The notes under the pieces: model-generated
Seen by the model: only the letters and a program-made list of their open reading frames with translations
What the model was told of the DNA's origin: nothing
The model's database searches: none
From: Bryobacteraceae bacterium
GTDB lineage: Bacteria; Acidobacteriota; Terriglobia; Bryobacterales; Bryobacteraceae
DNA: 64,000 bases
Reading direction: 5' to 3'
Assembly (NCBI GenBank): GCA_026129905.1
Contig: JAHCHE010000023.1
Coordinates: 62,001 to 126,000, forward strand
Program-made: the position numbers and the translations under genes
In this document: positions 1 to 64,000 of the stretch, in pieces
How positions within the stretch are numbered: the stretch's first letter is position 1
Layout of the letters: every line of letters starts with the position of its first letter

Positions 1-361
1 ACAGGAGTGCCATCGCGGTGCGGATATTGTCCGCACCAGGTACGGACTTAGCCTCAAAGCTCCACGGCAGGTATCGCGGCCCACCAAGCGGACCAACAGT
101 GCGAGATGCGAACTCCTTGGACATAGAACTTATCCTCCTCTCGCAAGCCTTCAACAACATGCTTCCCACACTGCGGTCTCTTGCCCACAGAACAGTCTCC
201 TGCCAACGGTGAGCTTTCTCAAGGTCATTTGTGAATACCCAGCCGTTCAGAATCAGCGGTACAGGCGGTTGCGGTCCGACTCTCCCGCCGTGCTCCCAAT
301 GCTGCCTGAGAGCGCTATAGATCTTGGCCCATGAACTCGGTAGTGGACAGACAAACGTCAT
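1..361 (-). CDS. Unknown protein, N-terminal 120 residues (runs off left edge)
   Basis: An open frame on the minus strand starts with ATG at 361 and stays open to the window edge, so only the N-terminal 120 residues are visible. It begins MTFVCPLPSSWAKIYSALR and contains VPLILNGWVFTNDLEKAHRW, a tryptophan-rich, non-repetitive composition that looks like a real globular protein, not a shadow frame. I do not recognise the family. Upstream there is only a weak GAGTGTGAG purine stretch as a ribosome binding site. The base composition is less GC-rich than the genes to the right, which fits accessory DNA. No neighbour inside the window suggests a function; the rest of the gene lies to the left. Confidence 0.55.
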   Translation of the reverse strand, partial: MTFVCPLPSSWAKIYSALRQHWEHGGRVGPQPPVPLILNGWVFTNDLEKAHRWQETVLWARDRSVGSMLLKACERRISSMSKEFASRTVGPLGGPRYLPWSFEAKSVPGADNIRTAMALL

Positions 362-719
362 TTCTCACACTCAGACTGAGTGGTCAACTATCGCTGGCGT
401 GTATCGACCTCGGATAACTTAACTTAAGTTCCCCTGAGAATCGATGCCCGCGTTTGTGCCTCTCGCCGTCATCGCAACCGCCAGAAGGATAATGGGTGTG
501 GCAACCTGTCTCACTGCTGTAGCCAATCGCCTCGGGACACAGCACACCTCGAGCTGTAAGGACCTGAAACACTGTGGAGCCATGGCTCACTCCGAGTTCC
601 TTCGTGCAGCCAGCATACCAATCGGCTTCACTCTGGCTTTTCCCGGGCAAGCCGAGATGGTCTGCCGCGCGGACCCGTGGCTGAGCTATGGCGCGTCAGT
701 GCGAGGACTGCGGGCAGGG
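362..719. other. Gene-poor stretch
   Basis: No convincing gene is visible between the partial gene at the left edge and the VWFA gene. The minus strand carries an 88-codon open frame (384-650) with no recognisable motif. The only structure noticed is a 10-bp perfect palindrome AACTTAAGTT at 421-430. Composition is less GC-rich than the surrounding genes. Confidence 0.4.
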
Positions 720-1823
720 CTATTCGGACCTGGCGTAGTAGCCGGTGCGCGCCTGGACGGACAGTTTCTTGTCACTGGCCTTCAGCGCGATCTGGCGGAA
801 CGCGCCGTCATTGAGCGCCACGGGCGTGTAACCGATGTTGTATTGATTGCGCAGCTCGTCCTGGATGGAGGAAAAGACCTGCTCCAACGTGAGTTTGTAG
901 GACACCTCCACCCATCGGCCGCCGGTCTGAGTCGAGAGCGCCTTCAGAGCGGCAATCCCTTCGGAGCCCTGGCGCCCGCCTCGTCCGCGGCGACCGCCGT
1001 ACGCCTCGTTGTCGTAGTAGCGGATGCCGTAGACAATCGCGTCGGCCCGTTGCGCCGCTTCAATCGCGCGCTCCTCGGTCACACGGCTGCCGCGGTCCAC
1101 GCCGTCGGAGATGAGGATCAGCGCTTTTCTGCCGGTCTTCTGCCGGAGCACGTCGTCGGCCGCCAGAAACACGGCGTCGTAGAGCGTCGTGCCGGAAGCG
1201 TACAGCGACGGATCCTGCCCGGTCCCGCCGGGGCGCCGTTGTCCGCCGCCGCGGCCGCCGGGCCACCCCGTCCCGCTGCCGGGCCGCCGGGAACCTCCCG
1301 GCCACCGCGGGCTTCCGGGCCAAGCCTGCCAGTTCGAAGGGGCGGGGTCCGTCCTGATCCGCAACCGCTGGGTTGTGTCCATGCGGTTCAAGGCGTCTTC
1401 GAGCAGTGAGCGTGAGTTGGTGAGGTCCTGGAGCAACTCCACCTCGGCGTCGAACTTGATCAGGAACGCCAGGTCGGTATCCGGCCGCAGCACCTGCTCG
1501 AGAAACTGGCGGCCGGCGTCCCGCTCCGTTTTGATGAGCTCGCGCTGGCTGATACTGGTATCCACCAGCAATCCCACCACCAGGGGCAGGTCCGTCTGGC
1601 GGGCGAAATAGCGAATCTCCTGCCGCTTGCCGTTTTCCTCGAGGATGAAATCCTCTCTGTTGAGGGTGTTCACCAGGCGGCCGTCGCGATCGCGCACGCT
1701 GGCCAGGATGTTCACCACGCTCACATCCACTTTGAACGTTGTGGACTCCTGGGCCAGGAGCGCGAGAGCCGCTCCCGCCGCCCCGAGCGCTAACACGATG
1801 AAAACCGTTCTCATTGCCGGCAT
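720..1823 (-). CDS. VWFA-related Acidobacterial domain protein, exported
   Basis: This 367-residue protein has an N-terminal hydrophobic export segment (residues about 5-24, ending at ALLAQ). The stretch from KVDVSVVNILASVRD to EENGKRQEI is the typical lead-in of the VWFA-related Acidobacterial domain family (TIGR03436 type). The MIDAS metal-binding motif DTSIS is at residues 88-92, followed by the Rossmann-like VWA fold. A Gly/Pro/Arg/Trp-rich low-complexity insert lies in the middle of the domain (about residues 160-205). The family is strongly expanded in Acidobacteriota, is exported, and has no established molecular role; VWA domains usually mediate metal-dependent protein binding. The gene stands alone between the left edge and an IS remnant. 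Confidence 0.85.
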   Translation of the reverse strand: MPAMRTVFIVLALGAAGAALALLAQESTTFKVDVSVVNILASVRDRDGRLVNTLNREDFILEENGKRQEIRYFARQTDLPLVVGLLVDTSISQRELIKTERDAGRQFLEQVLRPDTDLAFLIKFDAEVELLQDLTNSRSLLEDALNRMDTTQRLRIRTDPAPSNWQAWPGSPRWPGGSRRPGSGTGWPGGRGGGQRRPGGTGQDPSLYASGTTLYDAVFLAADDVLRQKTGRKALILISDGVDRGSRVTEERAIEAAQRADAIVYGIRYYDNEAYGGRRGRGGRQGSEGIAALKALSTQTGGRWVEVSYKLTLEQVFSSIQDELRNQYNIGYTPVALNDGAFRQIALKASDKKLSVQARTGYYARSE

Positions 1824-1932
1824 ACTGGTGGACCGCCCGGTCTCCTATATAAGACGCAATGCCTGAGGGAAAGAGTACCGGCTTCATCCGGCCGCTGAAA
1901 TGAGAGCGGGGTGCGAGACATAGAACGGGAGG

Positions 1933-2892
1933 TTAGGCAGCGCGGCGAGCCTCCCAGTAGTCCTCAAAGCGGCCATTACCATGGCAGCAGCGAAGCGCGA
2001 GGATGGCGTTCGCGCCGCGGACGGTCCAGAACATGCCGGACCTTTTGAGACGTGAGCCGGTGACGGCCTTGCAGCCTGCCTCAACCACTCCGGAACCAAC
2101 AAACACATGTTGGGCACGGCATTTCGGAAAGCGCATGCGCTCGGCGTTGCGTTGGAAGTAGTCCGCCTCCAGGCGGATCTTGTCGGCGACTTCGGGATGG
2201 CTGGAAGCAAGGGCGGCGATGGCAGCCACCAGTTTTTCGATCTTTCCTTGGTCCAACAGCCGCCTCTGATGAAACCGCATCCAGACATTCTGTTTCGCCG
2301 CGTCATTGGGGTAGAGCTTGCGGACAAACTCCCATCGGTGTTGGCGGGCGTGATACAGATCGACAATCTGCACCGCGCCGGGAAAATGTTGCGCCGCCCG
2401 GTTCCAGATTCACTCCGCCCCGTCGCCCATGACGACCTTGGCCGGGTAAGCGCGGGTTGTCCATCCGCCTTGCCCTTGCGCCCCGCGGTTTCCTTTTTCA
2501 CCACCGGCACGCCGGCGCCGTCCAGTTCAACTTCCCCCGTGAGAATGCGCCGCGCGCGCCGTTCGCGGTAACGCGCCTGGTGTCCGCACGGACAGGGAAT
2601 GGCGCGCTGATCGGCGCCAGGTTCGGCGAACTGCAACCGCTGCGTAAGCGCCACCGCCCCGGCGCGATGCATAGCGGTGCGAAGGGCCATCTCTACCGCC
2701 TCCAGATCCATGCCGCCGGCTTGCTTGCGTTCGGCCAAGATGAGTCCGAGCAGACGGGCTGGTTCGCGCGCGATCTCGGCTTGGATCGCTTCGGCCGTTT
2801 CTTTTTCCTCGCCCGCGAGCGTGTCCTCCACCGGCCTCACTCTTTTGTCGCGCACCCGCGAGGCGATCGCGAGGTGCCTTCTCCGCCTCCAC
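1933..2892 (-). pseudogene. ISKra4-family transposase remnant
   Basis: Read on the minus strand, this stretch carries pieces of an ISKra4-family DDE transposase. The N-terminal part has LEAVEMALRTAMHRAGA and CPCGHQARYRERRARRILT, then jumps directly to ELDGAGVPVVKKETAG, so the central zinc-finger and dimerisation region is deleted. After GQPALTR there is another deletion and a frame change to AKVVMGDGAE. There a TGA (2410-2412) replaces the family's usual Trp codon before IWNRAAQHFPGA. The C-terminal part, VDLYHARQHRWEFVRKLYP to the end at 1933, is intact. At least two deletions, a frame change and a nonsense codon make it inactive. I could not define terminal inverted repeats. The 5' end of the remnant lies within about 30 bp of the cas10 start. 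Confidence 0.85.
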
Positions 2893-2924
2893 TGTGCTAG
2901 AGTGAGATTCTCGTCTGTGTCCGC

Positions 2925-4385
2925 ATGTCGGTTCAGATCTTCCTTCAGGGCAAGCTTCTCGGCATTGAAGAGTTTCTCCACTCCAAAGCCGATGCGAGCG
3001 AAATGGAGCAATCCGGGGAAGCCGGCGAGCGGCTGCTTGCGGGCCGCAGCCAGTGGGTGACGCTGCTGAGCGAGGTGCTGCCGCGGGCGCTGCTGGCCGA
3101 ACTCGGCCTCGCCCGGATCCTGCTCGGCTCCAGCGGCGGCGGGCAATTCCTCGTTGTGCTGCCGGCGGAAGCCCGTCCTGCGGCCGACGAATTCCTGCGC
3201 GCGTCGGCCGACGGCGTCGCCGGGATGAGCAGCGGTTGCCTGCGCCTGGTGTGGGCCGTGACGGAGAACCTCGGCGACTGGAGCGTAGTGCGAAGACGCC
3301 TGAACGACGAGATGCGCCCGAAGCGGGAAGCCCCCGCGGCGGGAGGCCTCGAGGTGTTCGACCCGTTTATCCCGGAAACCTCGCCGACGGAGGGGTATTT
3401 CGCGGGCGAGATGGGCATGCGGCTGCGGGAAGCGCAGGCGGTTGGATGGTCCCCGGAGGTTCCGGCGCGAGTCCTCCTCGGCGAGGGCAAGCTCACGTGG
3501 CCGCTCGGCAGTTCGCCGGATTCGATCGCGCTGGCCCGCCACGCCGCGCCCGGCGACGACGATCGCGGCCCGGCGAGTCCGGCGGAACTGGCTGCGCGAG
3601 CCGAAGGCCGGTCCGCCTGGGGCGTTCTGCGCGGCGATGTCGACAATTTCGAGGTCCGCCTCCGCCGCCTGCAGTCGATCGAGGAGCACGTGCAGCTTTC
3701 GGTGTTGTACAAGCAGTTTTTCGCCGGAGAACTCGAAGTGCTCTGCTCGCTGCCGGAGTTCTGGCGGAAGGTCTCGGTGATCTATACGGGAGGCGACGAC
3801 TTCGCCGTTTACGGATCATGGGACGCGTTAATCCCGCTTGCGCGCGAAATTCAGCGGCTGTTCCACCGTTTCAGCGAAGAGAACCTGAAGGATTTTCCCG
3901 GCGCCGAGGGTAAGACGATTTCGATGGCGATTTCCCTGGCGCGGGAATCGGACGAGCCGCTGGCGGAGGTCTACCGCGAGGCCGGCCGCAAGCTGGAGAT
4001 CGCCAAGTCCTCGGACAAAGACTGTCTGTACCTGTTCGGCCGCGCGGTCGAATGGCGGCAACTGACGCACGCCGCCGAACTGAAAGACGACCTGGGCCGG
4101 CTGGTCCGGGAGTTCGAGTGTCCTCCCGAACTGTTGGGAGAAATGACCCGTTTCTACCGGGAAACGGCCACCGCGGGTGGTCACCGGGCGCAGACCCGAT
4201 TCGACCGGCCGTGGCGCTATCATCGCCGCCTCACGCTCATGGCGGGAGGCGCGCGCGACCGTGAATTCCAAAAGCTGCGTTCCCGCCTAATCGTCGAGAT
4301 GATCGGCAAGAACGTGGCCCAAGCGCGGCTCCGGCCCGCCGGGCGTATCGGCCTGGAATGGGCCAAGCTGCTCACAGAGGCGTAA
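2925..4385 (+). CDS. cas10: Type III-A Cas10/Csm1, lacking the HD domain
   Basis: Large subunit of the type III-A (Csm) RNA-guided interference complex, cytoplasmic. In family members the palm domains make cyclic oligoadenylates when target RNA binds, and an N-terminal HD domain cuts ssDNA. Here the protein (486 residues; usual length about 700-850) begins at the first cyclase-like domain (QIFLQGKLLGIEEFLHSK, LLGSSGGGQFLVVLP). It has the second palm (GVLRGDVDNF, about 233-242) and the catalytic GGDD at residues 289-292. No HD domain is present. The start directly abuts a broken ISKra4 transposase and has no clear ribosome binding site, so the 5' third of the gene was probably lost. It leads a tight operon with csm2-csm5. 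Confidence 0.9.
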   Translation: MSVQIFLQGKLLGIEEFLHSKADASEMEQSGEAGERLLAGRSQWVTLLSEVLPRALLAELGLARILLGSSGGGQFLVVLPAEARPAADEFLRASADGVAGMSSGCLRLVWAVTENLGDWSVVRRRLNDEMRPKREAPAAGGLEVFDPFIPETSPTEGYFAGEMGMRLREAQAVGWSPEVPARVLLGEGKLTWPLGSSPDSIALARHAAPGDDDRGPASPAELAARAEGRSAWGVLRGDVDNFEVRLRRLQSIEEHVQLSVLYKQFFAGELEVLCSLPEFWRKVSVIYTGGDDFAVYGSWDALIPLAREIQRLFHRFSEENLKDFPGAEGKTISMAISLARESDEPLAEVYREAGRKLEIAKSSDKDCLYLFGRAVEWRQLTHAAELKDDLGRLVREFECPPELLGEMTRFYRETATAGGHRAQTRFDRPWRYHRRLTLMAGGARDREFQKLRSRLIVEMIGKNVAQARLRPAGRIGLEWAKLLTEA

Positions 4386-4389
4386 CACC

Positions 4390-4863
4390 ATGCCAGAAGC
4401 GCAATCGGAAGACAAAAGGCGAGAAGGACGGCCGCCCCGGGAAGGGCGGGAAGGCGGGAGGGACCCCCGAGGAGAAGGACGAGGACCACGCGGCCAGGAC
4501 CGGGACCGCGACCGGATGGGGCCGCCGGAAATCGACCTGGACAAATTGATTGCCGACAGCCTTTACCTGGACAACCAGGCGCACGGCGTGGTGGCCCGCA
4601 TGCGGGACATGGATTCCGGCACCAAGAGCCAGTTGCGCCGCCTCTACAACGCCGTCCGGCGGGCCTGCCGGGCGCCGGAGAACGAGCGCCAGCACCAGTT
4701 CGTGATGCTGCGCGCGCGCCTGGCCTACACCATCGCGCGCCATTCCCTGCGCAGCTTGGATACGCTGGAGCGCCTGCTGCTGCAGGTGACCCGAAAGAAC
4801 GACAACCGCGGATACGAACGCTTCCGCGATCTTTTCGAGGCGATCATCGCCTACAACGAATAG
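4390..4863 (+). CDS. csm2: Csm2 small subunit (Cas11) of type III-A complex
   Basis: A 157-residue helical protein starting 4 bp after cas10. Position and the C-terminal two thirds (helical, ending RFRDLFEAIIAYNE) fit Csm2, the small subunit that lines the inner belly of the Csm complex along the crRNA/target duplex. The first 45 residues are an unusual, very charged Arg/Gly/Glu/Asp-rich disordered tail (EGREGGRDPRGEGRG and similar) that may add RNA affinity; this is inference. Identification rests on operon context plus the C-terminal pattern, since Csm2 is poorly conserved in sequence. Confidence 0.85.
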   Translation: MPEAQSEDKRREGRPPREGREGGRDPRGEGRGPRGQDRDRDRMGPPEIDLDKLIADSLYLDNQAHGVVARMRDMDSGTKSQLRRLYNAVRRACRAPENERQHQFVMLRARLAYTIARHSLRSLDTLERLLLQVTRKNDNRGYERFRDLFEAIIAYNE

Positions 4864-4872
4864 CGAGGAGTC

Positions 4873-5709
4873 ATGAGCGCCCACACTGCGGATACGGAAC
4901 TGAAACTGATTGGAAAGCTGATCCTGGACGCGGAACTGCATTGTGAGACCGGGCTCCACATCGGCGCTGGCAAAGGTTCGCTCGAAATCGGGGGCGCGGA
5001 CAACCCCGTCGTGAAGGACGCCTTCGGACATCCTTACGTGCCCGGCAGTTCGTTGCGCGGAAAGCTGCGATCGTTGCTGGAGCAGGCCACCGGCGCCGTC
5101 TCCCCGTCGGAACTCGTCTACCTCTCCCGGCGTAAGGGGCAGGAAGTGCGCATTCACCAGAGTGACCGCCCCGACGACGAGATCTGTCTCCTGTTCGGGC
5201 GCAGCCCCGGACGCGTCGACCGCGTCAGCGGCGAGGCCGTCGAAACCAGCTCCGCCAGCCCGGCGCGGCTCTCGATCTATGACGCGCCGCTGGAACTCGG
5301 AAGCATCACCGATTCGATGCGCGAGAATCTGGACGATGAACTCACCGAGGTGAAAAGCGAGAACGCCGTTGATCGCATCACGTCGCAGGCGAATCCACGC
5401 ACCTTGGAACGCGTGCCCGCCGGCGCGCGCTTCAAGGTCCGCATGGTGCTCGATGTTCTGTGCGAGGAGGACAAGGAGCTCCTTGCCCGGGTGGCCGAAG
5501 GCCTGAAACTGCTCGAAGACGACAGCCTTGGCGGCGGCGGATCGCGCGGAAGCGGACGGATCCGGTTCTCCGGCGTCAGGCTGCTGTGGCGCGGACGCGG
5601 CTATTACAGTTCCGGCGCCCAGGAGGCCGAACTGCTGTCCGGCGCGGACCTGGGGGCGTTCCAGAGGCTCGCACAGGATCCGGAGCTCGCCGGAAAGCTC
5701 GCCGAGTAG
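4873..5709 (+). CDS. csm3: Csm3 (Cas7-type RAMP, target RNA cleavage subunit)
   Basis: Backbone subunit of the Csm complex; in characterised systems several copies bind the crRNA and each cuts target RNA with 6-nt spacing. The 278-residue protein has the family hallmarks: ETGLHIGAGKGSLEIGGADNPVVKD near the N-terminus, the RAMP motif PYVPGSSLRGKLRSLLE, and the glycine-rich loop LGGGGSRGSGRIRF near the C-terminus. Asp43 in ADNPV aligns with the catalytic Asp33 of Streptococcus thermophilus Csm3, so target RNA cleavage should be intact. It starts 9 bp after csm2, with GAGGAG before the ATG, and ends 3 bp before csm4. Confidence 0.93.
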   Translation: MSAHTADTELKLIGKLILDAELHCETGLHIGAGKGSLEIGGADNPVVKDAFGHPYVPGSSLRGKLRSLLEQATGAVSPSELVYLSRRKGQEVRIHQSDRPDDEICLLFGRSPGRVDRVSGEAVETSSASPARLSIYDAPLELGSITDSMRENLDDELTEVKSENAVDRITSQANPRTLERVPAGARFKVRMVLDVLCEEDKELLARVAEGLKLLEDDSLGGGGSRGSGRIRFSGVRLLWRGRGYYSSGAQEAELLSGADLGAFQRLAQDPELAGKLAE

Positions 5710-5712
5710 CCC

Positions 5713-6759
5713 ATGGAATCGGGCTTGCTCGTCCGTCTGCGGCCCGCCGGCCCCTGGCGCTTCGGTTCCGACTCGGGCGATCGGGACGGACTGGCGCCGC
5801 TCTATCACAGCGATACGCTGTTCTCGGCGGTCACCGCCGCCATGGCCACATTGGGAAAGCTGGACGACTGGCTGACCGCAACGGCATTGGCGGCCGGGCA
5901 GCCTGACGTTCGGTTCACCTCCTTGTTCCCGTGGCAAGGCGACCTGCTGTACATATCGCCCCCGAGGAACGTCTGGCCGCCTGCCTCGACGAAGGTCAGG
6001 ACCAAGGGAGCGGCATTCGCGCCTCTCCCGGTTGTGGCGGCGCTGCTAGCCGGAACGCCGTTCGACGAGGACCGATGGACGGTGGACGGTGAAAGCCGGT
6101 GCCTGCTCTTCACGCCCGGAAAGGCGCAGCCGACAGGGCCGTTCCGCCAGGCCATGCGCGCCTTTGCGGCGGTGGATCGCCTGCGGCCGGGCGTGATCGC
6201 GCCGCACCGGGCCGCCTGCATCGAATTTTCGCCGGACAGCGGGCTGTGGTGCTTTGCCGCCTTTCGCGATGACGACGCGAGCGGCCGCTGGTCCGGATAC
6301 GTTGAGGGCGCCTTCCGCCTTCTGGCCGATTCCGGTTTCGGAGGGCGGCGGTCGATCGGCTGGGGCCGCGCCGTGGTCGAGGAAGCGCGGACCTGCTCTT
6401 TGCGCGACCTGGTTCTTGCGCCGCCGCCGGCCGATCGGGCTCCGGACGAGACCGTTCCCGCGCCTCCTCCCGCAACGGCCTACTGGCTCCTCTCGCTGTT
6501 CCGCCCTGGCCAGAACGAGGCGGTGGACTGGCGCGAGGGGGCCTACTCCCTGATCACCCGGGGCGGGCGCACCGAGAGTCTCCAGGGCTGGGGCCGGGCC
6601 AAGAAGCAGCTCCGGATGGTGGAGGAAGGTTCCGTCGTCCTCTCCGCCGCGCCGCCGGACGGTTCGGCGGCCGACGTCGCGCCGGATGGCTTTCCACACC
6701 CGGTCTTCCGCTACGGATACGCCGTCGCGATCGCTTTGCCGGAGCGCCCCGTCCAATGA
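5713..6759 (+). CDS. csm4: Csm4 (Cas5-type RAMP, crRNA 5'-handle subunit)
   Basis: Csm4 caps the 5' handle of the crRNA and contacts Cas10. The 348-residue protein starts LLVRLRPAGPWRFG and has PLYHSDTLFSAVTAAM, the usual Csm4 N-terminal pattern. A glycine-rich segment FGGRRSIGWGRAVVE (about residues 210-225) follows, and a second conserved block near the C-terminus (LITRGGRTESLQGWGRAKKQ). It starts 3 bp after csm3 and its stop overlaps the csm5 ATG by 4 bp, showing tight translational coupling. No sign of damage. Confidence 0.9.
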   Translation: MESGLLVRLRPAGPWRFGSDSGDRDGLAPLYHSDTLFSAVTAAMATLGKLDDWLTATALAAGQPDVRFTSLFPWQGDLLYISPPRNVWPPASTKVRTKGAAFAPLPVVAALLAGTPFDEDRWTVDGESRCLLFTPGKAQPTGPFRQAMRAFAAVDRLRPGVIAPHRAACIEFSPDSGLWCFAAFRDDDASGRWSGYVEGAFRLLADSGFGGRRSIGWGRAVVEEARTCSLRDLVLAPPPADRAPDETVPAPPPATAYWLLSLFRPGQNEAVDWREGAYSLITRGGRTESLQGWGRAKKQLRMVEEGSVVLSAAPPDGSAADVAPDGFPHPVFRYGYAVAIALPERPVQ

Positions 6760-7904
6760 AATATCGCCTGACTTGCCTTACGCCTCTACTGGTCGGCGAT
6801 GGTTCCAAGCTCTCGCCGATCGACTACATGGTGTGGAAGGACCAGGTCAACGTGCTCGACCAGTCCCGGATTTTCCGGCTGCTGTCGAAAGGCCCCCGGC
6901 TGGAAAACTATCTTAAGCAGCTCAGCAAGGCGGAAAAGCTGGACTTCGCATCGTGGGGCGGGTTCGCCCAGAATTTCGCCCGGCGCCGAACCCCGTTCGA
7001 GCACCCCAGCTACACCGCCTTCTGGCAGAAACTGCCCCCGCCGGACCTGTTCATTCCCACCTTCGCCACGGGCCCCGCCGGACCGTACCTTCCGGCCAGC
7101 GCGCTGCGCGGCGCCATGCGAACCGGACTGGTGTTTTCTCGGGGCATTGGTCGGGCGATGACGGAGCTGGCCTCTCTCCCGCCGGGCGACCGCACGTTGC
7201 GGCAGCCGGGCCGCGCGGCGGAGGAGCAGGCGCTGGGGGACTCCAGCCGCTCCCAGCTTAAGACGCTCAGCCTGGCCGACTCGGCTCCCATCCCGGAGAA
7301 TTCCTTCAAGGTGTACATGCTGCGGGTCTCGACCCTGGAGCGCCGCCCGCCCGGCAGAGTCGAGCTGCGCTGGAAGCAGTCGCCTCGCGGCAGCGTCGAA
7401 GGACGGCGGGCCGAAGACAGCACGCCGCAGTTCGCCGAGATGGCCAACCCGGGCGTAACGTTCGAGGGTTCCTGGACCCAACGCGAGTTTCTGCAGCAGC
7501 CCGAGATCGCCCGCGCGCTGCGTTGGAAGACGCCGCTGACGTCCGCGGCCTTGTTCGAGGCCGTGAACGCCTTTGCCGCCGCGCAACTGGCGGCGCACAA
7601 AGCCTACGCGGCCGCCGCGGGCCTCTCGTATCTGGAGCAGAATCTCGCCGCCCTCGAGGCGCGGCTGGAATCGGCGCGCCAGAGCGGGGCATGCCTGGTC
7701 GCGCTCGGCTGGGGCAGCGGCTTCTTCAGCAAGGTGGCCTCGCTGGACACCGACGGCGACAGCTACCGCCGGATTCTGGGTCAAAGCTCTCTGTATAATA
7801 AAGTACTTCGGCCGGGAGTCCCCTTTCCGAAAACGCGCCGCATCGTGTTTCTGGAAAACCGGCCGGCTACGCTCGCGGGCTGGGCCTTGCTTGAGCTGGT
7901 CTGA
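6756..7904 (+). CDS. csm5: Csm5 (Cas7-type RAMP, crRNA 3'-end subunit)
   Basis: Csm5 caps the 3' side of the complex and takes part in crRNA maturation by recruiting host nucleases. This 382-residue protein begins MKYRLTCLTPLLVGDGSKLSPIDYMVW, the characteristic Csm5 opening (TPLxIGxG...LSPxDYV). It contains PYLPASALRGAMRTGLVFS, the RAMP helix motif, and a C-terminal GWGSGFFSKV glycine-rich loop. It overlaps csm4 by 4 bp and is the last recognisable gene of the operon. No cas6, csm6/card1 effector, adaptation gene or repeat array follows. Confidence 0.9.
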   Translation: MKYRLTCLTPLLVGDGSKLSPIDYMVWKDQVNVLDQSRIFRLLSKGPRLENYLKQLSKAEKLDFASWGGFAQNFARRRTPFEHPSYTAFWQKLPPPDLFIPTFATGPAGPYLPASALRGAMRTGLVFSRGIGRAMTELASLPPGDRTLRQPGRAAEEQALGDSSRSQLKTLSLADSAPIPENSFKVYMLRVSTLERRPPGRVELRWKQSPRGSVEGRRAEDSTPQFAEMANPGVTFEGSWTQREFLQQPEIARALRWKTPLTSAALFEAVNAFAAAQLAAHKAYAAAAGLSYLEQNLAALEARLESARQSGACLVALGWGSGFFSKVASLDTDGDSYRRILGQSSLYNKVLRPGVPFPKTRRIVFLENRPATLAGWALLELV

Positions 7905-8014
7905 CTTTTTGGAGGGCAGACGCGGATTTCGGAGGAACCCGGCCGCGTTCATGATAAAATTGATAACTAGGCGGGGCGGTTCGACGCTTCCGCATGGCGG
8001 CTAGCGCATATCTC

Positions 8015-8908
8015 ATGTACAACGCCTATTTCGGCTTTAAGGAAAGCCCCTTTAACCTTAGTCCGGATCCCAACTTTCTCTACCGGAGCCCGCAACACGA
8101 GGAGGCGCTGGCGAACCTCATCTACGGCGTCCAGAGCCGGAAGGGCTTCATCGTGCTCACCGGCGAGGTCGGTACCGGCAAGACGACCATGCTCGAGTGC
8201 CTGCGCGACTATCTCGCCTACCAGCGCGTGGCCTTCGCTTTTCTCTTCAATTCCCGGATCACGCCGACGGAATTCTTCGAGATGATCGCCTACGATCTCG
8301 ACTTGCGGTGCGCCAGGAATTCCAAAACCGAGGTCCTGTTCGCCCTGAACCAGCTCCTCATTCATCAAGCCAATTCCGGCAACACGACGGTGCTGATCGT
8401 GGACGAAGCGCACAACCTGGAATGGGACGTGCTGGAGGAAGTGCGGTTGCTGGGAAACCTGGAAAACCGGCAGGGCAAGCTCATCCAGGTGGTTCTGGCC
8501 GGCCAGCCGGAGTTCGACCGTAAACTGGACGCTCCAAACCTGCGGCAGCTCAAGCAGCGAGTCGTGCTGCGATGCACGCTGAATCCGTTTGAGGAGCGGG
8601 AAACGGTGGAGTATGTCACCACGCGCCTGGAAAAGGCGGGCATGCAGAACCAAGCCGTGTTTTCACCGGAATTGTTGGCCGAAGTGCACCGGCGTTCGCA
8701 GGGAATCCCGCGCCTGATCAATGCGATCTGCGACAACCTGCTGCTGACGGCCTTCGCGGTGGAAGCCCGGGTTGCCACCATGGAAATGCTCGACGAAGTC
8801 TGCACCGACATGCGGCTGGAATGGCCCGGCATGCGCCGGCGGGGACCGGTTGCGTCGATGGGAGGCTTGGCGGGCAATCCCGTTTACGGCGTGTCGTATC
8901 GCGACTGA
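8015..8908 (+). CDS. ExeA/GspA-type AAA+ ATPase
   Basis: ATPase of the ExeA/GspA family, used in other bacteria for type II secretion assembly or, in related forms, exopolysaccharide/exosortase loci. The conserved family N-terminus MYNAYFGFKESPFNLSPDPNFLYRSP begins at 8015. An in-frame ATG at 7994 would add seven residues, but neither start has a good ribosome binding site, so I chose the one matching the family. Walker A GEVGTGKTT and Walker B VLIVDEAHN are intact, and the sensor region contains VLAGQPEFDRKL. No PEP-CTERM, exosortase or secretin genes are nearby, so its partner system is unclear. It lies 110 bp after csm5 and is probably a separate unit. Confidence 0.85.
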   Translation: MYNAYFGFKESPFNLSPDPNFLYRSPQHEEALANLIYGVQSRKGFIVLTGEVGTGKTTMLECLRDYLAYQRVAFAFLFNSRITPTEFFEMIAYDLDLRCARNSKTEVLFALNQLLIHQANSGNTTVLIVDEAHNLEWDVLEEVRLLGNLENRQGKLIQVVLAGQPEFDRKLDAPNLRQLKQRVVLRCTLNPFEERETVEYVTTRLEKAGMQNQAVFSPELLAEVHRRSQGIPRLINAICDNLLLTAFAVEARVATMEMLDEVCTDMRLEWPGMRRRGPVASMGGLAGNPVYGVSYRD

Positions 8909-9160
8909 GCGATTGTTAGGAAATAACCGTTCCAAGCTACCGTTGATCGGGTGAGTGACGGGGATTGCGCCCTCCCGCTCGCCCCATCCCTCAGACCTGC
9001 AACCCGGCGAAATGCAGAAACTCCACGGGGAGAACGGGCGTCCGCTCTCCCTATCTTCCCCGCCCGGCGATTGCGCCGGCGCGGGCTGTTATACACTTGA
9101 AGAAAGCAGTCTGGCGCCGGGGACGCCCGATTGTGATGGGGATGCGGAGACACAGACACG
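8909..9160. promoter_or_regulatory. Intergenic region before the aromatic-pathway operon
   Basis: No gene is visible. It contains a small GC hairpin (CCGGCG at 9064-9069, CGCCGG at 9074-9079, ATTG loop) and an AT-rich TATACA at 9090-9095 that could be a -10 element. A GGAGA sits 9 bp upstream of the ATG at 9161. It should hold the promoter for the five-gene cluster that follows; no operator was recognised. Confidence 0.3.
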
Positions 9161-10486
9161 ATGAACGAGGGGACCCATACGCTCCCGACCGACGAGACCA
9201 CGGCAGGCAGCTATTTTGTCTCCAATTACCCTCCGTATTCCTTCTGGGATTCTGAGCAGGCAGCGCAGGCGGAAGCAGCCCTGGACCGGCTGCCGCGGCC
9301 CGGGGCGCCGCTCGGCGTCTACGTTCACATTCCGTTCTGCCGGAAGCGCTGCCATTTCTGCTACTTCAAGGTCTATACCGACAAGGACTCCGGCGAGATC
9401 GAGCGGTATCTCGACGCCGTGCTCCGGGAACTGACGCTCTACTCCGAGCGGCGATTCATCGGCGGAAGGAAGCCGAGTTTCGTATACTTCGGCGGCGGCA
9501 CGCCCTCCTACATCTCGACGCGGCAGCTTGGACGGCTGGTGGACGGCATGAAGCGCCTGCTGCCATGGGACGAGGCCGAAGAGGTCACTTTCGAGTGCGA
9601 GCCGGGCACCATCACGGAACGGAAACTGGAAGCGCTCCGGAGCATCGGGGTGACGCGGCTCAGCCTCGGCATCGAGAACTTCGACGACCAGATCCTTGAG
9701 GCTAACGGGCGCGCGCACGGCTCGCGGGAGATCGACCGGTCGTACCAGTTCGCGCGATCGATCGGGTTCCCGCAGATCAACATCGACCTGATCGCGGGCA
9801 TGGTCGGCGAGACCGAGGAGAACTGGAACGAGTGCGTCAGACGAACCGTGCACCTGGCGCCGGACAGCGTCACCATCTACCAGATGGAAGTGCCCCACAA
9901 CACGACGATGTCCAGGGAAATGCGGATCCTGGGACAGACGGTAGCGCCGGTGGCGGACTGGCCGACCAAGCGCCGGTGGGTGGACTACGCCTTCTCGGAA
10001 CTGGAGAAAGCGGGCTATTCGGTGACCAGCGCCTACACCGCGGTGCGCGATCCGGGGAAGACGCGGTTCATGTACCGGGACCTGTTGTGGACGGGCGCCG
10101 ACATGGCCGGTCTGGGGGTGGCGTCATTTTCCCACGTGAACGGGACGCACTTCCAGAACGAGCACGACTGGGATCGGTACATCGAGAAACTCGAGCGCGG
10201 CGAGCTTCCCATCTATCGCGCCCTGACCCCGAACCAGGAGGAGATCATGATTCGGGAATTCATCCTCCAGATGAAGCTGGGGCGCGTGCGCCGGAGCTAT
10301 TTTCAGCAGAAGTTCGGCGTGGACGTGCGCGAGCGGTTTGCCAGATCGTTGCAGGAACTGGAACAGCAAGGTTTCATCAAACTCGATTCGGAGAGCCTGC
10401 GTTTGAGCCGTGACGGACTGTTGCAGGTGGACCGGCTGCTGCACAGCTTCTTCCTGCCGCAACACAGGGGCGCCCGGTACTCGTGA
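9161..10486 (+). CDS. HemN/HemW-like radical SAM enzyme
   Basis: A 441-residue class C (HemN-like) radical SAM protein. The [4Fe-4S] ligands CRKRCHFC (Cys60, Cys64, Cys67) follow VYVHIPF. FVYFGGGTPSYIS, FECEPGTIT and LSLGIENFDDQIL are the usual HemN landmarks, and the C-terminal HemN winged-helix-like domain is present. Family members include coproporphyrinogen dehydrogenase, haem chaperone HemW, and methyltransferases or cyclopropanases of natural-product pathways. No haem genes are nearby, and it leads an operon with chorismate-lyase-like, halogenase-like, thioesterase and CoA-ligase genes, so a tailoring role on an aromatic product is more likely than haem synthesis (inference). The next gene starts 10 bp downstream. 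Confidence 0.85.
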   Translation: MNEGTHTLPTDETTAGSYFVSNYPPYSFWDSEQAAQAEAALDRLPRPGAPLGVYVHIPFCRKRCHFCYFKVYTDKDSGEIERYLDAVLRELTLYSERRFIGGRKPSFVYFGGGTPSYISTRQLGRLVDGMKRLLPWDEAEEVTFECEPGTITERKLEALRSIGVTRLSLGIENFDDQILEANGRAHGSREIDRSYQFARSIGFPQINIDLIAGMVGETEENWNECVRRTVHLAPDSVTIYQMEVPHNTTMSREMRILGQTVAPVADWPTKRRWVDYAFSELEKAGYSVTSAYTAVRDPGKTRFMYRDLLWTGADMAGLGVASFSHVNGTHFQNEHDWDRYIEKLERGELPIYRALTPNQEEIMIREFILQMKLGRVRRSYFQQKFGVDVRERFARSLQELEQQGFIKLDSESLRLSRDGLLQVDRLLHSFFLPQHRGARYS

Positions 10487-10496
10487 CGGTAATCCG

Positions 10497-11045
10497 GTGA
10501 CGCCGCATTCGATTCTCTATCCGCTGAGCGAGTTCTACGAAGGACTGGGGCGTTCGCTGCCCGCGGTAAGGCGGCTGGCGCCCGAGGAGACGCCGGAGCC
10601 GTACCGGAGGCTGCTGGTCCACAATCGCGACATGACGCCGACGCTGGAAGCCGAGCACGGTCGGACTATCCACCTGCGGCCGCTGATGCGGGAGGCGGGG
10701 AACGGCTCGTTGAGCCGCATGGTGACGCTGATGCTGGATGAGGAGGAGAAGGCGGTGGAGATGGGCGCCATCCGGATTTTCCTCAGCCGGCTTCCGGCGG
10801 AGGCGCGGGCGTCGGTGCTGGAACACCGCGACCCTTTCGGGACGATTCTCGAGCGGCATGGCGTGGCGCACCGGAGCCGCCCGGTGGCCTATTTCGAGGT
10901 GACGCCGGACGCGACGATTCGCGAGGCGCTGGGAATCGCCGGCGCGCCGGTTTTATTGTACGGGCGGCGCAATACCATCTGGAATTCATCGAATCACACG
11001 CTGGCCGAGGTGGTGGAGATACTGCCGCCGGTGGACGGAATCTAA
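10497..11045 (+). CDS. Chorismate pyruvate-lyase-like protein (Rv2949c/DUF98 type)
   Basis: A 182-residue protein starting at GTG 10497, 10 bp after the radical SAM gene. The segment RLLVHNRDMTPTLEAEHG matches the signature region of the chorismate lyase family exemplified by mycobacterial Rv2949c (LL.H...MT.TLE), which removes pyruvate from chorismate to give 4-hydroxybenzoate. The C-terminal part (VLLYGRRNTIWNSSNHTLAEVVEILPP) also fits that fold. No export signal is visible, so it is probably cytoplasmic. Its position ahead of a CoA ligase and a 4HBT thioesterase suggests it supplies the aromatic acid for this pathway. The family call is moderate because similarity to UbiC-type lyases is only at fold level. 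Confidence 0.7.
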   Translation: MTPHSILYPLSEFYEGLGRSLPAVRRLAPEETPEPYRRLLVHNRDMTPTLEAEHGRTIHLRPLMREAGNGSLSRMVTLMLDEEEKAVEMGAIRIFLSRLPAEARASVLEHRDPFGTILERHGVAHRSRPVAYFEVTPDATIREALGIAGAPVLLYGRRNTIWNSSNHTLAEVVEILPPVDGI

Positions 11046-11061
11046 TAGACGGAGACAGGCA

Positions 11062-12315
11062 GTGACAGAGAATTACGATGCGATCGTCATCGGGTGCGGC
11101 CCCGCGGGCGCGACGGCCTCGGCGGTGCTGGCGGAGAAGGGCCGGCGGGTGGTGGCGCTGGAGCGGGAGAAGTTCCCGCGCTACCACATCGGCGAATCGC
11201 TTATCCCGTACACGTACTTCCCGCTTCAGCGGATCGGGCTGATCGAGAAGATGAAGGCTTCGCATTTTCCGAAGAAGTACAGCGTGCAGTTCGTCAGCTC
11301 CGACGGCCGCGCGTCCCATCCGTTCTACTTCTTCAAGCACCTCGAGCACGAGGCGGCCTGCACGTGGCAGGTGCTGCGGAGCGAGTTCGACCAGACGCTG
11401 ATGGACAACGCGCGGTCCCGGGGCGCGGAGGTGATCGAGGAGATCACCGTGCGCGAGACGATTCAGGAAGACGGCTACGTCAGGGGCGTGCGGGCGGTGA
11501 CGCGGGACGGCCGCGCGCGGGAGTTCCGGGCGCCGGTAACGCTGGACGCCACCGGGCGCGACGCCTTCACCGTGACGCGCAACGGGTGGAAGGTGCGGGA
11601 CCCGTACCTGAACAAGATCGCGGTCTGGACCTATTACCGCGGGGCCGTCCGCGACCCGGGAATCGACGAAGGGGCGACGACCGTGGCGTACGTGCCGGAA
11701 AAGGGCTGGTTCTGGTACATTCCGCTGCCGGACGATGTGGTGAGCGTCGGCATCGTGGCGGAGAAGAAGTACCTTTACAGGGACACGCGGGACCCGGTAG
11801 AGATTTTTCACCGCGAGGTGAAGAACAACCGGTGGATCGAGCAGCACCTGGCGGCGGGGCGGCAGTTCGGGCCGTACCGGGTGACCGGCGAGTACTCGTA
11901 CCGCTCGCGGCATTGCGCGGCCAACGGCCTGGTGCTGATCGGCGACGCGTTCGCGTTTCTCGACCCGGTGTTCTCGTCGGGCGTGTTTATCGCGCTGCGG
12001 AGCGGCGAACTGGCCGCGGACGCGGTGGACGCGGCGCTGGCGGACGGGGACGTTTCGGCGGCACGGTTCACCGCCTACGGCGCGGAGATGTGCCGGGGCA
12101 TTGAAGCGATGCGGCGGCTGGTGTACTCGTTCTACGATCACGCGTTCAGCTTCCGGCGGTTTGTGGACAAGTATCCGGAGCTGACGGGCGACCTGACGGA
12201 CTGCCTGATCGGGAACCTGTTCATCGACTTCGAGCCGCTGTTCAAAGCGGTGGGGGAGTTCGCCGCGGTGCCTCCGCCGCTGTCGCACGGGCTGCCGCAG
12301 GTGGAGGCGCGGTAG
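11062..12315 (+). CDS. FAD-dependent halogenase-like oxidoreductase
   Basis: A 417-residue flavoprotein starting at GTG 11062 with GGAGA upstream. The Rossmann motif GCGPAGATAS (from residue 11) binds FAD. FPRYHIGESLIP (38-49) is typical of the halogenase/geranylgeranyl reductase-like group. Residues 216-221 read WFWYIP, an exact match to the WxWxIP signature of flavin-dependent halogenases. Lys71/Lys72 (FPKKYSVQF) sits about where carrier-protein halogenases such as CmlS place the catalytic lysine (my alignment from memory). GLVLIGDAFAFLDPVFSSGV is the second FAD motif. It could instead be a non-halogenating oxidase or hydroxylase of the same family, since many paralogues are annotated only by similarity. 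Confidence 0.75.
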   Translation: MTENYDAIVIGCGPAGATASAVLAEKGRRVVALEREKFPRYHIGESLIPYTYFPLQRIGLIEKMKASHFPKKYSVQFVSSDGRASHPFYFFKHLEHEAACTWQVLRSEFDQTLMDNARSRGAEVIEEITVRETIQEDGYVRGVRAVTRDGRAREFRAPVTLDATGRDAFTVTRNGWKVRDPYLNKIAVWTYYRGAVRDPGIDEGATTVAYVPEKGWFWYIPLPDDVVSVGIVAEKKYLYRDTRDPVEIFHREVKNNRWIEQHLAAGRQFGPYRVTGEYSYRSRHCAANGLVLIGDAFAFLDPVFSSGVFIALRSGELAADAVDAALADGDVSAARFTAYGAEMCRGIEAMRRLVYSFYDHAFSFRRFVDKYPELTGDLTDCLIGNLFIDFEPLFKAVGEFAAVPPPLSHGLPQVEAR

Positions 12316-12316
12316 C

Positions 12317-12763
12317 GTGGCCTTCGAGTACAAGGTGGTCCGCCAGGTGGAGTTCTCCGATACCGACATGGCGGGCATCATGCATTTCTCGAACTTCTTC
12401 CGCTTCATGGAGACGGCGGAGCACGCGTTTTTCCGGTCGCTCGGCTTCTCGATCCACACGACGGCGCCGGAGGCGGTGGGATGGCCCAGGGTGCATGCCG
12501 ACTGCGATTTCCGGCGGCCGCTGCGGTTCGAGGACTCGGTGGAGATCCATCTGCTGGTGCGGGAAAAGGGGCGGAAGAGCCTCACCTACACGTTCATCTT
12601 TCGGAAGCTGAACGAGCAGCCGGAGCGGGAAGTGGCGCGGGGCACGCTGGCGGTGGCGTGCGTGAAGCGCGACGCGGCGACGGGCGCCATGCGGGGCGTG
12701 CCGATCCCGAGCGCGATCGCCGACAAGATCGAGGCGGCGCCGCGGGAGCTGTTGGGCGAATGA
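12317..12763 (+). CDS. Acyl-CoA thioesterase, 4HBT (YbgC) family
   Basis: A 148-residue hotdog-fold thioesterase starting at GTG 12317, one base after the previous stop. The active-site motif FSDTDMAGIMHFSNFFRFME carries the catalytic aspartate (Asp17) in the position used by Pseudomonas 4-hydroxybenzoyl-CoA thioesterase, whose substrate would fit the neighbours. It hydrolyses acyl- or aroyl-CoA thioesters in the cytoplasm. Its stop overlaps the start of the CoA ligase gene (ATGA), so ligase and thioesterase are co-translated, which suggests activation and release steps of the same aromatic intermediate. Confidence 0.85.
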   Translation: MAFEYKVVRQVEFSDTDMAGIMHFSNFFRFMETAEHAFFRSLGFSIHTTAPEAVGWPRVHADCDFRRPLRFEDSVEIHLLVREKGRKSLTYTFIFRKLNEQPEREVARGTLAVACVKRDAATGAMRGVPIPSAIADKIEAAPRELLGE

Positions 12764-14085
12764 GCCCGGCGGCAGCGAGCGGCTTCGACCGCGGGGCGAT
12801 CAAGGCGCACCAACTCGAGAGGCTGCGGGCGCTGGCGTCGGCAGCGCTGGCAAGCAACGCGTTCTACTCGGCGAAGCTGTCGGCGGCGGGCGTCGACGCG
12901 AGGATCGAGAGCCTGCACGAGTTCAGCCGCCGCGTTCCGTTCACGCGGAAAGCGGAGCTGATCGCGGACCAGGCAAAGTACCCGCCGTACGGTTCGAACC
13001 TCACCTACCCGGAGAGCCGCTACACGCGCTTCAGCCAGACCAGCGGGACGACCGGGGCGGCGATGCGGTGGCTGGACACGCCGGAGAGCTGGGACTGGAT
13101 GCTGGACTGCTGGACGCGGGTCTACCAGTCGGCGGGCGTGGGACCGGAGGACCGTATTTTTTTCGCGTTCTCGTTCGGGCCGTTCCTGGGGTTCTGGACG
13201 GCGTTCGAAGCGGCGACGCGGCTGGGCTGCCTGGCGATGCCCGGCGGCGGCATGCGAAGCCTAGCGCGGCTGCGGACGATGCTGGACAACCGGGCCACCG
13301 TGCTGTGCTGCACGCCGACGTACGCGGTGCGGCTGGCGGAGACGGCGGCCGAAGAGAAGATCGACCTGCAGGCGTCGCGGGTGCGGCGGATCATCGTGGC
13401 GGGGGAACCGGGCGGGAGCATTCCCGCCACGCGCGAGCTGATCGAACGGCTGTGGAACCGGGCATGGGTAGTGGACCATCACGGGATGACCGAAGTGGGA
13501 CCGGTGAGCTACGAGTGTCCGGCGCGGCGGGGCGCGCTGCACATCATGGAGGCGGCGTACTATCCGGAGGTGATCGATCCGGAGACGCTCGCGGCGGTGG
13601 CGCCGGGCGGGTCCGGCGAACTGATTCTGACGAACCTGGGGCGGACGGGATCGCCGTTGCTGCGTTACCGCACGGGCGACCTGGTGAAGCGCGCGCAGGA
13701 GTCGCCATGCCGGTGCGGGAGCCACGAACTGGCGCTGGAGGGGGGCATCCTCGGACGGCTGGACGACATGGTGGTGGTGCGCGGGGTGAACGTGTACCCG
13801 AGCGCGGTGGAGGACGTGCTGCGGTCGTGCCGGGGCGTGGGCGAATACCGGGTGGAAATCCGCTGCGAGCGGGCGTTGCCGGAGATGAGCATCCAGGTAG
13901 AGCCACGCGCGGGCCGGGACGAGGCGGCGAGCCTGGCGGAGCGGGTGGCGGCGGCGATGCACGCCGCGTTCGGCTTGCGCGTCGGGGTGTCGTGCGTGCC
14001 GAGCGGAACGCTGCCGCGCTTTGAGGCGAAGGCGCGGCGCTGGGTGCGGGCGGACGGCCGATTCGACAGATTCGACACCCTGTAG
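12760..14085 (+). CDS. Phenylacetate-CoA ligase (PaaK)-type AMP-forming ligase
   Basis: A 441-residue adenylate-forming enzyme. The ATG at 12760 overlaps the thioesterase stop, and the frame extends further upstream only as a shadow. Motifs: phosphate-binding loop QTSGTTG (residues 93-99), HGMTEVGPVSYE, YRTGDL (303-308) and the PaaK-type C-terminal domain with GRLDDMVVVRGVNVYPS. PaaK-group enzymes activate aryl or arylacetic acids to CoA thioesters. A cysteine pair CRCGSH lies at about residue 316. With a chorismate-lyase-like gene in the same operon, 4-hydroxybenzoate or a derivative is a plausible substrate (inference). It is the last gene of the cluster. Confidence 0.85.
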   Translation: MSPAAASGFDRGAIKAHQLERLRALASAALASNAFYSAKLSAAGVDARIESLHEFSRRVPFTRKAELIADQAKYPPYGSNLTYPESRYTRFSQTSGTTGAAMRWLDTPESWDWMLDCWTRVYQSAGVGPEDRIFFAFSFGPFLGFWTAFEAATRLGCLAMPGGGMRSLARLRTMLDNRATVLCCTPTYAVRLAETAAEEKIDLQASRVRRIIVAGEPGGSIPATRELIERLWNRAWVVDHHGMTEVGPVSYECPARRGALHIMEAAYYPEVIDPETLAAVAPGGSGELILTNLGRTGSPLLRYRTGDLVKRAQESPCRCGSHELALEGGILGRLDDMVVVRGVNVYPSAVEDVLRSCRGVGEYRVEIRCERALPEMSIQVEPRAGRDEAASLAERVAAAMHAAFGLRVGVSCVPSGTLPRFEAKARRWVRADGRFDRFDTL

Positions 14086-14143
14086 CGGGCGGTGACGCAT
14101 CCGTGCGGTTTCTTGCGAGAAACATGCGCTCGTGGAAGTGCTT

Positions 14144-14383
14144 TTAATTCCAAGTGAGATGCAGAGGCTGGAGGGCGCGGTGACGCATCCGCCGGCACGG
14201 ACAAACACGCCAGGGCGCGATGTTGTCTTCATAATCGCGCCGCTCCTCGGCAGAGTGATCCTCGTGCGCAAAGATCCGCGCCAGGGGATCGCCGAAGACC
14301 GAAGTTGCCTCGGTAAAAGTGATACGGTGTTTTTCGAGATTCGCCTGGTCCTTGTTTGGGTCCCATTCGAAGACCAGCTCCAT
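14144..14383 (-). pseudogene. BrnT toxin fragment
   Basis: The first 48 residues, MELVFEWDPNKDQANLEKH to FAHEDHSAEERR, match the N-terminal half of BrnT-type ribonuclease toxins (FEWDxxKxxxNxxKHxxxFxEAxxVFxDP). After that the frame continues as unrelated sequence (Cys/Arg-rich, ending LHLTWN) instead of the expected GRLLVVVxTER core. No BrnA antitoxin gene lies downstream; the sequence runs straight into the end of the CoA ligase gene. I read it as a decayed, orphan toxin remnant in a zone of broken genes. Confidence 0.7.
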
Positions 14384-14439
14384 TGCGTCTCTTTACAGAC
14401 TAGCCAACGTTCACGCCTGCCGGGCCGCTCGTGGCAAAG

Positions 14440-15945
14440 CTATCGAATCGAAACAGTCGCGGGCGCGGCCGTCGCGGCGCCGATCTTCACTTCCAAGTCA
14501 TGGCCGGCCGGGCTCGGCTCAGGCGATTCCGGCACTTCGGCCTCCACGCCCCCAATCTCCACCGTGACGGGTAATACCAATCGAGCGAGCGGGCTCAATG
14601 GCCAAACGCCGCCGGTGACGCCTCCCGGCTCCATTGGCCCGCCGCCGGTCCCAAAGACCGCGATGATGCTCCCGGGCTCGGCGGGAGTTTCGGGTGAGTA
14701 TAGAGTGCCATCCGCATTCACTACGGCGGCCTGGCGCCGGTCGTAGTCGATCTGAAAAATCCCGGGCGCCGAGGGCGCCACAGGCACGCTCCCGACGATC
14801 GACGACGCGCCGGCATATTCGACGCGCGCATCGGCCGTTTCCCGTCCCGCGAGTTTCCACGGCACGATCGCATTGATCTGTTGTGACTGGGCGTAGAGGA
14901 GCGGCGCCGCCATACCGTCAAAGAAGACGCGGACGTCGCCCAGTTCCGTCGCGCCGCTGCCGGAAACCGGCGATTCCGGGCCGATACCCTCGCCGCGGAG
15001 GCTCACGATTTCGCCGGCGGCGACCGGAATTTCCGCGAAGCTGGCGGCGTTCTGCACCAGCATCGAAAGGCATGGACCGGCCGAGCGGCCGGACTCCGCC
15101 AACCGGAGCGTCGCGACGAAGTTGGCGTGGGCGGTGGCCCCGGCCACATGCACGGCGCGGTCCTCGTTCGCCGCGACCGCGAACGGCCAGTCAAACGACG
15201 AGCCTCCCAAATAGGTCGCCTCCTCGAGCCGACCCGCGGGGCTAACTCGCGCCACAAACAGGTCGGATCCGCCCCCTGCCATGCACGGCTGGGCGGCGCC
15301 GCTTGTCACGGGGAAGCCCGCGGCGGCGTTGCCCAGCACGACCGCGTTGCCTTCCGCATCCACGGCAAGCGCGGCCGATGTTCCGAGCGCGGAGGCGCCG
15401 TTTAACTCCGAGCCCGCGCGGTTCAGCTTCGCGACGAACGCCGAAGTCTGTCCCTCCGGCGCTTCTTCCATGAAAGCCCCCGAGGTGACAGGGAAATCAG
15501 GTGTTGCCGTGACACCCGGCACATAGGCGTTGCCGTCGGCATCCACAGCGATGCCGCCGGCGTATTGATGGTGCGAGGCTTGCGTCGCTTCCCTGCCGCC
15601 GACAAATATCGAGTAGACCACAGCGCGGCGCCGTTCAGTTTCGCAACGACCGGCGTCGGGATGGAGGTGGGAAGCGACGGTTGAAACGCATTGGTCGTGG
15701 TTGGGAAAACCCTGGAGAGCGCCCTCGGTAGCCGGGAAGTCCGGCGACTGCGTAAGACCGGTAAGGTATAGGTTGCCGGACGAATCGAGCGCCATGCTCT
15801 GGATGGTCAGCGCGCCAGCGCCGGCGCAGCCGATCCCGCGGAGCTGAACGCCGCCACCGCCGAAGATCACCGGAACCTGGGCCGATGCGCTGAAGCCTAC
15901 GCTGACCGAATTACTCGGTGCTCCGGCCGCGGTTGATTATGCGCC
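14440..15945 (-). pseudogene. SBBP beta-propeller protein with Solibacter-type C-terminal domain, frameshifted
   Basis: The open frame 14440-15870 (GTG first codon) encodes SBBP propeller repeats (LDSSGNLYLTGLTQSPDFPAT, VDADGNAYVPGVTATPDFPVT, and more). The end is a TIGR03437-type C-terminal domain (NAASFAEIPVAAGEIVSLRGEG, VRVFFDGMAAPLLYAQSQQINAIVPW). It is damaged. At 15620-15720 the true propeller reading (FPTTTNAFQP, PTPVVAKLNGAAL) lies in a different frame from the flanks, implying two compensating frameshifts. The same frame continues upstream without a start (SNSVSVGFSASAQVPVIFGGGG) to a stop near 15945, so the signal peptide and N-terminus are missing. The C-terminal domain also looks shortened. 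Such proteins are exported; here probably non-functional. Confidence 0.75.
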
Positions 15946-16023
15946 GACGACGACGGGCAATCCGAACGCTCCGCGGCCGACAATCTGGGTATCCCTGTAG
16001 CGAATTTTTGGTATTCCTGAGAA

Positions 16024-16416
16024 ATGCCCGTCATTCGAGGCAAAGTCGTCAGCGGTCAAGCGGTCTTCGGTAAATGGATTGAGCGCCTGAGCCGCTTCTA
16101 CGAACGCAAGACGGGCATGCGATTGTACCCCGGTACTCTTAATGTGGAGCTCTCCTCGGAGTATTCACTCCCCCCCGATGTCATTCGCCTCGAAGCCCAC
16201 GAGTACGGCGGCAGGGTGTCGGTTAACATTGTTCCGTGCCGTATCTTCGGCCGCCAGGCATTCCTCTTGCGTACCGACCAGAACGAAAGAGGAATAGGGC
16301 ATCACCCGCGGAATATCATAGAGATCGCCACAGACGTTAAGCTTCGGGACCACTATCAACTCGAGGATGGCGACTGGGTGGAAATAGAGTTTCCACCGTT
16401 CCACTCAAGCGGATAG
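16024..16416 (+). CDS. Archaeal-type (CTP-dependent) riboflavin kinase-like protein, DUF120
   Basis: A 130-residue protein resembling the DUF120 domain, known in archaea as a CTP-dependent riboflavin kinase that makes FMN. Visible hallmarks: GKVVSGQAVFGKWIERLSRFYERKTGM at the N-terminus, LYPGTLNVEL (residues 34-43; PGTLNV is the diagnostic motif), a central LLRTDQNERGIGHHPRNIIEIA matching the archaeal RTxxxxHxxxxxEIIA block, and the closing LEDGDWVEIEF. Length fits a stand-alone domain without the archaeal DNA-binding extension. Bacteria normally use the unrelated RibF, so this is probably acquired. It sits alone between a broken SBBP gene and a convergent enzyme gene; composition is less GC-rich than its neighbours. 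Confidence 0.75.
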   Translation: MPVIRGKVVSGQAVFGKWIERLSRFYERKTGMRLYPGTLNVELSSEYSLPPDVIRLEAHEYGGRVSVNIVPCRIFGRQAFLLRTDQNERGIGHHPRNIIEIATDVKLRDHYQLEDGDWVEIEFPPFHSSG

Positions 16417-16438
16417 CCGCGCCAAGGCCCGCCGCTCG

Positions 16439-17671
16439 CTACCGTTGCGCCGCGCCGGCCCGTCCCATGATGGGCCAGACATCGACGATCTGCTCGCCGC
16501 GAGCGACGTAGTAACGATCGTAGACGTTCGTGCTCATGTCGAGGTTCGTGGGGTACAGTTCGACGCGCCCGCCGAGTTGAAAGTCTTTGTCGGCGTCGCT
16601 CCATTCCAGGATGCCGTACTCGGCGCCCTGGTTCTGGACCCTGACCTCGGGGCGCCCCTTCACCTCGTCGGTAGGCCGCAGCAAAGCCTTGTTGCCTGCA
16701 TCGATGGTGCATTGGCGCGGATGACGTTTGCTGATCACCGTCGTCATCACGGTGAGCGCCGCGCCAAAGTCGCCATAGACCGCCGGGTCGTCGCGGCCGC
16801 CGATCCGCCGGTACATCGTGTCCATGAACACGAAGGAGCCGGCCTGAAGTTCCGTCAGCCCCTTGCCCTCGCTGTCGATGTTGTACGTACCAGTGCTGCC
16901 TCCGGTAACGATTTCCACCGGCAAGCCCGCCTGCCGCGCCATGCCAACGGTTTCGAGCAACCCGGCAATGTCGTCCGCGGACTTTTTCTTGCGCTGCTCC
17001 CACCCCTTGGTGTGCGACGCGGCGCCGGAATAACCCATCAGGCCGAGGAGGCGCAGGTTCTTCGCCGCATCTACCTTCTTGGCCAGTTCCACCGCCGGCG
17101 CGCCCGGTTCGATGCCGTGGCGAGTGAGCCCCGCGTAGATGTCGACGACGGTTCTGAGTTTCACGCCCTCGGCGGCCGCGGCTTCCTGGAGCCAGCCGGC
17201 GACCAGCGGATCGTCGACAACCGTGCCGAAAGTCGGCTCCTTCTTCGCCAGAGCGACGGTCCGCGCGATGTTGTTCCTGCTGGCCGGCTGGCGCGTCAGC
17301 AGTACGCCCTTGATTCCGGCGCCGGCCATCAGCTCGCACTCGGCCACCGTCGCGCAGGTGACGCCGACGCCGCCAAGGCTCATCTGACGCCGGGCAATGT
17401 CGGGGCTCTTGTGCACCTTCACGTGGCCCCGCAATTCGATCCCCTTGGTGCGGCAATGCTCGGCCATTGTCCGCAGATTCCTTTCGAATATCTCCAGGTC
17501 GACCACCATGCAGGGAGTCGGGAGATCCTCTTTACACAGATCCCGAAAATCGCGCCGCGCGATGCGCCCCTCGATGTCGCTGTACCGGCTAGTACGGCCG
17601 AACAGCGCATGAGAAGAACCCAGCAGGCCGCCGGCGGCGGCCGCGCCCAGAAACCGTCTCCGCGAGTCCAT
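16439..17671 (-). CDS. D-threonine aldolase-like PLP enzyme, Tat-exported
   Basis: A 410-residue PLP-dependent enzyme of the alanine-racemase-fold D-threonine aldolase/D-serine dehydratase-like group. I chose the ATG at 17671 because it places a twin-arginine signal (MDSRRRFLGAAAAGGLLG) at the N-terminus; the open frame continues 41 codons further without family similarity. DLPTPCMVVDLEIFERNL starts the barrel, and RGHVKVHKSPDIARRQ carries the likely Schiff-base lysine (Lys85). VTGGSTGTYN and the C-terminal DSD1-like domain with VWPIMGRAG follow. It should act on a D-amino or beta-hydroxy amino acid in the periplasm; the substrate cannot be read from context. Confidence 0.8.
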   Translation of the reverse strand: MDSRRRFLGAAAAGGLLGSSHALFGRTSRYSDIEGRIARRDFRDLCKEDLPTPCMVVDLEIFERNLRTMAEHCRTKGIELRGHVKVHKSPDIARRQMSLGGVGVTCATVAECELMAGAGIKGVLLTRQPASRNNIARTVALAKKEPTFGTVVDDPLVAGWLQEAAAAEGVKLRTVVDIYAGLTRHGIEPGAPAVELAKKVDAAKNLRLLGLMGYSGAASHTKGWEQRKKKSADDIAGLLETVGMARQAGLPVEIVTGGSTGTYNIDSEGKGLTELQAGSFVFMDTMYRRIGGRDDPAVYGDFGAALTVMTTVISKRHPRQCTIDAGNKALLRPTDEVKGRPEVRVQNQGAEYGILEWSDADKDFQLGGRVELYPTNLDMSTNVYDRYYVARGEQIVDVWPIMGRAGAAQR

Positions 17672-17807
17672 ACGGAGAATCGTACCGCGATTCTCGGGCC
17701 GGCGCTCGCGATCCACGCAGGCGCGCAGACGCCGGCCGTAAACGATTTCCGCGCGAGCGGGAACAAACGGACCGCAACGTTCGTCTATTGACACGAGTCC
17801 GAAAGGA

Positions 17808-17843
17808 TGCTAGTTTTATAGCAGACATGCTAGAAAAATAGCA
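17808..17843. promoter_or_regulatory. Two BlaI-type operator dyads
   Basis: Two 16-bp palindromic sites of form TGCTA-N6-TAGCA lie directly upstream of the BlaI gene: TGCTAGTTTTATAGCA at 17808-17823 and TGCTAGAAAAATAGCA at 17828-17843. Centres are 20 bp apart, placing the two on the same helix face. The second ends 8 bp before the ATG at 17852. This fits autorepression by the BlaI-family regulator, released when the M56 sensor protease is activated. A divergent gene starts at 17671 and may share the region. Confidence 0.8.
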
Positions 17844-17851
17844 GAAGCGAT

Positions 17852-18241
17852 ATGGCGGAACCGATCCAACCCAAGCTCAGCCGGCGCGAACGCCAGATCA
17901 TGGACATCCTCTACAAGCTGGAACGGGCGACCGCGGCCGAGGTGCTTGCGGCGCTACCCGACCAACCGAGTTACTCCACGGTGCGCGCCCAGTTACGCGT
18001 GCTCGAAGGAAAAGGTCACGTGCGGCACGAGGAACATGGGCTGCGCTATGTCTTCGCGCCGGTGGTTCCTCGCGAGAAGGTCCGGCAATCCGCTCTCCGC
18101 CACCTCGTGGAGACCTTCTTCGAAGGGTCCACGGAGAAGGTGGTGGCGGCGCTGCTCGGCGGAAATTCGAAGCCGTCGGACGAAGAACTTGCCCGCCTGT
18201 CGGAGCTGATCGACGAGGCCAAGAAGGGGGAAACGAAATGA
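17852..18241 (+). CDS. BlaI/MecI-family transcriptional repressor
   Basis: A 129-residue winged-helix repressor: LSRRERQIMDILYKLERATAAEVLAALPDQPSYSTVRAQLRVLEGKGHVRHEEHGLRYVFAPV is the canonical BlaI/MecI/CopY DNA-binding domain, and a short C-terminal dimerisation helix follows. It should bind the two TGCTA-N6-TAGCA dyads just upstream and repress its own operon. The next gene, a BlaR1-like M56 protease, overlaps it by 4 bp (ATGA). In Acidobacteriota such pairs are very common and mostly unrelated to beta-lactam resistance; no beta-lactamase is nearby. Confidence 0.92.
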   Translation: MAEPIQPKLSRRERQIMDILYKLERATAAEVLAALPDQPSYSTVRAQLRVLEGKGHVRHEEHGLRYVFAPVVPREKVRQSALRHLVETFFEGSTEKVVAALLGGNSKPSDEELARLSELIDEAKKGETK

Positions 18242-19890
18242 CGTTGCCATGGGACGGCGCGGAAAACTGGCTGGGGCAGTTCTTCCTCAGCGCGGTGAAG
18301 GCATCCCTGCTGCTGGGGCTCGCCTGGCTGTTCGTACGGCTTTCCCGGCCGGGTTCCGCCGCGATGCGGCACCTCATCTGGACGGCGGCGGTCGCAGCCG
18401 CCATTTCGATTCCGCTTGTCAGCAAGGTGGCGCCGGGCTGGCGGCTGGACTCCCTGAAACAGGCCGCGCCCCGCTGGCTTTCGGAGCCATCGGAATCGAT
18501 TGTGTCGCAGATGCCGGCGTTGCCGCCAATGTTGCTGGCGGCGGACTCCGCTCGGCCGTGGCAGGAGCAGGCGGCCGGAGCGTTGTGGTGGATCTGGGCC
18601 GGCGGCGCGCTCGCGCTGGCGCTGAGCCTGGCGCTCGGCTCGATTCGGCTGGCCTTGCTGGCGTGGCGCGCTCGCGCCCTCGATACGACCGAATGGAAAG
18701 CGGCGCTGGAGGAGATAGCGGCCGCGCTTGGAATCAAGCGGCCCGTCCGGTTGATTCGCTGCCGGGAAGCGACAATGCCGGTCACGTGGGGCTGGCTTCG
18801 CCCGCGCGTGATGCTCCCACAGGACTGCGTGAACTGGCCGCGCGAGCGGATACGAGTGGTGCTTGCGCACGAACTGGCGCACGTGAAACGCCAGGACTGG
18901 GCGGTCCAGATGCTCGCCGAGTTCGGCCGCGCAGTCTACTGGTTCAACCCCCTGATTTGGATTGGCTCGAATCGGCTGCGGACCGAGAGTGAACTCGCCG
19001 CCGACGATGCCGTGCTGAACCTCGGCATCCGTCCCCCGGCCTATGCCGAGCAACTGCTCGACATTGCCCGTTCGCTCAAGCGTTCGCGCCTCGCCTGGCT
19101 GCCGGCTTTGGCCGTCGCCCGGCAATCGAATTTGGAAAGGAGACTGATTGCCATGCTAAACCCATCGCTCGACCGGCGCACGGTCACAGCGAAATCCGTG
19201 TTCCTCATTTTCACCGCCGCGTTGTGCCTCGCGCTGCCGCTGGCCGCGCTGCAAACCCTCTCCGGGAAATTCTACGGCACGGTGTCCGACGCGACCGGAG
19301 GCGTCGTTCCCAACGCCACGGTGATTCTGTCCAACGTAAACGGATCGACCCGCGACATGACCACGACCAGTACCGTGGGCGTCTTCGAGTTCGTCGATCT
19401 GCCCAGCGGCCATTACACGCTGGAAGTGCTCAAACCGGGCTTTGCGCGCTACGTAGTGAGCGATGTTGCGCTCGAGCCTAACAAGAACCAGCACCTGCCG
19501 GTGAAGCTCGCGGTCGGCAAAGTAACCGAGCGCATCAATGTGGTCGGAGACGGCGCGAAAGCGGCGGCGCAGCGGACCTCCGGCGAGACGCCGCAACGGA
19601 TCCGCGTCGGCGGCAACGTGCAGTCCACCAAACTGGTGCACATGGAACGCCCGTCGTATCCCACCGTAGCGAAGGCCGCCGGCATTGAAGGAATGGTCGT
19701 CCTGGAGGCAGTGATCGGCAAGGAGGGCAGTCTGCTGTCACTGCGCGTAATGAACAGCCAGATCGATCCGGACCTGGCCCGCGCGGCGGTGGAAGCGGTC
19801 AGCCAGTGGAAGTATCAGCCGACGCTGCTCAACGGCGAACCGGTTGAGGTAATTGTTCAGATCGACGTCAACTTCACCCTCGCCAAGTAG
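18238..19890 (+). CDS. BlaR1-like M56 metalloprotease fused to carboxypeptidase-regulatory and TonB C-terminal domains
   Basis: A 550-residue membrane protein. Hydrophobic segments near residues 13-32, 42-60 and 115-140 flank an M56 zinc protease domain; the catalytic HELAH is at 211-215. About residue 320 begins another hydrophobic segment (VFLIFTAALCLALPLAAL). Then comes a carboxypeptidase-regulatory-like beta-sandwich (GKFYGTVSDATGGVVPNATV to PVKLAVGKVTERI), and finally a TonB C-terminal fold (VQSTKLVHMERPSYPTVAKAAG, EAVSQWKYQPTLLNGEPVEV). The usual BlaR1 penicillin-sensor domain is replaced by these two modules, so the signal is unlikely to be a beta-lactam and may be envelope-derived. 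It overlaps blaI by 4 bp. Confidence 0.88.
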   Translation: MTLPWDGAENWLGQFFLSAVKASLLLGLAWLFVRLSRPGSAAMRHLIWTAAVAAAISIPLVSKVAPGWRLDSLKQAAPRWLSEPSESIVSQMPALPPMLLAADSARPWQEQAAGALWWIWAGGALALALSLALGSIRLALLAWRARALDTTEWKAALEEIAAALGIKRPVRLIRCREATMPVTWGWLRPRVMLPQDCVNWPRERIRVVLAHELAHVKRQDWAVQMLAEFGRAVYWFNPLIWIGSNRLRTESELAADDAVLNLGIRPPAYAEQLLDIARSLKRSRLAWLPALAVARQSNLERRLIAMLNPSLDRRTVTAKSVFLIFTAALCLALPLAALQTLSGKFYGTVSDATGGVVPNATVILSNVNGSTRDMTTTSTVGVFEFVDLPSGHYTLEVLKPGFARYVVSDVALEPNKNQHLPVKLAVGKVTERINVVGDGAKAAAQRTSGETPQRIRVGGNVQSTKLVHMERPSYPTVAKAAGIEGMVVLEAVIGKEGSLLSLRVMNSQIDPDLARAAVEAVSQWKYQPTLLNGEPVEVIVQIDVNFTLAK

Positions 19891-19903
19891 TAACCCTCCT
19901 CAG

Positions 19904-19935
19904 CGGGCGGAAGCCACACACCCCGCTTCCGCCCG
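19904..19935 (+). terminator. Strong hairpin after the M56 gene
   Basis: An 11-bp perfect stem (CGGGCGGAAGC at 19904-19914, GCTTCCGCCCG at 19925-19935) with a 10-nt CA/C loop lies 14 bp after the stop codon. No long T tract follows, so it may stop transcription with help or protect the 3' end. Confidence 0.65.
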
Positions 19936-20030
19936 TCTCCTGCTCCGGGATCTTCTTAACAGCCGGTTTCGGATCTGATTGTGATCCTGCCTGCGCGGCG
20001 CCGTGGCGTGATATTATTTTCCGGTCGCAT

Positions 20031-20783
20031 ATGGCCGATGCCGTCCAGCCCATGATGGAAGCCGTCGCGGCAAGCAGGAATGCTCCCCGGCATTCCGCGC
20101 TGGTTCGCGTCACGCACTGGATCACCACGCTGTGCGTCTTCGCGTTGCTGGTAAGCGGCATTCAGATTGTGCTCTCTCATCCGCGCTTTTACTGGGGCGA
20201 GGTGGGGAATGTATTGACGACCCCGCTTTTCACTCTGCCGGTCCCGTCTTCGAGAGCGGCGGTACCCACCGGCTATGGGTACGTGCTGTCGGACCAAAAT
20301 GGCTGGAGCCGTTCTCTTCACTTCCAGGCGGCGTGGGTTCTTGTATTCACGGGTATCGCGTACCTGATTTCCGGTCTGCTGAGGCGGCACTTCAGCAGGA
20401 ATCTCGTCCCAACCGGCGCCGATCTCCGCCCGCGCTCACTGCTGGAGGCCGCGGGGGGCCGTTTGCGCTCGCGGAAGCCGGACGAGGCGGAAGCCCCGCG
20501 GTATAACGTCCTTCAACGGCTCGCGTACTTATTCGTGATCTTCGTCCTGACGCCTTTGGCTATCTGGACGGGACTGGCGATGTCCCCGGCGCTCGTCTCG
20601 GCGTTTCCCTTCCTGGTGGGGGCGTTCGGAGGACAGCAATCCGCGCGCACGATTCACTTCGTCGTGTCGGCGCTGATCGTCCTGTTCGTCCTCGTCCATA
20701 CCGCAATGGTCTGTAGAGCGGGATTCACGAGTCGCATGCGCGCCATGATCACAGGCCGCATCGCTTCGCGGAGTGAGCCATGA
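20031..20783 (+). CDS. Cytochrome b561-type membrane protein
   Basis: A 250-residue membrane protein of the cytochrome b561/thiosulfate-reductase b-subunit type. Four to five hydrophobic helices carry the expected haem-ligand histidines: VRVTHWITTLCV, RSLHFQAAWVLVF, RTIHFVVSALIVL and FVLVHTAMVC. Its stop overlaps the start of a molybdopterin oxidoreductase (ATGA). The two probably form a membrane-anchored redox pair in which this protein passes quinol-derived electrons to, or takes them from, the periplasmic molybdoenzyme. The organisation resembles MsrP/MsrQ, but the cytochrome is of the b561 type, not the short MsrQ type. Confidence 0.8.
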   Translation: MADAVQPMMEAVAASRNAPRHSALVRVTHWITTLCVFALLVSGIQIVLSHPRFYWGEVGNVLTTPLFTLPVPSSRAAVPTGYGYVLSDQNGWSRSLHFQAAWVLVFTGIAYLISGLLRRHFSRNLVPTGADLRPRSLLEAAGGRLRSRKPDEAEAPRYNVLQRLAYLFVIFVLTPLAIWTGLAMSPALVSAFPFLVGAFGGQQSARTIHFVVSALIVLFVLVHTAMVCRAGFTSRMRAMITGRIASRSEP

Positions 20784-21517
20784 GTAACGTCACCCGTCGC
20801 AAATTGATCACCACCGGGCTTGCGACGGCGGCGGGCGCGGCGGGACTGGCGGCGGCCGCGCGAATCGCGGACCGCTACGGCCTGATCCCGCCGGAAGGCG
20901 CCCGCCTCTACCATCCTGGTGAAACCCTGACGTACGCTTCCCACCGCCTGCTGGCGCGCCAGTCCGCGGCGCGGGAATTCGCGCGCGGTCAGATCTCGAA
21001 AGACCCGTTCCCCAACCACGCGCCTCCGGACGGCGACGACTACGCTCGCCTTCGCGCCGGAGGATTCGCCGGCTGGAGGATCGAGGTTGACGGGATGGTC
21101 GCCAATCCCACGTCGTTCTCTCTCGCCGACCTGAGGAGTTTCCCGTCGCGCAGTCAGATCACGATGCTGCAATGCGAAGAGGGTTGGTCGTTCATAGCCG
21201 AGTGGATCGGGACGCCGCTATCGGAGATTCTGGCCGCGGTGGGAACGCTTCCGCAAGCGCGCTATGTCGACTACTACTCGATTCAGCCCAAGTGGCGGCA
21301 GAGCATCGACATGGCCGACGCCCTCCACCCGCAGACCTTCCTGACGTACGGGATGAACGGCGGCGAGCTTCCGGAAGGGCACGGCGCTCCCGTTCGCCTG
21401 AGTCTCCCCCGCCAGCTTAGCTACAAGAGCGTCAAGTACATCACGCGGCTGACCCTCACCGACCGCATCACCGGGTACGGGGGCAAAGGGCGCTATTCCT
21501 GGTACGCGGGTATCTGA
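20780..21517 (+). CDS. Tat-exported sulfite-oxidase-fold molybdopterin oxidoreductase
   Basis: A 245-residue periplasmic molybdoenzyme. The N-terminus has a twin-arginine-like signal (MSNVTRRKLITTGLATAAGAAGLAAAA). The sulfite-oxidase-type Moco fold follows: GWRIEVDGMVANPTSFSLADL, then the molybdenum-ligating cysteine in MLQCEEGW (Cys132), EWIGTPLSEIL, and YGMNGGELPEGHGAPVRLSLPR. It is translationally coupled to the cytochrome b561 gene. Family members oxidise or reduce sulfite, methionine sulfoxide or related small molecules; the true substrate is not deducible here. Confidence 0.85.
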   Translation: MSNVTRRKLITTGLATAAGAAGLAAAARIADRYGLIPPEGARLYHPGETLTYASHRLLARQSAAREFARGQISKDPFPNHAPPDGDDYARLRAGGFAGWRIEVDGMVANPTSFSLADLRSFPSRSQITMLQCEEGWSFIAEWIGTPLSEILAAVGTLPQARYVDYYSIQPKWRQSIDMADALHPQTFLTYGMNGGELPEGHGAPVRLSLPRQLSYKSVKYITRLTLTDRITGYGGKGRYSWYAGI

Positions 21518-21740
21518 AGAGCGGCGGAACGGCCATCACCCCCAGTTCTAGGGCCCCTGCCGTTAGACGGAGGGTCAACGCCAACACGCGCGCTCTATGT
21601 TGGCAGTCCGGCAATCAACGGCGGTAGCCCCGCGTTGCCCGGAGGTGGAGCTGCGCTTTCATGTGAACCCGTCGACCAGAGAGGAGTCCGAAGGCCTCGG
21701 AATGGCAGGTGCGACATGGGAGCCTCATGCGGGCTCTGGA
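21518..21740. other. Intergenic stretch with no recognised gene
   Basis: Between the molybdoenzyme and the VapBC fossils I see no coding signal beyond short shadow frames. It is probably continued decay of the same toxin-antitoxin region. Confidence 0.4.
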
Positions 21741-21879
21741 TCAGGCGGACCGAATGTCGACGACCGGCGCATCGGTGTGGATAAAATCGTTGCCTTTCGA
21801 CACAGCAAGGGCTCTCCTGAAGCCTGGCAAGTTCCGCTGCAAGTTGCTCGACCGCGGGATTTCGAATGTTCAAGGCCAT
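21741..21879 (-). pseudogene. VapB/VapC toxin-antitoxin fossil
   Basis: On the minus strand ATG 21879 opens MALNIRNPAVEQLAAELARL, the diagnostic start of Rv0623-type VapB antitoxins. After 20 codons the reading jumps to a VapC-like C-terminus: GEPLL (21803-21817, other frame), then KGNDFIHTD in a third frame (from 21797), ending at TGA 21741-21743. VapC toxins typically end with GEPLLFKGxDFxxTD. So the middle of both genes is deleted and the remains carry frameshifts. Not functional. Confidence 0.75.
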
Positions 21880-21929
21880 TCTACACGCATAGACTGTCGT
21901 GCATATTGTCGCTCTCTGGTGGTTCTGCG

Positions 21930-21956
21930 TAGCGGCCCACGAATCTTCAGGGCCAT
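21930..21956 (-). pseudogene. Second VapB start fossil
   Basis: ATG 21956 opens MALKIRGP, another VapB-type start, which decays after about eight codons. It lies 77 bp upstream of the first VapB start; the two are an imperfect direct repeat (18 of 21 bases, 21941-21961 and 21864-21884). This indicates two tandem antitoxin remnants, or a duplication during decay. Confidence 0.5.
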
Positions 21957-22005
21957 TGTACCCCTCTTGCCTGGACGTCCTGAAAGCCGAAAAAGCGCTC
22001 CCTTA

Positions 22006-25000
22006 TCAGAACTCGTAGCGCAGCGCGAACTGCATGACGCGCGGATTGGTTAGCAGGTCTTGATACTTGCCGAAGCTGCCGCGGCCGCCGAGTGAAAGCG
22101 AGGCCGACCACGGATCGAAGCGCGCCGTGTTCGCGACGTTGAACACCTCCCACCGGAACTGAAGGCTGTGCAGTTCCCACGGCATCGTGAAGCGCTTCGC
22201 CAGCCCCATGTCGAGCGTGAAGTAACCGTCGCCCCGCACGCCGTTGCGTTGTCCGCTTTCGCCGACGTCGGTGTTTCGCCAGGACTCGATGGCGACACCC
22301 GGGTCGGGGAACAGGTTCACGCCGGGATTTCCGGCGATGGCCGGAGCGTTCTTGTAGACGCCCTGCGCCGGATTCGGACCATCCTGCGTGGCGTAGCCGC
22401 CGATCTGCCAGTTGGTGGGCCACGCGCCGCCGTTGTCGACTGTAGCCGGGAGGCCGGAACTCATGCGCCATAGGCCGGAGAGCTGCCAGCCGCCCAGGAT
22501 CTGATTCACCACGGGATTCCAGCCCGAGCCCCACTTCTTGCCGCGCCCGAACGGCAGTTCCGCCACCCAGTTGGCGTTCACCAGGTGCCGCACGTCGTAA
22601 TCGGAGACTGCCTTCATCTGCCACGGTTGCCAGGGATTGATCATCATGTCGGTCCAGATGTTGGTGCGCTCGGCAGCCGATCCGAGGTCGAGAGACTTCG
22701 ATAACGTGTAGTTCAGGTCGAACTGGAGGCCGCCGCTGAACCGCTTCCGCAGCGTAAGCTGGCCGGCATGGTAGTTCCCGCCGGCGATGGAACTCCAGGC
22801 GGTCAGCGACAGGTATTGCTCATTGAAGTACGACCACGGCCCCAGCCGGCTGAAGCCCAAGGCATCGAGAGTGATCAGCGCGCCGGTGTAGTCCGGCATG
22901 GAATCGGCGTACAGCCCGTAGGCGTTCTGCGTCGCCGTGAGCCCATCGAACGCGAGATCCGGGAACAGGTTCTCCCAGTACGCGATCGGCGCCACGTTCT
23001 CTATCGGAGTGTCCTGTTCGGCCAGCCGGATGAGCTGCTTGGCCGCGCCAAAGTAGGTCTGGCCCGACGCGGGGTCCTTGATGTCGGCCGGAATCGCCAG
23101 GTCCCGCTGCGTCAGCGAGCGCCGCGACAGCCGTCCGACGTAGGACGCCTCCACGAAAAAGTCGCGCGGCAGTTCGCGCCCGATCGAGAAATTTAGCGCC
23201 ATTGAATACGGCGGCCGGATCGTGTCGTCCACCGCCCCGGTGACGTCGTTCACCGGAGGCGCGGTCTGAGGAAATTCCCTCGGCGGAGCGGGCTGGATAG
23301 CCTGCGAGGGAATCTGGTTCCAGGCGATGAATCGCGATACCGAAGCCACCGGCTGGCTGGTCGGGCTCGGAATGTTGGTCGACAGCCCCAGCGCGTAATT
23401 GTCGAAGAACCGGATCACGCCCTGGCCGAAGTTGTCGTAGAACATGCCGAAGCCGGCGCGGAACGACGTCCTCCCCGGCCCTCCGAACAGCTTTCCCCAG
23501 AACCCGTCGTCGGCCTGGGGAGAATAAGCGAGCGAAATGCGAGGCGCGAAATTCTTCTTATGGTAGGGGTATAGCGGACGGCCCTGCGCGCCGTCACGTA
23601 GCGTGTATTGAATTTCACCCGCTTCGGCCTGCGAGCGGCCTTCCTGCGCCAGTTGCCCCCGCGTGTTGAACCATTCCCCGAGCGACGGGATGGCGGAGAC
23701 CTGCAAACCGTTGGTCTCATGCACCGGCGGCATAAGCGACCAGCGCACGCCGGCTGTCAGCGTCAGCCCGCGCGTCAGCCGCCAGCTATCGTTGAAATAG
23801 AACTCGTATTGCTCCTGGGCAAACTCGCGGATGACAGGCGCGCCCTGCGGCTGAACGGCGCCGGAGGCATCGTAGTTGTAGGTTGAATCGACCTGCGAGA
23901 CAAGCCCAAGAACGTTGGCCACCGCCCAGCGGTAGGAGGTGCGGAACGCCACATCGAGATCCGGGACGGGGGCGTTCAGTTCCGAACCCGACCCCCGCAG
24001 TACGGACGCGTTGACCACCGCCCCGTGCCACGAGCGGTTGTAATTGACCCGGTTATTATCGATCAGCCGGACCACGCCGCCGAACTTCAACTGGTGTCTT
24101 CCCTTAATCCAGCTCATGTCCTCGCGGAAGGTGTGGACGGGCACGATTCGGGTGAGGCTGGGGGTATCCGGATAAAGAGCGTCCAGGCCCCGGAACGTCA
24201 CCACCGGCGTCGATTGGCCCCCCGCCTGCTCGACCCCCTGCCGCGTGTACCCGTAGCGGAAGGCGCTGAACAGGCTCGGCGAAATTGTCGTGTTGTAGCC
24301 AACGGCCAGACCTTTCGTGTTGGTCAGAAAGGTATACCGCCGGCCCGTCCCGGGAAATTGCGAGACGTCCTGATCGCTGTCGTCCTGATAGTTGCCACGG
24401 AAGAAGAATTGATGCCTGCTTGCGGAATCGGCGTACCAGTCCCAACGGGTAATGTAGGTGTTCAGGTTCGTTTTCACCGGCGACTTGAAGCGATATCCGC
24501 GCGTATTCAGGCCGTCGCCGGTGGTGTCGTCGTTCGGCAGCGGGTAGGACCGGAAATAGTCCAACACGCCCTGGCTGACGCCGATGCCGGCCGGGTCGAT
24601 CCGCGTCTGTAGATCGGCGGGCGTCAATGTCCCGACGGAACCGTCCGTGCTCAGGTATTGCACGATGCCTTCGCGCAAGTTCGCGGACGGAACCGTTCGA
24701 ACGACGCTTTCCTCGCTGCTGTACCGGTGGCCTTCATAATTGAAAAAGAAGAAGAGCCGGTTCTTCTTTATTGGTCCGCCAATGGCGGCGCCGAACACGT
24801 TGCGATTCAACTTCTGCCGCTCGATGCCCCCGCTGGGGTTGTCGTCCGACGCGGGAACGGCGTTGTTGAAATAGCTATTGGCCGATGTCTTGGTGTTGCG
24901 CAGATACTCGTAAAGCGCCCCGTGGAAGTCGTTGCCGCCCGCCTTGGTTACCAGCGCCACCTGCGCCCCGGAGGAACGGCCTTCCTCCGCCCCCGCATTC

Positions 25001-25677
25001 AGGGTGGTCGTCCGGAACTCCTGCACGGAATCGAGCGTCGAGCGGAGAACGCTTGAAAAGGCGTAGTTGTTCTGCTGCTCGTTCACGTCCACGCCGTCCA
25101 GCGTGATGTTCGCCTGGTCGCTCTTGCCGCCGTTCACCGCCCCGTTGCGCGTGTCGTCGGCGAACATCTCGCCCGTGTCGCGGATGTAGGCGACGCCCGG
25201 CTGGAGCGACAGCAAGCTCACCACGTTCCGCGCCTCGAACGGCAATTGGAGGATCGGCCGCGTGCCTACCGCGTTGCCCAGGCTCGCGTCCACGGTATTG
25301 ATCTGCGCCCCCTCGGCCTCCACCGAGATTACCTCGCTGACGCTGCCCACCTGCGTGAAGCCGATGTTGATGGTCACCGGCTGATTCACCGGCAGAGCCA
25401 CTTCCGCAATCCCCACCTGCGCCAGGCCGTTCGCGTTGGCGATGATGCGATACGTTCCCGGCTGCACCTGCGGAAACCGGTAGATGCCGACGTCGTTCGA
25501 CTTGGTGGTGAGCGTCGCCTGCGTGGCAACGTGCTGGATTTCAATAGTTGCGTTGGGTACCACCGCGCCCGACGGGTCGGTGACCGTACCTTGCAGAGAA
25601 GACGTCGCTTGCCCCCACGACGGGAGGCAACCGGCGCCTAACAGGAACGCCATCGCGATAAGGGGAGGCTTTGTCAT
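22006..25677 (-). CDS. Oar-like TonB-dependent receptor with carboxypeptidase-regulatory domain
   Basis: A 1,223-residue outer-membrane protein. I chose ATG 25677 because GAGGG lies just upstream and it begins a good signal peptide (MTKPPLIAMAFLLGAGCLPSWGQA); the frame also has an ATG seven codons earlier. Next come a carboxypeptidase-regulatory beta-sandwich (SSLQGTVTDPSGAVVPNATIEI to YRIIANANGLAQ), a plug domain (LDGVDVNEQQNNYAFSS, EFRTTTLNAGAEEGRSSGAQV), and a large beta-barrel ending RVMQFALRYEF, with the terminal aromatic residue typical of outer-membrane barrels. Family members are greatly expanded in Acidobacteriota and are thought to import large substrates such as oligosaccharides. 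It is monocistronic. Confidence 0.92.
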   Translation of the reverse strand: MTKPPLIAMAFLLGAGCLPSWGQATSSLQGTVTDPSGAVVPNATIEIQHVATQATLTTKSNDVGIYRFPQVQPGTYRIIANANGLAQVGIAEVALPVNQPVTINIGFTQVGSVSEVISVEAEGAQINTVDASLGNAVGTRPILQLPFEARNVVSLLSLQPGVAYIRDTGEMFADDTRNGAVNGGKSDQANITLDGVDVNEQQNNYAFSSVLRSTLDSVQEFRTTTLNAGAEEGRSSGAQVALVTKAGGNDFHGALYEYLRNTKTSANSYFNNAVPASDDNPSGGIERQKLNRNVFGAAIGGPIKKNRLFFFFNYEGHRYSSEESVVRTVPSANLREGIVQYLSTDGSVGTLTPADLQTRIDPAGIGVSQGVLDYFRSYPLPNDDTTGDGLNTRGYRFKSPVKTNLNTYITRWDWYADSASRHQFFFRGNYQDDSDQDVSQFPGTGRRYTFLTNTKGLAVGYNTTISPSLFSAFRYGYTRQGVEQAGGQSTPVVTFRGLDALYPDTPSLTRIVPVHTFREDMSWIKGRHQLKFGGVVRLIDNNRVNYNRSWHGAVVNASVLRGSGSELNAPVPDLDVAFRTSYRWAVANVLGLVSQVDSTYNYDASGAVQPQGAPVIREFAQEQYEFYFNDSWRLTRGLTLTAGVRWSLMPPVHETNGLQVSAIPSLGEWFNTRGQLAQEGRSQAEAGEIQYTLRDGAQGRPLYPYHKKNFAPRISLAYSPQADDGFWGKLFGGPGRTSFRAGFGMFYDNFGQGVIRFFDNYALGLSTNIPSPTSQPVASVSRFIAWNQIPSQAIQPAPPREFPQTAPPVNDVTGAVDDTIRPPYSMALNFSIGRELPRDFFVEASYVGRLSRRSLTQRDLAIPADIKDPASGQTYFGAAKQLIRLAEQDTPIENVAPIAYWENLFPDLAFDGLTATQNAYGLYADSMPDYTGALITLDALGFSRLGPWSYFNEQYLSLTAWSSIAGGNYHAGQLTLRKRFSGGLQFDLNYTLSKSLDLGSAAERTNIWTDMMINPWQPWQMKAVSDYDVRHLVNANWVAELPFGRGKKWGSGWNPVVNQILGGWQLSGLWRMSSGLPATVDNGGAWPTNWQIGGYATQDGPNPAQGVYKNAPAIAGNPGVNLFPDPGVAIESWRNTDVGESGQRNGVRGDGYFTLDMGLAKRFTMPWELHSLQFRWEVFNVANTARFDPWSASLSLGGRGSFGKYQDLLTNPRVMQFALRYEF

Positions 25678-25698
25678 TTTGCCCTCACTTTCCGGCAA

Positions 25699-25919
25699 CA
25701 GCCCTTACCCTGAATCGGGCCGCCGCCAGGCGCGGAAGCGACACGCCGGTGAACGAGCGCTCCTCGCGAGTCCCACAGCAGGAAGTACACAACCGGTCCG
25801 GTTAACTGGACCAGCAACTCCTTACCCTTGGTTGTAGCGCGGGATATCCCGTAAGGTCAAGCAGTGAGTAGGCCCGACTGGGTCCGACGCGGTAAAACCT
25901 TAACCCTGAAGTCAGGAAA
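25699..25919. promoter_or_regulatory. TonB receptor upstream region with near-palindrome
   Basis: This divergent-side intergenic stretch holds an 18-bp near-perfect palindrome at 25795-25812 (GGTCCGGTTAACTGGACC; 16 of 18 positions symmetric, centre GTTAAC), about 118 bp upstream of the receptor start. It could be an operator for a LacI- or GntR-type regulator; none is encoded nearby. Confidence 0.4.
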
Positions 25920-26504
25920 CTACCGCGCAAAGGCCGGTTCGTTGCCCCGCTTCCACTTGATGTTGCAGCCCATGCTCGGCTTCTGCCTTGCCGGGGCGGG
26001 TTCTCCGGCCAGCACGGCGTCGATAGCCGCGCGCAGATCCCGGCCGGTCACCGGAACGCCGTTTCCGGGCCGCGCGTCGTCGAGTTGCCCCCGGTAGGCC
26101 AGCCGCCGCCGCTCGTCGAGCAGGAAGAAATCCGGCGTGCACGCCGCCGCGTACGCCTTGGCCGCCTCCTGCGTCTCGTCGTAGCAGAACGGGAACTGGA
26201 AGCCCAGTTCCTGCGCCATCTGTTTCAGCTTCGGCGGCGCGTCGTCGGGATAGTTCACCGCGTCGTTGGCCGAAATCGCCACAATCCCGAGCGATTTATC
26301 GGCGTAATCGCGGCCGATTCGCGCCAGCTCCTCGCGCACGTGGATGACGTACGGGCAGTGGGCGCAGATGAACATCACCAACAGTCCCTTCTTGCCTTCG
26401 AAGCTATCGAGGCCGATCGTGCGGCCGGAGACGACGTCGGGCAGCCGGAAATCCGGCGCCTGCTCGCCCAGTTTAAGCAACATGGTGGATTCGGTGCGCG
26501 CCAT
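25920..26504 (-). CDS. Thioredoxin-fold (AhpC/TSA-like) protein
   Basis: A 194-residue thioredoxin-like protein. LGEQAPDFRLPDVVSGRTIGLDSFEGKKGLLVMFICAHCPYV contains the redox motif CAHC, and the cis-proline loop is CTPDFFLLD. The pattern (ICxHCPYV, YPDDAP, CTPDFFL) is that of the widespread thioredoxin family protein group related to alkyl hydroperoxide reductase C. The family likely reduces peroxides or disulfides; no signal peptide, so cytoplasmic. It stands alone between the TonB receptor and a divergent lipoprotein gene. Confidence 0.85.
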   Translation of the reverse strand: MARTESTMLLKLGEQAPDFRLPDVVSGRTIGLDSFEGKKGLLVMFICAHCPYVIHVREELARIGRDYADKSLGIVAISANDAVNYPDDAPPKLKQMAQELGFQFPFCYDETQEAAKAYAAACTPDFFLLDERRRLAYRGQLDDARPGNGVPVTGRDLRAAIDAVLAGEPAPARQKPSMGCNIKWKRGNEPAFAR

Positions 26505-26595
26505 GGTTGTGTTCCTTTCTCTACCTTAGCCGACCCGCCCCGCGCCGCGGAAGCCTTTGACAAGCCGCGCGCGGGAATGATACCACTCAAGCATC

Positions 26596-28161
26596 ATGCG
26601 TTACTGCGTCGCTCTTTCTCTGCTCCTATGCCTCGCGATGGCCTCCTGCTCCCGCCAGGAGCCCGCCGCGCCCGAAACCCGCGAAATCTCCATGGCCGCC
26701 CTTCAGGACAAGATCAAAGGCGGGTGGGCCGGCCAGATGATCGGCGTCAGCTACGGCGCGCCAACCGAGTTCCGCTATCGCGGCGAGATCATTCCCGAAG
26801 ACAAGCTCCCCCAGTGGAAGCCCGAAATGATCCACGAAGCGCTGGACCAGGACGACATCTACGTCGACATGACCTTCGCCGAGGTGCTCGAGCGCAAGGG
26901 CCTCGACGCCACCACGGAAGATTTCGGCGAGATGTTCAAGAACAGCCAGTACCGCCTCTGGCACGCCAATATGGCCGCCCGCCGCAATCTCCAGCACGGC
27001 GTCCCCGCCGCCGACTCCGGCCATCCGCGCCACAACATCCACGCCAATGACATCGACTTCCAGATCGAGGCCGACTTCATCGGCCTGATGACGCCGGGCC
27101 TGCCCCAGGCCTCGAACGACTACTGCTGGCGCGCCGGCCGCGTCATGAATTACGGCGACGGCATCTACGGCGGCATGTTCGTCTGCGGGATGTACTCGGC
27201 CGCCTTCTTCGAGAGCAATCCCCGCAAGCTCGTCGAGGCGGGCCTCGCGTGCCTGCCGAAAGAGAGCCCTTACGCCCAGATCATCGCCGATTCGCTCGCC
27301 TGGTCCAACCAGCACCCCGGCGACTGGACCAAGGTCTGGCAGCTCATCCAGGACAAGTGGGACAAGCGCGATCCCTGCCCTGCCGGCGCTCTGCTGCCGT
27401 TCAATATCGACGCCAAGCTCAACGGCGTCTACATCGCTCTGGGCCTCCTCTACGGCGAGGGCGATTTCGAAAAAACACTCAAGATCTCTACCCAAGCCGG
27501 TCAGGATTCCGACTGTAACCCCGCCAGCGCCGGCGGCATCCTCGGCGTCGTCTACGGCTACGACCGCATCCCCGATGTCTGGAAGAGCGGCATCCCCGCC
27601 ATCGAAGACAAGAAGTTCGCCTACACCAACCACACTTTCCGGTCCATCGTCGAAAGTTCCACCCAGCGCGCCGTCGAACTCGTCCAGCGCCACGGCGGCC
27701 AGTTCCAGGGCGACACGCTCGTCGTGCGCGTCCAGGATCCCACGCCCGCCGCGCTGGAAACCTGGGACGACTACGGTTCGCCCGTCGAGCGCATTCCGCC
27801 CACCGACAGCCGCTGGACCTGGACCGGCCGCTGGGCCCCGCAGCCCAAGAGCCCGGAACTTCGCGCCTCCTCCACCAAGGGCGCGGAAGCCACCGTCAGC
27901 TTCGAAGGAACCGGCTTCATCCTCGCCGGAACCTACCTCCCCACGGGCGGCAAGCTGGACGTCCAGGTCGACAGCCAGCCCGCGGAAACCGTGGACGTCT
28001 ACATCCCCGAAGGCGACGGCCAGCGCGGCAACGAATCCGTCTTTCACCGCTTCGGCCTCGCCGCCGGCAAGCACACCGTCAAAGTGGTCGTGCGGGGCGA
28101 ACCCTACGAAGGTTCCAAGGGACGCGACGTCGTTCTCAAGGACCTGATCGTCTTCCGCTAA
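26596..28161 (+). CDS. ADP-ribosylglycohydrolase-like lipoprotein
   Basis: A 521-residue protein with a lipoprotein signal (MRYCVALSLLLCLAMASC, lipobox before Cys18). The ADP-ribosylglycohydrolase fold follows: KIKGGWAGQMIGVSYGAP, an acidic metal motif QDDIYVDMTFAEVL, and AGQDSDCNPASAG (Asp304, Asp306), which corresponds to the second metal-binding motif. The last 150 residues form a beta-rich domain (SRWTWTGRWAPQ, VSFEGTGFILAGTYL) resembling carbohydrate-binding or esterase-associated sandwiches. Exported ARH-like proteins of this type are probably glycoside-processing rather than ADP-ribose hydrolases (inference). It ends at a GC-rich hairpin. Confidence 0.85.
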   Translation: MRYCVALSLLLCLAMASCSRQEPAAPETREISMAALQDKIKGGWAGQMIGVSYGAPTEFRYRGEIIPEDKLPQWKPEMIHEALDQDDIYVDMTFAEVLERKGLDATTEDFGEMFKNSQYRLWHANMAARRNLQHGVPAADSGHPRHNIHANDIDFQIEADFIGLMTPGLPQASNDYCWRAGRVMNYGDGIYGGMFVCGMYSAAFFESNPRKLVEAGLACLPKESPYAQIIADSLAWSNQHPGDWTKVWQLIQDKWDKRDPCPAGALLPFNIDAKLNGVYIALGLLYGEGDFEKTLKISTQAGQDSDCNPASAGGILGVVYGYDRIPDVWKSGIPAIEDKKFAYTNHTFRSIVESSTQRAVELVQRHGGQFQGDTLVVRVQDPTPAALETWDDYGSPVERIPPTDSRWTWTGRWAPQPKSPELRASSTKGAEATVSFEGTGFILAGTYLPTGGKLDVQVDSQPAETVDVYIPEGDGQRGNESVFHRFGLAAGKHTVKVVVRGEPYEGSKGRDVVLKDLIVFR

Positions 28162-28185
28162 GCCGGCCGGGATTCACCGGCCGGC
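28162..28185 (+). terminator. GC hairpin after ARH-like gene
   Basis: A perfect 9-bp stem (GCCGGCCGG at 28162-28170, CCGGCCGGC at 28177-28185) with a 6-nt loop GATTCA begins right after the stop codon. No T tract follows. Confidence 0.6.
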
Positions 28186-28230
28186 CGCGTCGCGCTTCAC
28201 CACGGCCGTGGCGTACGCTCTCAGCGTGCC

Positions 28231-28252
28231 GAGTCCACACTCGTGTGGACTC
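28231..28252. repeat. Perfect 10-bp inverted repeat
   Basis: Arms GAGTCCACAC (28231-28240) and GTGTGGACTC (28243-28252) with a 2-nt TC centre make a 22-base near-perfect palindrome before the kinase gene. Its core ACACTCGTGT reappears in the hairpin at 55236-55253, suggesting a dispersed short palindromic repeat family. It could also be an operator. Confidence 0.55.
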
Positions 28253-28374
28253 TTGTACCGGCGAACCGATGGGAAATCCGGCATAGACATGTCGTAGACG
28301 GAATCCGCCCCGCCCGCGGTTGATGCGCCGCCTCGTCGCGCATACACTGTTAAATTCGGACTCTTAATTCGCGG

Positions 28375-31002
28375 ATGTTGGACTCCGGCTTCATCGCCCA
28401 CTACGAGCTGCTCGAAAAACTGGGCGAAGGCGGCATGGGCGTCGTCTACAAGGCCCGCGACACGCGGCTCGACCGCCTGGTCGCCATCAAGGTCCTGTTG
28501 CCGGAAAAGGTCACCGATCCCGACCGCAAGCGCCGGTTCATCCAGGAAGCCAAGGCCGCCTCGGCGCTGAACCACCCCAACATCGTCACCATCTACGACG
28601 TCGATCACGCCGAAGGCGTCGACCTCATCGCGATGGAGTACGTCGACGGCCGGACGCTCGACCAGGTGATCGGCCGCCGCGGCATGAAGCTCGACGACGC
28701 GCTCAAATACGCCACCCAGATCGCCTCCGCCCTCGGCGCCGCCCACGCCGCCGGCATCGTGCACCGCGACCTCAAACCGAATAACGTCATGGTCACCGGC
28801 GCGGGCGTCGCGAAGGTCCTCGACTTCGGCCTGGCGAAATTAACCGAATTAACGCTGAAAACCCGCGAGGAGCTCGAAACCCGCACCTTCCTTAACGCCG
28901 AAACGTTGAAAACCATCGAAGGGTTTGTCGTCGGCACCGCCGCTTACATGTCCCCCGAGCAGGCCGAAGGCAAACCGGTGGACGCCCGCTGCGACATCTT
29001 CGCTTTCGGCGCCCTGCTCTACGAGGCCGTCACCGGCCAGCCCGCCTTCCTGCGCGACTCGCGCATGTCCACCCTCGCCGCCGTGCTTCGCGAAGATCCC
29101 AAGCCGCCCAGCGAGGTGACCGCCGGCACGCCGCCGGAGTTGGAGAGGATTATCGCCCGCTGCCTCCGCAAGGATCCCGACCGCCGCTATCACCACATGG
29201 CCGACGTCAGGCTCGCCCTTGAAGAGGTCAGGGACGAAGCCTCCTCCCCAGCCGCGAATGCGGCCCTGTCCCCGGTCGCCCGGTTCCCTTATAAGGCGGC
29301 CGTCGCCGCCCTGGCCGCGCTCATCCTGTTCGCCGTCTGGCTGGTTCGCCAGAATGCCCGCCCCGTACAGGTCCGCTGGAGCTTCACCCAAATCACGGAC
29401 CAGCCCGGCCCCGAGTTCTTCCCCAGTCTCTCGCCCGATGGCAAGACTGTCGTCTACGCCGCCCGGGCCTCGGGCAGTTGGGACATCTTCGCCCAGCGCG
29501 TCGGCGGGAAGAACGCGACGAACCTCACCCGCAACTCCGCGGCCGACGAAACGCAGCCCGCCTTCTCCCCCGACGGCGAGCGTATCGCGTTCCGCTCCGA
29601 GCGCGACGGCGGCGGCATCTTCATCATGGGCGCCACCGGCGAAGCGCTCCGCCGCATCACCGCCTTTGGCTACAACCCCGCCTGGTCGCCCGACTCCACC
29701 CGCATCGTCGTCGCCACCGAGAGCATCGCCCGCCCGGAGGACCGCTTCGTCCCGGTCAGCCGCCTCTGGATCGTGAACCTCTCCACCCAGCAGACCCGGC
29801 TGCTATCCAACCACGACGGGGTGCAGCCGCACTGGTCGCCCCGCGGCTACCGCATCGCCTACTGGGCCTCCCGCGCCGGCCAGCGCGACATCTGGACCAT
29901 CTCCGCCGATGGCGGCGAGCCGGCGCCGGTCACCCAGGATACCCACGTGGACTGGAACCCGGTCTGGTCGCCCGACGGCCGCTATCTCTACTTCCTCAGC
30001 GACCGCGGCGGCCCGATGAACCTGTGGCGCGTGCCCGTCGATGAACACTCCGGCGAAGTGTTGGGAGAGATCGAGCCGGTCACCACCCCGTCCTCGGACA
30101 CCGGCCAAATCAGCATCTCCCGCAGCGGCCACATCGCTTACGCGCACCAGGTCTCCACCGCCCGCCTGCACCGCGCCGCCTTCGACCCCGTCGCCGGTAA
30201 GGTCAACGGCCGCAGCGTGGATATTACCGGAGGCGCCCGCCAAGCCGTCCGCCCGGACCTCTCCCCCGACGGCGCCTGGCTGGCCTTCTGTTCCTGGGGA
30301 CGCCTCCAGAACATCCTCCTGGTTCGCACCGACGGCACGGACCTGCGACAGTTGACCGACGATCCCTATTTCGACCGCGGCCCCCGCTGGTCGCCGGACC
30401 AGTCGCAGATCGCCTTCTTCAGCAACCGCAGCGGAAGAAACGAGATTTGGGTGGTGCGTCCCGACGGCAGCGGTCTCCGCCAGGTCAGCAACGTCGCCTC
30501 CAACGCCGTCTGGCCCGTCTGGTCGCCCGACGGCAAACGCATGGTCTACACGGCATTCGGCGCGGGCCGGAGTTCGTTTCTCGTCGAGGACGTTTCCCAG
30601 GCCGCGGAGCAGACGCCGCGCCAACTGCCTGCCCCCGGCGCGAAGGAGGCCTTCAACGCCTGGCATTGGTCGCCCGACGGCGAAAAGCTTTCCGGCTTCC
30701 TGCAACATGAGGACGGCGGCTTCACCGGCATCGCCGCCTATTCGTTGAAGACAGGCGCTTATACCCGCCTCACCTCGTTCGGCCTCGACCCGGTCTGGCT
30801 CAGCGACAGCCGCCGCCTGCTCTTCACGCACAAAGGAAGGATCTGGCTGGCCGGTCCCGATAATGGCGAGGCCCGCGAGGTCCTCTCGGCCGCTCCGAGC
30901 GAAGTGGCCCCGCGCGGCTTCGCCATCTCCCGCGACGACCGCGCGATCTACTTCAGCCTCGCCGCCACCGAATCCGACATCTGGCTCGCCCAGAGCAACT
31001 AA
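28375..31002 (+). CDS. Transmembrane Ser/Thr protein kinase with PD40 beta-propeller
   Basis: An 875-residue signalling protein. The cytoplasmic kinase domain (residues 8-270) has LGEGGMGVVYKA, the ATP lysine in VAIK (Lys39), the catalytic loop HRDLKPNN (130-137), DFG (Asp150), and AYMSPEQAEG. A single transmembrane helix lies at about 305-325 (AAVAALAALILFAVWLV). The rest is a periplasmic TolB/PD40-type propeller with repeated SPDGxxIAF motifs. This kinase-PD40 architecture is characteristic of Acidobacteriota. The last 53 bp of the gene before the stop codon's final bases are repeated exactly 4.95 kb downstream. Confidence 0.93.
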   Translation: MLDSGFIAHYELLEKLGEGGMGVVYKARDTRLDRLVAIKVLLPEKVTDPDRKRRFIQEAKAASALNHPNIVTIYDVDHAEGVDLIAMEYVDGRTLDQVIGRRGMKLDDALKYATQIASALGAAHAAGIVHRDLKPNNVMVTGAGVAKVLDFGLAKLTELTLKTREELETRTFLNAETLKTIEGFVVGTAAYMSPEQAEGKPVDARCDIFAFGALLYEAVTGQPAFLRDSRMSTLAAVLREDPKPPSEVTAGTPPELERIIARCLRKDPDRRYHHMADVRLALEEVRDEASSPAANAALSPVARFPYKAAVAALAALILFAVWLVRQNARPVQVRWSFTQITDQPGPEFFPSLSPDGKTVVYAARASGSWDIFAQRVGGKNATNLTRNSAADETQPAFSPDGERIAFRSERDGGGIFIMGATGEALRRITAFGYNPAWSPDSTRIVVATESIARPEDRFVPVSRLWIVNLSTQQTRLLSNHDGVQPHWSPRGYRIAYWASRAGQRDIWTISADGGEPAPVTQDTHVDWNPVWSPDGRYLYFLSDRGGPMNLWRVPVDEHSGEVLGEIEPVTTPSSDTGQISISRSGHIAYAHQVSTARLHRAAFDPVAGKVNGRSVDITGGARQAVRPDLSPDGAWLAFCSWGRLQNILLVRTDGTDLRQLTDDPYFDRGPRWSPDQSQIAFFSNRSGRNEIWVVRPDGSGLRQVSNVASNAVWPVWSPDGKRMVYTAFGAGRSSFLVEDVSQAAEQTPRQLPAPGAKEAFNAWHWSPDGEKLSGFLQHEDGGFTGIAAYSLKTGAYTRLTSFGLDPVWLSDSRRLLFTHKGRIWLAGPDNGEAREVLSAAPSEVAPRGFAISRDDRAIYFSLAATESDIWLAQSN
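30948..31000 (+). repeat. 53-bp direct repeat, copy 1
   Basis: The 3' end of the kinase gene (encoding YFSLAATESDIWLAQSN and the first base of the stop) is identical, base for base, to 35899-35951. This copy is followed by AATAACG, giving a TAA stop. Confidence 0.95.
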
Positions 31003-31152
31003 TAACGAGAGCTGCTCGCGCCACCCATCCGCTTGCGCCAGCCGGCCCCCTCCGACACAAGATCAAGCTTTCGCTCAAAGGCTTTCGCAACCTCACGAAT
31101 CCATTCCCTTGCCATTAGAAGATAAACAGGATCTAATATCGTAGAGGTATAA

Positions 31153-34100
31153 ATGATGCCGCGCCTCCTCCCTTTCACCATGGTTGGCGTGTACCTCTGC
31201 GCCGGTGCGAGTGCGGCGCAGTCGCAACCTCAGGATTCCTTGATCTTCCGCGTTAGAGGTCAGGACCATGTGGTCCAGAACAAGATGGTCCAGACCCTGC
31301 GAAGCGCCTGGGCTGCTCAGAAACCTGCTACGGAACAGATGTGGAAGGACGCCGTCAACAATGGCGGGAAAAAGACGTGGGAAGGCCACGTTTGGATTTT
31401 CATTGGAATCATACCTGTGCCGGTCCCATACAGCTACACCGTGCAGTGCAGCGATACTTCGGTCTCCATTCCGGATTTACCCAATATCACGCTAAGCCGG
31501 GGTTCCGCCACCAACACATTGGAGTTCCAGGCCGCCGTGACACTCAATTGGACAACCCACCTTCGCGGCAGCAACGGCTCGGTTCATGCCGACGCAAGCT
31601 TCACTACCGTGATCAAGGTCAACGGCGTGGCGGAACTGAAGCGGGACCAGACCGGGTACTATTTGCAGATCACCAGCGCGACGTCCGATGTGGCGACTAA
31701 CACGAATGGCAGCATAACATTTACCGTCAATATTTTGAACATCGGGACGTTGTCGTTTACGTGGCAGAAGCTCGATCTGTTGCTGAAGGCAGACATTGAC
31801 AAGAAAGTAAAGAAGAGACTCGGCGACGAACTCGGCAAACCGATCGTAACGAAAGCGTACTACCTGGCGGACCTGTTCGCCTACCTCAAGCCCGGCGTTA
31901 ACCCCCTAGTGGAGGCGCTGCTATTTCCCATCTATTCTTATCTTTCAGAGCGAGGCAAGATTGCCTACTCCCTGTTGAGCGAAAAGGGCGTCCCGGTTGT
32001 GGAGCTCGTGTTCGGAAATCCGATCGCAGGAGCCTGGCAAGCCGAGAAGACGCAGCACCCGCGTCTTTTGTACACGGCCGCTGAGCGGAGCCAGATCAAG
32101 GCGAAGCGCGGCGCGAATGTGACCAAAGATCTGTATTCCGCCATCAAGACTCTCGCGGCCGAAAATCCGGCCTTCGGGGTTGCCGGCCCCGACGGTCTCC
32201 TCTCGGTCGAAGAATGGGGGAAGGAGGTCAGGAACGCCCAAATTGCCGTTGCGGCCTCCGTCGTCTACGACCTGGACGCAAACCCAGCGGCCAAAGAGCA
32301 AGCGCTCACGGTCTTGCTCAACTTCAGAGACAAAGTCCCCGATCCCCTCTTTACTCCTGCGTGGGGTTTCAAGAGCCTCTATACGGCCGAAGTCCTGCTT
32401 GATCTATGCCAGGCGTACGATCTCCTGCGGGGCGCCGGTGTTGCCGCCAATCCTGCCATAGAAGCAAAGCTCAGGAACCTTCGAAACGTCACGTATCTCC
32501 AGACGCATATCTGGAACCTTATCGCGAACCTGAACATCGCCGTCCGGAACGCCGCCGCCCTGGGCGCCTCCGCCATCCTGTTCAATCGGGAGGCGGACGC
32601 ATATGAAAACATCAGTCTGGCAATGTCGGTGATGTGGCAAAAACTGGGGCTTGCGTCGGCAGGCGCATTTCTGGACGTGGCCCAGTTCACCAAGGCCAGC
32701 GAGGGGGGAGGCTATTCCGAAGGCCCGGGTTACCTCGATTACGCCGCCGAACTTTACCTGCCGTTCATGTGGTCTTACAATCGGTTCGCCGGCGGCGCAA
32801 CTACAAGTCCGGGCGCTTTCATTTATAACGACTGGGTGAATCAATATGCGATCGCGGCGCCGGACTTGCTGACCAGCGAGAGAGTCCGGCGCATCCACGA
32901 GTGGGGTCTCCGAATCTCACTTCCCGATGGAAGCCGGCCACCGCTGAAAGATTCCAATCCCGGCGCGTCGGGTTTCTCCGGACTTCTGGCGAACGCGATC
33001 GCCACCCCCAATCCGATCCTGAGGTCGGTCTGGGCATGGGACTTCGAGCGAAGCGGCTACCCCGTTGGCCGCCGCCTGGTGGACGCCTTCGTCAGCTTCG
33101 ACCCCGCGGTTCTCAACACCGCCATGGACCCGTCCTCTTTGTACCCCAGCCCAACGATGGTCATGCCCGACACCGGCAACGTCGTCTTCCGCAGCGGCTG
33201 GGGCGTCAACAGCCTTTACATGCACGTGCTCGCCGATTCCAACTGGCGCGCCGGGGACGTGGTTGGCGGCATGCGGTACCCGACCCACCAACAGGAAGAC
33301 AACACCAGCTTCCTGATTCACGCTTACGGCAGTCCGCTGGCGATCGACAGCGGCTATGGTCATTCGTCTGTCAGTGAGGCCGTCTCTAAAGGACAGAATC
33401 ACAATCTGGTGCTCGTCGACGGCAAAGGTCCTCCAAGCGCGACCGAGGCGGCTGTAAGGGCATTCAAAGAAACTCGCTTTGTAGATTATGCTCAGGTTTC
33501 CGCCGCGTATCAGAACGCTGCTTTCGAGCGGCACGCCTTGCTTGTCGGCGACCGCTACTTCGTCGTTGTCGACGAAATCTCATCAAGCATCAGCCACCAG
33601 TACGATTGGCGCTTCCATGGACACGGGCAGTTTTCGGCGGCAGAGAAGGGCGGTATGTGGGCAGCGCCAGGCGGCCAAAGGATTCTGCTGAGACTCGCCA
33701 ATACTAGTCCCAACAGCGTCGATGCGTTTCTTACCGAACAGGCGCCCCATTACTGGGCCTCGCCTGGCGCTCCCGGACAGCCTGGATACCACCATACCGC
33801 CCTGTCGGGCCGTGAGACGGCTGCCGGCAACATCAAATTCCTGGCCGTGCTGTTACCGGCAGGGGCGGCCGATCCGCTTCCATCAGTCGCTGAGTTCTCC
33901 GAAGCCGGGGCTTTCACCGCCGCGAAAATTGCATTTGCCGATCACACCGACATCGTCGTCGTCAGGCATCCTGGTCGGACCAGAAGCTACACTCTGCGTG
34001 GGTCGGCCACCGGAGTGGACGATATCTACACGGATGCCCAGTTTGCGGTACTGCGAATTTCCAACTCAAACAAGAAAATGGCGGGCCTGTTTGCACGCGA

Positions 34101-35868
34101 AGTTTCCGATTTGTTCTATGGCGGCGCGCGCGTAGTCACTACGCCAACGTCTTTGGTCTCCGTGCTCGACAGCGATACCGACGGACTGTCCGACGATGAC
34201 GAACTGGCGCGTGGTACCGACCCTTTTAAGTGGGATACCGACGGAGATGGCCTCAGTGACTCCCTCGAGGTTGCGAACGGAAGCAACCCGCTCGTTCGAA
34301 ATGTGACGAGCGATTGGGATGGCGACGGCAGAGCCGACCTCGGCTTCTTCGAGCCCGCGGACTCCTCCTTCCACGTGAATCTTTCCACCGGGACGGCGTT
34401 CTTTGGCCCCGGCACTGGGAGATGGATCGATCCCAACCAGTGGGGGCATGCGTTCGGGCGGTTCTTTGTCGCTGACTTCAATGGCGACGGGAAAGCGGAT
34501 CTCGGTTTCTTCGAGCCGGCCGACAATTCCTTCCATGTGAACCTCTCGACGGGCAACGGCCTCTTCGGGGCGGGGAGTGGCCGCTGGATCAATCCCAATC
34601 AATGGGGGCATGCCGGCGGGCGGTTCTACATCGGTGACTTCAACGGCGACGGGAGATCGGATCTGGGATTCTTCGAGCCGGCCGACAATTCATTCCACGT
34701 CAACCTCTCCACCGGCGCGGGATTCTTCGGTCCCGGCAGCGGGCGGTGGATCACCGGCAATACGTGGGGAAACGCCGGTGGACGATTCTACGTGGGCGAT
34801 TTCAACGGGGACGGCAAAACCGATCTGGGCTTCCTTGAGCCGGCTGACAACTCTTTCCGCGTCAACCTGTCGACAGGAGCCGGTTTCTTCGGCCCCGAAA
34901 GCGGCCGCTGGATTGGCTCCAATCAGTGGGCCCATGCGGGCGGACGCCATATGGTTGCCGATTTCAACGGCGACCGAAAGGCGGACCTGGGCTTCTTTGA
35001 ACCTGCCGACAATTCCTTTCATGTCAATCTCTCTACCGGTACAGGTTTCTTCGCAGCCGGCAGCGGGCGCTGGGTTCCGCCAGGCGGATTCGGAAGTTCA
35101 GCGGGCAGATACTTCGTTGCCGATTTCACTGGCGATGGGCTTTCGGACCTCGCTTTTTACAACGTTCAGGACAATCTGCTCAAAGTGATCCGATCGGCCG
35201 GTACCCGGTTCATATCCGCATTCGGCTTCAGGATCGAACCCAACCACTGGGGTCGCCAGGCCGGGCGTTTCCTAATCGGGAATCCCACAACGGACGCCGA
35301 ATTTGGATACCCAGTTTTCCAGGAGCAGGCTTCATGGAAAGACGACTTCGACCGCTGGGGCTGGCACCCGACCCAACCGGACGGGCCCAACCTCTCAAGG
35401 AACTTTGCCGTCAGTCTCTCTTCTTCGGCGGGAACCGCCTACTTGGGCAGCGTTTCGGCTAAGCTCGAAATCCCGCACAACGGTTTTCGTGCGTCCGGAG
35501 CCTGGCACGCGCTGCTGCCCGACAGCACCGGCGCCCGGAATTTCGTCTTTGCGTTCCGGAAGACGAACCCCTCATCGGCCCTCCTTGTTTATTTCGTAGT
35601 GAATGGCTACCTTCATCAGGTCTGGGAGAAAGGCCATATCCAGCATTACCAGGGGTGGGAAATACCGTTTGCGAACGATACGGAATGGCATCTCGTCACG
35701 CTCTCTTTGGATCCAGCGGCAAAGCTGCCATCCACGATCGTCGATGAAAGGACCGGCACGTTGGAACCTTTGGTGTCTGCCGAGGGTCAGTTGACCTTTT
35801 TCGAGCTCGGCATGGGGGGGCAGGCCGGCGACAGGATCTACTTCGACAGTATTCGATTCATGGAGTAG
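31153..35868 (+). CDS. Giant exported heparinase II/III-like and FG-GAP repeat protein
   Basis: A 1,571-residue exported protein with a signal peptide (MMPRLLPFTMVGVYLCAGASAAQSQ). Residues about 300-950 resemble polysaccharide lyases of the heparinase II/III type: a helical alpha/alpha part (LLYTAAERSQIKAKRG) and a beta-sandwich with PTHQQEDNTSFLIHAYGSPLAIDSGYG and NLVLVDGKG. Then come thrombospondin-3-like calcium motifs (DSDTDGLSDDDE, DTDGDGLSDSLE). Next are about seven 55-residue FG-GAP/VCBS-like repeats (DFNGDGKADLGFFEPADNSFHVNLSTG), and finally a jelly-roll-like end. The N-terminal 280 residues are unrecognised. It lies inside a 4.95 kb unit bounded by an exact 53-bp repeat; third positions are less GC-rich than in neighbours. 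Confidence 0.85.
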   Translation: MMPRLLPFTMVGVYLCAGASAAQSQPQDSLIFRVRGQDHVVQNKMVQTLRSAWAAQKPATEQMWKDAVNNGGKKTWEGHVWIFIGIIPVPVPYSYTVQCSDTSVSIPDLPNITLSRGSATNTLEFQAAVTLNWTTHLRGSNGSVHADASFTTVIKVNGVAELKRDQTGYYLQITSATSDVATNTNGSITFTVNILNIGTLSFTWQKLDLLLKADIDKKVKKRLGDELGKPIVTKAYYLADLFAYLKPGVNPLVEALLFPIYSYLSERGKIAYSLLSEKGVPVVELVFGNPIAGAWQAEKTQHPRLLYTAAERSQIKAKRGANVTKDLYSAIKTLAAENPAFGVAGPDGLLSVEEWGKEVRNAQIAVAASVVYDLDANPAAKEQALTVLLNFRDKVPDPLFTPAWGFKSLYTAEVLLDLCQAYDLLRGAGVAANPAIEAKLRNLRNVTYLQTHIWNLIANLNIAVRNAAALGASAILFNREADAYENISLAMSVMWQKLGLASAGAFLDVAQFTKASEGGGYSEGPGYLDYAAELYLPFMWSYNRFAGGATTSPGAFIYNDWVNQYAIAAPDLLTSERVRRIHEWGLRISLPDGSRPPLKDSNPGASGFSGLLANAIATPNPILRSVWAWDFERSGYPVGRRLVDAFVSFDPAVLNTAMDPSSLYPSPTMVMPDTGNVVFRSGWGVNSLYMHVLADSNWRAGDVVGGMRYPTHQQEDNTSFLIHAYGSPLAIDSGYGHSSVSEAVSKGQNHNLVLVDGKGPPSATEAAVRAFKETRFVDYAQVSAAYQNAAFERHALLVGDRYFVVVDEISSSISHQYDWRFHGHGQFSAAEKGGMWAAPGGQRILLRLANTSPNSVDAFLTEQAPHYWASPGAPGQPGYHHTALSGRETAAGNIKFLAVLLPAGAADPLPSVAEFSEAGAFTAAKIAFADHTDIVVVRHPGRTRSYTLRGSATGVDDIYTDAQFAVLRISNSNKKMAGLFAREVSDLFYGGARVVTTPTSLVSVLDSDTDGLSDDDELARGTDPFKWDTDGDGLSDSLEVANGSNPLVRNVTSDWDGDGRADLGFFEPADSSFHVNLSTGTAFFGPGTGRWIDPNQWGHAFGRFFVADFNGDGKADLGFFEPADNSFHVNLSTGNGLFGAGSGRWINPNQWGHAGGRFYIGDFNGDGRSDLGFFEPADNSFHVNLSTGAGFFGPGSGRWITGNTWGNAGGRFYVGDFNGDGKTDLGFLEPADNSFRVNLSTGAGFFGPESGRWIGSNQWAHAGGRHMVADFNGDRKADLGFFEPADNSFHVNLSTGTGFFAAGSGRWVPPGGFGSSAGRYFVADFTGDGLSDLAFYNVQDNLLKVIRSAGTRFISAFGFRIEPNHWGRQAGRFLIGNPTTDAEFGYPVFQEQASWKDDFDRWGWHPTQPDGPNLSRNFAVSLSSSAGTAYLGSVSAKLEIPHNGFRASGAWHALLPDSTGARNFVFAFRKTNPSSALLVYFVVNGYLHQVWEKGHIQHYQGWEIPFANDTEWHLVTLSLDPAAKLPSTIVDERTGTLEPLVSAEGQLTFFELGMGGQAGDRIYFDSIRFME

Positions 35869-35898
35869 CCCGGCGCGGGCGAGGGCCAATGCCGCCGA

Positions 35899-35951
35899 CT
35901 ACTTCAGCCTCGCCGCCACCGAATCCGACATCTGGCTCGCCCAGAGCAACT
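35899..35951 (+). repeat. 53-bp direct repeat, copy 2
   Basis: Exact copy of 30948-31000, the 3' end of the kinase gene, here detached from any kinase and followed by GAGCGCC (TGA stop). It sits 30 bp after the giant gene's stop. Confidence 0.95.
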
Positions 35952-35983
35952 GAGCGCCCGCGCCGCCGTCTCACTGCCGCCTC

Positions 35984-36340
35984 TCACTTCGCCTCATCTC
36001 CCGCCGCGGAAGCTTCTCCTTCGATCAATTCGGCATTCACAAGCACCACGATTCCCTCCCGGATCATCGGCCGGATGACCGGCAGCGCCGCCCGCAGCCT
36101 GTCTTCACTGTCGATCGCCACCAGCGTCGCCGGCCTGTTGGCCACCAGGCCGAACAGCCCTTTGCGGTGGATCCGCCGGTGGATGCCGTATCCCATGATG
36201 CCGTTCAGAACCGTCGCTCCCGCCACGCCGTGCCGCTCGAGCTGCCGCACCAGTTCCTCGTGCAGCGGCGCGCCCTCCCATTCATCGGTGGCGTCAAAGA
36301 ACGCCAGGAGCGCTTTAACCGGAGGTTTCGGATTCCCCAT
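35984..36340 (-). CDS. DUF190 (PII-like) protein
   Basis: A 118-residue protein of the DUF190 family, which adopts a PII-like ferredoxin fold. FDATDEWEGAPLHEELVRQLERHGVAGATVLNGIMGYG and DSEDRLRAALPVIRPMIREGIVVL are the family's two signature regions. It is the last gene of the efflux operon and overlaps the end of the RND pump gene by 26 bp. Small PII-like proteins accompany CusA/CzcA pumps in other bacteria and may sense metals or regulate the pump; that role here is inferred from context. Confidence 0.85.
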   Translation of the reverse strand: MGNPKPPVKALLAFFDATDEWEGAPLHEELVRQLERHGVAGATVLNGIMGYGIHRRIHRKGLFGLVANRPATLVAIDSEDRLRAALPVIRPMIREGIVVLVNAELIEGEASAAGDEAK

Positions 36341-39300
36341 GCGCCTCCTCTCCGCGGCCGCCGCGAGCGCGCAGCCTTTCCACCAGATAATACAGGCTCG
36401 GCAGCGCGATCAGCGTCAGCGCCAGCGTCGACGACAGCCCGCCCACCACCACCGTCGCCAACGGCCGCTGCACGTCCGAGCCGATCCCCACCGCCCGCGC
36501 CGCCGGTATCATCCCCAGCAGCGCGACAATCACCATCATCAGTACCGGCCGGAACTTCGCCTCAGCCCCGCCGATCACGGCCTCCTCCAGCCCCCGTCCC
36601 TCCTCGCGCCGCTGCCGCCCGATCTCGGCGATCACCAGCACCCCGCTCATCACCGCCACCCCGAACAGGCTGATGAAGCCCACCGCCGCCGACACGCTCA
36701 GATTGATGCCGCGAATCCACAGCAGCAGGATTCCGCCGACCAGCGAGAACGGTACGTTCATCAGCACCAGCCCGGCTTCGGCCGCCGACCCGAACGCCAT
36801 GAACAGCAGCGCGAAGATCAGCGCCACCGTCATCGGCAGTACGATGCTCAGCCGGTGTCTGGCCCGCTCCAGGTTCTCGAACTGACCGCCCCATTCCACC
36901 TGGTATCCTTGCGGCATCGCAATCTCCCGGGCGAACCGCCGCTGCGCATCCCGCACAAAACCGCCCTGGTCCCTGCCGCGGATATTCGTTCGGACGGTCA
37001 TCTGGCGCTGGTTCTCCCGCCGCCCGATGATGCTCGCGCCGTTCACCACCTGGATTTGGGCCAGTTCCGACAGCGGAACCCGGGCCCCGTCCGCCGATCG
37101 CACCAATGTCGCGCTGAGATCGGCGATGTCGGCTCGCGCCGCCTCGACATACCGCGCCGTAATGTCGAACCGCCGCTCTCCTTCAAACAGCGTGCTCACC
37201 GGCCGCCCCCCCACCGCCAGCTCGATCAGCGCCTGCACGTCCTCCACGTTCAGCCCGTAGCGCGCCGCCCGCCGCCGGTCGATCAGCACCCGCAACTGCG
37301 CCTGGTCCGGTTCCTGCTCGATGGCCGAATCGGCGGCCCCGGGCACGGTTTGGATCAACGCCAGCGCCTGCTGCGCGATTCGCCGCAGCGTGGACAGGTC
37401 CGCGCCGGTCAGGATCACCGCCAGGTCCGCCGACGAGCCGGTGACCGACTCGGTCACCGTGTCGATGATCGGCTGCGTGAAGTTCAGCGTTGCCCCCGGG
37501 ATATTGCTCCTCAGGCGCGACCCCAACTCCTCCACCAGGTCCGCCTTCTTCTTTCCCGCCGACCACTCGTTGTACGGATTCAGCGTGATGAGAAACTCGT
37601 TGCGGTTCGGTCCGAACGGATCGGTCCCCGAATCGTTGCGCCCCGTCTGCGACGCGACCAGCTTCACTTCCGGCGATTCCCGGATCAGCCGCCGCATGTC
37701 CGAAGCGATCTCGGCCGATTTTTCCACCGAAGCGCCAGGGGGCAGGTTGGCGCGAATCCAGATGACGCCCTCGTCCAGTTGCGGCAGAAACTCCGATCCC
37801 AGCAGCGCCGCCACCAAAAAGGATCCCGCTACGACCAGCACCGCCCCGGCCACCACCGCGCCCGATCGCGGGATCGTCCGCCGCAGCAGGCGTCCGTAGC
37901 CGTTGTAGGCCCACCCGAACAGCGGATTGTCCCACGCCCGCGCCCCTTTCCGGAACACGTAGGTGGCCAGCACCGGGATCAGCGTCAGCGCGATCAGCAT
38001 CGAGCCGAACAGCGCCGCGCATACCGTGAACGCCATCGGGGTGAACAGCCGCCGTTCCACCCGCTCCAGCGTGAACAGCGGCAGGTACGCCGCGATCAGA
38101 ATCATCATCGAAAAGAAAATCGGACGTTCGATCTCCAGCGCCGCCGCGCGAATCCGGTCGAACGTCGATTCTCCGTGACGGCCGGCGTGCGACAGCCGGT
38201 GGACGATGTGCTCCACCATCACCAGCGTGCCGTCCACGATGATGCCGAAGTCCAGCGCCCCCAGGCTCAGCAGGTTCGCGGGCACGCCCGCGGCATTCAT
38301 CGCGATGAAGGCGAACAGCAGCGACAGCGGTATCGTGAGCGCCGTCAGCAGCGCCGCCCGCACGCTGCCCAGGAACAGAAACAGCACCGCCACCACGATC
38401 ACCAGGCCCTCGGCCAGCGTCTTCGACACCGTCCGCAGCGTGTTGCTCACCAGGTCGCGCCGGTCGTAGATCGGAACGATCCGGACGTCTTCCGGAAGCC
38501 GCTCGGCGTTCAGCCGGTCGATCTCCGCGCCCACCCCGCGGAGCACCTCGGAGGGATTCTCGCCGCGCCGCATCAGCACGATCCCTTCGACGCCGCCCGG
38601 CTTCTCGTCCACTCCGAAAATGCCCGTCGGCGGCGCCGCGCCGATCTTCACCCGCCCCACGTCCCGGACGTACACCGGGGTGCCGCCGCTGGCCGACAGC
38701 ACGATGTTATCGATGTCTTCCGTGCTCCGGATCAGCCCCACCCCGCGGATCACCATCGACTGCTGGCGGTTGTCCAGCAGCGCGCCGCCGGCGTTACGGT
38801 TATTGGCCTGAATGGCCTCGGAGATCCGCGAGATCGTGAACCCGTACTTCTCCAGCGACAGCGGATCGACTTCGATTTGGTACTGTTTGACCAAGCCGCC
38901 GAACGGGACGATATTGGCTACCCCGGGCACTTGGAGCAGCCGCGGCGCAATCACCCAGTCCTGCAATTCGCGAAGCTGGATTTCATCGACGCCCGGCGGC
39001 GCGTCGATCCGGTAGCGGAACAGCTCCCCGATCGGCGTCGAAAGCGGCCCCAGCGACGGCTGCGCTTCCGGTGGCAACTCCGCGTCGCGGAGCTTCTCCA
39101 GCACCACCTGCCGGGCGAAGTAATCGTCCGTATCGTGGGCGAACGTCAGTTCCACCACCGACAGCCCGTAGATGGTCCTGGAGCGTCTGGCGATCACGTT
39201 GGGAACGCTGTTCAGGGCGCGCTCGATCGGCACCGTGACCTGCTGTTCCATCTCCTCGGCGGCGTTGCCGGGCAGAGTGGTGATCACCACCACCTGGGTG

Positions 39301-39431
39301 TCCGAGATGTCCGGATAGGCTTCGATTTTGAGCTGCCGGAACGAATAGACGCCCAAGCCGATCAGCACGACGGCCAGCGCGACCGTGAGAAAGCGTTGAT
39401 GAAGAGCGAAGCGGAGAAGCTGGGCGATCAT
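36315..39431 (-). CDS. Heavy-metal RND efflux pump, CusA/CzcA family
   Basis: A 1,038-residue inner-membrane proton-driven transporter that expels metal ions through a CusCBA/CzcCBA-type tripartite channel. It has the full 12-helix RND organisation: an N-terminal helix (FLTVALAVVLIGLGVYSF), then EAYPDISDTQVVVITTLPGNAAEEMEQQVTVPIE. The transmembrane block contains DFGIIVDGTLVMVEHIVHRL, the HME-type helix 4 with its charged relay residues, and a second half ends at LIALPSLYYLVERL. Metal specificity is not read reliably; the CusA methionine triad was not identified, so Zn/Co/Cd/Ni or Cu/Ag remain open. Second to last gene of a minus-strand operon. Confidence 0.93.
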   Translation of the reverse strand: MIAQLLRFALHQRFLTVALAVVLIGLGVYSFRQLKIEAYPDISDTQVVVITTLPGNAAEEMEQQVTVPIERALNSVPNVIARRSRTIYGLSVVELTFAHDTDDYFARQVVLEKLRDAELPPEAQPSLGPLSTPIGELFRYRIDAPPGVDEIQLRELQDWVIAPRLLQVPGVANIVPFGGLVKQYQIEVDPLSLEKYGFTISRISEAIQANNRNAGGALLDNRQQSMVIRGVGLIRSTEDIDNIVLSASGGTPVYVRDVGRVKIGAAPPTGIFGVDEKPGGVEGIVLMRRGENPSEVLRGVGAEIDRLNAERLPEDVRIVPIYDRRDLVSNTLRTVSKTLAEGLVIVVAVLFLFLGSVRAALLTALTIPLSLLFAFIAMNAAGVPANLLSLGALDFGIIVDGTLVMVEHIVHRLSHAGRHGESTFDRIRAAALEIERPIFFSMMILIAAYLPLFTLERVERRLFTPMAFTVCAALFGSMLIALTLIPVLATYVFRKGARAWDNPLFGWAYNGYGRLLRRTIPRSGAVVAGAVLVVAGSFLVAALLGSEFLPQLDEGVIWIRANLPPGASVEKSAEIASDMRRLIRESPEVKLVASQTGRNDSGTDPFGPNRNEFLITLNPYNEWSAGKKKADLVEELGSRLRSNIPGATLNFTQPIIDTVTESVTGSSADLAVILTGADLSTLRRIAQQALALIQTVPGAADSAIEQEPDQAQLRVLIDRRRAARYGLNVEDVQALIELAVGGRPVSTLFEGERRFDITARYVEAARADIADLSATLVRSADGARVPLSELAQIQVVNGASIIGRRENQRQMTVRTNIRGRDQGGFVRDAQRRFAREIAMPQGYQVEWGGQFENLERARHRLSIVLPMTVALIFALLFMAFGSAAEAGLVLMNVPFSLVGGILLLWIRGINLSVSAAVGFISLFGVAVMSGVLVIAEIGRQRREEGRGLEEAVIGGAEAKFRPVLMMVIVALLGMIPAARAVGIGSDVQRPLATVVVGGLSSTLALTLIALPSLYYLVERLRARGGRGEEAHGESETSG

Positions 39432-39440
39432 GGGATTCGA

Positions 39441-40613
39441 TCAGTTGCTCCCCTCCAGCAGCATCGCCCCGTCGACGACGAGCCGGTCGCCGGCCTGGAT
39501 GCCCGCCAGCACCGGAACCAGTCCCTCGCGCGGCCTCCCGGGCTTCACGTCCACCGCCTCGAAATGGCCCGGCGCCTTTTCCCGCCACACCGACGTGCGC
39601 CCTTCGCGCTGCACCACGGCCTCCCTCGGGACCACCGGAACCGTCTCGAACGTCTCTTCGTGCCGGATCTCTCCGAACATGTTCGGGCGCAGCCGTCCCC
39701 GCGGATTCGCCAGTTCCGCGATCACCTGGATCGTCCGCGTCTCCGGGCTCACCGCGTCGGCGATTCGCGCCACGCGCGCGGAAAATTCCTCGCCCGGAAA
39801 GGCCGCCAGCCGCACGTCAATCCGCTCTCCTACCGTGATCAGCCGGATCATGCTTTCCGGAACATCCGCCGCCACGTACACCGAACTCAGGTCGGCGATG
39901 GTCATCAGCGGCGCGCTCGTGTCGTTGCGGAATTCCCCGGACGCCAGGCTGATCTCCAGTACCTTGCCGGATACCGGCGCGCGGACGGTGATCTCCTGCT
40001 GGTAGCCTCCGGGCTTCAGTCCCAGGATGTCCAGCCTACCCAGGCTCTCCTGGATGGCGGCGGCCGCCTGCGCCGCTTCCGCCTGCGCCTGCGCGAGCGC
40101 CGCTTCGGCGCCGATCACCTCCTTCTGCGCGATGGCGCGGTGTTCGAACAGCTCGCGCACGCGCGCCAGATCGGCCTCCGCCTTCGCCAGTTCCGCCTTC
40201 GCCTGACCGGCGCGCGCCTCCGCCTGCCGGTACGCCGCCATCAGCGTCGTCACCTCCGGGCTGTCCAGCGTGAACAGCGGCTGCCCCTCCCGCACCGCGT
40301 CCCCCAGCCCGACCATGATGCGCCCAATTCGCCCCGGAACCGGAACCGCGATCCGAGACACCCGCGTCGGAATGGCCTGTATCCGGCCCGGCGCCGTTAC
40401 CTCTTCCAGCGGCACGCGCGCCGTTTCCACCGCCGCCACCTTGATCCGCTGCAACTGCGGTGAATCGGGATCGAGGCGCGTCTCGCCGGCGCCCGCCCGT
40501 TGCTCGATGGCCGGTGCCGCGCCGTCTCGGGCGGCTTCCGCGTTCCCGTCGCGCGAACACGACGCCGCCAGCGCGCACAGGCAGGCGGCCCCGATCCACC
40601 GGGCCCCCCTCAT
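39441..40613 (-). CDS. RND efflux periplasmic adaptor, CusB/CzcB family
   Basis: A 390-residue membrane fusion protein that links the RND pump to the outer-membrane channel. A lipoprotein-type signal (MRGARWIGAACLCALAASC) anchors it. The order is typical: lipoyl half (VSRIAVPVPGRIGRIMVGLGDAVREGQPLFTL), a long alpha-hairpin coiled coil (AEARAGQAKAELAKAEADLARV), second lipoyl half (ITVRAPVSGKVLEISLASGE), and beta-barrel (SVYVAADVPESMIRLITVG). The N-terminal metal-binding extension of many CzcB proteins is absent. It starts 4 bp inside the end of the TolC-like gene and ends 9 bp before the pump gene. Confidence 0.92.
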   Translation of the reverse strand: MRGARWIGAACLCALAASCSRDGNAEAARDGAAPAIEQRAGAGETRLDPDSPQLQRIKVAAVETARVPLEEVTAPGRIQAIPTRVSRIAVPVPGRIGRIMVGLGDAVREGQPLFTLDSPEVTTLMAAYRQAEARAGQAKAELAKAEADLARVRELFEHRAIAQKEVIGAEAALAQAQAEAAQAAAAIQESLGRLDILGLKPGGYQQEITVRAPVSGKVLEISLASGEFRNDTSAPLMTIADLSSVYVAADVPESMIRLITVGERIDVRLAAFPGEEFSARVARIADAVSPETRTIQVIAELANPRGRLRPNMFGEIRHEETFETVPVVPREAVVQREGRTSVWREKAPGHFEAVDVKPGRPREGLVPVLAGIQAGDRLVVDGAMLLEGSN

Positions 40614-41899
40614 CGGTTCTCTCCCGACATCCCCGCCGCGGACTGCAGCCCGTAGAGGCTCCGCGAGTATTCGGCGCGCGATTCGTTATAGGCTTGCATC
40701 GTTTCGTTAAACGCCCTCTGCGCGTCGAGAAATTCGATCAGCGACGCCTCGCCGCGCGTGTAGGAGAACTCCGTGATCGCGCGGACGTCGCGCGCCTGCG
40801 CGAGCATGTCGCGCTCGATGTCCGTCAGCAATGTCAACGCCGTCGCGTACTCCTGGTACGCGTTTTCCACCTCCAGCGCGATGGTCGCCTCCAGTTCCCG
40901 CAGCCTCGCCTCGATCCGCGCCTGTTCCCGGCGCGCGCGCTCGATCTCCCCCTGGTTCCGATTGAACACCGGAAGATTCGTCTGGAAGAAAATCCCGAGC
41001 GAATTTCCCGTCCCGGCCAGGCCCTGCTGCCGCCGGTACTCCGTCCCGACCACGTAATCCACTTTCCCCTGCGCGAGCTGGAGCCGCAGCTCGGCCTGCG
41101 AGCGGGCCTGCTCCCGCCGAAGCGCTTGGAGGTCCGGCCGCAATTGCTCGGCCTTCGCCCGGATCTGCGCGAGTTCCATCGGGGCCGTTTCCTTCCGGAA
41201 ATCCCCCGTGATGTCGAAATCCGCTCTCGGCTGCGTCCGGCCGAGCAGAAATTGCAGACGATTCTTCCGCGATCGCACGCTTAATTCCGCTTGCTTTACC
41301 TGGCTACGGAACTGAAGCGCCGCGATCCGGCTCCGCACCAGCTCCACCTCCGCCAGGTCCCCGGATTTCACTCGCGCCGCGTTCACGCCGACGATCTGCG
41401 TGAACGCCTTGAGGCTCTCCTGGGCGAGCGCCAGGTTCGCCTTGGCGAGCTGAAGATTGACGAAGGCGCTCTGCACATCGACAATCAGCCTCCGGACGCT
41501 GTCCAGAAGCTGAAGCTGCGCCAGTTGAATGCCGCTCTGGGCCACCTCGATCCGGCGCTGCCGCTTTCCGCCCCGTTCCAATACGAAATCGGTCCGCACG
41601 CTGAATTCGGCCGGTCCGGCGCCGTTGATCGCGTCGTAGCCCGTCCCGAGCACGTCCAGGTGCGTGCTTTCCGTCGACAGGACCGGGTTCGGCCGCAGCC
41701 GCGCGGCGATCAACCCCGCCTCGGCGATCGAGATGTTGTAGCGTTCCGCCAGCAGGCCGAGGTTGCGTTCCAGCGCTTCCTTCACCGCGCCCTCGACGGT
41801 GACCGGCGTTCCCGCTTCCGGTCCCTGCCCCCGCGCGGGCGGGATCGCCAGAACGAGCAGACATCCACAAAGCACGCGCGCCGGTCTGGTGTTTCCCAT
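40610..41899 (-). CDS. Outer-membrane efflux channel, TolC family (CusC/CzcC type)
   Basis: A 429-residue TolC-family channel. I place the start at ATG 41899, giving a signal peptide (MGNTRPARVLCGCLLVLAIPPARG); an in-frame ATG at 41935 would add 12 residues. Two outer-membrane efflux protein repeats follow: VEGAVKEALERNLGLLAERYNISIAEAGLIAARLRPNP, and later LRPDLQALRREQARSQAELRLQLAQGK. Long alpha-helical stretches form the periplasmic tunnel. First gene of the operon; the stop overlaps the adaptor start (ATGA). It is divergent from the two-component genes. Confidence 0.88.
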   Translation of the reverse strand: MGNTRPARVLCGCLLVLAIPPARGQGPEAGTPVTVEGAVKEALERNLGLLAERYNISIAEAGLIAARLRPNPVLSTESTHLDVLGTGYDAINGAGPAEFSVRTDFVLERGGKRQRRIEVAQSGIQLAQLQLLDSVRRLIVDVQSAFVNLQLAKANLALAQESLKAFTQIVGVNAARVKSGDLAEVELVRSRIAALQFRSQVKQAELSVRSRKNRLQFLLGRTQPRADFDITGDFRKETAPMELAQIRAKAEQLRPDLQALRREQARSQAELRLQLAQGKVDYVVGTEYRRQQGLAGTGNSLGIFFQTNLPVFNRNQGEIERARREQARIEARLRELEATIALEVENAYQEYATALTLLTDIERDMLAQARDVRAITEFSYTRGEASLIEFLDAQRAFNETMQAYNESRAEYSRSLYGLQSAAGMSGENR

Positions 41900-41995
41900 C
41901 GAATGCCACGCCTCGGAGCGCATTCCGCGGTCCATCCCCGCCGTTCTTGTCTCTCGGAAGTCTCGCCGCGATTTGGCGCTTCCGCGCGCGCTTGC

Positions 41996-42023
41996 CGTAC
42001 ACTGACTGTACGGAAAGCGTACA
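41996..42023. promoter_or_regulatory. Candidate operator: three CGTACA half-sites
   Basis: Between the divergent efflux and two-component operons lie CGTACA (41996-42001), TGTACG (42007-42012) and CGTACA (42018-42023), each separated by 5 bp, so alternating inverted half-sites at 11-bp steps on one DNA face. This is a good candidate enhancer for the NtrC-type regulator encoded beside it, controlling metal efflux. I could not identify a convincing -24/-12 sigma-54 promoter. Confidence 0.55.
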
Positions 42024-42057
42024 TCCGCTCGCCCGTCGCTCGATTCGGCGGATTACC

Positions 42058-42095
42058 GGCAAGGCAAGGTCTACCGGTTATTCGGTTGCCTTGCC
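42058..42095. promoter_or_regulatory. Inverted repeat before histidine kinase
   Basis: Perfect 10-bp arms GGCAAGGCAA (42058-42067) and TTGCCTTGCC (42086-42095) with an 18-nt loop lie just upstream of the histidine kinase start. It may be a leader hairpin or a second regulator site. Confidence 0.45.
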
Positions 42096-42116
42096 AACGG
42101 TAGGGCTGGAGTCGCT

Positions 42117-43604
42117 GTGAACGCCATGCCGTTTCCCAAAGTCCGAGCCGCCCAGCGGCTTCAGACGCTCCTGCTGTTGACCACGCTGACCGCGATGGCC
42201 GTCGCGGTTCTGCTGTTCTCCGATCTGGTCCGGAGCTTTCGCTCCACCGTCGTTTCCGACGCGGGCAAGAGCCTGGCGAACGCCGTTCGTGAACTCCTCC
42301 AGGAGCGCGCCGTCCACTCCCATCCGCCCGCCGGCGCCGGCGGGCACGTCCTCCTACAGCGCGTTTCCTACGACGTCCTGCGCTCCTACCCCGACGTCGA
42401 AGGCGGTTACATCGCGGGCGAATCGGTCATCGGCCACAGCTTTCCCACCTATACGGAGCCGGGCAGCGCCCTTAGGCAGCCGCCCATTGAGCGCGACGCC
42501 GTCCTCGACGCTCTGGCCGAGTCCAGACGCACCGGAGAGATAGCCCAGCGGGTCTTTGACGACCACCTCGATCTCGTCGTCGTCTCCGTCCTGGCGCCCC
42601 GCGATGGCGATCTCGCCGCCTGGGGCCTCAAGCGATACATCGGCTTCAACCAGTCCCGCCACCTTCAGCGCAATCTCATCCCCGTCGGCGTCCTCGTCCT
42701 GGGGCTGTTGGGCATCGCCGGCGCCCTCGGCATCAGCTACCGCCTGCAGCGTGGATTCGCCGCCATCCAGGCCGGGCTGGCCCAGCTTCAGACCGATCCC
42801 TCCTACCGCCTCTCCGGACAGCAGCACGAGCTGCAACCGATCGTGACGGCCATTAACCGTATGGCCGAAAGCCGGCAGCGCCTGGAAGCCGATCTGCGCC
42901 GAGAGGATCGCCTGCGCGTGATGGGCCGCGTCGTGGCCGGCATCGCCCACGAGATCCGCAATCCCCTCAACAGCATCCGCCTCACCGTCCAGATGCTCGC
43001 CCGCCGCCTCCGCGGCAACGAAGCCGCCGAAGAGAGCGTCCCGATGGTCCTGGCCGAGGTCAACCGCCTCGACAGCCTGCTGAAGAGCCTGCTCGTCTTC
43101 GGCGCCGGCGAGCCGGAGCGTCCACGCCGCCAGCCCGTCCGCCCCATCCTCGAGCGCACGCTCGCTCTGGCGAAGCTTCAGATGCGCGAGCGCAGCATCG
43201 AGGCCGAGTTGGACGGCCCGGCGGATCTCTGCGCCTGCGTCAATGCCGACCACCTCCAGCAGGCCGTCATGAACCTGGTCCTGAACGCCATCGACGCCGC
43301 CGAACCGGGCGGCCGCGTCGCGGTCGCCTTCGAGCAGGTGGATTCCCGCGTGCGAATCAGCGTCAAGGATTCCGGCCCCGGCCTCACGGCGCGCCAGCAG
43401 GAGCACTTGTTCGAGGCTTTCTACACCACCAAGTCCTCCGGCGCCGGCCTGGGTCTCGCGGTCACCCGAATCCTCCTCGAAAAAATGGGCGCCACGATCG
43501 AATACGTCCCGGACGCCGATGCCCACGGCGACCGCCCTTCCGCCGCCGGGGCGCATTTTCGCATCGAGCTGCCAGCGGAAGCCGCGGCCGGAGCGCGCGC
43601 ATGA
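42117..43604 (+). CDS. Membrane sensor histidine kinase
   Basis: A 495-residue sensor kinase; GTG 42117 is used here, with ATG 42126 as a close alternative. A first transmembrane helix (TLLLLTTLTAMAVAVLLF, about 17-34), a periplasmic sensor of about 150 residues and a second helix (LIPVGVLVLGLLGIAGAL) are followed by a HAMP-like linker. The H box is VVAGIAHEIRNPLNSIRL (phosphorylated His about 278), and the ATPase has DSGPGLTARQQEHLFEAFYTTKSSGAGLGLAV. The kinase type (NtrB/ZraS-like) fits its partner, a sigma-54 activator whose gene overlaps it by 4 bp. Next to a metal pump, the periplasmic domain probably senses metal; this is inference. Confidence 0.9.
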   Translation: MNAMPFPKVRAAQRLQTLLLLTTLTAMAVAVLLFSDLVRSFRSTVVSDAGKSLANAVRELLQERAVHSHPPAGAGGHVLLQRVSYDVLRSYPDVEGGYIAGESVIGHSFPTYTEPGSALRQPPIERDAVLDALAESRRTGEIAQRVFDDHLDLVVVSVLAPRDGDLAAWGLKRYIGFNQSRHLQRNLIPVGVLVLGLLGIAGALGISYRLQRGFAAIQAGLAQLQTDPSYRLSGQQHELQPIVTAINRMAESRQRLEADLRREDRLRVMGRVVAGIAHEIRNPLNSIRLTVQMLARRLRGNEAAEESVPMVLAEVNRLDSLLKSLLVFGAGEPERPRRQPVRPILERTLALAKLQMRERSIEAELDGPADLCACVNADHLQQAVMNLVLNAIDAAEPGGRVAVAFEQVDSRVRISVKDSGPGLTARQQEHLFEAFYTTKSSGAGLGLAVTRILLEKMGATIEYVPDADAHGDRPSAAGAHFRIELPAEAAAGARA

Positions 43605-44950
43605 ACGGGCGCATTCTCGTCGTCGAGGACGAGCGCGCCGCTTTGCATTCCCTCACCGTCATGCTCGGCGACGAAGGCTATGACGTGCTTGCCGCCGAGG
43701 ATGCCGAATCCGGCCTCGAGATGGCCCTCCGCGAGGAGCCCGATCTCGCGCTGCTCGATATCCGCCTCCCCCGCATGGACGGCCTCACTATGCTCCAGCG
43801 CCTGCGCGATGGCTATTCCGAGACCGCCGTCATTGTCATGACCGCCGATACCACCAGCAGCAGCGCCATCCGCGCCACGCAACTCGGCGCGTTCGACTAC
43901 ATCACCAAGCCCGTCGATTTCGATCACCTCCTGGTGCTCGTGCGGCGGGCGCTCAAATACCGCGCTCTGGACCGCGAAGTCCGCGCCCTGCGCGCCACGC
44001 AGACCCACAACGTCGCCATCCCCGCCATCGTCGGCCACAGTTCCGCCATGCAGACGGTCTACAAGCTGATCGGACGCGTCGCCGGCTCCTCCGCCACCGT
44101 GCTCATCACCGGCGAATCGGGAACCGGCAAGGAACTCGTCGCTAACGCCATTCACGAGTACAGCCCGCGCTCGGCCGGACCGCTCGTCAAGGTCAATTGC
44201 GCCGCCATCCCCGAAAGCCTGCTCGAAGCCGAGCTGTTCGGCCACGAGAAGGGCGCTTTCACCAACGCGCTCTACCGCCGCGCCGGCCGTTTCGAGGAAG
44301 CCGCGGGCGGCACGCTGTTCCTCGACGAAGTCGGCGAGCTGCCGCTGTCGTTGCAGCCTAAGCTCCTCCGCGCCATTCAGGAGCATACCGTCGAGCGCCT
44401 GGGAAGCAACCGTCCTCTCAAAGTCGATTTCCGCCTCGTCGCCGCCACCGCCCGGGACCTGCAAAAGGCGGTCGCCGCCGGCCGGTTCCGCGAGGATCTC
44501 TACTACCGCCTCAACGTCGTCCAGGTCGCGCTGCCGCCGCTGCGTGAGCGCCGCGAGGACATCCCGCTCCTGGTGCAGCGTTTTCTCCGCCGCTCCGAAC
44601 GCCCCGTTTCCATTCGGCCCGAGGCTCTCGACCTCATCCTCGCGCACGACTGGCCCGGCAACGTCCGGGAGCTGGAAAACGTCATTGCCCGCGCCATCGC
44701 CATCGCCCCCGGCGGCGTCATCACCGCCGACTGCATCGAAGTCCGCGAGGGCGCCCCGCTGGACGGCCCTTCCTGGCTCCAGCAGATTCCCTTTGAGGCC
44801 GGCTACAAACACGTGATCGGCCGCGTGGAGGAACACCTGCTGCGCGCCGCGCTCACTCGCGCCGGGGGCAACAAGGCGCGCGCCGCCGGCATCCTCGGCA
44901 TTCAACGCCGGCTCCTCTACGACAAGATGCGCGAGTACCGTATCGAATAG
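43601..44950 (+). CDS. NtrC-family sigma-54 response regulator with GAFTNA motif
   Basis: A 449-residue response regulator. The receiver domain has acidic pocket DE, phospho-Asp in LALLDIRLPRMDG (about Asp52) and the conserved lysine in YITKP. The AAA+ domain has Walker A GESGTGKE, Walker B GGTLFLDEVGELPL, the arginine-finger region FREDLYYRLNV and a C-terminal Fis-type helix (GNKARAAGILGIQRRLLYDKM). The sigma-54 contact loop, normally GAFTGA, reads GAFTNA here (EKGAFTNALYRRAGRF). Phosphorylated by the adjacent kinase, it likely activates the divergent efflux operon and its own genes. Confidence 0.92.
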   Translation: MNGRILVVEDERAALHSLTVMLGDEGYDVLAAEDAESGLEMALREEPDLALLDIRLPRMDGLTMLQRLRDGYSETAVIVMTADTTSSSAIRATQLGAFDYITKPVDFDHLLVLVRRALKYRALDREVRALRATQTHNVAIPAIVGHSSAMQTVYKLIGRVAGSSATVLITGESGTGKELVANAIHEYSPRSAGPLVKVNCAAIPESLLEAELFGHEKGAFTNALYRRAGRFEEAAGGTLFLDEVGELPLSLQPKLLRAIQEHTVERLGSNRPLKVDFRLVAATARDLQKAVAAGRFREDLYYRLNVVQVALPPLRERREDIPLLVQRFLRRSERPVSIRPEALDLILAHDWPGNVRELENVIARAIAIAPGGVITADCIEVREGAPLDGPSWLQQIPFEAGYKHVIGRVEEHLLRAALTRAGGNKARAAGILGIQRRLLYDKMREYRIE

Positions 44951-45038
44951 ACGATGCGGAACAAGCTAGCCGAACCGGCAAGCAATGCGCCGGTCTTCCT
45001 CCGCCGCGCCCGGGAGCAACCGGCGGCAGATTCGAGCC

Positions 45039-46841
45039 TCATCCGCCGTTTGACGATTGCAGGAAGCGCTTCAGCCACTCGATCGCCCGCCAGGTGGACT
45101 CCGGGGTGGGCGAGTGACCCGTACGGTGGTTGAACAGCCCGATGTTGCGCGGCTTGCCGTAGCCGGCATAGACGGCGCGGGCCGCATTGATGTAGCGCCA
45201 GCTCTCGTCCTTGTCCGCGCTCTCGCCGGCGATCAACAGGAATGGCCGCGGCGCGATCAACGCGAGCAATTCGTGGTGGTCGGCGCCCGGCGGCAGCGTC
45301 TCCGCCCTCTCGCCGAGGTACCAGTAGTCCTCGTAATTACTGAACTTCAGCCCGATGCCGCCCTCGCAGAAGACGACCGCGCCGATGCGTTCGTCCATGG
45401 CCGCGGCGTACAAGGACATCTTCGCGCCGAGCGAATGGCCCATGATGGCGATGCGCGAGCGGTCTACGAAGGGGAGCGTGTGAAGATAATCGACCAGCCG
45501 CTGCGCGTCCCACACCCACTTGCCCAGCCCGGTGGTGTCCGGGTGGCGCAACGCGAGATTGGCCACCGCCTCCTCGTATCGCTCGCCATAGCTCTCCCCG
45601 AACCAGCGGATGGCGACGGCGATCCATCCCTGTTGCGCCGCCATGTAAGCGAATGAGCGGACGCTGGGCGGCACATAGCTCCGGCCGCCCAGGTTCTTCC
45701 CGGCGGGCACATCGACGTCGTAATAAGGAACGATCAGCACGGGCAGCGGTCCGCGGGCGGAACGCTTGGGCAACATCAGCAGGATCTTCTCGCGCGAATC
45801 GGGCTCGGTGCGCAGAAACATCAGCCGCCCGGCGTAGTTCGGCTCGTCGAACTCGGCCGCCAGTTCGGCTTCCGGCGCCGGCGGCGGAATGGAGGGGGCG
45901 CCCAGGATGGCGCGCCACTTCTCCAGAAGCGCCTTGCGCCGCGCGGGCCACGGCTCGGGGCCGGTCAACGGCGTCAGCGAGCCGATGGAATTTTCGTAAC
46001 CGGCCGGCGCGCGGTTGTAGGGCTCGAACCAGTCCTCTTCCGAAGGCGTGGGCCCGGCCGCGCCGCCGCGGGCGATTCGGAAACCGGTGTAAGGGCTCTT
46101 ACGGCCGGGTTCAACCGATGTTCGATACCCGCGCGCCCAGCTTCCGGTGGTGCTGAGGAACGACCCGCCGCGCAGGACTCGCGCCAGACCTTGGGTGGGT
46201 CCCGACGGGTTGCCGGCCGGGGCCGGCGACGAAACCGGATCGGCCCAGTCGTCGCACCATTCCCACACGTTCCCCCACATATCGTGGAGGCCGAACCGGT
46301 TGCCCGGAAGCGTTCCCACCGCAAATGTGCCTTGATCCCGAGCCAGGCGCAGCATCGCCCGCGAGTCTTTCGTATCGGCGAGACCCAGGCGCGCGTTCTT
46401 GGGCTCGGCTTCGCCCGCGGCCGCACTCCATTCGGCATCCGTCGGCAAGCGGTACCCCAGGCAGTCCCCGTCGCGCCGGCCCGTGGCAAGGTCGTAGCAG
46501 GCGGGCAACCCTTCCCGCGTGGAACGGCGGTTCGCGTAGGCGATGGCTTCCCACCAGGAGACGCTTTCCACCGGCCGGGCCTCCCCGCGGTAGTGCGACG
46601 GGTTGTAGCCCATGACTTCTTCAAACTCCCGCTGCGTGATCTCGGTGGACGACAGAAGGAATTCGCCTACCGCGATCGTCAGCTTCGACCCCGTGAAGCC
46701 GTCGATGACCTCGCGGGAAGAGGAGGGGATCGGCGCCATCTCTCCCGCGGCCGCGGCGGAAACGGCAAGCAGGGCGACGGAAAGCGCCTTCCCGGCGGCC
46801 GCTTTCGCTCTGGTCATGTCGCGCTTCGGTCCTGTGCTCAT
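45039..46841 (-). CDS. Fusion of FGE/SUMF1-like domain and alpha/beta hydrolase, exported
   Basis: A 600-residue protein; ATG 46841 is chosen because GGGAGAGAG precedes it (frame continues upstream without signal). A hydrophobic export segment follows (KALSVALLAVSAAAAGEM). The first half is a formylglycine-generating-enzyme/sulfatase-modifying-factor domain: LSSTEITQREFEEVMGYNPSH, PVESVSWWEAIAYANRRS, YRLPTDAEWSAAA, GLHDMWGNVWEWCDDW and VLRGGSF to GFRIARGG. The second half is an alpha/beta hydrolase with nucleophile elbow IMGHSLGAKM (Ser about 470) and a dipeptidase/acetyl-xylan-esterase-like arrangement. FGE-like domains without the catalytic cysteines usually bind ligands or act as non-catalytic modules; the active partner is probably the hydrolase. 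Confidence 0.82.
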   Translation of the reverse strand: MSTGPKRDMTRAKAAAGKALSVALLAVSAAAAGEMAPIPSSSREVIDGFTGSKLTIAVGEFLLSSTEITQREFEEVMGYNPSHYRGEARPVESVSWWEAIAYANRRSTREGLPACYDLATGRRDGDCLGYRLPTDAEWSAAAGEAEPKNARLGLADTKDSRAMLRLARDQGTFAVGTLPGNRFGLHDMWGNVWEWCDDWADPVSSPAPAGNPSGPTQGLARVLRGGSFLSTTGSWARGYRTSVEPGRKSPYTGFRIARGGAAGPTPSEEDWFEPYNRAPAGYENSIGSLTPLTGPEPWPARRKALLEKWRAILGAPSIPPPAPEAELAAEFDEPNYAGRLMFLRTEPDSREKILLMLPKRSARGPLPVLIVPYYDVDVPAGKNLGGRSYVPPSVRSFAYMAAQQGWIAVAIRWFGESYGERYEEAVANLALRHPDTTGLGKWVWDAQRLVDYLHTLPFVDRSRIAIMGHSLGAKMSLYAAAMDERIGAVVFCEGGIGLKFSNYEDYWYLGERAETLPPGADHHELLALIAPRPFLLIAGESADKDESWRYINAARAVYAGYGKPRNIGLFNHRTGHSPTPESTWRAIEWLKRFLQSSNGG

Positions 46842-46970
46842 GCGTTCTCTCTCCCGCGTAATCATAGCAGCGGCCTGATGGAGAGAATTAAGAAGGACCA
46901 TCTGGGTGAGGCTGTAGGGCATCGACTTGGCGGCGTAGGCTCCAATGAACGCCGGCCGAGTTATTAAGCC

Positions 46971-47000
46971 ACCGATAGACACCGATTAACACCGATTAAA
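46971..47000. repeat. Three tandem 10-bp units
   Basis: Three adjoining decamers read ACCGATAGAC, ACCGATTAAC and ACCGATTAAA, followed by an A-rich run. The stretch lies upstream of the FGE-hydrolase gene and downstream of the minus-strand propeller gene. It is a short tandem repeat, perhaps binding sites or simple slippage product; no other unit of it was seen in the window. Confidence 0.55.
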
Positions 47001-47015
47001 AAAGAAAGATATATG

Positions 47016-48479
47016 TCAGGCTCGAAATCGGAAGGAATATAGGTCGGCGTCCTTCAAGACGAAGCGAAGCCGCAGCGATTGGCCGCTCAGAGCGGACACA
47101 TCCGGGCCGCTCTTCCACGCGTAGACCCGGTCGATCTCGTCGCCGATGAGATCGGGCGCGTCGGCGAGCGAGCAGCCCGGATGCGGTTGGCCTGACGGGT
47201 CCTGGATCTCCACCCGCACTCCTCCGGCGGCCGACGTCGCATAGTTCAGTTCCAGGCGCGAGCCGTCCATCGTCAGCGGGCGGGTGACGAGTTCACCTCC
47301 CACGTACCCCGCGTGCGCGGAAGCGAAGCCGTCCAGCCGTAGTTCATATCGGCAAACGTAGGCGGTCGGCTGACCGTAGTTGCGATTGACGTACAAGGAC
47401 ATCGCCGCCGGTCCGGTCTGGACCAGGTTGAGCGCCGGGTAGTTGGAGCGGGAAACCCAGTTTTCGAGGCCCACGCCCGGGCGGAGAAACGCCTCCATGT
47501 ACGTACGCGTGAACGCTCTGCCGCCGCGGGACGTGACCAGCACCGCGTCGGAGCAGTCCTTGAAGTAGCGCGGATCGACGCCGATTGCCTTCGCCTGGTC
47601 GTCCGTAAGCACTTGCCGGTCCGGCATGAAGCGGGCGCAGATCGCCGTGTAGATGTGAGGCGCGCGGAAGTAGGGCGAGGTCTGATTGGTATACAAGTGC
47701 TCCGGCTTGGCGTCTCCGTAGCTCATCTCCCCGTCAATTGTCCAATGCAGGAAATCGTCGCTTACCGCGCGCGACACCCACCGGTAATTCGCCGCGCCGA
47801 TCTTCTTCCAGGTTCGGTAATAAAGGAGGTATTTGCTCTCGTGAGAGGACCAGAAAGCCAGGTTCTGCGAGTCGAACGAGAATTCTTTCCGCGGCGGGAG
47901 GATCGGCTCGTCGCGGATCAATCGCCAACGGATGCCGTCCGGCGATACGAAACCCGCCAGGCCGCTCTTGTGAACCCCGGCGATCGCCTTGTACCGCTGC
48001 GACTCCGGAGTCCCTGGGCGGGTATCGATGAAGGGAGTGAAGTTGTGCGAGTAGGGCGGCTGTTGCGCGAGGACGACGTTGTTGGGGCGCTTGCCCTGAA
48101 CCGTGAAAAGCTCCAGTTCCGGCCGCCGCCACTCAATGCCATCCGCCGATTCGGCGCAGCAGGTTATCTCGCCCTCGTTTCCATCCTGCCCGACAGCGGG
48201 CGCCCCGCGATAGTACATTCGGTAGCGGTCCCGATCGCGCAACACGGTGGCGTATCCGGAGAAAGCCCCCTCCCACGGCATGTCCAGACGCAACACGGCG
48301 CCGGCATTGATCGGCGCGCCGAGGCGCAACTCGGCGCCACGCATCTCCGCGATCAGTTCGCGATCGACAAACAACTCCCGGCGCGAGCCGATGGCGACCG
48401 GATCGTCACGATGCGGGCCGGCCAAGCTCGCCGGCGCGCCGCAAATACTCAGAATTGCTCCGAAGTCGCGTCGCGTCAC
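47016..48479 (-). CDS. Tat-exported predicted five-bladed beta-propeller (glycoside hydrolase-like)
   Basis: A 487-residue protein. GTG 48479 is the start: it overlaps the upstream stop (TAGTG) and begins a twin-arginine signal (VTRRDFGAILSICGAPASLAG); the long frame further upstream is a shadow of the flavoenzyme gene. RRELFVDRELIAEM, DMPWEGAFSGYATVLRDRDRYRMYYRG, AESADGIEWRRPELELF and LLYYRTWKKIGAANYRWVSRAVSDDFLHW are the repeated blade motifs seen in uncharacterised GH43/GH32-like propeller proteins of soil bacteria. A glycosidase role is plausible but catalytic acids were not assigned. Coupled to the sarcosine-oxidase-like gene. Confidence 0.7.
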   Translation of the reverse strand: MTRRDFGAILSICGAPASLAGPHRDDPVAIGSRRELFVDRELIAEMRGAELRLGAPINAGAVLRLDMPWEGAFSGYATVLRDRDRYRMYYRGAPAVGQDGNEGEITCCAESADGIEWRRPELELFTVQGKRPNNVVLAQQPPYSHNFTPFIDTRPGTPESQRYKAIAGVHKSGLAGFVSPDGIRWRLIRDEPILPPRKEFSFDSQNLAFWSSHESKYLLYYRTWKKIGAANYRWVSRAVSDDFLHWTIDGEMSYGDAKPEHLYTNQTSPYFRAPHIYTAICARFMPDRQVLTDDQAKAIGVDPRYFKDCSDAVLVTSRGGRAFTRTYMEAFLRPGVGLENWVSRSNYPALNLVQTGPAAMSLYVNRNYGQPTAYVCRYELRLDGFASAHAGYVGGELVTRPLTMDGSRLELNYATSAAGGVRVEIQDPSGQPHPGCSLADAPDLIGDEIDRVYAWKSGPDVSALSGQSLRLRFVLKDADLYSFRFRA

Positions 48480-49660
48480 TACAGCCTCTTCAGCGCGAAA
48501 AACGGATCCACCTGGCGTTTGCCGAGGACCAGCTCGGCGACATGCTCCCCGACGGCCGGACCCATCTTGTAACCGTGTCCGGAACCGCCGCCTGCGAGCC
48601 ACACGTTCTCGGCCTCGGGGTGGCGGTCGAGGATGAAGTGATGGTCCGGGCTGTTCTCGTACTGGCAAACGCGCGCTTCCACCAGCGGCGCGCCTTTCAT
48701 TCCCGGAAAACGATGTTCCATGTACCGGCGGGCTGCCCGGGCGCCTTCCGGCGTCGGTGTGCGATCGCCGGAGGTGGGGTCGAAGGCCGGGCCGCGCCCG
48801 TCGTCGGCGATCTTGAAGCCCCGCCACTCATTGCCCGGGATTCCGTAGAAACCGGAATCGCCGCCGTCGATCCAGGCCGGCATCTCCTCGAGGAAGCGCG
48901 GGTCGCCGGCCGGCGTGCCGAAGAAGAAGATTTCCTGGCGGGTCGGCTGGATGCGCTCGCCGATCGCGCCGGGAAAGAGCTTGCCCAGCCACGGGCCGCA
49001 AGCGAACACGTAGACGTCGGCGTCGAGCCTGGAATTGTCGGAAAGGCTCAGGCCCTCCATCCGGCCGCCGGCGATCGAGCCCGGAGTAACGCCGCGTTGC
49101 CTGTATTCCCCGCCCTCACGTACAAAGCCGGAAAGGACGGCCTCGCAATTCCGCCGCGCCGTGAGGAAGCCGGCGTCCTTCTCGTGGAGCACCCAGGCTA
49201 CGCCGTCGAAGTCGATTTGAGGCCAGCGCTTGCCGGCTTCGCGTGGCGTCAGTTCCTCGATGGCGAGGCCGGCGTCGCGCATGAGCGGCAAGGCGGCCTT
49301 CTCGTAGCGGTCGTCTTTGCCGGGCATCCGGATGCAGCCGATCTGGCGGTACAGCGGCCGGTTCCAGCGCTTCTCGTGTTCGCGCCAGAGGGCGAGCGAG
49401 CGGACGACCATCTGGACGTAGATGCGGTCCGGACCGTAGGTCGCGCGGATGATGCGCGTCTCGCCTCCGGAGCTGGCGCGCGAATTACCCGGCCCCCAGG
49501 CGTCGAGCAGCGTGACCTGCGCGCCGCCGCGCAGCAGATGCAGCGCCGTCCAGCCGCCGAACGCGCCGGCGCCGACTACGGCGGCATGCAGTTTCTTTTG
49601 CGGGCCGGCGGCGATCATCGCGGCGCCGGCTTTGAAAACGGATCTCCGCGTGGGGACCAT
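48479..49660 (-). CDS. Sarcosine-oxidase-like FAD enzyme, Tat-exported
   Basis: A 393-residue flavoenzyme of the monomeric sarcosine oxidase/DAO family. A Tat-like signal (MVPTRRSVFKAGAAMIAAG) precedes the FAD-binding VVGAGAFGGWTALHLLRGGAQVTLLD and SSGGETRIIRATYG. The C-terminal block CQYENSPDHHFILDRHPE resembles the monomeric sarcosine oxidase motif whose cysteine binds FAD covalently; here Cys332 would fill that role. Closing motif: AGGGSGHGYKMGPAVGE. It oxidises an N-methyl or secondary amino acid or a related amine; the substrate is unknown. The downstream propeller gene starts inside its stop codon. Confidence 0.88.
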   Translation of the reverse strand: MVPTRRSVFKAGAAMIAAGPQKKLHAAVVGAGAFGGWTALHLLRGGAQVTLLDAWGPGNSRASSGGETRIIRATYGPDRIYVQMVVRSLALWREHEKRWNRPLYRQIGCIRMPGKDDRYEKAALPLMRDAGLAIEELTPREAGKRWPQIDFDGVAWVLHEKDAGFLTARRNCEAVLSGFVREGGEYRQRGVTPGSIAGGRMEGLSLSDNSRLDADVYVFACGPWLGKLFPGAIGERIQPTRQEIFFFGTPAGDPRFLEEMPAWIDGGDSGFYGIPGNEWRGFKIADDGRGPAFDPTSGDRTPTPEGARAARRYMEHRFPGMKGAPLVEARVCQYENSPDHHFILDRHPEAENVWLAGGGSGHGYKMGPAVGEHVAELVLGKRQVDPFFALKRL

Positions 49661-49743
49661 GGTGAGCAGCCATTATACTGCCAGTTCATAGCGACTGATC
49701 CGACAATACCCAGACAATTGTTAGCATAGTATCGGGCATCCGG

Positions 49744-50769
49744 ATGCATTTTTCCCGTATTTTGATCCGCGCCACCAACTGGGTGGGCGACGCGGTGATG
49801 TCGTTGCCGGCGATCCGCCTGGTGCGCGAACGCTTCCCCGAGGCGCATATCACGATGCTCGCCAAGCCGTGGGTGGCCGACTTATACGTGCGGGAGCGCG
49901 TGGTGGACCGAATGGTCTTGTACATGGCGGGTAGCTGGTGGGAAGTCTGGAAGCTGGCTTTATCGCTGCGGCAGGAACGGTTCGATTGCGCCATTCTCCT
50001 CCAGAACGCGCTGGAGGCGGCGCTGATTGCGAGGGTGGCGGGCATTCCCCGGCGCATCGGCTACAACCGCTACGGGCGCGGGTTCCTGCTGACCGACGCA
50101 ATCCCGCCGCCGAAGCCGGGCGTGATTCCGAGGCACGAGAGCTTCTACTACCTCGAACTGCTGCGCCGCGCCGGCATCACTGAGGCGCTGCCGGAGAACG
50201 AGGCGATCATGTTCGCGGGTGCGGCCGAGGCCCGGCGCGCCGGCCTGGAGCGGTTCGCCGCGGCGGGCATGGACCGGCCCGCCTTCGGCGTCAGTCCGGG
50301 CGCGGCCTTCGGCGGCGCGAAACGCTGGTTTCCGGAGCGCTTCGCCGCGACGGCCGAACGGGTGGCGCGCGCCCGCGGCTTCGGCGTGGCCTTGTTCGGG
50401 TCCTCGGCCGAGCGTCCGCTGTGCCAGGAACTGGCGGACCGGCTTCGAGCGGCGGGACTGCCCGTGAGAAACTTCGCGGGCGAGACTACCCTCGGCGAGT
50501 TCATCGAGATGGCCGCCGCGTGCGCCGTGTTCCTCACCAACGATTCGGGACCGATGCACATCGCCGCGGCCTCGGGCATACCGACCGTCGCGGTGTTCGG
50601 ACCAACGGACCACGTGGCGACGGCGCCACGGACGGCGCTGGCCCGCATCGTACGCGAACCGCTCGATTGCAGCCCGTGCAAGCTGCGGGAATGCCCGATC
50701 GACCACCGGTGCATGACGCGCATCCCGGCGGAGCAGGTGGCGGACGCCGCACTCGAACTGCTCAAATAG
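49744..50769 (+). CDS. waaF: Lipopolysaccharide heptosyltransferase II
   Basis: A 341-residue GT9-family glycosyltransferase that adds the second heptose to the lipid A inner core at the cytoplasmic face of the inner membrane. ILIRATNWVGDAVMSLPAIRLVRERFP is the diagnostic WaaF start (NWVGDAVM), with SPGAAFGGAKRWFPERFA and TNDSGPMHIAAASGIPTVAVFGPT as the donor-binding blocks; length and organisation are normal. First gene of a heptose-region operon; the next gene begins 10 bp after its stop. Its presence shows the organism makes a heptose-containing LPS. Confidence 0.92.
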   Translation: MHFSRILIRATNWVGDAVMSLPAIRLVRERFPEAHITMLAKPWVADLYVRERVVDRMVLYMAGSWWEVWKLALSLRQERFDCAILLQNALEAALIARVAGIPRRIGYNRYGRGFLLTDAIPPPKPGVIPRHESFYYLELLRRAGITEALPENEAIMFAGAAEARRAGLERFAAAGMDRPAFGVSPGAAFGGAKRWFPERFAATAERVARARGFGVALFGSSAERPLCQELADRLRAAGLPVRNFAGETTLGEFIEMAAACAVFLTNDSGPMHIAAASGIPTVAVFGPTDHVATAPRTALARIVREPLDCSPCKLRECPIDHRCMTRIPAEQVADAALELLK

Positions 50770-50779
50770 AGGGTTGCCT

Positions 50780-51166
50780 TTGGACACCCGGAGCAAGATT
50801 GTCACCATCGCCGAAGCCGCGGCCGCCCTGCGAAGCCGCGGTCCGGCGCCGGCGCCCAGAGTGGCGGCCGGATTTTTCGACCCCTTGCTGGCGGTCCACG
50901 CGCGCCGGCTTGCCGCGGCGGCGGAGGGCGGGAAGCTGATTGTGGTGGTAGCCGACCCGGAGAATCCGATCCTGCCGCAGCGGGCGAGAGTGGAACTGGT
51001 CGCCGCGCTCGATTGCGTCGAGTACGTCGTTCCGGCTTGCGGGGCGGCGGAGGACGCGCTCGCGCAGCTTGGGCGCCGCGCGGCCCTGAATCAATGCGAG
51101 GCCGACGCGCGCTCCGCCGGCGAATTCGTCGAGCGGGTTCGCGGACGGCAACCGGCGCTGCGATGA
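50780..51166 (+). CDS. Degenerate RfaE2/HldE-like nucleotidyltransferase
   Basis: A 128-residue protein; TTG 50780 is favoured because AGAGGG lies 6 bp upstream, while TTG 50774 directly abuts it. The sequence follows RfaE2 (ADP-heptose adenylyltransferase): KIVTIAEAAAALRSRG, then VAAGFFDPLLAVHARRLAAAAEGGKLIVVV, then RARVELVAALDCVEYVVP. The catalytic GCFDLLHxGH motif is changed to GFFDPLLAVHA, so the first His and Gly of HxGH are missing. It is thus probably an inactive paralogue retained in the operon, perhaps regulatory or structural. Its stop overlaps the start of the next heptosyltransferase gene. Confidence 0.75.
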   Translation: MDTRSKIVTIAEAAAALRSRGPAPAPRVAAGFFDPLLAVHARRLAAAAEGGKLIVVVADPENPILPQRARVELVAALDCVEYVVPACGAAEDALAQLGRRAALNQCEADARSAGEFVERVRGRQPALR

Positions 51167-52140
51167 ACGCCCGGCGCATTCTGGTGGTCCGGCTCGGCTC
51201 GATGGGCGACATCGTTCACGCCCTGCCGGCGGTGGCCACCCTCAAGCACAGCATGCCGGCGGCGCACGTCGCCTGGGTGGCGGACCCGCGCTGGCTGCCG
51301 CTGCTGGAGGACAATCCCTTCGTCGACGAAGTAATTCCGTTCAACCGCCGGAAGCTCCGCAGCGCGGCGGCGCTTCGAAAACGGTTGCGCGCCGCCCGGT
51401 ACGACGCGGCGATCGATTTCCAGGGACTCATCAAGTCGGCCCTCATCGCGTCGGCGGCGCGGCCGGAGCGCATCTACGGATTTCACCAGTCGCAGTTGCG
51501 CGAGCGGCTGGCGGGCCTTTTCTACTCGCACCGGACGCTGGCGCGTTCCCGTCACGTGGTCGACCGCAATATCGATCTCGTCTCCAGCGCGGGCGCGGCG
51601 AACAAGCTGGTGGCGTTTCCCATCCCCGCGGGCTCGCCCGAAGGGCCGTTGCCCGAAGGCGGATTCGTGCTCGCTTCCCCGGCCGGCGGGTGGACGGCGA
51701 AGGAGTGGCCTCTCGAACATTACGCGGAACTGGCCCGTCTGCTGAAGGCTTCCACCGGCCTGCCGCTCGTGCTGAACCGACCGCCGGCGGACGCGGACCT
51801 GCTTGCGGCGTCCGGCACGATTACCCATGTCTCGGGCGTCGCCGGTCTGATCGACGCCACCCGGCGCGCGGCGGCCGTGGTTGGTATTGATAGCGGTCCC
51901 GTGCACCTGGCCGCGGCCCTGAACAAGCCGGGCGTCGCCATCTTCGGTCCCACCGATCCGGAGCGCAACGGCCCGTACGGCTCGTCCTTCACGGTGCTGC
52001 GCGACGGCTCGGCGCGCACGAGCTACAAACGGCGCGCGACGATCGACGACAGCATGAGGCGGGTGACGCCGGAGCAGGTGTTCGAGGCGCTCCGAGCCAA
52101 AATCGACAACTGCGCGGCCACGGCCCGCTATTCCGCCTGA
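51163..52140 (+). CDS. waaC: Lipopolysaccharide heptosyltransferase I-like
   Basis: A 325-residue GT9 glycosyltransferase. ATG 51163 overlaps the previous stop (ATGA); the upstream frame extension is a shadow. RILVVRLGSMGDIVHALPAVATLKHSMPAAHVAWVADPRW is the typical WaaC start (RLSSMGDVVHALPA), and VVGIDSGPVHLAAALNKPGVAIFGPTDPERNGPYG is the donor-binding region. It adds the first heptose to Kdo, acting with WaaF encoded two genes upstream. Its last base is shared with the start of the following methyltransferase gene. Confidence 0.88.
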   Translation: MNARRILVVRLGSMGDIVHALPAVATLKHSMPAAHVAWVADPRWLPLLEDNPFVDEVIPFNRRKLRSAAALRKRLRAARYDAAIDFQGLIKSALIASAARPERIYGFHQSQLRERLAGLFYSHRTLARSRHVVDRNIDLVSSAGAANKLVAFPIPAGSPEGPLPEGGFVLASPAGGWTAKEWPLEHYAELARLLKASTGLPLVLNRPPADADLLAASGTITHVSGVAGLIDATRRAAAVVGIDSGPVHLAAALNKPGVAIFGPTDPERNGPYGSSFTVLRDGSARTSYKRRATIDDSMRRVTPEQVFEALRAKIDNCAATARYSA

Positions 52141-52685
52141 TGCGCCGCTACTGGTTTCCGAAGCGCTACGCCGACTCGGTGGCGCGGCTTCGGGTGGCGG
52201 CCGGGTTCCTGCTGGCGTTCCTGTTCGCGTGGTTCGCGCGGCCGACCCTCACATCGCTGGCGGCCGGGGCGGGCGTAGCGGCGCTGGGCATGGCGGTGCG
52301 CGCCTGGGCGGCGGGGCACCTGGCCAAGAACGAACAACTCGCCACCACCGGACCGTACGCCTATGTGCGCAATCCGCTGTACCTGGGCACGCTGATCGCG
52401 GCGGCGGGCTTTGTGGTCGCGTCGCGGCGCCCGGCGTTGGCTGTAGCGTTCGGCGCGGTGTTCACGCTCGTTTACCTGCCGGTGATCGAGCAGGAGGAAC
52501 AGCACCTGCGGAAACTGTTCCCCGCCTATGCCGGGTACGCCTCGCGCGTCCCCCTGTTGTGGCCGCGGCTTCGCGGCTCGCCCGGCGGGCGGTTTCGCCC
52601 GGAACTCTATCGCCGCAACCGCGAATACGAAGCGCTGCTCGGCTTCCTGGCGGGCATCGCGATCCTGACGTGGAAGGCGCTCTGA
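52140..52685 (+). CDS. Isoprenylcysteine carboxylmethyltransferase-family membrane protein
   Basis: A 181-residue membrane protein of the ICMT/phospholipid methyltransferase superfamily. Hydrophobic helices (VAAGFLLAFLFAWFA, LAAGAGVAALGMAV, TLIAAAGFVVAS, ALAVAFGAVFTLVYLPVI) frame the SAM-binding motif LATTGPYAYVRNPLYLGTL and the C-terminal EQEEQHLRKLFPAYAGYASRVP. In bacteria such enzymes methylate lipids or small molecules. Here the ATG overlaps the heptosyltransferase stop by one base, so the substrate may be an envelope lipid or LPS component (inference). Confidence 0.83.
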   Translation: MRRYWFPKRYADSVARLRVAAGFLLAFLFAWFARPTLTSLAAGAGVAALGMAVRAWAAGHLAKNEQLATTGPYAYVRNPLYLGTLIAAAGFVVASRRPALAVAFGAVFTLVYLPVIEQEEQHLRKLFPAYAGYASRVPLLWPRLRGSPGGRFRPELYRRNREYEALLGFLAGIAILTWKAL

Positions 52686-52743
52686 GGCCACGAGGCCGCG
52701 CGCGGCCCGGCGCCGATGGCGCCAAAATGGATACAAGGGTCTT

Positions 52744-55188
52744 ATGTCTCTTTGCGGCCGATTTTTGTGCGCCGCAGCGGTCGTCTGGCTGCTGTGCCTG
52801 GCCAGTTCGAGGATCCCGGCCGCGCCGGCGGGGGAGAGCCGCGTCGCGCCGATCGCCATCGACTATCCGGCGGAAGGGGCCGTCTTCCCGCCGGAAACAA
52901 CCGCGCCGACATTCCTGTGGCGCGATCCCGAACAAGCCGCCACGCTATGGCGGATTGAAGTGACGTTTGAAGGCGGCGGCGAGCCGGTGCGAGCGGAATC
53001 GCCGGGAGACCGCTTGCGCATCGGCGAAATCGACCCGCAGTGCGCGCGCGCCGGCGCCGTGCCGCCGGAACTGACGCCGCTGGAAGCGGAGGCGCACGCC
53101 TGGAAGCCGGACGCGGCTGCCTGGGCGGCCATCAAGAAGAACTCGATCGAACGCCGGGCTACGGTAACGATCTCCGGCTATTCCGGCGCGAACGCGGCGC
53201 AAGCCCTGTCGTGGGGGAAGGTGACCATTCGGACGTCGAAAGACCCGGTGGGCGCGCCGCTGTTCTATCGCGACGTTCCGCTGATTCCGGTTCCGATCGG
53301 GGAACGGGGCGTCATCATGCCGCTGCCGGCCGGCGCCGTTCCGCTGATCGCCTGGCGTCTGTTCGATATCGCGCAGAGCCGTAGCAAGGTGATGATGCAG
53401 GGGCTGCCGACGTGCGCCAACTGCCATTCGTTTTCCGCCGACGGCAAGACGCTCGGGTTGGACGTGGACGGCCCGCAGAACGACAAGGGGCTGTACGGGC
53501 TGGTCACCGTGAGCAGGGAGACCTCGATCCGCAACGAAGACGTGATCCGATGGAGTTCGTTCTCCGAGGAGCGCGCCTCGAAGCGGTTCGGCTTCATGTC
53601 GCAGGTCTCACCGGACGGACAATACGTGGTGACCTCGATCGAGAACCCCGGAACTCGCGTGCGGGGCCTCGACAGCAGGCTGTACAACGGCTTTTACAAG
53701 GACTACGGATTTGGCCAGGTGTTCTATCCCACGCGCGGAATACTCGCCTGGTACAGCCGCGCGACAGGCCAACTCCAACCGCTGCCCGGCGCCGACGATC
53801 CGAACTACGTGCAGGCGGGCGCATTCTGGAGTCCCGACGGAAAGTACCTGGTTTTCTCCCGCGCACCGGCGAAGGATCCGTATCACGAGGGACAACCGGA
53901 AGCGCAGTATGCCAACGACTCCAACGAGACGCAGATTCAGTACGACCTCTACCGAATCCCGTTTAACGAAGGCCGGGGCGGCACGGCCGAACCCGTGGCC
54001 GGCGCCTCGAACAACGGGATGAGCAACAACTTCCCCAAGGTCTCCCCCGATGGCCGCTGGATTGTTTACGTCCAGTGCCGCAATGGGCTGTTGATGCGGC
54101 CCGACAGCGAGCTTTACATCGTGCCCTTCCACGGCGGCCGCGCACGGCGGCTCAACGCCAACACGCCGCGTTTGAACTCGTGGCACAGTTTTTCGCCGAA
54201 CGGCCGCTGGCTGGCGTTTTCATCCAAGGGGCGATCGCTGTACACGCAGTTGTACCTCACGCATTTCGATCCGGACGGGAACGACAGTCCGGCCATCCTG
54301 TTGGAAAATGCGACCGCGGCCAACCGGGCGGTGAACATTCCCGAGTTTCTGAACATCCTGCCGGACGGGCTCGCGCGCATGGACGCGCCGGCTACCGAGT
54401 TTTACCGGCTGTGCGATGTGGCCACGGACCTGGCCCAAAAAGGCCAGCATGGACCGGCCGTGTACGCCTGGAGGAAGGCGCTCGACCTCGATCGGGACGA
54501 CGCCAAAGCTCGCTTCAACCTCGCGGTCTCGCTGCAAAACAACGGCCGCATGGAGGAGGCCGCCGTCGAGTATCGCAAGAGCCTGGCCATTGAACCGGAG
54601 AATGCCGCCGCGCAAACGAATCTGGGAGTCGCGTTGATCGGGCTCGGGAAGCCGGAGGAAGCCATCGAGCCGTTCCGAAAGGCGTTGGCCATCGATCCGG
54701 TCAACACGAGCGCGTTGAGCAACCTCGGAGCGGTACTCATCGAGCAGGGGCAGATCGACGAGGCGATCGGCTATTTCCGCACGTGCCTCGAGGCCGCGCC
54801 CGGTCATGCGGAGGCGCACAACAGCCTGGGTATCGCGCTGGCCCGCAAGGGCGAGTTGGACGAGGCGGTCTCGCACCTGGAGAAGGCGGTCGAAAGCGCG
54901 CCCGCTTCACTGGAATACCGGTACAATCTTGGACGCGTGCTGGCGGCGCGCCACAAGTTTCAGGAAGCAATTCCGCACCTGGAACGCGCGGTCGAGCTGT
55001 CGGGAGGCGGTGAACCGCTCAGCCTGGACATGCTGGCCGCGATGTACTCGGAAGTCGGGCGCCTTGCCGAGGCCGCGCGGGTTGCTCGCCGGGCGCTGGA
55101 GATCGCCGTTCGCGCCAACAACCCGGAACTGGCCCGGATGCTCAAGGCGAAACTGGATCGCTACGAAAGCGGCGCCCAGAGCCGCTGA
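52744..55188 (+). CDS. Exported protein with CxxCH motif, PD40 propeller and TPR repeats
   Basis: An 814-residue exported protein with a signal peptide (MSLCGRFLCAAAVVWLLCLAS). After a beta-sandwich-like start there is a single c-type haem-binding motif, PTCANCHSFSADG (Cys224, Cys227, His228). A TolB/PD40-type propeller follows (SPDGQYVVTSIENPG, SPDGKYLVFSRAPA, SPDGRWIVYVQCRNG, SPNGRWLAFSSKG). From about residue 560, at least six TPR repeats follow (ARFNLAVSLQNNGRMEEA, AQTNLGVALIGLGKPEEA, and similar). A distal haem ligand was not assigned. The combination suggests a periplasmic sensor or scaffold with redox chemistry; function is unknown. It is monocistronic. Confidence 0.85.
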   Translation: MSLCGRFLCAAAVVWLLCLASSRIPAAPAGESRVAPIAIDYPAEGAVFPPETTAPTFLWRDPEQAATLWRIEVTFEGGGEPVRAESPGDRLRIGEIDPQCARAGAVPPELTPLEAEAHAWKPDAAAWAAIKKNSIERRATVTISGYSGANAAQALSWGKVTIRTSKDPVGAPLFYRDVPLIPVPIGERGVIMPLPAGAVPLIAWRLFDIAQSRSKVMMQGLPTCANCHSFSADGKTLGLDVDGPQNDKGLYGLVTVSRETSIRNEDVIRWSSFSEERASKRFGFMSQVSPDGQYVVTSIENPGTRVRGLDSRLYNGFYKDYGFGQVFYPTRGILAWYSRATGQLQPLPGADDPNYVQAGAFWSPDGKYLVFSRAPAKDPYHEGQPEAQYANDSNETQIQYDLYRIPFNEGRGGTAEPVAGASNNGMSNNFPKVSPDGRWIVYVQCRNGLLMRPDSELYIVPFHGGRARRLNANTPRLNSWHSFSPNGRWLAFSSKGRSLYTQLYLTHFDPDGNDSPAILLENATAANRAVNIPEFLNILPDGLARMDAPATEFYRLCDVATDLAQKGQHGPAVYAWRKALDLDRDDAKARFNLAVSLQNNGRMEEAAVEYRKSLAIEPENAAAQTNLGVALIGLGKPEEAIEPFRKALAIDPVNTSALSNLGAVLIEQGQIDEAIGYFRTCLEAAPGHAEAHNSLGIALARKGELDEAVSHLEKAVESAPASLEYRYNLGRVLAARHKFQEAIPHLERAVELSGGGEPLSLDMLAAMYSEVGRLAEAARVARRALEIAVRANNPELARMLKAKLDRYESGAQSR

Positions 55189-55212
55189 GTTACCGGATGT
55201 TTCATCTGGCAG

Positions 55213-55253
55213 GCGTCGCCAGGAGTGGCGACGCGGCAAACACGAGTGTTTGC
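55213..55253. terminator. Double hairpin between convergent genes
   Basis: Two adjoining hairpins: GCGTCGCC (55213-55220) with GGCGACGC (55227-55234), loop AGGAGT; and GCAAACAC (55236-55243) with GTGTTTGC (55246-55253), loop GA. They separate the convergent TPR and oxidoreductase genes and could terminate transcription from both sides. The core ACACTCGTGT (read on the minus strand) also occurs at 28236-28247. Confidence 0.65.
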
Positions 55254-55268
55254 GCCACGGCAGGCCGC

Positions 55269-56417
55269 TCAGGCGTGGACGCCGTAGAGGCCCTTCCAGG
55301 TGACTTCGCGGCCCGAGTAGATTGCCGTCCGCCCGAGGATCGCAATCATGGTGCTGAGGGCGGAACGCTCGGCGACGTTCTCGTAGTTGCGGGTCTGCAC
55401 GCGTTCGATGAAGTTTTCGAGCGCGTCGACGGTGATGTCGCGCTTGGACTCGATTGTCTCCACGTCGTCCGGCCCCTTGATGTGGCGCATCTCGCGGCGG
55501 GAGACGGCGATGACGCCCTTTGTACCCGAGAACTCCTCGCCGACGCGGCTGAATCCGCGCGGTGAGATCTGGTTGGCTTCGTAGTTTACGTGGAGGCCGC
55601 CGGGCCATTCGAACGTGAGGCTCAGGTGGTCGAGCGTCTGGCGCCAGACGCGCACCTTCGTCCCGCCATAGCCGGCGGCGCGGACGGGAAGGGCGCCCAG
55701 GAACCAATGCAGCACGTCGAAGTTGTGGCAGTCCTGCTCGACGATGATGTCGCCGCACAGGTCCGGGTAGCCGTACCAGCCGCGCAGTTTCTCCTCCCAG
55801 GTTTTGGCCGGCGGCGAAGGCGTGGTGGAGCCGCCTCCGATCCAGAAGGCGCGGGCGACGGCGAGGTCGCCGATTTGTCCTTCCTGAAGCCGCTTGTAGC
55901 CCTCCAGGTAGACCGGGCCGTACCGCTGCTGAAAGCCGAACGAGATGTTGATGGTGGACCCGGCCATTTGTCCGGCGCGAATCACGCGCAGGCATCCTTC
56001 CGCGTCCAGTCCGGCCGGCTTTTCGCAGAAGACGTGCTTGCCGGCGCGAACGGCGGCCTCCAGCATTCGCGGGTGCTCGAAGACCGGCGTGGCGATGATG
56101 ACGGCGTCCACGTCGGAAGCCAGGAGCTTTTCGAACTCCTTGTAGACTTTCGCGTCCGGCGCTTTGATGGTTTGTTTGGCTTTTTCGAGCTGGCTGTCGA
56201 AAAGGTCGCACAGCGCGGTAATGCGCGCGCGCGGATCGGCGTGCACGATCGAACCGTCGTAACTGCCGCGGTTGCCGGAGCCGATGAGGCCGATCGAGAC
56301 CTGGGAATTGGCCTGAGATCCGCGCACGGCTTGCGGAGGAACAAGGGAAAACGCCGCCGCGGCGCCGGCGGCGCGAAACGCCTCCCGCCGGGATACGGAA
56401 TCATGAGCGCGGTTCAT
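55269..56417 (-). CDS. Gfo/Idh/MocA-family oxidoreductase, Tat-exported
   Basis: A 382-residue NAD(P)-dependent sugar oxidoreductase-type protein. An N-terminal Tat signal (SRREAFRAAGAAAAFSLVPPQAVRG) is followed by the Rossmann fold VSIGLIGSGNRGSYDG, FCEKPAGLDAEG (the EKP motif with the catalytic lysine) and the C-terminal alpha/beta domain ending EVTWKGLYGVHA. Tat-exported members that carry their cofactor are frequent in this phylum and act on sugars, inositols or glycosides; no substrate clue exists here. It faces the TPR gene and stands alone. Confidence 0.88.
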   Translation of the reverse strand: MNRAHDSVSRREAFRAAGAAAAFSLVPPQAVRGSQANSQVSIGLIGSGNRGSYDGSIVHADPRARITALCDLFDSQLEKAKQTIKAPDAKVYKEFEKLLASDVDAVIIATPVFEHPRMLEAAVRAGKHVFCEKPAGLDAEGCLRVIRAGQMAGSTINISFGFQQRYGPVYLEGYKRLQEGQIGDLAVARAFWIGGGSTTPSPPAKTWEEKLRGWYGYPDLCGDIIVEQDCHNFDVLHWFLGALPVRAAGYGGTKVRVWRQTLDHLSLTFEWPGGLHVNYEANQISPRGFSRVGEEFSGTKGVIAVSRREMRHIKGPDDVETIESKRDITVDALENFIERVQTRNYENVAERSALSTMIAILGRTAIYSGREVTWKGLYGVHA

Positions 56418-56463
56418 AGGAATCCTCCTCGCGCGATTATACGCGAGGAGGGCCCGCCGATGA

Positions 56464-56997
56464 TCAGAGTTTCTGCACGCTGCTCAGCAGCTTTTCCAAC
56501 TGCGGCTGGGCCGCGGCGACCGTTTTCGCGGGTCCGGTGAACTTAAAGAAGACATTGCCTTCGGGCGCCTCGATGATGGCGCCGATGAGGCGATAGCCCG
56601 GCTTCTTCACCTGCGATGCGGCCATGGGGCCGGCCGAGGCGAGATACGTTCCCGACAAATCGATCGTCGTGGCGGGCATGCCGGCGATGGTCTTCTTGCC
56701 GGTCTTGGCGGCGCCGGCAGCAGGCTTGCCGTCGGGCAGTTCGAACTGGGCAATCCAGCGCTTGACGTTCGCGTCGACGCCGCCTCCCTGCCCCGCTCCG
56801 AAATAGAACACGGCGCATTCGCCGTCCTCGGCGTCGCCGGCGGCGCGAGGCACGACGTAGGTGGCGGCGCGCATAGGCCGCTGCGGTTGCGCTTTCCAGC
56901 CCGCGGGCGCGGTCCAGCGAATGCCTCCGGCCGATTCGGCCCAAAGGCCGAGGGCGAAAGCCGCGAGTCCCAGAAAAGTCAATCGCGTCATAGACAT
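56464..56997 (-). CDS. Small exported protein of unknown function
   Basis: A 177-residue protein with a signal peptide (MTRLTFLGLAAFALGLWAES). The mature part reads IRWTAPAGWKAQPQRPMRAATYVVPRAAGDAEDGECAVFYFGAGQGGGVDANVKRWIAQFELPDG, a pattern common to short periplasmic proteins predicted to form one alpha/beta domain. It ends with LEKLLSSVQKL. I do not recognise a characterised family. It lies 9 bp downstream of another small exported protein on the same strand, probably in one transcript. Confidence 0.75.
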   Translation of the reverse strand: MSMTRLTFLGLAAFALGLWAESAGGIRWTAPAGWKAQPQRPMRAATYVVPRAAGDAEDGECAVFYFGAGQGGGVDANVKRWIAQFELPDGKPAAGAAKTGKKTIAGMPATTIDLSGTYLASAGPMAASQVKKPGYRLIGAIIEAPEGNVFFKFTGPAKTVAAAQPQLEKLLSSVQKL

Positions 56998-57006
56998 TTC
57001 ACTCCC

Positions 57007-57594
57007 TCAGTTCTTCGCCTTCGGCGGGTTGATCATGATGTGGGCGCCGGCTTTTCCCGGAAACATCAACCACGGCGCGCCGGGGCTGGCCTTGGTGGAA
57101 AGCCCTGTGGATTCCGGCGTGGCGAACGGCACATAGATCACCCAGCGCAGGTACGAGTCGTTCAGTTTACCGGCCGTGGCGTCGTAGCTGCTACCCGTGA
57201 GCACGTACAGGGTTCGCGGCTCGCGCGGCATTTTCAGCTTGTTCTCTTCCTCTTCCTTGCCGCGGATCTCGTCGCGTTTGGCGCCGGTGATCCCTTCCGC
57301 GATCAGTTCGCGCCCGCGGGCCATGAACGGTTCCAGGTCCTTGTGGTAGCAGGCGGCGCTGAAGCCGTCGCGCTTCGGGTCGTCGGCGAGACAGATCATC
57401 TCGTTGGAGCCTTCGCGCAGCGTGACGAGCGCGCCGCTGGAATCGTAGCCCAACACGGCCGCGCCGGCGCTGTACTCTTCCGGGGCGGCTAGCAAGGTGG
57501 CGGCGATCTGAACTTCCGCCGGAGGAATGTCCGCGGCGGGAGCAAGTACGGGAGCAATCAGCGCGCACAGGGGCAGGATCAAGGTCGTCTTCAT
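57007..57594 (-). CDS. Small exported protein of unknown function
   Basis: A 195-residue protein; ATG 57594 is preferred because GGAGG lies 6 bp upstream and a signal peptide follows (MKTTLILPLCALIAPVLAPAADIPP). The mature domain (EVQIAATLLAAPEEYSAGAAVLGYD to WLMFPGKAGAHIMINPPKAKN) is globular and contains two cysteines (ICLADD, AACYHKD). I do not recognise the family. It precedes the other small exported gene by 9 bp; a joint periplasmic role is possible. Confidence 0.75.
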   Translation of the reverse strand: MKTTLILPLCALIAPVLAPAADIPPAEVQIAATLLAAPEEYSAGAAVLGYDSSGALVTLREGSNEMICLADDPKRDGFSAACYHKDLEPFMARGRELIAEGITGAKRDEIRGKEEEENKLKMPREPRTLYVLTGSSYDATAGKLNDSYLRWVIYVPFATPESTGLSTKASPGAPWLMFPGKAGAHIMINPPKAKN

Positions 57595-57670
57595 TCGCAT
57601 CCTCCGAATAGTTTCATGATAGCGGCTTACTCCCGCGCGCGGAGCGGTAACCTGAGGGGAGGGAGTCCCC

Positions 57671-58300
57671 ATGAAGCACCGTCTCTCGCTGCTCATCCTG
57701 GCGGGCGTGGTTCTCCGGCCCAGGTGAGAACCGACGCCGAGGCGAAGCTCGGCGCGTCGCTGGCTGAGGAAGTCCGGCGGTGCGCGACGTCACGAGCCGC
57801 TTTCGCTGCCGGGCGGCTACATCTTCGTTCCGGCAAGCCTGTTCGCAGCGGCGGAGAGCGAAGCTGAGTTCGCGGGCACGATCGCGCATGCCATGGCGCA
57901 CGCCGCCGGCGAGTACCCGCTTCGCTCGGGCGACGCGTTCTGGATCAACATGCGAGGCTGGTGTGCGCGCGACATACTGCCGCTCGGGTGGCTGGAGCGG
58001 AGCCGCGGGGAGGAACTTCGAGCCGATCGGGAGGCCGCGGGCATGTTGATGCGAGCCGGCTTCGATCCCCGCGCTTTGGCGCGCTACCTGGAACGCGCGC
58101 AAGGGCCGGAGAACGAATCAAAAGCGACCTGGCTGCCGGCGCGGGCCGAGCGGCTTGCCACGATCGAGGACGCCGCCGGGTTGTCGCCGCGCGCCCATGC
58201 GGCGTCCAGCGAGGAGTTCCTGGCCGTTCAGCGGGCGGTTGGCGAACTGCTGCCGGCTGGCGGCGGTGAGGCGCCCTCGCTGCGCCGCGCCCGAAGGTAA
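57671..58300 (+). pseudogene. Broken M48-like metalloprotease
   Basis: ATG 57671 opens a signal-like start (MKHRLSLLILAGVVLRPR) that hits a stop at once. An M48-type reading resumes in other frames: RTDAEAKLGASLAEEVRR, then EPLSLPGGYIFVPASLFAAAESEAEFAGTIAHAMAHAAGEY, continuing to LRADREAAGMLMRAGFDPRAL and ending at 58300. The gene needs at least two frame changes. The zinc site, normally HExxH, reads HAMAH, so the catalytic Glu is replaced by Ala; the second motif ExxAD/REAA is partly kept. Non-functional or decaying. Confidence 0.7.
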
Positions 58301-58382
58301 CCGGACACGGCGGGCGGCGCCGCTACAATAAGAAGGAAAGCAGCGCCCGCTCACCGCCCGCGCCTGCGTAAGTACCCCGGAA

Positions 58383-60125
58383 ATGACGGAACCGACGACG
58401 AACGAAAGCAGCGCCGATGCCGCGACCGCGGAGTCGAAGGCCGGCCCTTCCCATTTCATCCGCGAGATCATCATCGACGATCTGAAGACCGGAAAGTACG
58501 GCGGGCGCGTCCAGACGCGGTTTCCGCCCGAGCCGAACGGGTACCTCCACATCGGCCACGCCAAGTCGATCTGCCTGAACTTCGGGCTGGCTGCCGAGTT
58601 CGGCGGCAAGTGCAACCTCCGGTTCGACGACACCAACCCGAGCAAGGAGGAGACCGAGTACGTCGAGTCGATTAAGGAAAACGTGCGCTGGCTGGGCTTC
58701 GACTGGGAAGACCGGCTGTACCATGCGTCCGATTATTTCGACCAGTTGTACGAGTGGGCAATTCAACTCATCAAAGCGGGCAAGGCTTACGTCTGCGATC
58801 TGACGGCAGACGAGGTTCGCGAATACCGCGGGACGCTGACCGAACCCGGGCGCGAAAGCCCCTACCGTATCCGTACGGTGGAGGAAAACCTGGACCTGTT
58901 CCAGCGGATGCGCGCGGGTGAATTTCCGAACGGCGCGCGCACGCTGCGGGCGAAGGTCGACATGACTTCGCCGAACCTGAATATGCGCGACCCGGTGATG
59001 TACCGCATTCTGCACGCGCCGCACCACCAGACCGGCGACAAGTGGCCCATCTACCCGATGTACGACTGGGCCCATGGCCAGTCGGACTCGATCGAAGGCG
59101 TGACGCACTCCATCTGCACGCTGGAGTTTGAAGACCACCGCCCGCTGTACGACTGGTATCTTGACCAACTCGGCATCCATCATCCGCAGCAGATCGAATT
59201 CGACCGGCTGAACCTGACCCATACGGTGCTAAGCAAGCGAAAGCTGCTGACGCTGGTGCAGCAAGGCTACGTGCGCGGCTGGGACGATCCGCGCATGCCC
59301 ACCTTGGCGGGCATCCGGCGCCGGGGCTACACCCCGGAAGCGATCCGCGCCTTCTGCGGGCGCATCGGCGTGTCGAAGACCAACGGCGTCATCGAGCTTT
59401 CGCTGCTGGAGCACGCCGTGCGCGAGGACCTGAACAAGCGTGCGCCGCGCGCGATGGCGGTTCTGCGGCCGCTGCGGGTGGTGATCGAAAACTATCCGGA
59501 AGACCTCGTCGAGGAGATGGACGCGGTGAACAATCCCGAGGACGCGGCCATGGGTTCGAGAAAAGTACCGTTCTCCCGCGTCCTGTTCATCGAGCAGGAC
59601 GATTTCCGGGAGAATCCGCCCAAACAGTACTACCGACTGGCGCCCGGCCGGGAGGTCCGCCTGCGGTACGGCTATTTCATCAAGTGCACCGGCGTGGTGA
59701 AGGACGACCAGACCGGCGAAGTGGTGGAACTGCGCTGCTCACACGACCCGGCGACCCGGGGAGGCAACGCGCCGGACGGGCGAAAAGTGAAGTCGACCAT
59801 CCACTGGGTGTCCGCCGCGCACGCGGTGGACGCGGAGGTCCGGCTCTACGAACAGCTCTTTGCGCGGGAGAATCCGAACGACGACAGCGAGGGGTTGGAT
59901 TTCACGGCGTATTTGAATCCGAATTCCCTGGAAGCGCTCACCGGTTGCAAGCTGGAGCCGAGTCTGCGCGATGTCCGCCCGGGCGACGGTTATCAGTTCG
60001 AGCGGCTGGGGTACTTCTGCGCCGACCCCGACTCGGCCCCGGGACGCCCGGTGTTCAACCGCACCGTGGCGCTGCGCGATACTTGGGCGAAGATCGAGAA
60101 AGCGCAGAAGCAGAACGCGGGATAG
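58383..60125 (+). CDS. glnS: Glutaminyl-tRNA synthetase
   Basis: A 580-residue class I synthetase that charges tRNA-Gln with glutamine. [17 protein letters not shown]-like start, [24 protein letters not shown] (HIGH at 56-59), [16 protein letters not shown], the KMSKS-type loop VLSKRKLL (about 281) and the GlnRS-type anticodon-binding C-terminal beta-barrels ([61 protein letters not shown]). Presence of GlnRS means the organism can bypass, at least partly, the GatCAB amidotransferase route. The start is 80 bp after the broken protease gene. Confidence 0.96.
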
Positions 60126-60163
60126 CGGCCACCGGCCGCGGCGCGAATCGCGGGACACAATCT

Positions 60164-61741
60164 ATGATCATTTTCGGCATCGGCGGCATCCTCCATGACG
60201 CCTCGTGCGCCGTTCTAAAGGACGGCGATCTCGTCGCTGCCATCGAGCAGCGGAAAATCGCCAGGGTGCGTGGCCCCGGCGAACTGCCCGAGGAATCGAT
60301 CGCGGCGTGTCTCCGGCTGGCCAACGTCAAGCCCGAACAGATCGATTGCGTGGTGGTGGTACGGCCGCTGGCGGCGGGCCCGGAAGCGAGCCTCCACATG
60401 GAACTGCGGGCGCGCTTCCCGAAGAGCAAGGTGATTCTGGTGGACCACCAGATGGCGCACGCCGCTTCCGCGTATTACCCGACGCCCTTCGAGTCTGCGA
60501 CCGTGCTCACGCTGGACCGGTTGGGCGATTTTCGCTGCGGGGCGCGGTGGCGCGGCGCGGGGAACCACCTCCAGTTGGAGAAGGAACTGTATTACCCGGA
60601 TTCGCTGGGCGATCTCTACGGACGGGTGACGGAACTCCTCGGCTTCGAACCCAACGCGGACGAGCATAAGGTGCAATGGCTGTCGGCCTATGGCGACGGA
60701 CGCTTCACCGATGTCTTCCGCGACGTGCTGGGCCTGCGCGACGGCGAGTGGCCCAGCATTGACCGTTCGTACTTCAACAGCGACCGCCACACCCACGGCG
60801 GGTTCAGCTCGAAGTTCTATGAGCGCCTGGGGTTGGCGGAGGGCGTCGCCGTTCCCGAAAGCAAGCGCATGCAGGTGGCCGCGGGTTTGCAGAGAGCCAT
60901 CGAGCAGGCGGCGCTCGAAATGGCGGGCGAGGGGGAAAACCTCTGTCTGGGAGGCGGCCTCAGTTACAACGCGTTGTTGGTGGCGGCGCTCGAGCGGTCT
61001 GGGCGGTGGAAGAACGTCTTTGTCCAGCCGGCGGCGGGCAACGCCGGCACGTCGCTCGGCGCGGTGTTCTACGCCTGGCACGCGGCCTACGGGCAGACGT
61101 CGCGCGGCAGCATGAAGGACCTTTGCCTGGGTCCTGGTTTCACAGCGGACGAAATCAAGCAGGTATTGGAAAACTGCAAGCTGCGCTTCCGCTACCTGCT
61201 CACCACCGACGAGCTGATCGAAAAGGCGGTCGAGCAGGTGAACAACAACCGCATCATCGCCTGGATGCACGGACGCATGGAGTTCGGTCCGCGCGCGCTG
61301 GGCAATCGCAGCATTCTCGCCTCGCCGCTGAATCCCTACTCCACCGAGAACCTGAACGTCTACATTAAGCACCGCGAGCCGTTCCGGAAGTTCGCCGCTT
61401 CGGTTCCGGCGGAACTGGCCGGCGAGTATTTCGAGGTAGGCGCGAACGCGCGTTTTCTCGCCACGGTCGGCCGGGTCCGGCCGAAGCACCGCAAGACGCT
61501 GGAGAGCGCGGTTCTGGGCGAGGAGACGGTCCGCGTCCACACGGTAACCAGGGACGATAATCCCCTGTACTGGCGACTGCTCCAGGCGTTCGGCAAGGCG
61601 ACCGGACTGCCGGTGCTTTACAACACGTCGTTCAATTTGTTTGGCGATCCGATCGTCTGTACGCCCCGGGACGCGGTCCGCAGCTTCTATTCCTCGGGCA
61701 TCGACTCTTTGTTCGTCGGCAATTTCTTCCTGGATAAATAG
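60164..61741 (+). CDS. Carbamoyltransferase, NodU/CmcH family
   Basis: A 525-residue carbamoyltransferase of the NodU/CmcH/TobZ type, which transfers a carbamoyl group from carbamoyl phosphate to sugars or other hydroxyls via a carbamoyl-adenylate. ATG 60164 starts MIIFGIGGILHDASCAVLKDGDLVAAIEQRK (ASKHA fold). DHQMAHAASAYYPTPF carries the metal/substrate histidines, and the C-terminal domain has MEFGPRALGNRSILASP and LPVLYNTSFNLFGDPIVCTP. Known members modify Nod factors, antibiotics and polysaccharides. It follows glnS by 38 bp and precedes the phosphoketolase gene; acceptor unknown. Confidence 0.9.
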   Translation: MIIFGIGGILHDASCAVLKDGDLVAAIEQRKIARVRGPGELPEESIAACLRLANVKPEQIDCVVVVRPLAAGPEASLHMELRARFPKSKVILVDHQMAHAASAYYPTPFESATVLTLDRLGDFRCGARWRGAGNHLQLEKELYYPDSLGDLYGRVTELLGFEPNADEHKVQWLSAYGDGRFTDVFRDVLGLRDGEWPSIDRSYFNSDRHTHGGFSSKFYERLGLAEGVAVPESKRMQVAAGLQRAIEQAALEMAGEGENLCLGGGLSYNALLVAALERSGRWKNVFVQPAAGNAGTSLGAVFYAWHAAYGQTSRGSMKDLCLGPGFTADEIKQVLENCKLRFRYLLTTDELIEKAVEQVNNNRIIAWMHGRMEFGPRALGNRSILASPLNPYSTENLNVYIKHREPFRKFAASVPAELAGEYFEVGANARFLATVGRVRPKHRKTLESAVLGEETVRVHTVTRDDNPLYWRLLQAFGKATGLPVLYNTSFNLFGDPIVCTPRDAVRSFYSSGIDSLFVGNFFLDK

Positions 61742-61828
61742 ACCGGAGCCGCCGCGTTGGGGGCGCCGGCGTGCCGGGACGAAACGGCTGGCGGCGCGCA
61801 GAGCAACTTCCATAAACTGAACGGAGGA

Positions 61829-64000
61829 ATGCCAAAGACTCCTGATGCCGGCAAGACGCGCAAGGACAAGCCAGTCGGAGGAAGCCCGGACCAGCCGCTT
61901 TCGGCCGAGGAACTACGCAAGATCGATGCCTACTGGAGAGCCGCGAATTATCTTTCGGTCGGCCAGATCTACCTCTACGACAACCCGCTTCTGAAGGAAC
62001 CGCTGAAGGCCGAGCACGTCAAGCCCCGGCTGCTCGGACATTGGGGTACCACGCCGGGACTGAACTTCATTTACGTCCATTTCAACCGCGTCATCAGGAA
62101 ATTCGACCTGGACGTCATCTACATTACCGGACCGGGTCACGGCGGACCGGCGCTGGTAGCCAACACGTACATGGAAGGCTCGTACTCCGAGTTATACACG
62201 CACGTCGGCCGGGACGCGGAAGGGGTGAAGACGCTGTTTACGCAGTTTTCGTTCCCGGGAGGCGTTCCCAGCCACGTTGCCGCCGAAGTCCCCGGCTCGA
62301 TTCACGAAGGCGGCGAACTGGGGTACGCGCTGGCGCACGCCTACGGCGCCGCGTTCGACAACCCGGACCTGCTGGTTTGCTGCGTGGTGGGCGACGGGGA
62401 GGCGGAGACGGGTCCGCTGGCGGCAAGCTGGCACTCGAACAAGTTCCTCAACCCGCTGACCGACGGCGCGGTGCTGCCAATTTTGCATCTGAACGGCTAC
62501 AAAATCGCGGGACCGACGGTGTTTGCCCGCATGCCGGAAGAGGAACTGGTCCAGTTGTTCCGCGGGTACGGTTACAAGCCGTATTTCGTGTCGGGCGACG
62601 AGCCGGCGACGATGCACCAGGCAATGGCGGACACGCTGGACCGGGTGGTGACGGAGATCCGCGAGACGCAGCGGCAGGCGCGGGAAAAGGGCTCGGAAGA
62701 ACGGATCGTCTGGCCCATGATCATCCTTCGCAGCCCGAAAGGCTGGACCGGCCCGAAGGTCGTGGACGGCAAGCAGGTGGAAGGAACGCACCGCTCGCAC
62801 CAAGTGCCGCTGGCGCAGGTGAAGAGCAATCCGGCGCAATTGGCGATGCTCGAGCAGTGGATGAAGAACTACCGGCCGGAGGAACTGTTCGATGAAAACG
62901 GCGCCCTGATTCCGGAGTTGGCGGAACTGGCGCCGAAAGGCAATCGCCGCATGGGCGCCAACCCGCACGCCAACGGAGGGCTCCTGCTCCAGGATCTCTT
63001 GCTGCCGGACTTCCGAAGATACGCTGTCCAGGTGGACAAGCCCGGGACGTCGTTCGTGGAAGCGACCCGCGTGTGCGGCGCTTTTCTGCGCGACGTGATG
63101 AAGCGTAACAACAGGAACTTTCGCGTGGTAGGCCCGGACGAGACGGCTTCCAACCGGTTGGACGCGCTGTTTGAAGTGACCGAGCGCGCCTGGAACGCGG
63201 AAATTCTGCCCACCGACGCCCACCTGTCGCGGCACGGCCGGGTGATGGAAGTGCTGAGCGAGCACCTGTGCCAGGGGTGGCTGGAAGGCTACCTGCTGAC
63301 CGGCCGGCATGGTTTCTTTTCCTGCTATGAGGCTTTCATCCACATCGTCGATTCGATGTTCAACCAGCATGCGAAGTGGTTGAAGGTAACGCGCGAGATC
63401 GCCTGGCGCCGCCCTATCGCGTCACTGAACTACCTGCTCACGTCGCACGTCTGGCGGCAGGACCACAACGGTTTCAGCCACCAGGACCCCGGCTTCCTCG
63501 ACCACGTCGCCAACAAGAAAGCCGACGTTGTACGCATCTACTTGCCGCCGGACGCCAACACATTGCTATCGGTGACCGACCACTGCCTGCGCAGCCGCAA
63601 CTACGTCAACGTGATCGTGGCGGGCAAGCAGAGCGCTCTGCAATGGCTGGACATGGATGCGGCCATCAAGCACTGCACCATCGGCGCGGGCATCTGGACA
63701 TGGGCGAGCAACGACCAGGGAACCGAACCCGACGTGGTCATGGGCTGCTGCGGCGACATCCCGACGCTGGAGACGCTGGCCGCCGTCGATCTGCTGCGGC
63801 GCACGTTTCCGGACCTGAAAATTCGCGTCGTGAACGTCGTCGACCTGATGACGCTCCAGCCGTCTTCGGAGCATCCGCACGGCTTGACGGACCGCGAGTT
63901 CGACTCCATCTTCACCACGGATAAGCCGATCATCTTCGCCTTCCACGGCTACCCCTCGCTGATCCACCAGTTGGCGTACCGGCGCACGAATCACGTCAAT
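61829..64000 (+). CDS. xfp: Phosphoketolase (xylulose-5-P/fructose-6-P), truncated by right edge
   Basis: A TPP-dependent phosphoketolase that splits xylulose 5-phosphate or fructose 6-phosphate with phosphate to give acetyl phosphate. ATG 61829 has GGAGG only 1 bp away, a tight but usable spacing. The frame stays open to the window edge (724 residues; family length about 790-820). Motifs: [63 protein letters not shown]-binding [24 protein letters not shown], and [16 protein letters not shown]. It allows carbon-efficient acetyl-P formation (bifid-type shunt). Same strand as glnS and the carbamoyltransferase. Confidence 0.95.

Follow-up and report, generated by a model that had tools for sequence, protein, structure and literature searches.

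The locus described here lies on contig C16 of the genome, within a window of 64,000 nucleotides (the whole stretch of DNA that was analyzed). Its kinase gene encodes an 875-residue protein with a Pkinase domain and PD40 repeats (28375..31002, plus strand), and we consider it the target of a proposed insertion that would have supplied its TAA stop codon. To its left, domain matches place an ADP-ribosylglycohydrolase-like gene (26596-28161). The convergent right neighbor, beyond the unit under discussion, is a DUF190 gene (35984..36340, minus strand), adjoined by an RND (ACR_tran) efflux gene (36315..39431, minus strand), both recognized by a domain match. Antisense to the DUF190, RND, and HlyD genes runs an open frame of 1,524 residues (35889-40463), probably a by-product of high GC content. 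Elsewhere in the window, PADLOC matches mark type III-A-like CRISPR effector genes (2925-7904), namely Cas10-like (2925-4385), Csm3 (4873-5709), Csm4 (5713-6759), and Csm5 (6756-7904).

The repeat and the unit it encloses

A repeat search returned two copies of a 53-nucleotide direct repeat, 100% identical, at window positions 30948-31000 and 35899-35951 and 4,951 bp apart from start to start, just as the initial annotation had described for a unit of about 4.95 kb. That annotation had taken the repeat for the last 53 coding base pairs before the kinase stop; measured against the kinase frame (28375-31002), the left, attL-like copy (plus strand) instead comprises 52 coding bases and the first T of the stop codon. 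The differing stops that had been reported are indeed there: the left copy is completed as TAA, whereas the right, attR-like copy (plus strand) is followed by GA and is thus completed as TGA. Read from the kinase, the inserted DNA begins with AATAA, and the gene ends in TAA TAA with the second TAA in frame.

The edges of the repeat are sharp: when the 100-nucleotide flanks were aligned locally, 18% of 500 shuffles did as well as the downstream alignment and 8% as well as the upstream one. Under a model of independent bases, about 1e-19 exact 53-nucleotide pairs within 60 kb would be expected by chance in the DNA scanned. Homologous integration of the Campbell type, in which RecA recombines the chromosome with a circular DNA carrying the heparinase-like gene and a copy of the kinase end, would also leave this arrangement, flanked on either side by identical repeats. 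The abrupt stop of identity at both ends speaks against it, as does the length of the repeat, 53 bp being short for efficient RecA recombination, and we regard this route as very unlikely.

In the 8.57 Mb of the genome, a degenerate 17-nucleotide pattern for the conserved end of the kinase gene had two matches, both of them the repeat copies, and a DNA search of the same genome with the whole region returned the region itself as its single match. These results bear on an assembly error, that is, a false join of two sequences sharing 53 bp. The draft genome comprises 71 contigs, its contamination amounting to 4.38%, and exact repeats of roughly this size can arise at assembly joins. A false join, however, requires the unit to be flanked by a kinase end elsewhere, and the pattern has no third match; the unit and both flanks are also contained in a single 144,859-bp contig. 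An artifact of this kind seems improbable.

Between the copies lie one gene of 4,716 bp (31153..35868, plus strand) and 182 bp of spacer, divided into a left part of 152 bp (31001..31152, unstranded; 51% GC, starting with AATAA) and a right part of 30 bp (35869..35898, unstranded; 83% GC). A consensus scan found no sigma-70-like promoter in the left spacer (two sites overall against 1.1 expected). By its domain matches, the gene encodes a heparinase II/III-like protein of 1,571 residues with TSP3 and FG-GAP repeats, in which the heparinase II/III-like domain is C-terminal (E 5.7e-11). Five direct repeats of 162 bp (34319..35128, plus strand), 63-75% identical to the first, correspond to FG-GAP-like units according to the repeat search and the domains. 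The protein is probably exported, judging by eye, rather than with a tool, from its signal-peptide-like N-terminus, and it looks like a sugar-cutting, polysaccharide-active enzyme encoded by a foreign-looking gene. The unit's GC content is 59.0%, against a mean of 64.4% for 768 half-overlapping windows of its length taken from the fetched sequence of its own genome, of which 2.6% are as low. The gene itself has 59.1% GC and, at 71%, the lowest GC3 among 12 genes compared; the kinase gene has 67.8% GC and a GC3 of 88%. The statement in the initial annotation that no integrase or transposase is present inside the unit holds, as the sole long gene is neither and the rest is the two spacers. With just 182 bp outside that gene, the unit shows no integrase remnant, and a profile search of the genome gave no match to PF00589 (tyrosine integrase) on contig C16.

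Relatives of the kinase, of the unit, and of the repeat

Searches with the C-terminal 536 residues of the kinase found relatives in 9 of the 80 other close genomes (E 1e-40) and, across the order, in 18 of 256 further genomes (E 1e-150), the best being 63% identical. Among those with the motif YFS...EADIWL, the C-terminus lies 4-7 residues past the motif (11 rows; of the 22 rows in the comparison of kinase ends, 20 were used, with the ends of L022 and L023 read separately). The kinase studied here ends 4 residues past it, within the range of its relatives, so the insertion kept the protein at a normal length.

The empty site, in which the kinase gene would be followed directly by DUF190, was looked for in relatives, as the initial annotation had proposed, and was not found among the kinase relatives and DUF190 relatives compared. 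The two genes occur together only in the genome's own locus among 72 loci (L003-L074, mostly with 1.5 kb of flank and several ended by contig ends). An RND gene adjoins DUF190 in 11 loci of relatives. Among the 72, L043, which has a kinase gene, was rejected as a shared neighborhood because its RND protein is distant (24% identity) and lies on the other side of the kinase. No empty site is visible because the relatives do not keep the neighborhood. Nor was the named sign of an old arrangement encountered, a gene order shared by many relatives but with diverged flanks. The 81 close genomes listed include no second species of the genus.

The unit itself was not found elsewhere in the sets searched. 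The whole protein (E 1e-20) matched in one of 80 other close genomes, with the match confined to the FG-GAP region. Its FG-GAP half had matches in 3 of the order's 256 other genomes, and its enzyme half (E 1e-20) had none in a phylum-wide sample of 395 other genomes. Scans of genome contigs and viral contigs, able to reach close relatives only, returned no copy of the unit, and the protein had no match among PDB sequences. Partial matches occurred in 84 plasmid records, the best listed (Hymenobacter) showing 26.5% identity over 39%. Two short matches of the left junction to phages (E 0.2 and 0.7) were taken as chance. The suggestion that the unit might stand beside other kinase ends elsewhere was thus not borne out in the genomes, contigs, and plasmids searched, and neither a second copy nor a circle was found in its own genome or in these sets.

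One relative, G017, bears on another origin of the repeat. The right copy could be the remainder of a former second kinase gene in tandem with the first, and in G017 (locus L048) a truncated second PD40 end does lie 2.2 kb past a full PD40 gene, with an exact match of 29 bp and toxin-antitoxin-like genes in between. There, however, similarity extends past the 29 bp, so that the pair fails the filter for isolated repeats and was rejected as a parallel, its second end lying within longer similarity as befits a relic of a paralog; here it stops at 53 bp. The two copies of our repeat are also identical even though the right one codes for no kinase, and a paralog relic at this locus appears highly improbable. 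As a side observation, the region past the PD40 regulator gene end in L048 (G017:C319, 688-3700) holds a MazE/VapC-like pair, DUF433/DUF5615 genes, the truncated second PD40 end, a PhdYefM/PIN pair, and a possible third short remnant. To the eye, the last residues of its DUF5615 frame (2567-2944), WVDGPEVEIPVK, are similar to the end of the adjoining Soli_cterm (TIGR03437) frame; the DUF5615 frame had no NCBIfam match.

As a control, 1,969,257 bases of the genome (23%) were read, of which 1,621,014 had not been chosen around integrases. A systematic scan for exact direct repeats, 20 bp or longer and with the two copies 0.3-60 kb apart, gave 191 pairs. Fifteen had unrelated flanks, and three of these were at least 45 bp long: the 53-bp pair, one of 49 bp at a tRNA-Arg gene (C1), and one of 45 bp at a tRNA-Gly gene (C71). 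The tRNA-Arg repeat overlies only the 5' half of its tRNA, and two PF00589 integrase matches fall between its copies; judging from other repeats, this island (C1:480235-493844) has a second integrase-like piece at its far end. Between the tRNA-Gly copies lies a weak PF00589 match, below the family cut-off, and the segment they bracket is very small (1.9 kb, C71:225771-227680), apparently a decayed island. A further pair, at a tRNA-Lys gene (C12), is 47/48 identical and spans a PF00589 match. Three of the 13 integrase neighborhoods examined have a tRNA repeat pair and ten do not, and the comparison with tRNA islands is biased because the C1 and C71 stretches were fetched for their integrases. 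With 63% GC, the three tRNA islands are less unusual than the unit.

In the stretches not picked for integrases, the isolated exact pairs of at least 28 bp were the 53-bp pair, one of 40 bp (C2), and one of 28 bp (C3). The C2 and C3 pairs belong to a dispersed repeat of 28-40 bp with the palindrome GGGACTCCCAGTCCC, which is present on several contigs (C2, C3, C24). Around related kinases, the longest isolated repeat in 103 stretches (1,132,823 bases, some overlapping) measured 21 bp.

Proposed integration at a gene end and its rivals

The repeat is a genuine, clean footprint that most likely stems from gene-end integration, in an unusually bare, single-gene form. With moderate confidence, we propose that foreign DNA integrated into the 3' end of the kinase gene, 53 bp of which would have served as the attachment sequence, probably through a tyrosine-type integrase that acted in trans or has since been lost. 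The incoming DNA would have arrived with its own copy of the kinase gene end. That copy would have restored the kinase frame with TAA as its new stop, and the original end, together with its TGA, would have been displaced to the far side, where it would now form the right copy. What is left over would be a one-gene segment between attL-like and attR-like repeats.

Such a course of events agrees with what is described for tyrosine recombinases, for which the review PMC5704250 gives att repeats of 8-60 bp and counts protein-gene 3' ends as integration targets. For the Candidatus Solibacter usitatus genome, a large one, PMC3174227 reports many integrase genes and candidate islands, without intact prophages. 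Judging from the named relatives of its kinase, the genome studied here is probably acidobacterial as well.

The initial annotation had proposed an insertion that duplicated its target edge. This claim is supported in part. On its side stand the sharp edges, the normal length of the kinase end, the lower GC content of the insert, the enzyme half without relatives in the genomes searched, and the 45-49-bp repeats around integrase matches at tRNA genes. No relative has the kinase directly before DUF190, since relatives do not share the neighborhood, the unit was not found in the other sets searched, and no PF00589 match lies on the contig. Against the integrase reading in particular stand the missing integrase, the bare one-gene content, the missing empty site, and the missing second copy, together with the unremarkable folding of the 53-mer and the points noted above on the three tRNA islands. 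Because neither an integrase on the contig, nor an empty site, nor a second copy or circle was found, we infer rather than observe the mechanism, and this includes the agency of a site-specific integrase, the choice of which copy is the original, and the excisability of the unit.

The same footprint might have come about by the repair of a break. If opposite strands were nicked 53 bp apart at the kinase end, filled in, and closed around a foreign fragment by non-homologous end joining, a long target duplication would result without any recombinase. Three Ku matches over the cut-off in the genome make the end joining of staggered nicks a real rival, and it accounts for the single-gene content, the missing integrase, and the missing terminal inverted repeats. 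Work on plants indicates that end-joining repair can yield duplications of arbitrary length. It does not predict, on the other hand, that the duplication would end within a stop codon and leave the gene intact (a result that selection to keep the gene functional could account for), nor that its size would come near that of the tRNA repeats of the same genome. All in all, we deem break repair unlikely.

If this is an integration footprint, it documents a single foreign gene for a polysaccharide-active enzyme that settled without harm just past the end of a protein kinase gene, with a defined 53-bp site on offer for excision testing. It is a single event in one genome and not yet a system.

Likeness to known mobile elements

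Exact duplication of the target on both sides of the insert recalls a transposon with its target-site duplication. Fifty-three base pairs is far longer than the usual duplications of this sort. A DDE transposon was rejected on two further grounds: the gene inside the unit is not a transposase according to its domain matches, and there are no terminal inverted repeats (61%, 91%, and 22% of 500 shuffles were as good for the three pairings of the 50-nucleotide ends). A related non-autonomous element is still conceivable.

A lone gene followed by a short repeat is likewise reminiscent of an integron gene cassette. This candidate was also dismissed, as there is no attC-like fold, the 53-mer folding no better than its shuffles (126 and 63 of 200 were as good); it differs further in that the PF00589 search revealed no integron integrase on the contig. 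More speculatively, the unit might be a minimal integrative cassette of one gene and no recombinase, which would use the copy of the kinase end as its address and rely on resident integrases in trans, thereby moving single genes for secreted enzymes between hosts within this bacterial group. We give this idea very little credence.

The genomic islands of tyrosine recombinases share the attL/attR layout, and the length of the repeat falls within the 8-60 bp range quoted above. They differ in carrying an internal integrase gene near the att site, which the unit does not have. The target differs as well, being a PD40 kinase gene here, whereas the three other repeat pairs in the same genome are at tRNA genes.

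Finally, the review PMC5704250 describes CIMEs (cis-mobilizable elements, decayed from ICEs or IMEs) as elements that retain attL and attR after the loss of their integration and transfer genes. The unit departs from them in carrying one gene only. Nor was a trace of an ICE or IME origin seen: no relative of the unit emerged from the close genomes, the phylum sample, the contigs, or the viral contigs, and plasmids gave only partial matches. Contig C16 also holds no neighboring integrase-bearing element with a matching att site, and since it has no PF00589 match, the unit is not filed as a working CIME. Like a CIME, on the other hand, it has direct repeats at the 3' end of an intact gene (known as repeats only), and it encloses neither integration nor transfer genes. 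It is best read as CIME-like, an integrase-less, single-gene remnant or passenger of gene-end integration.
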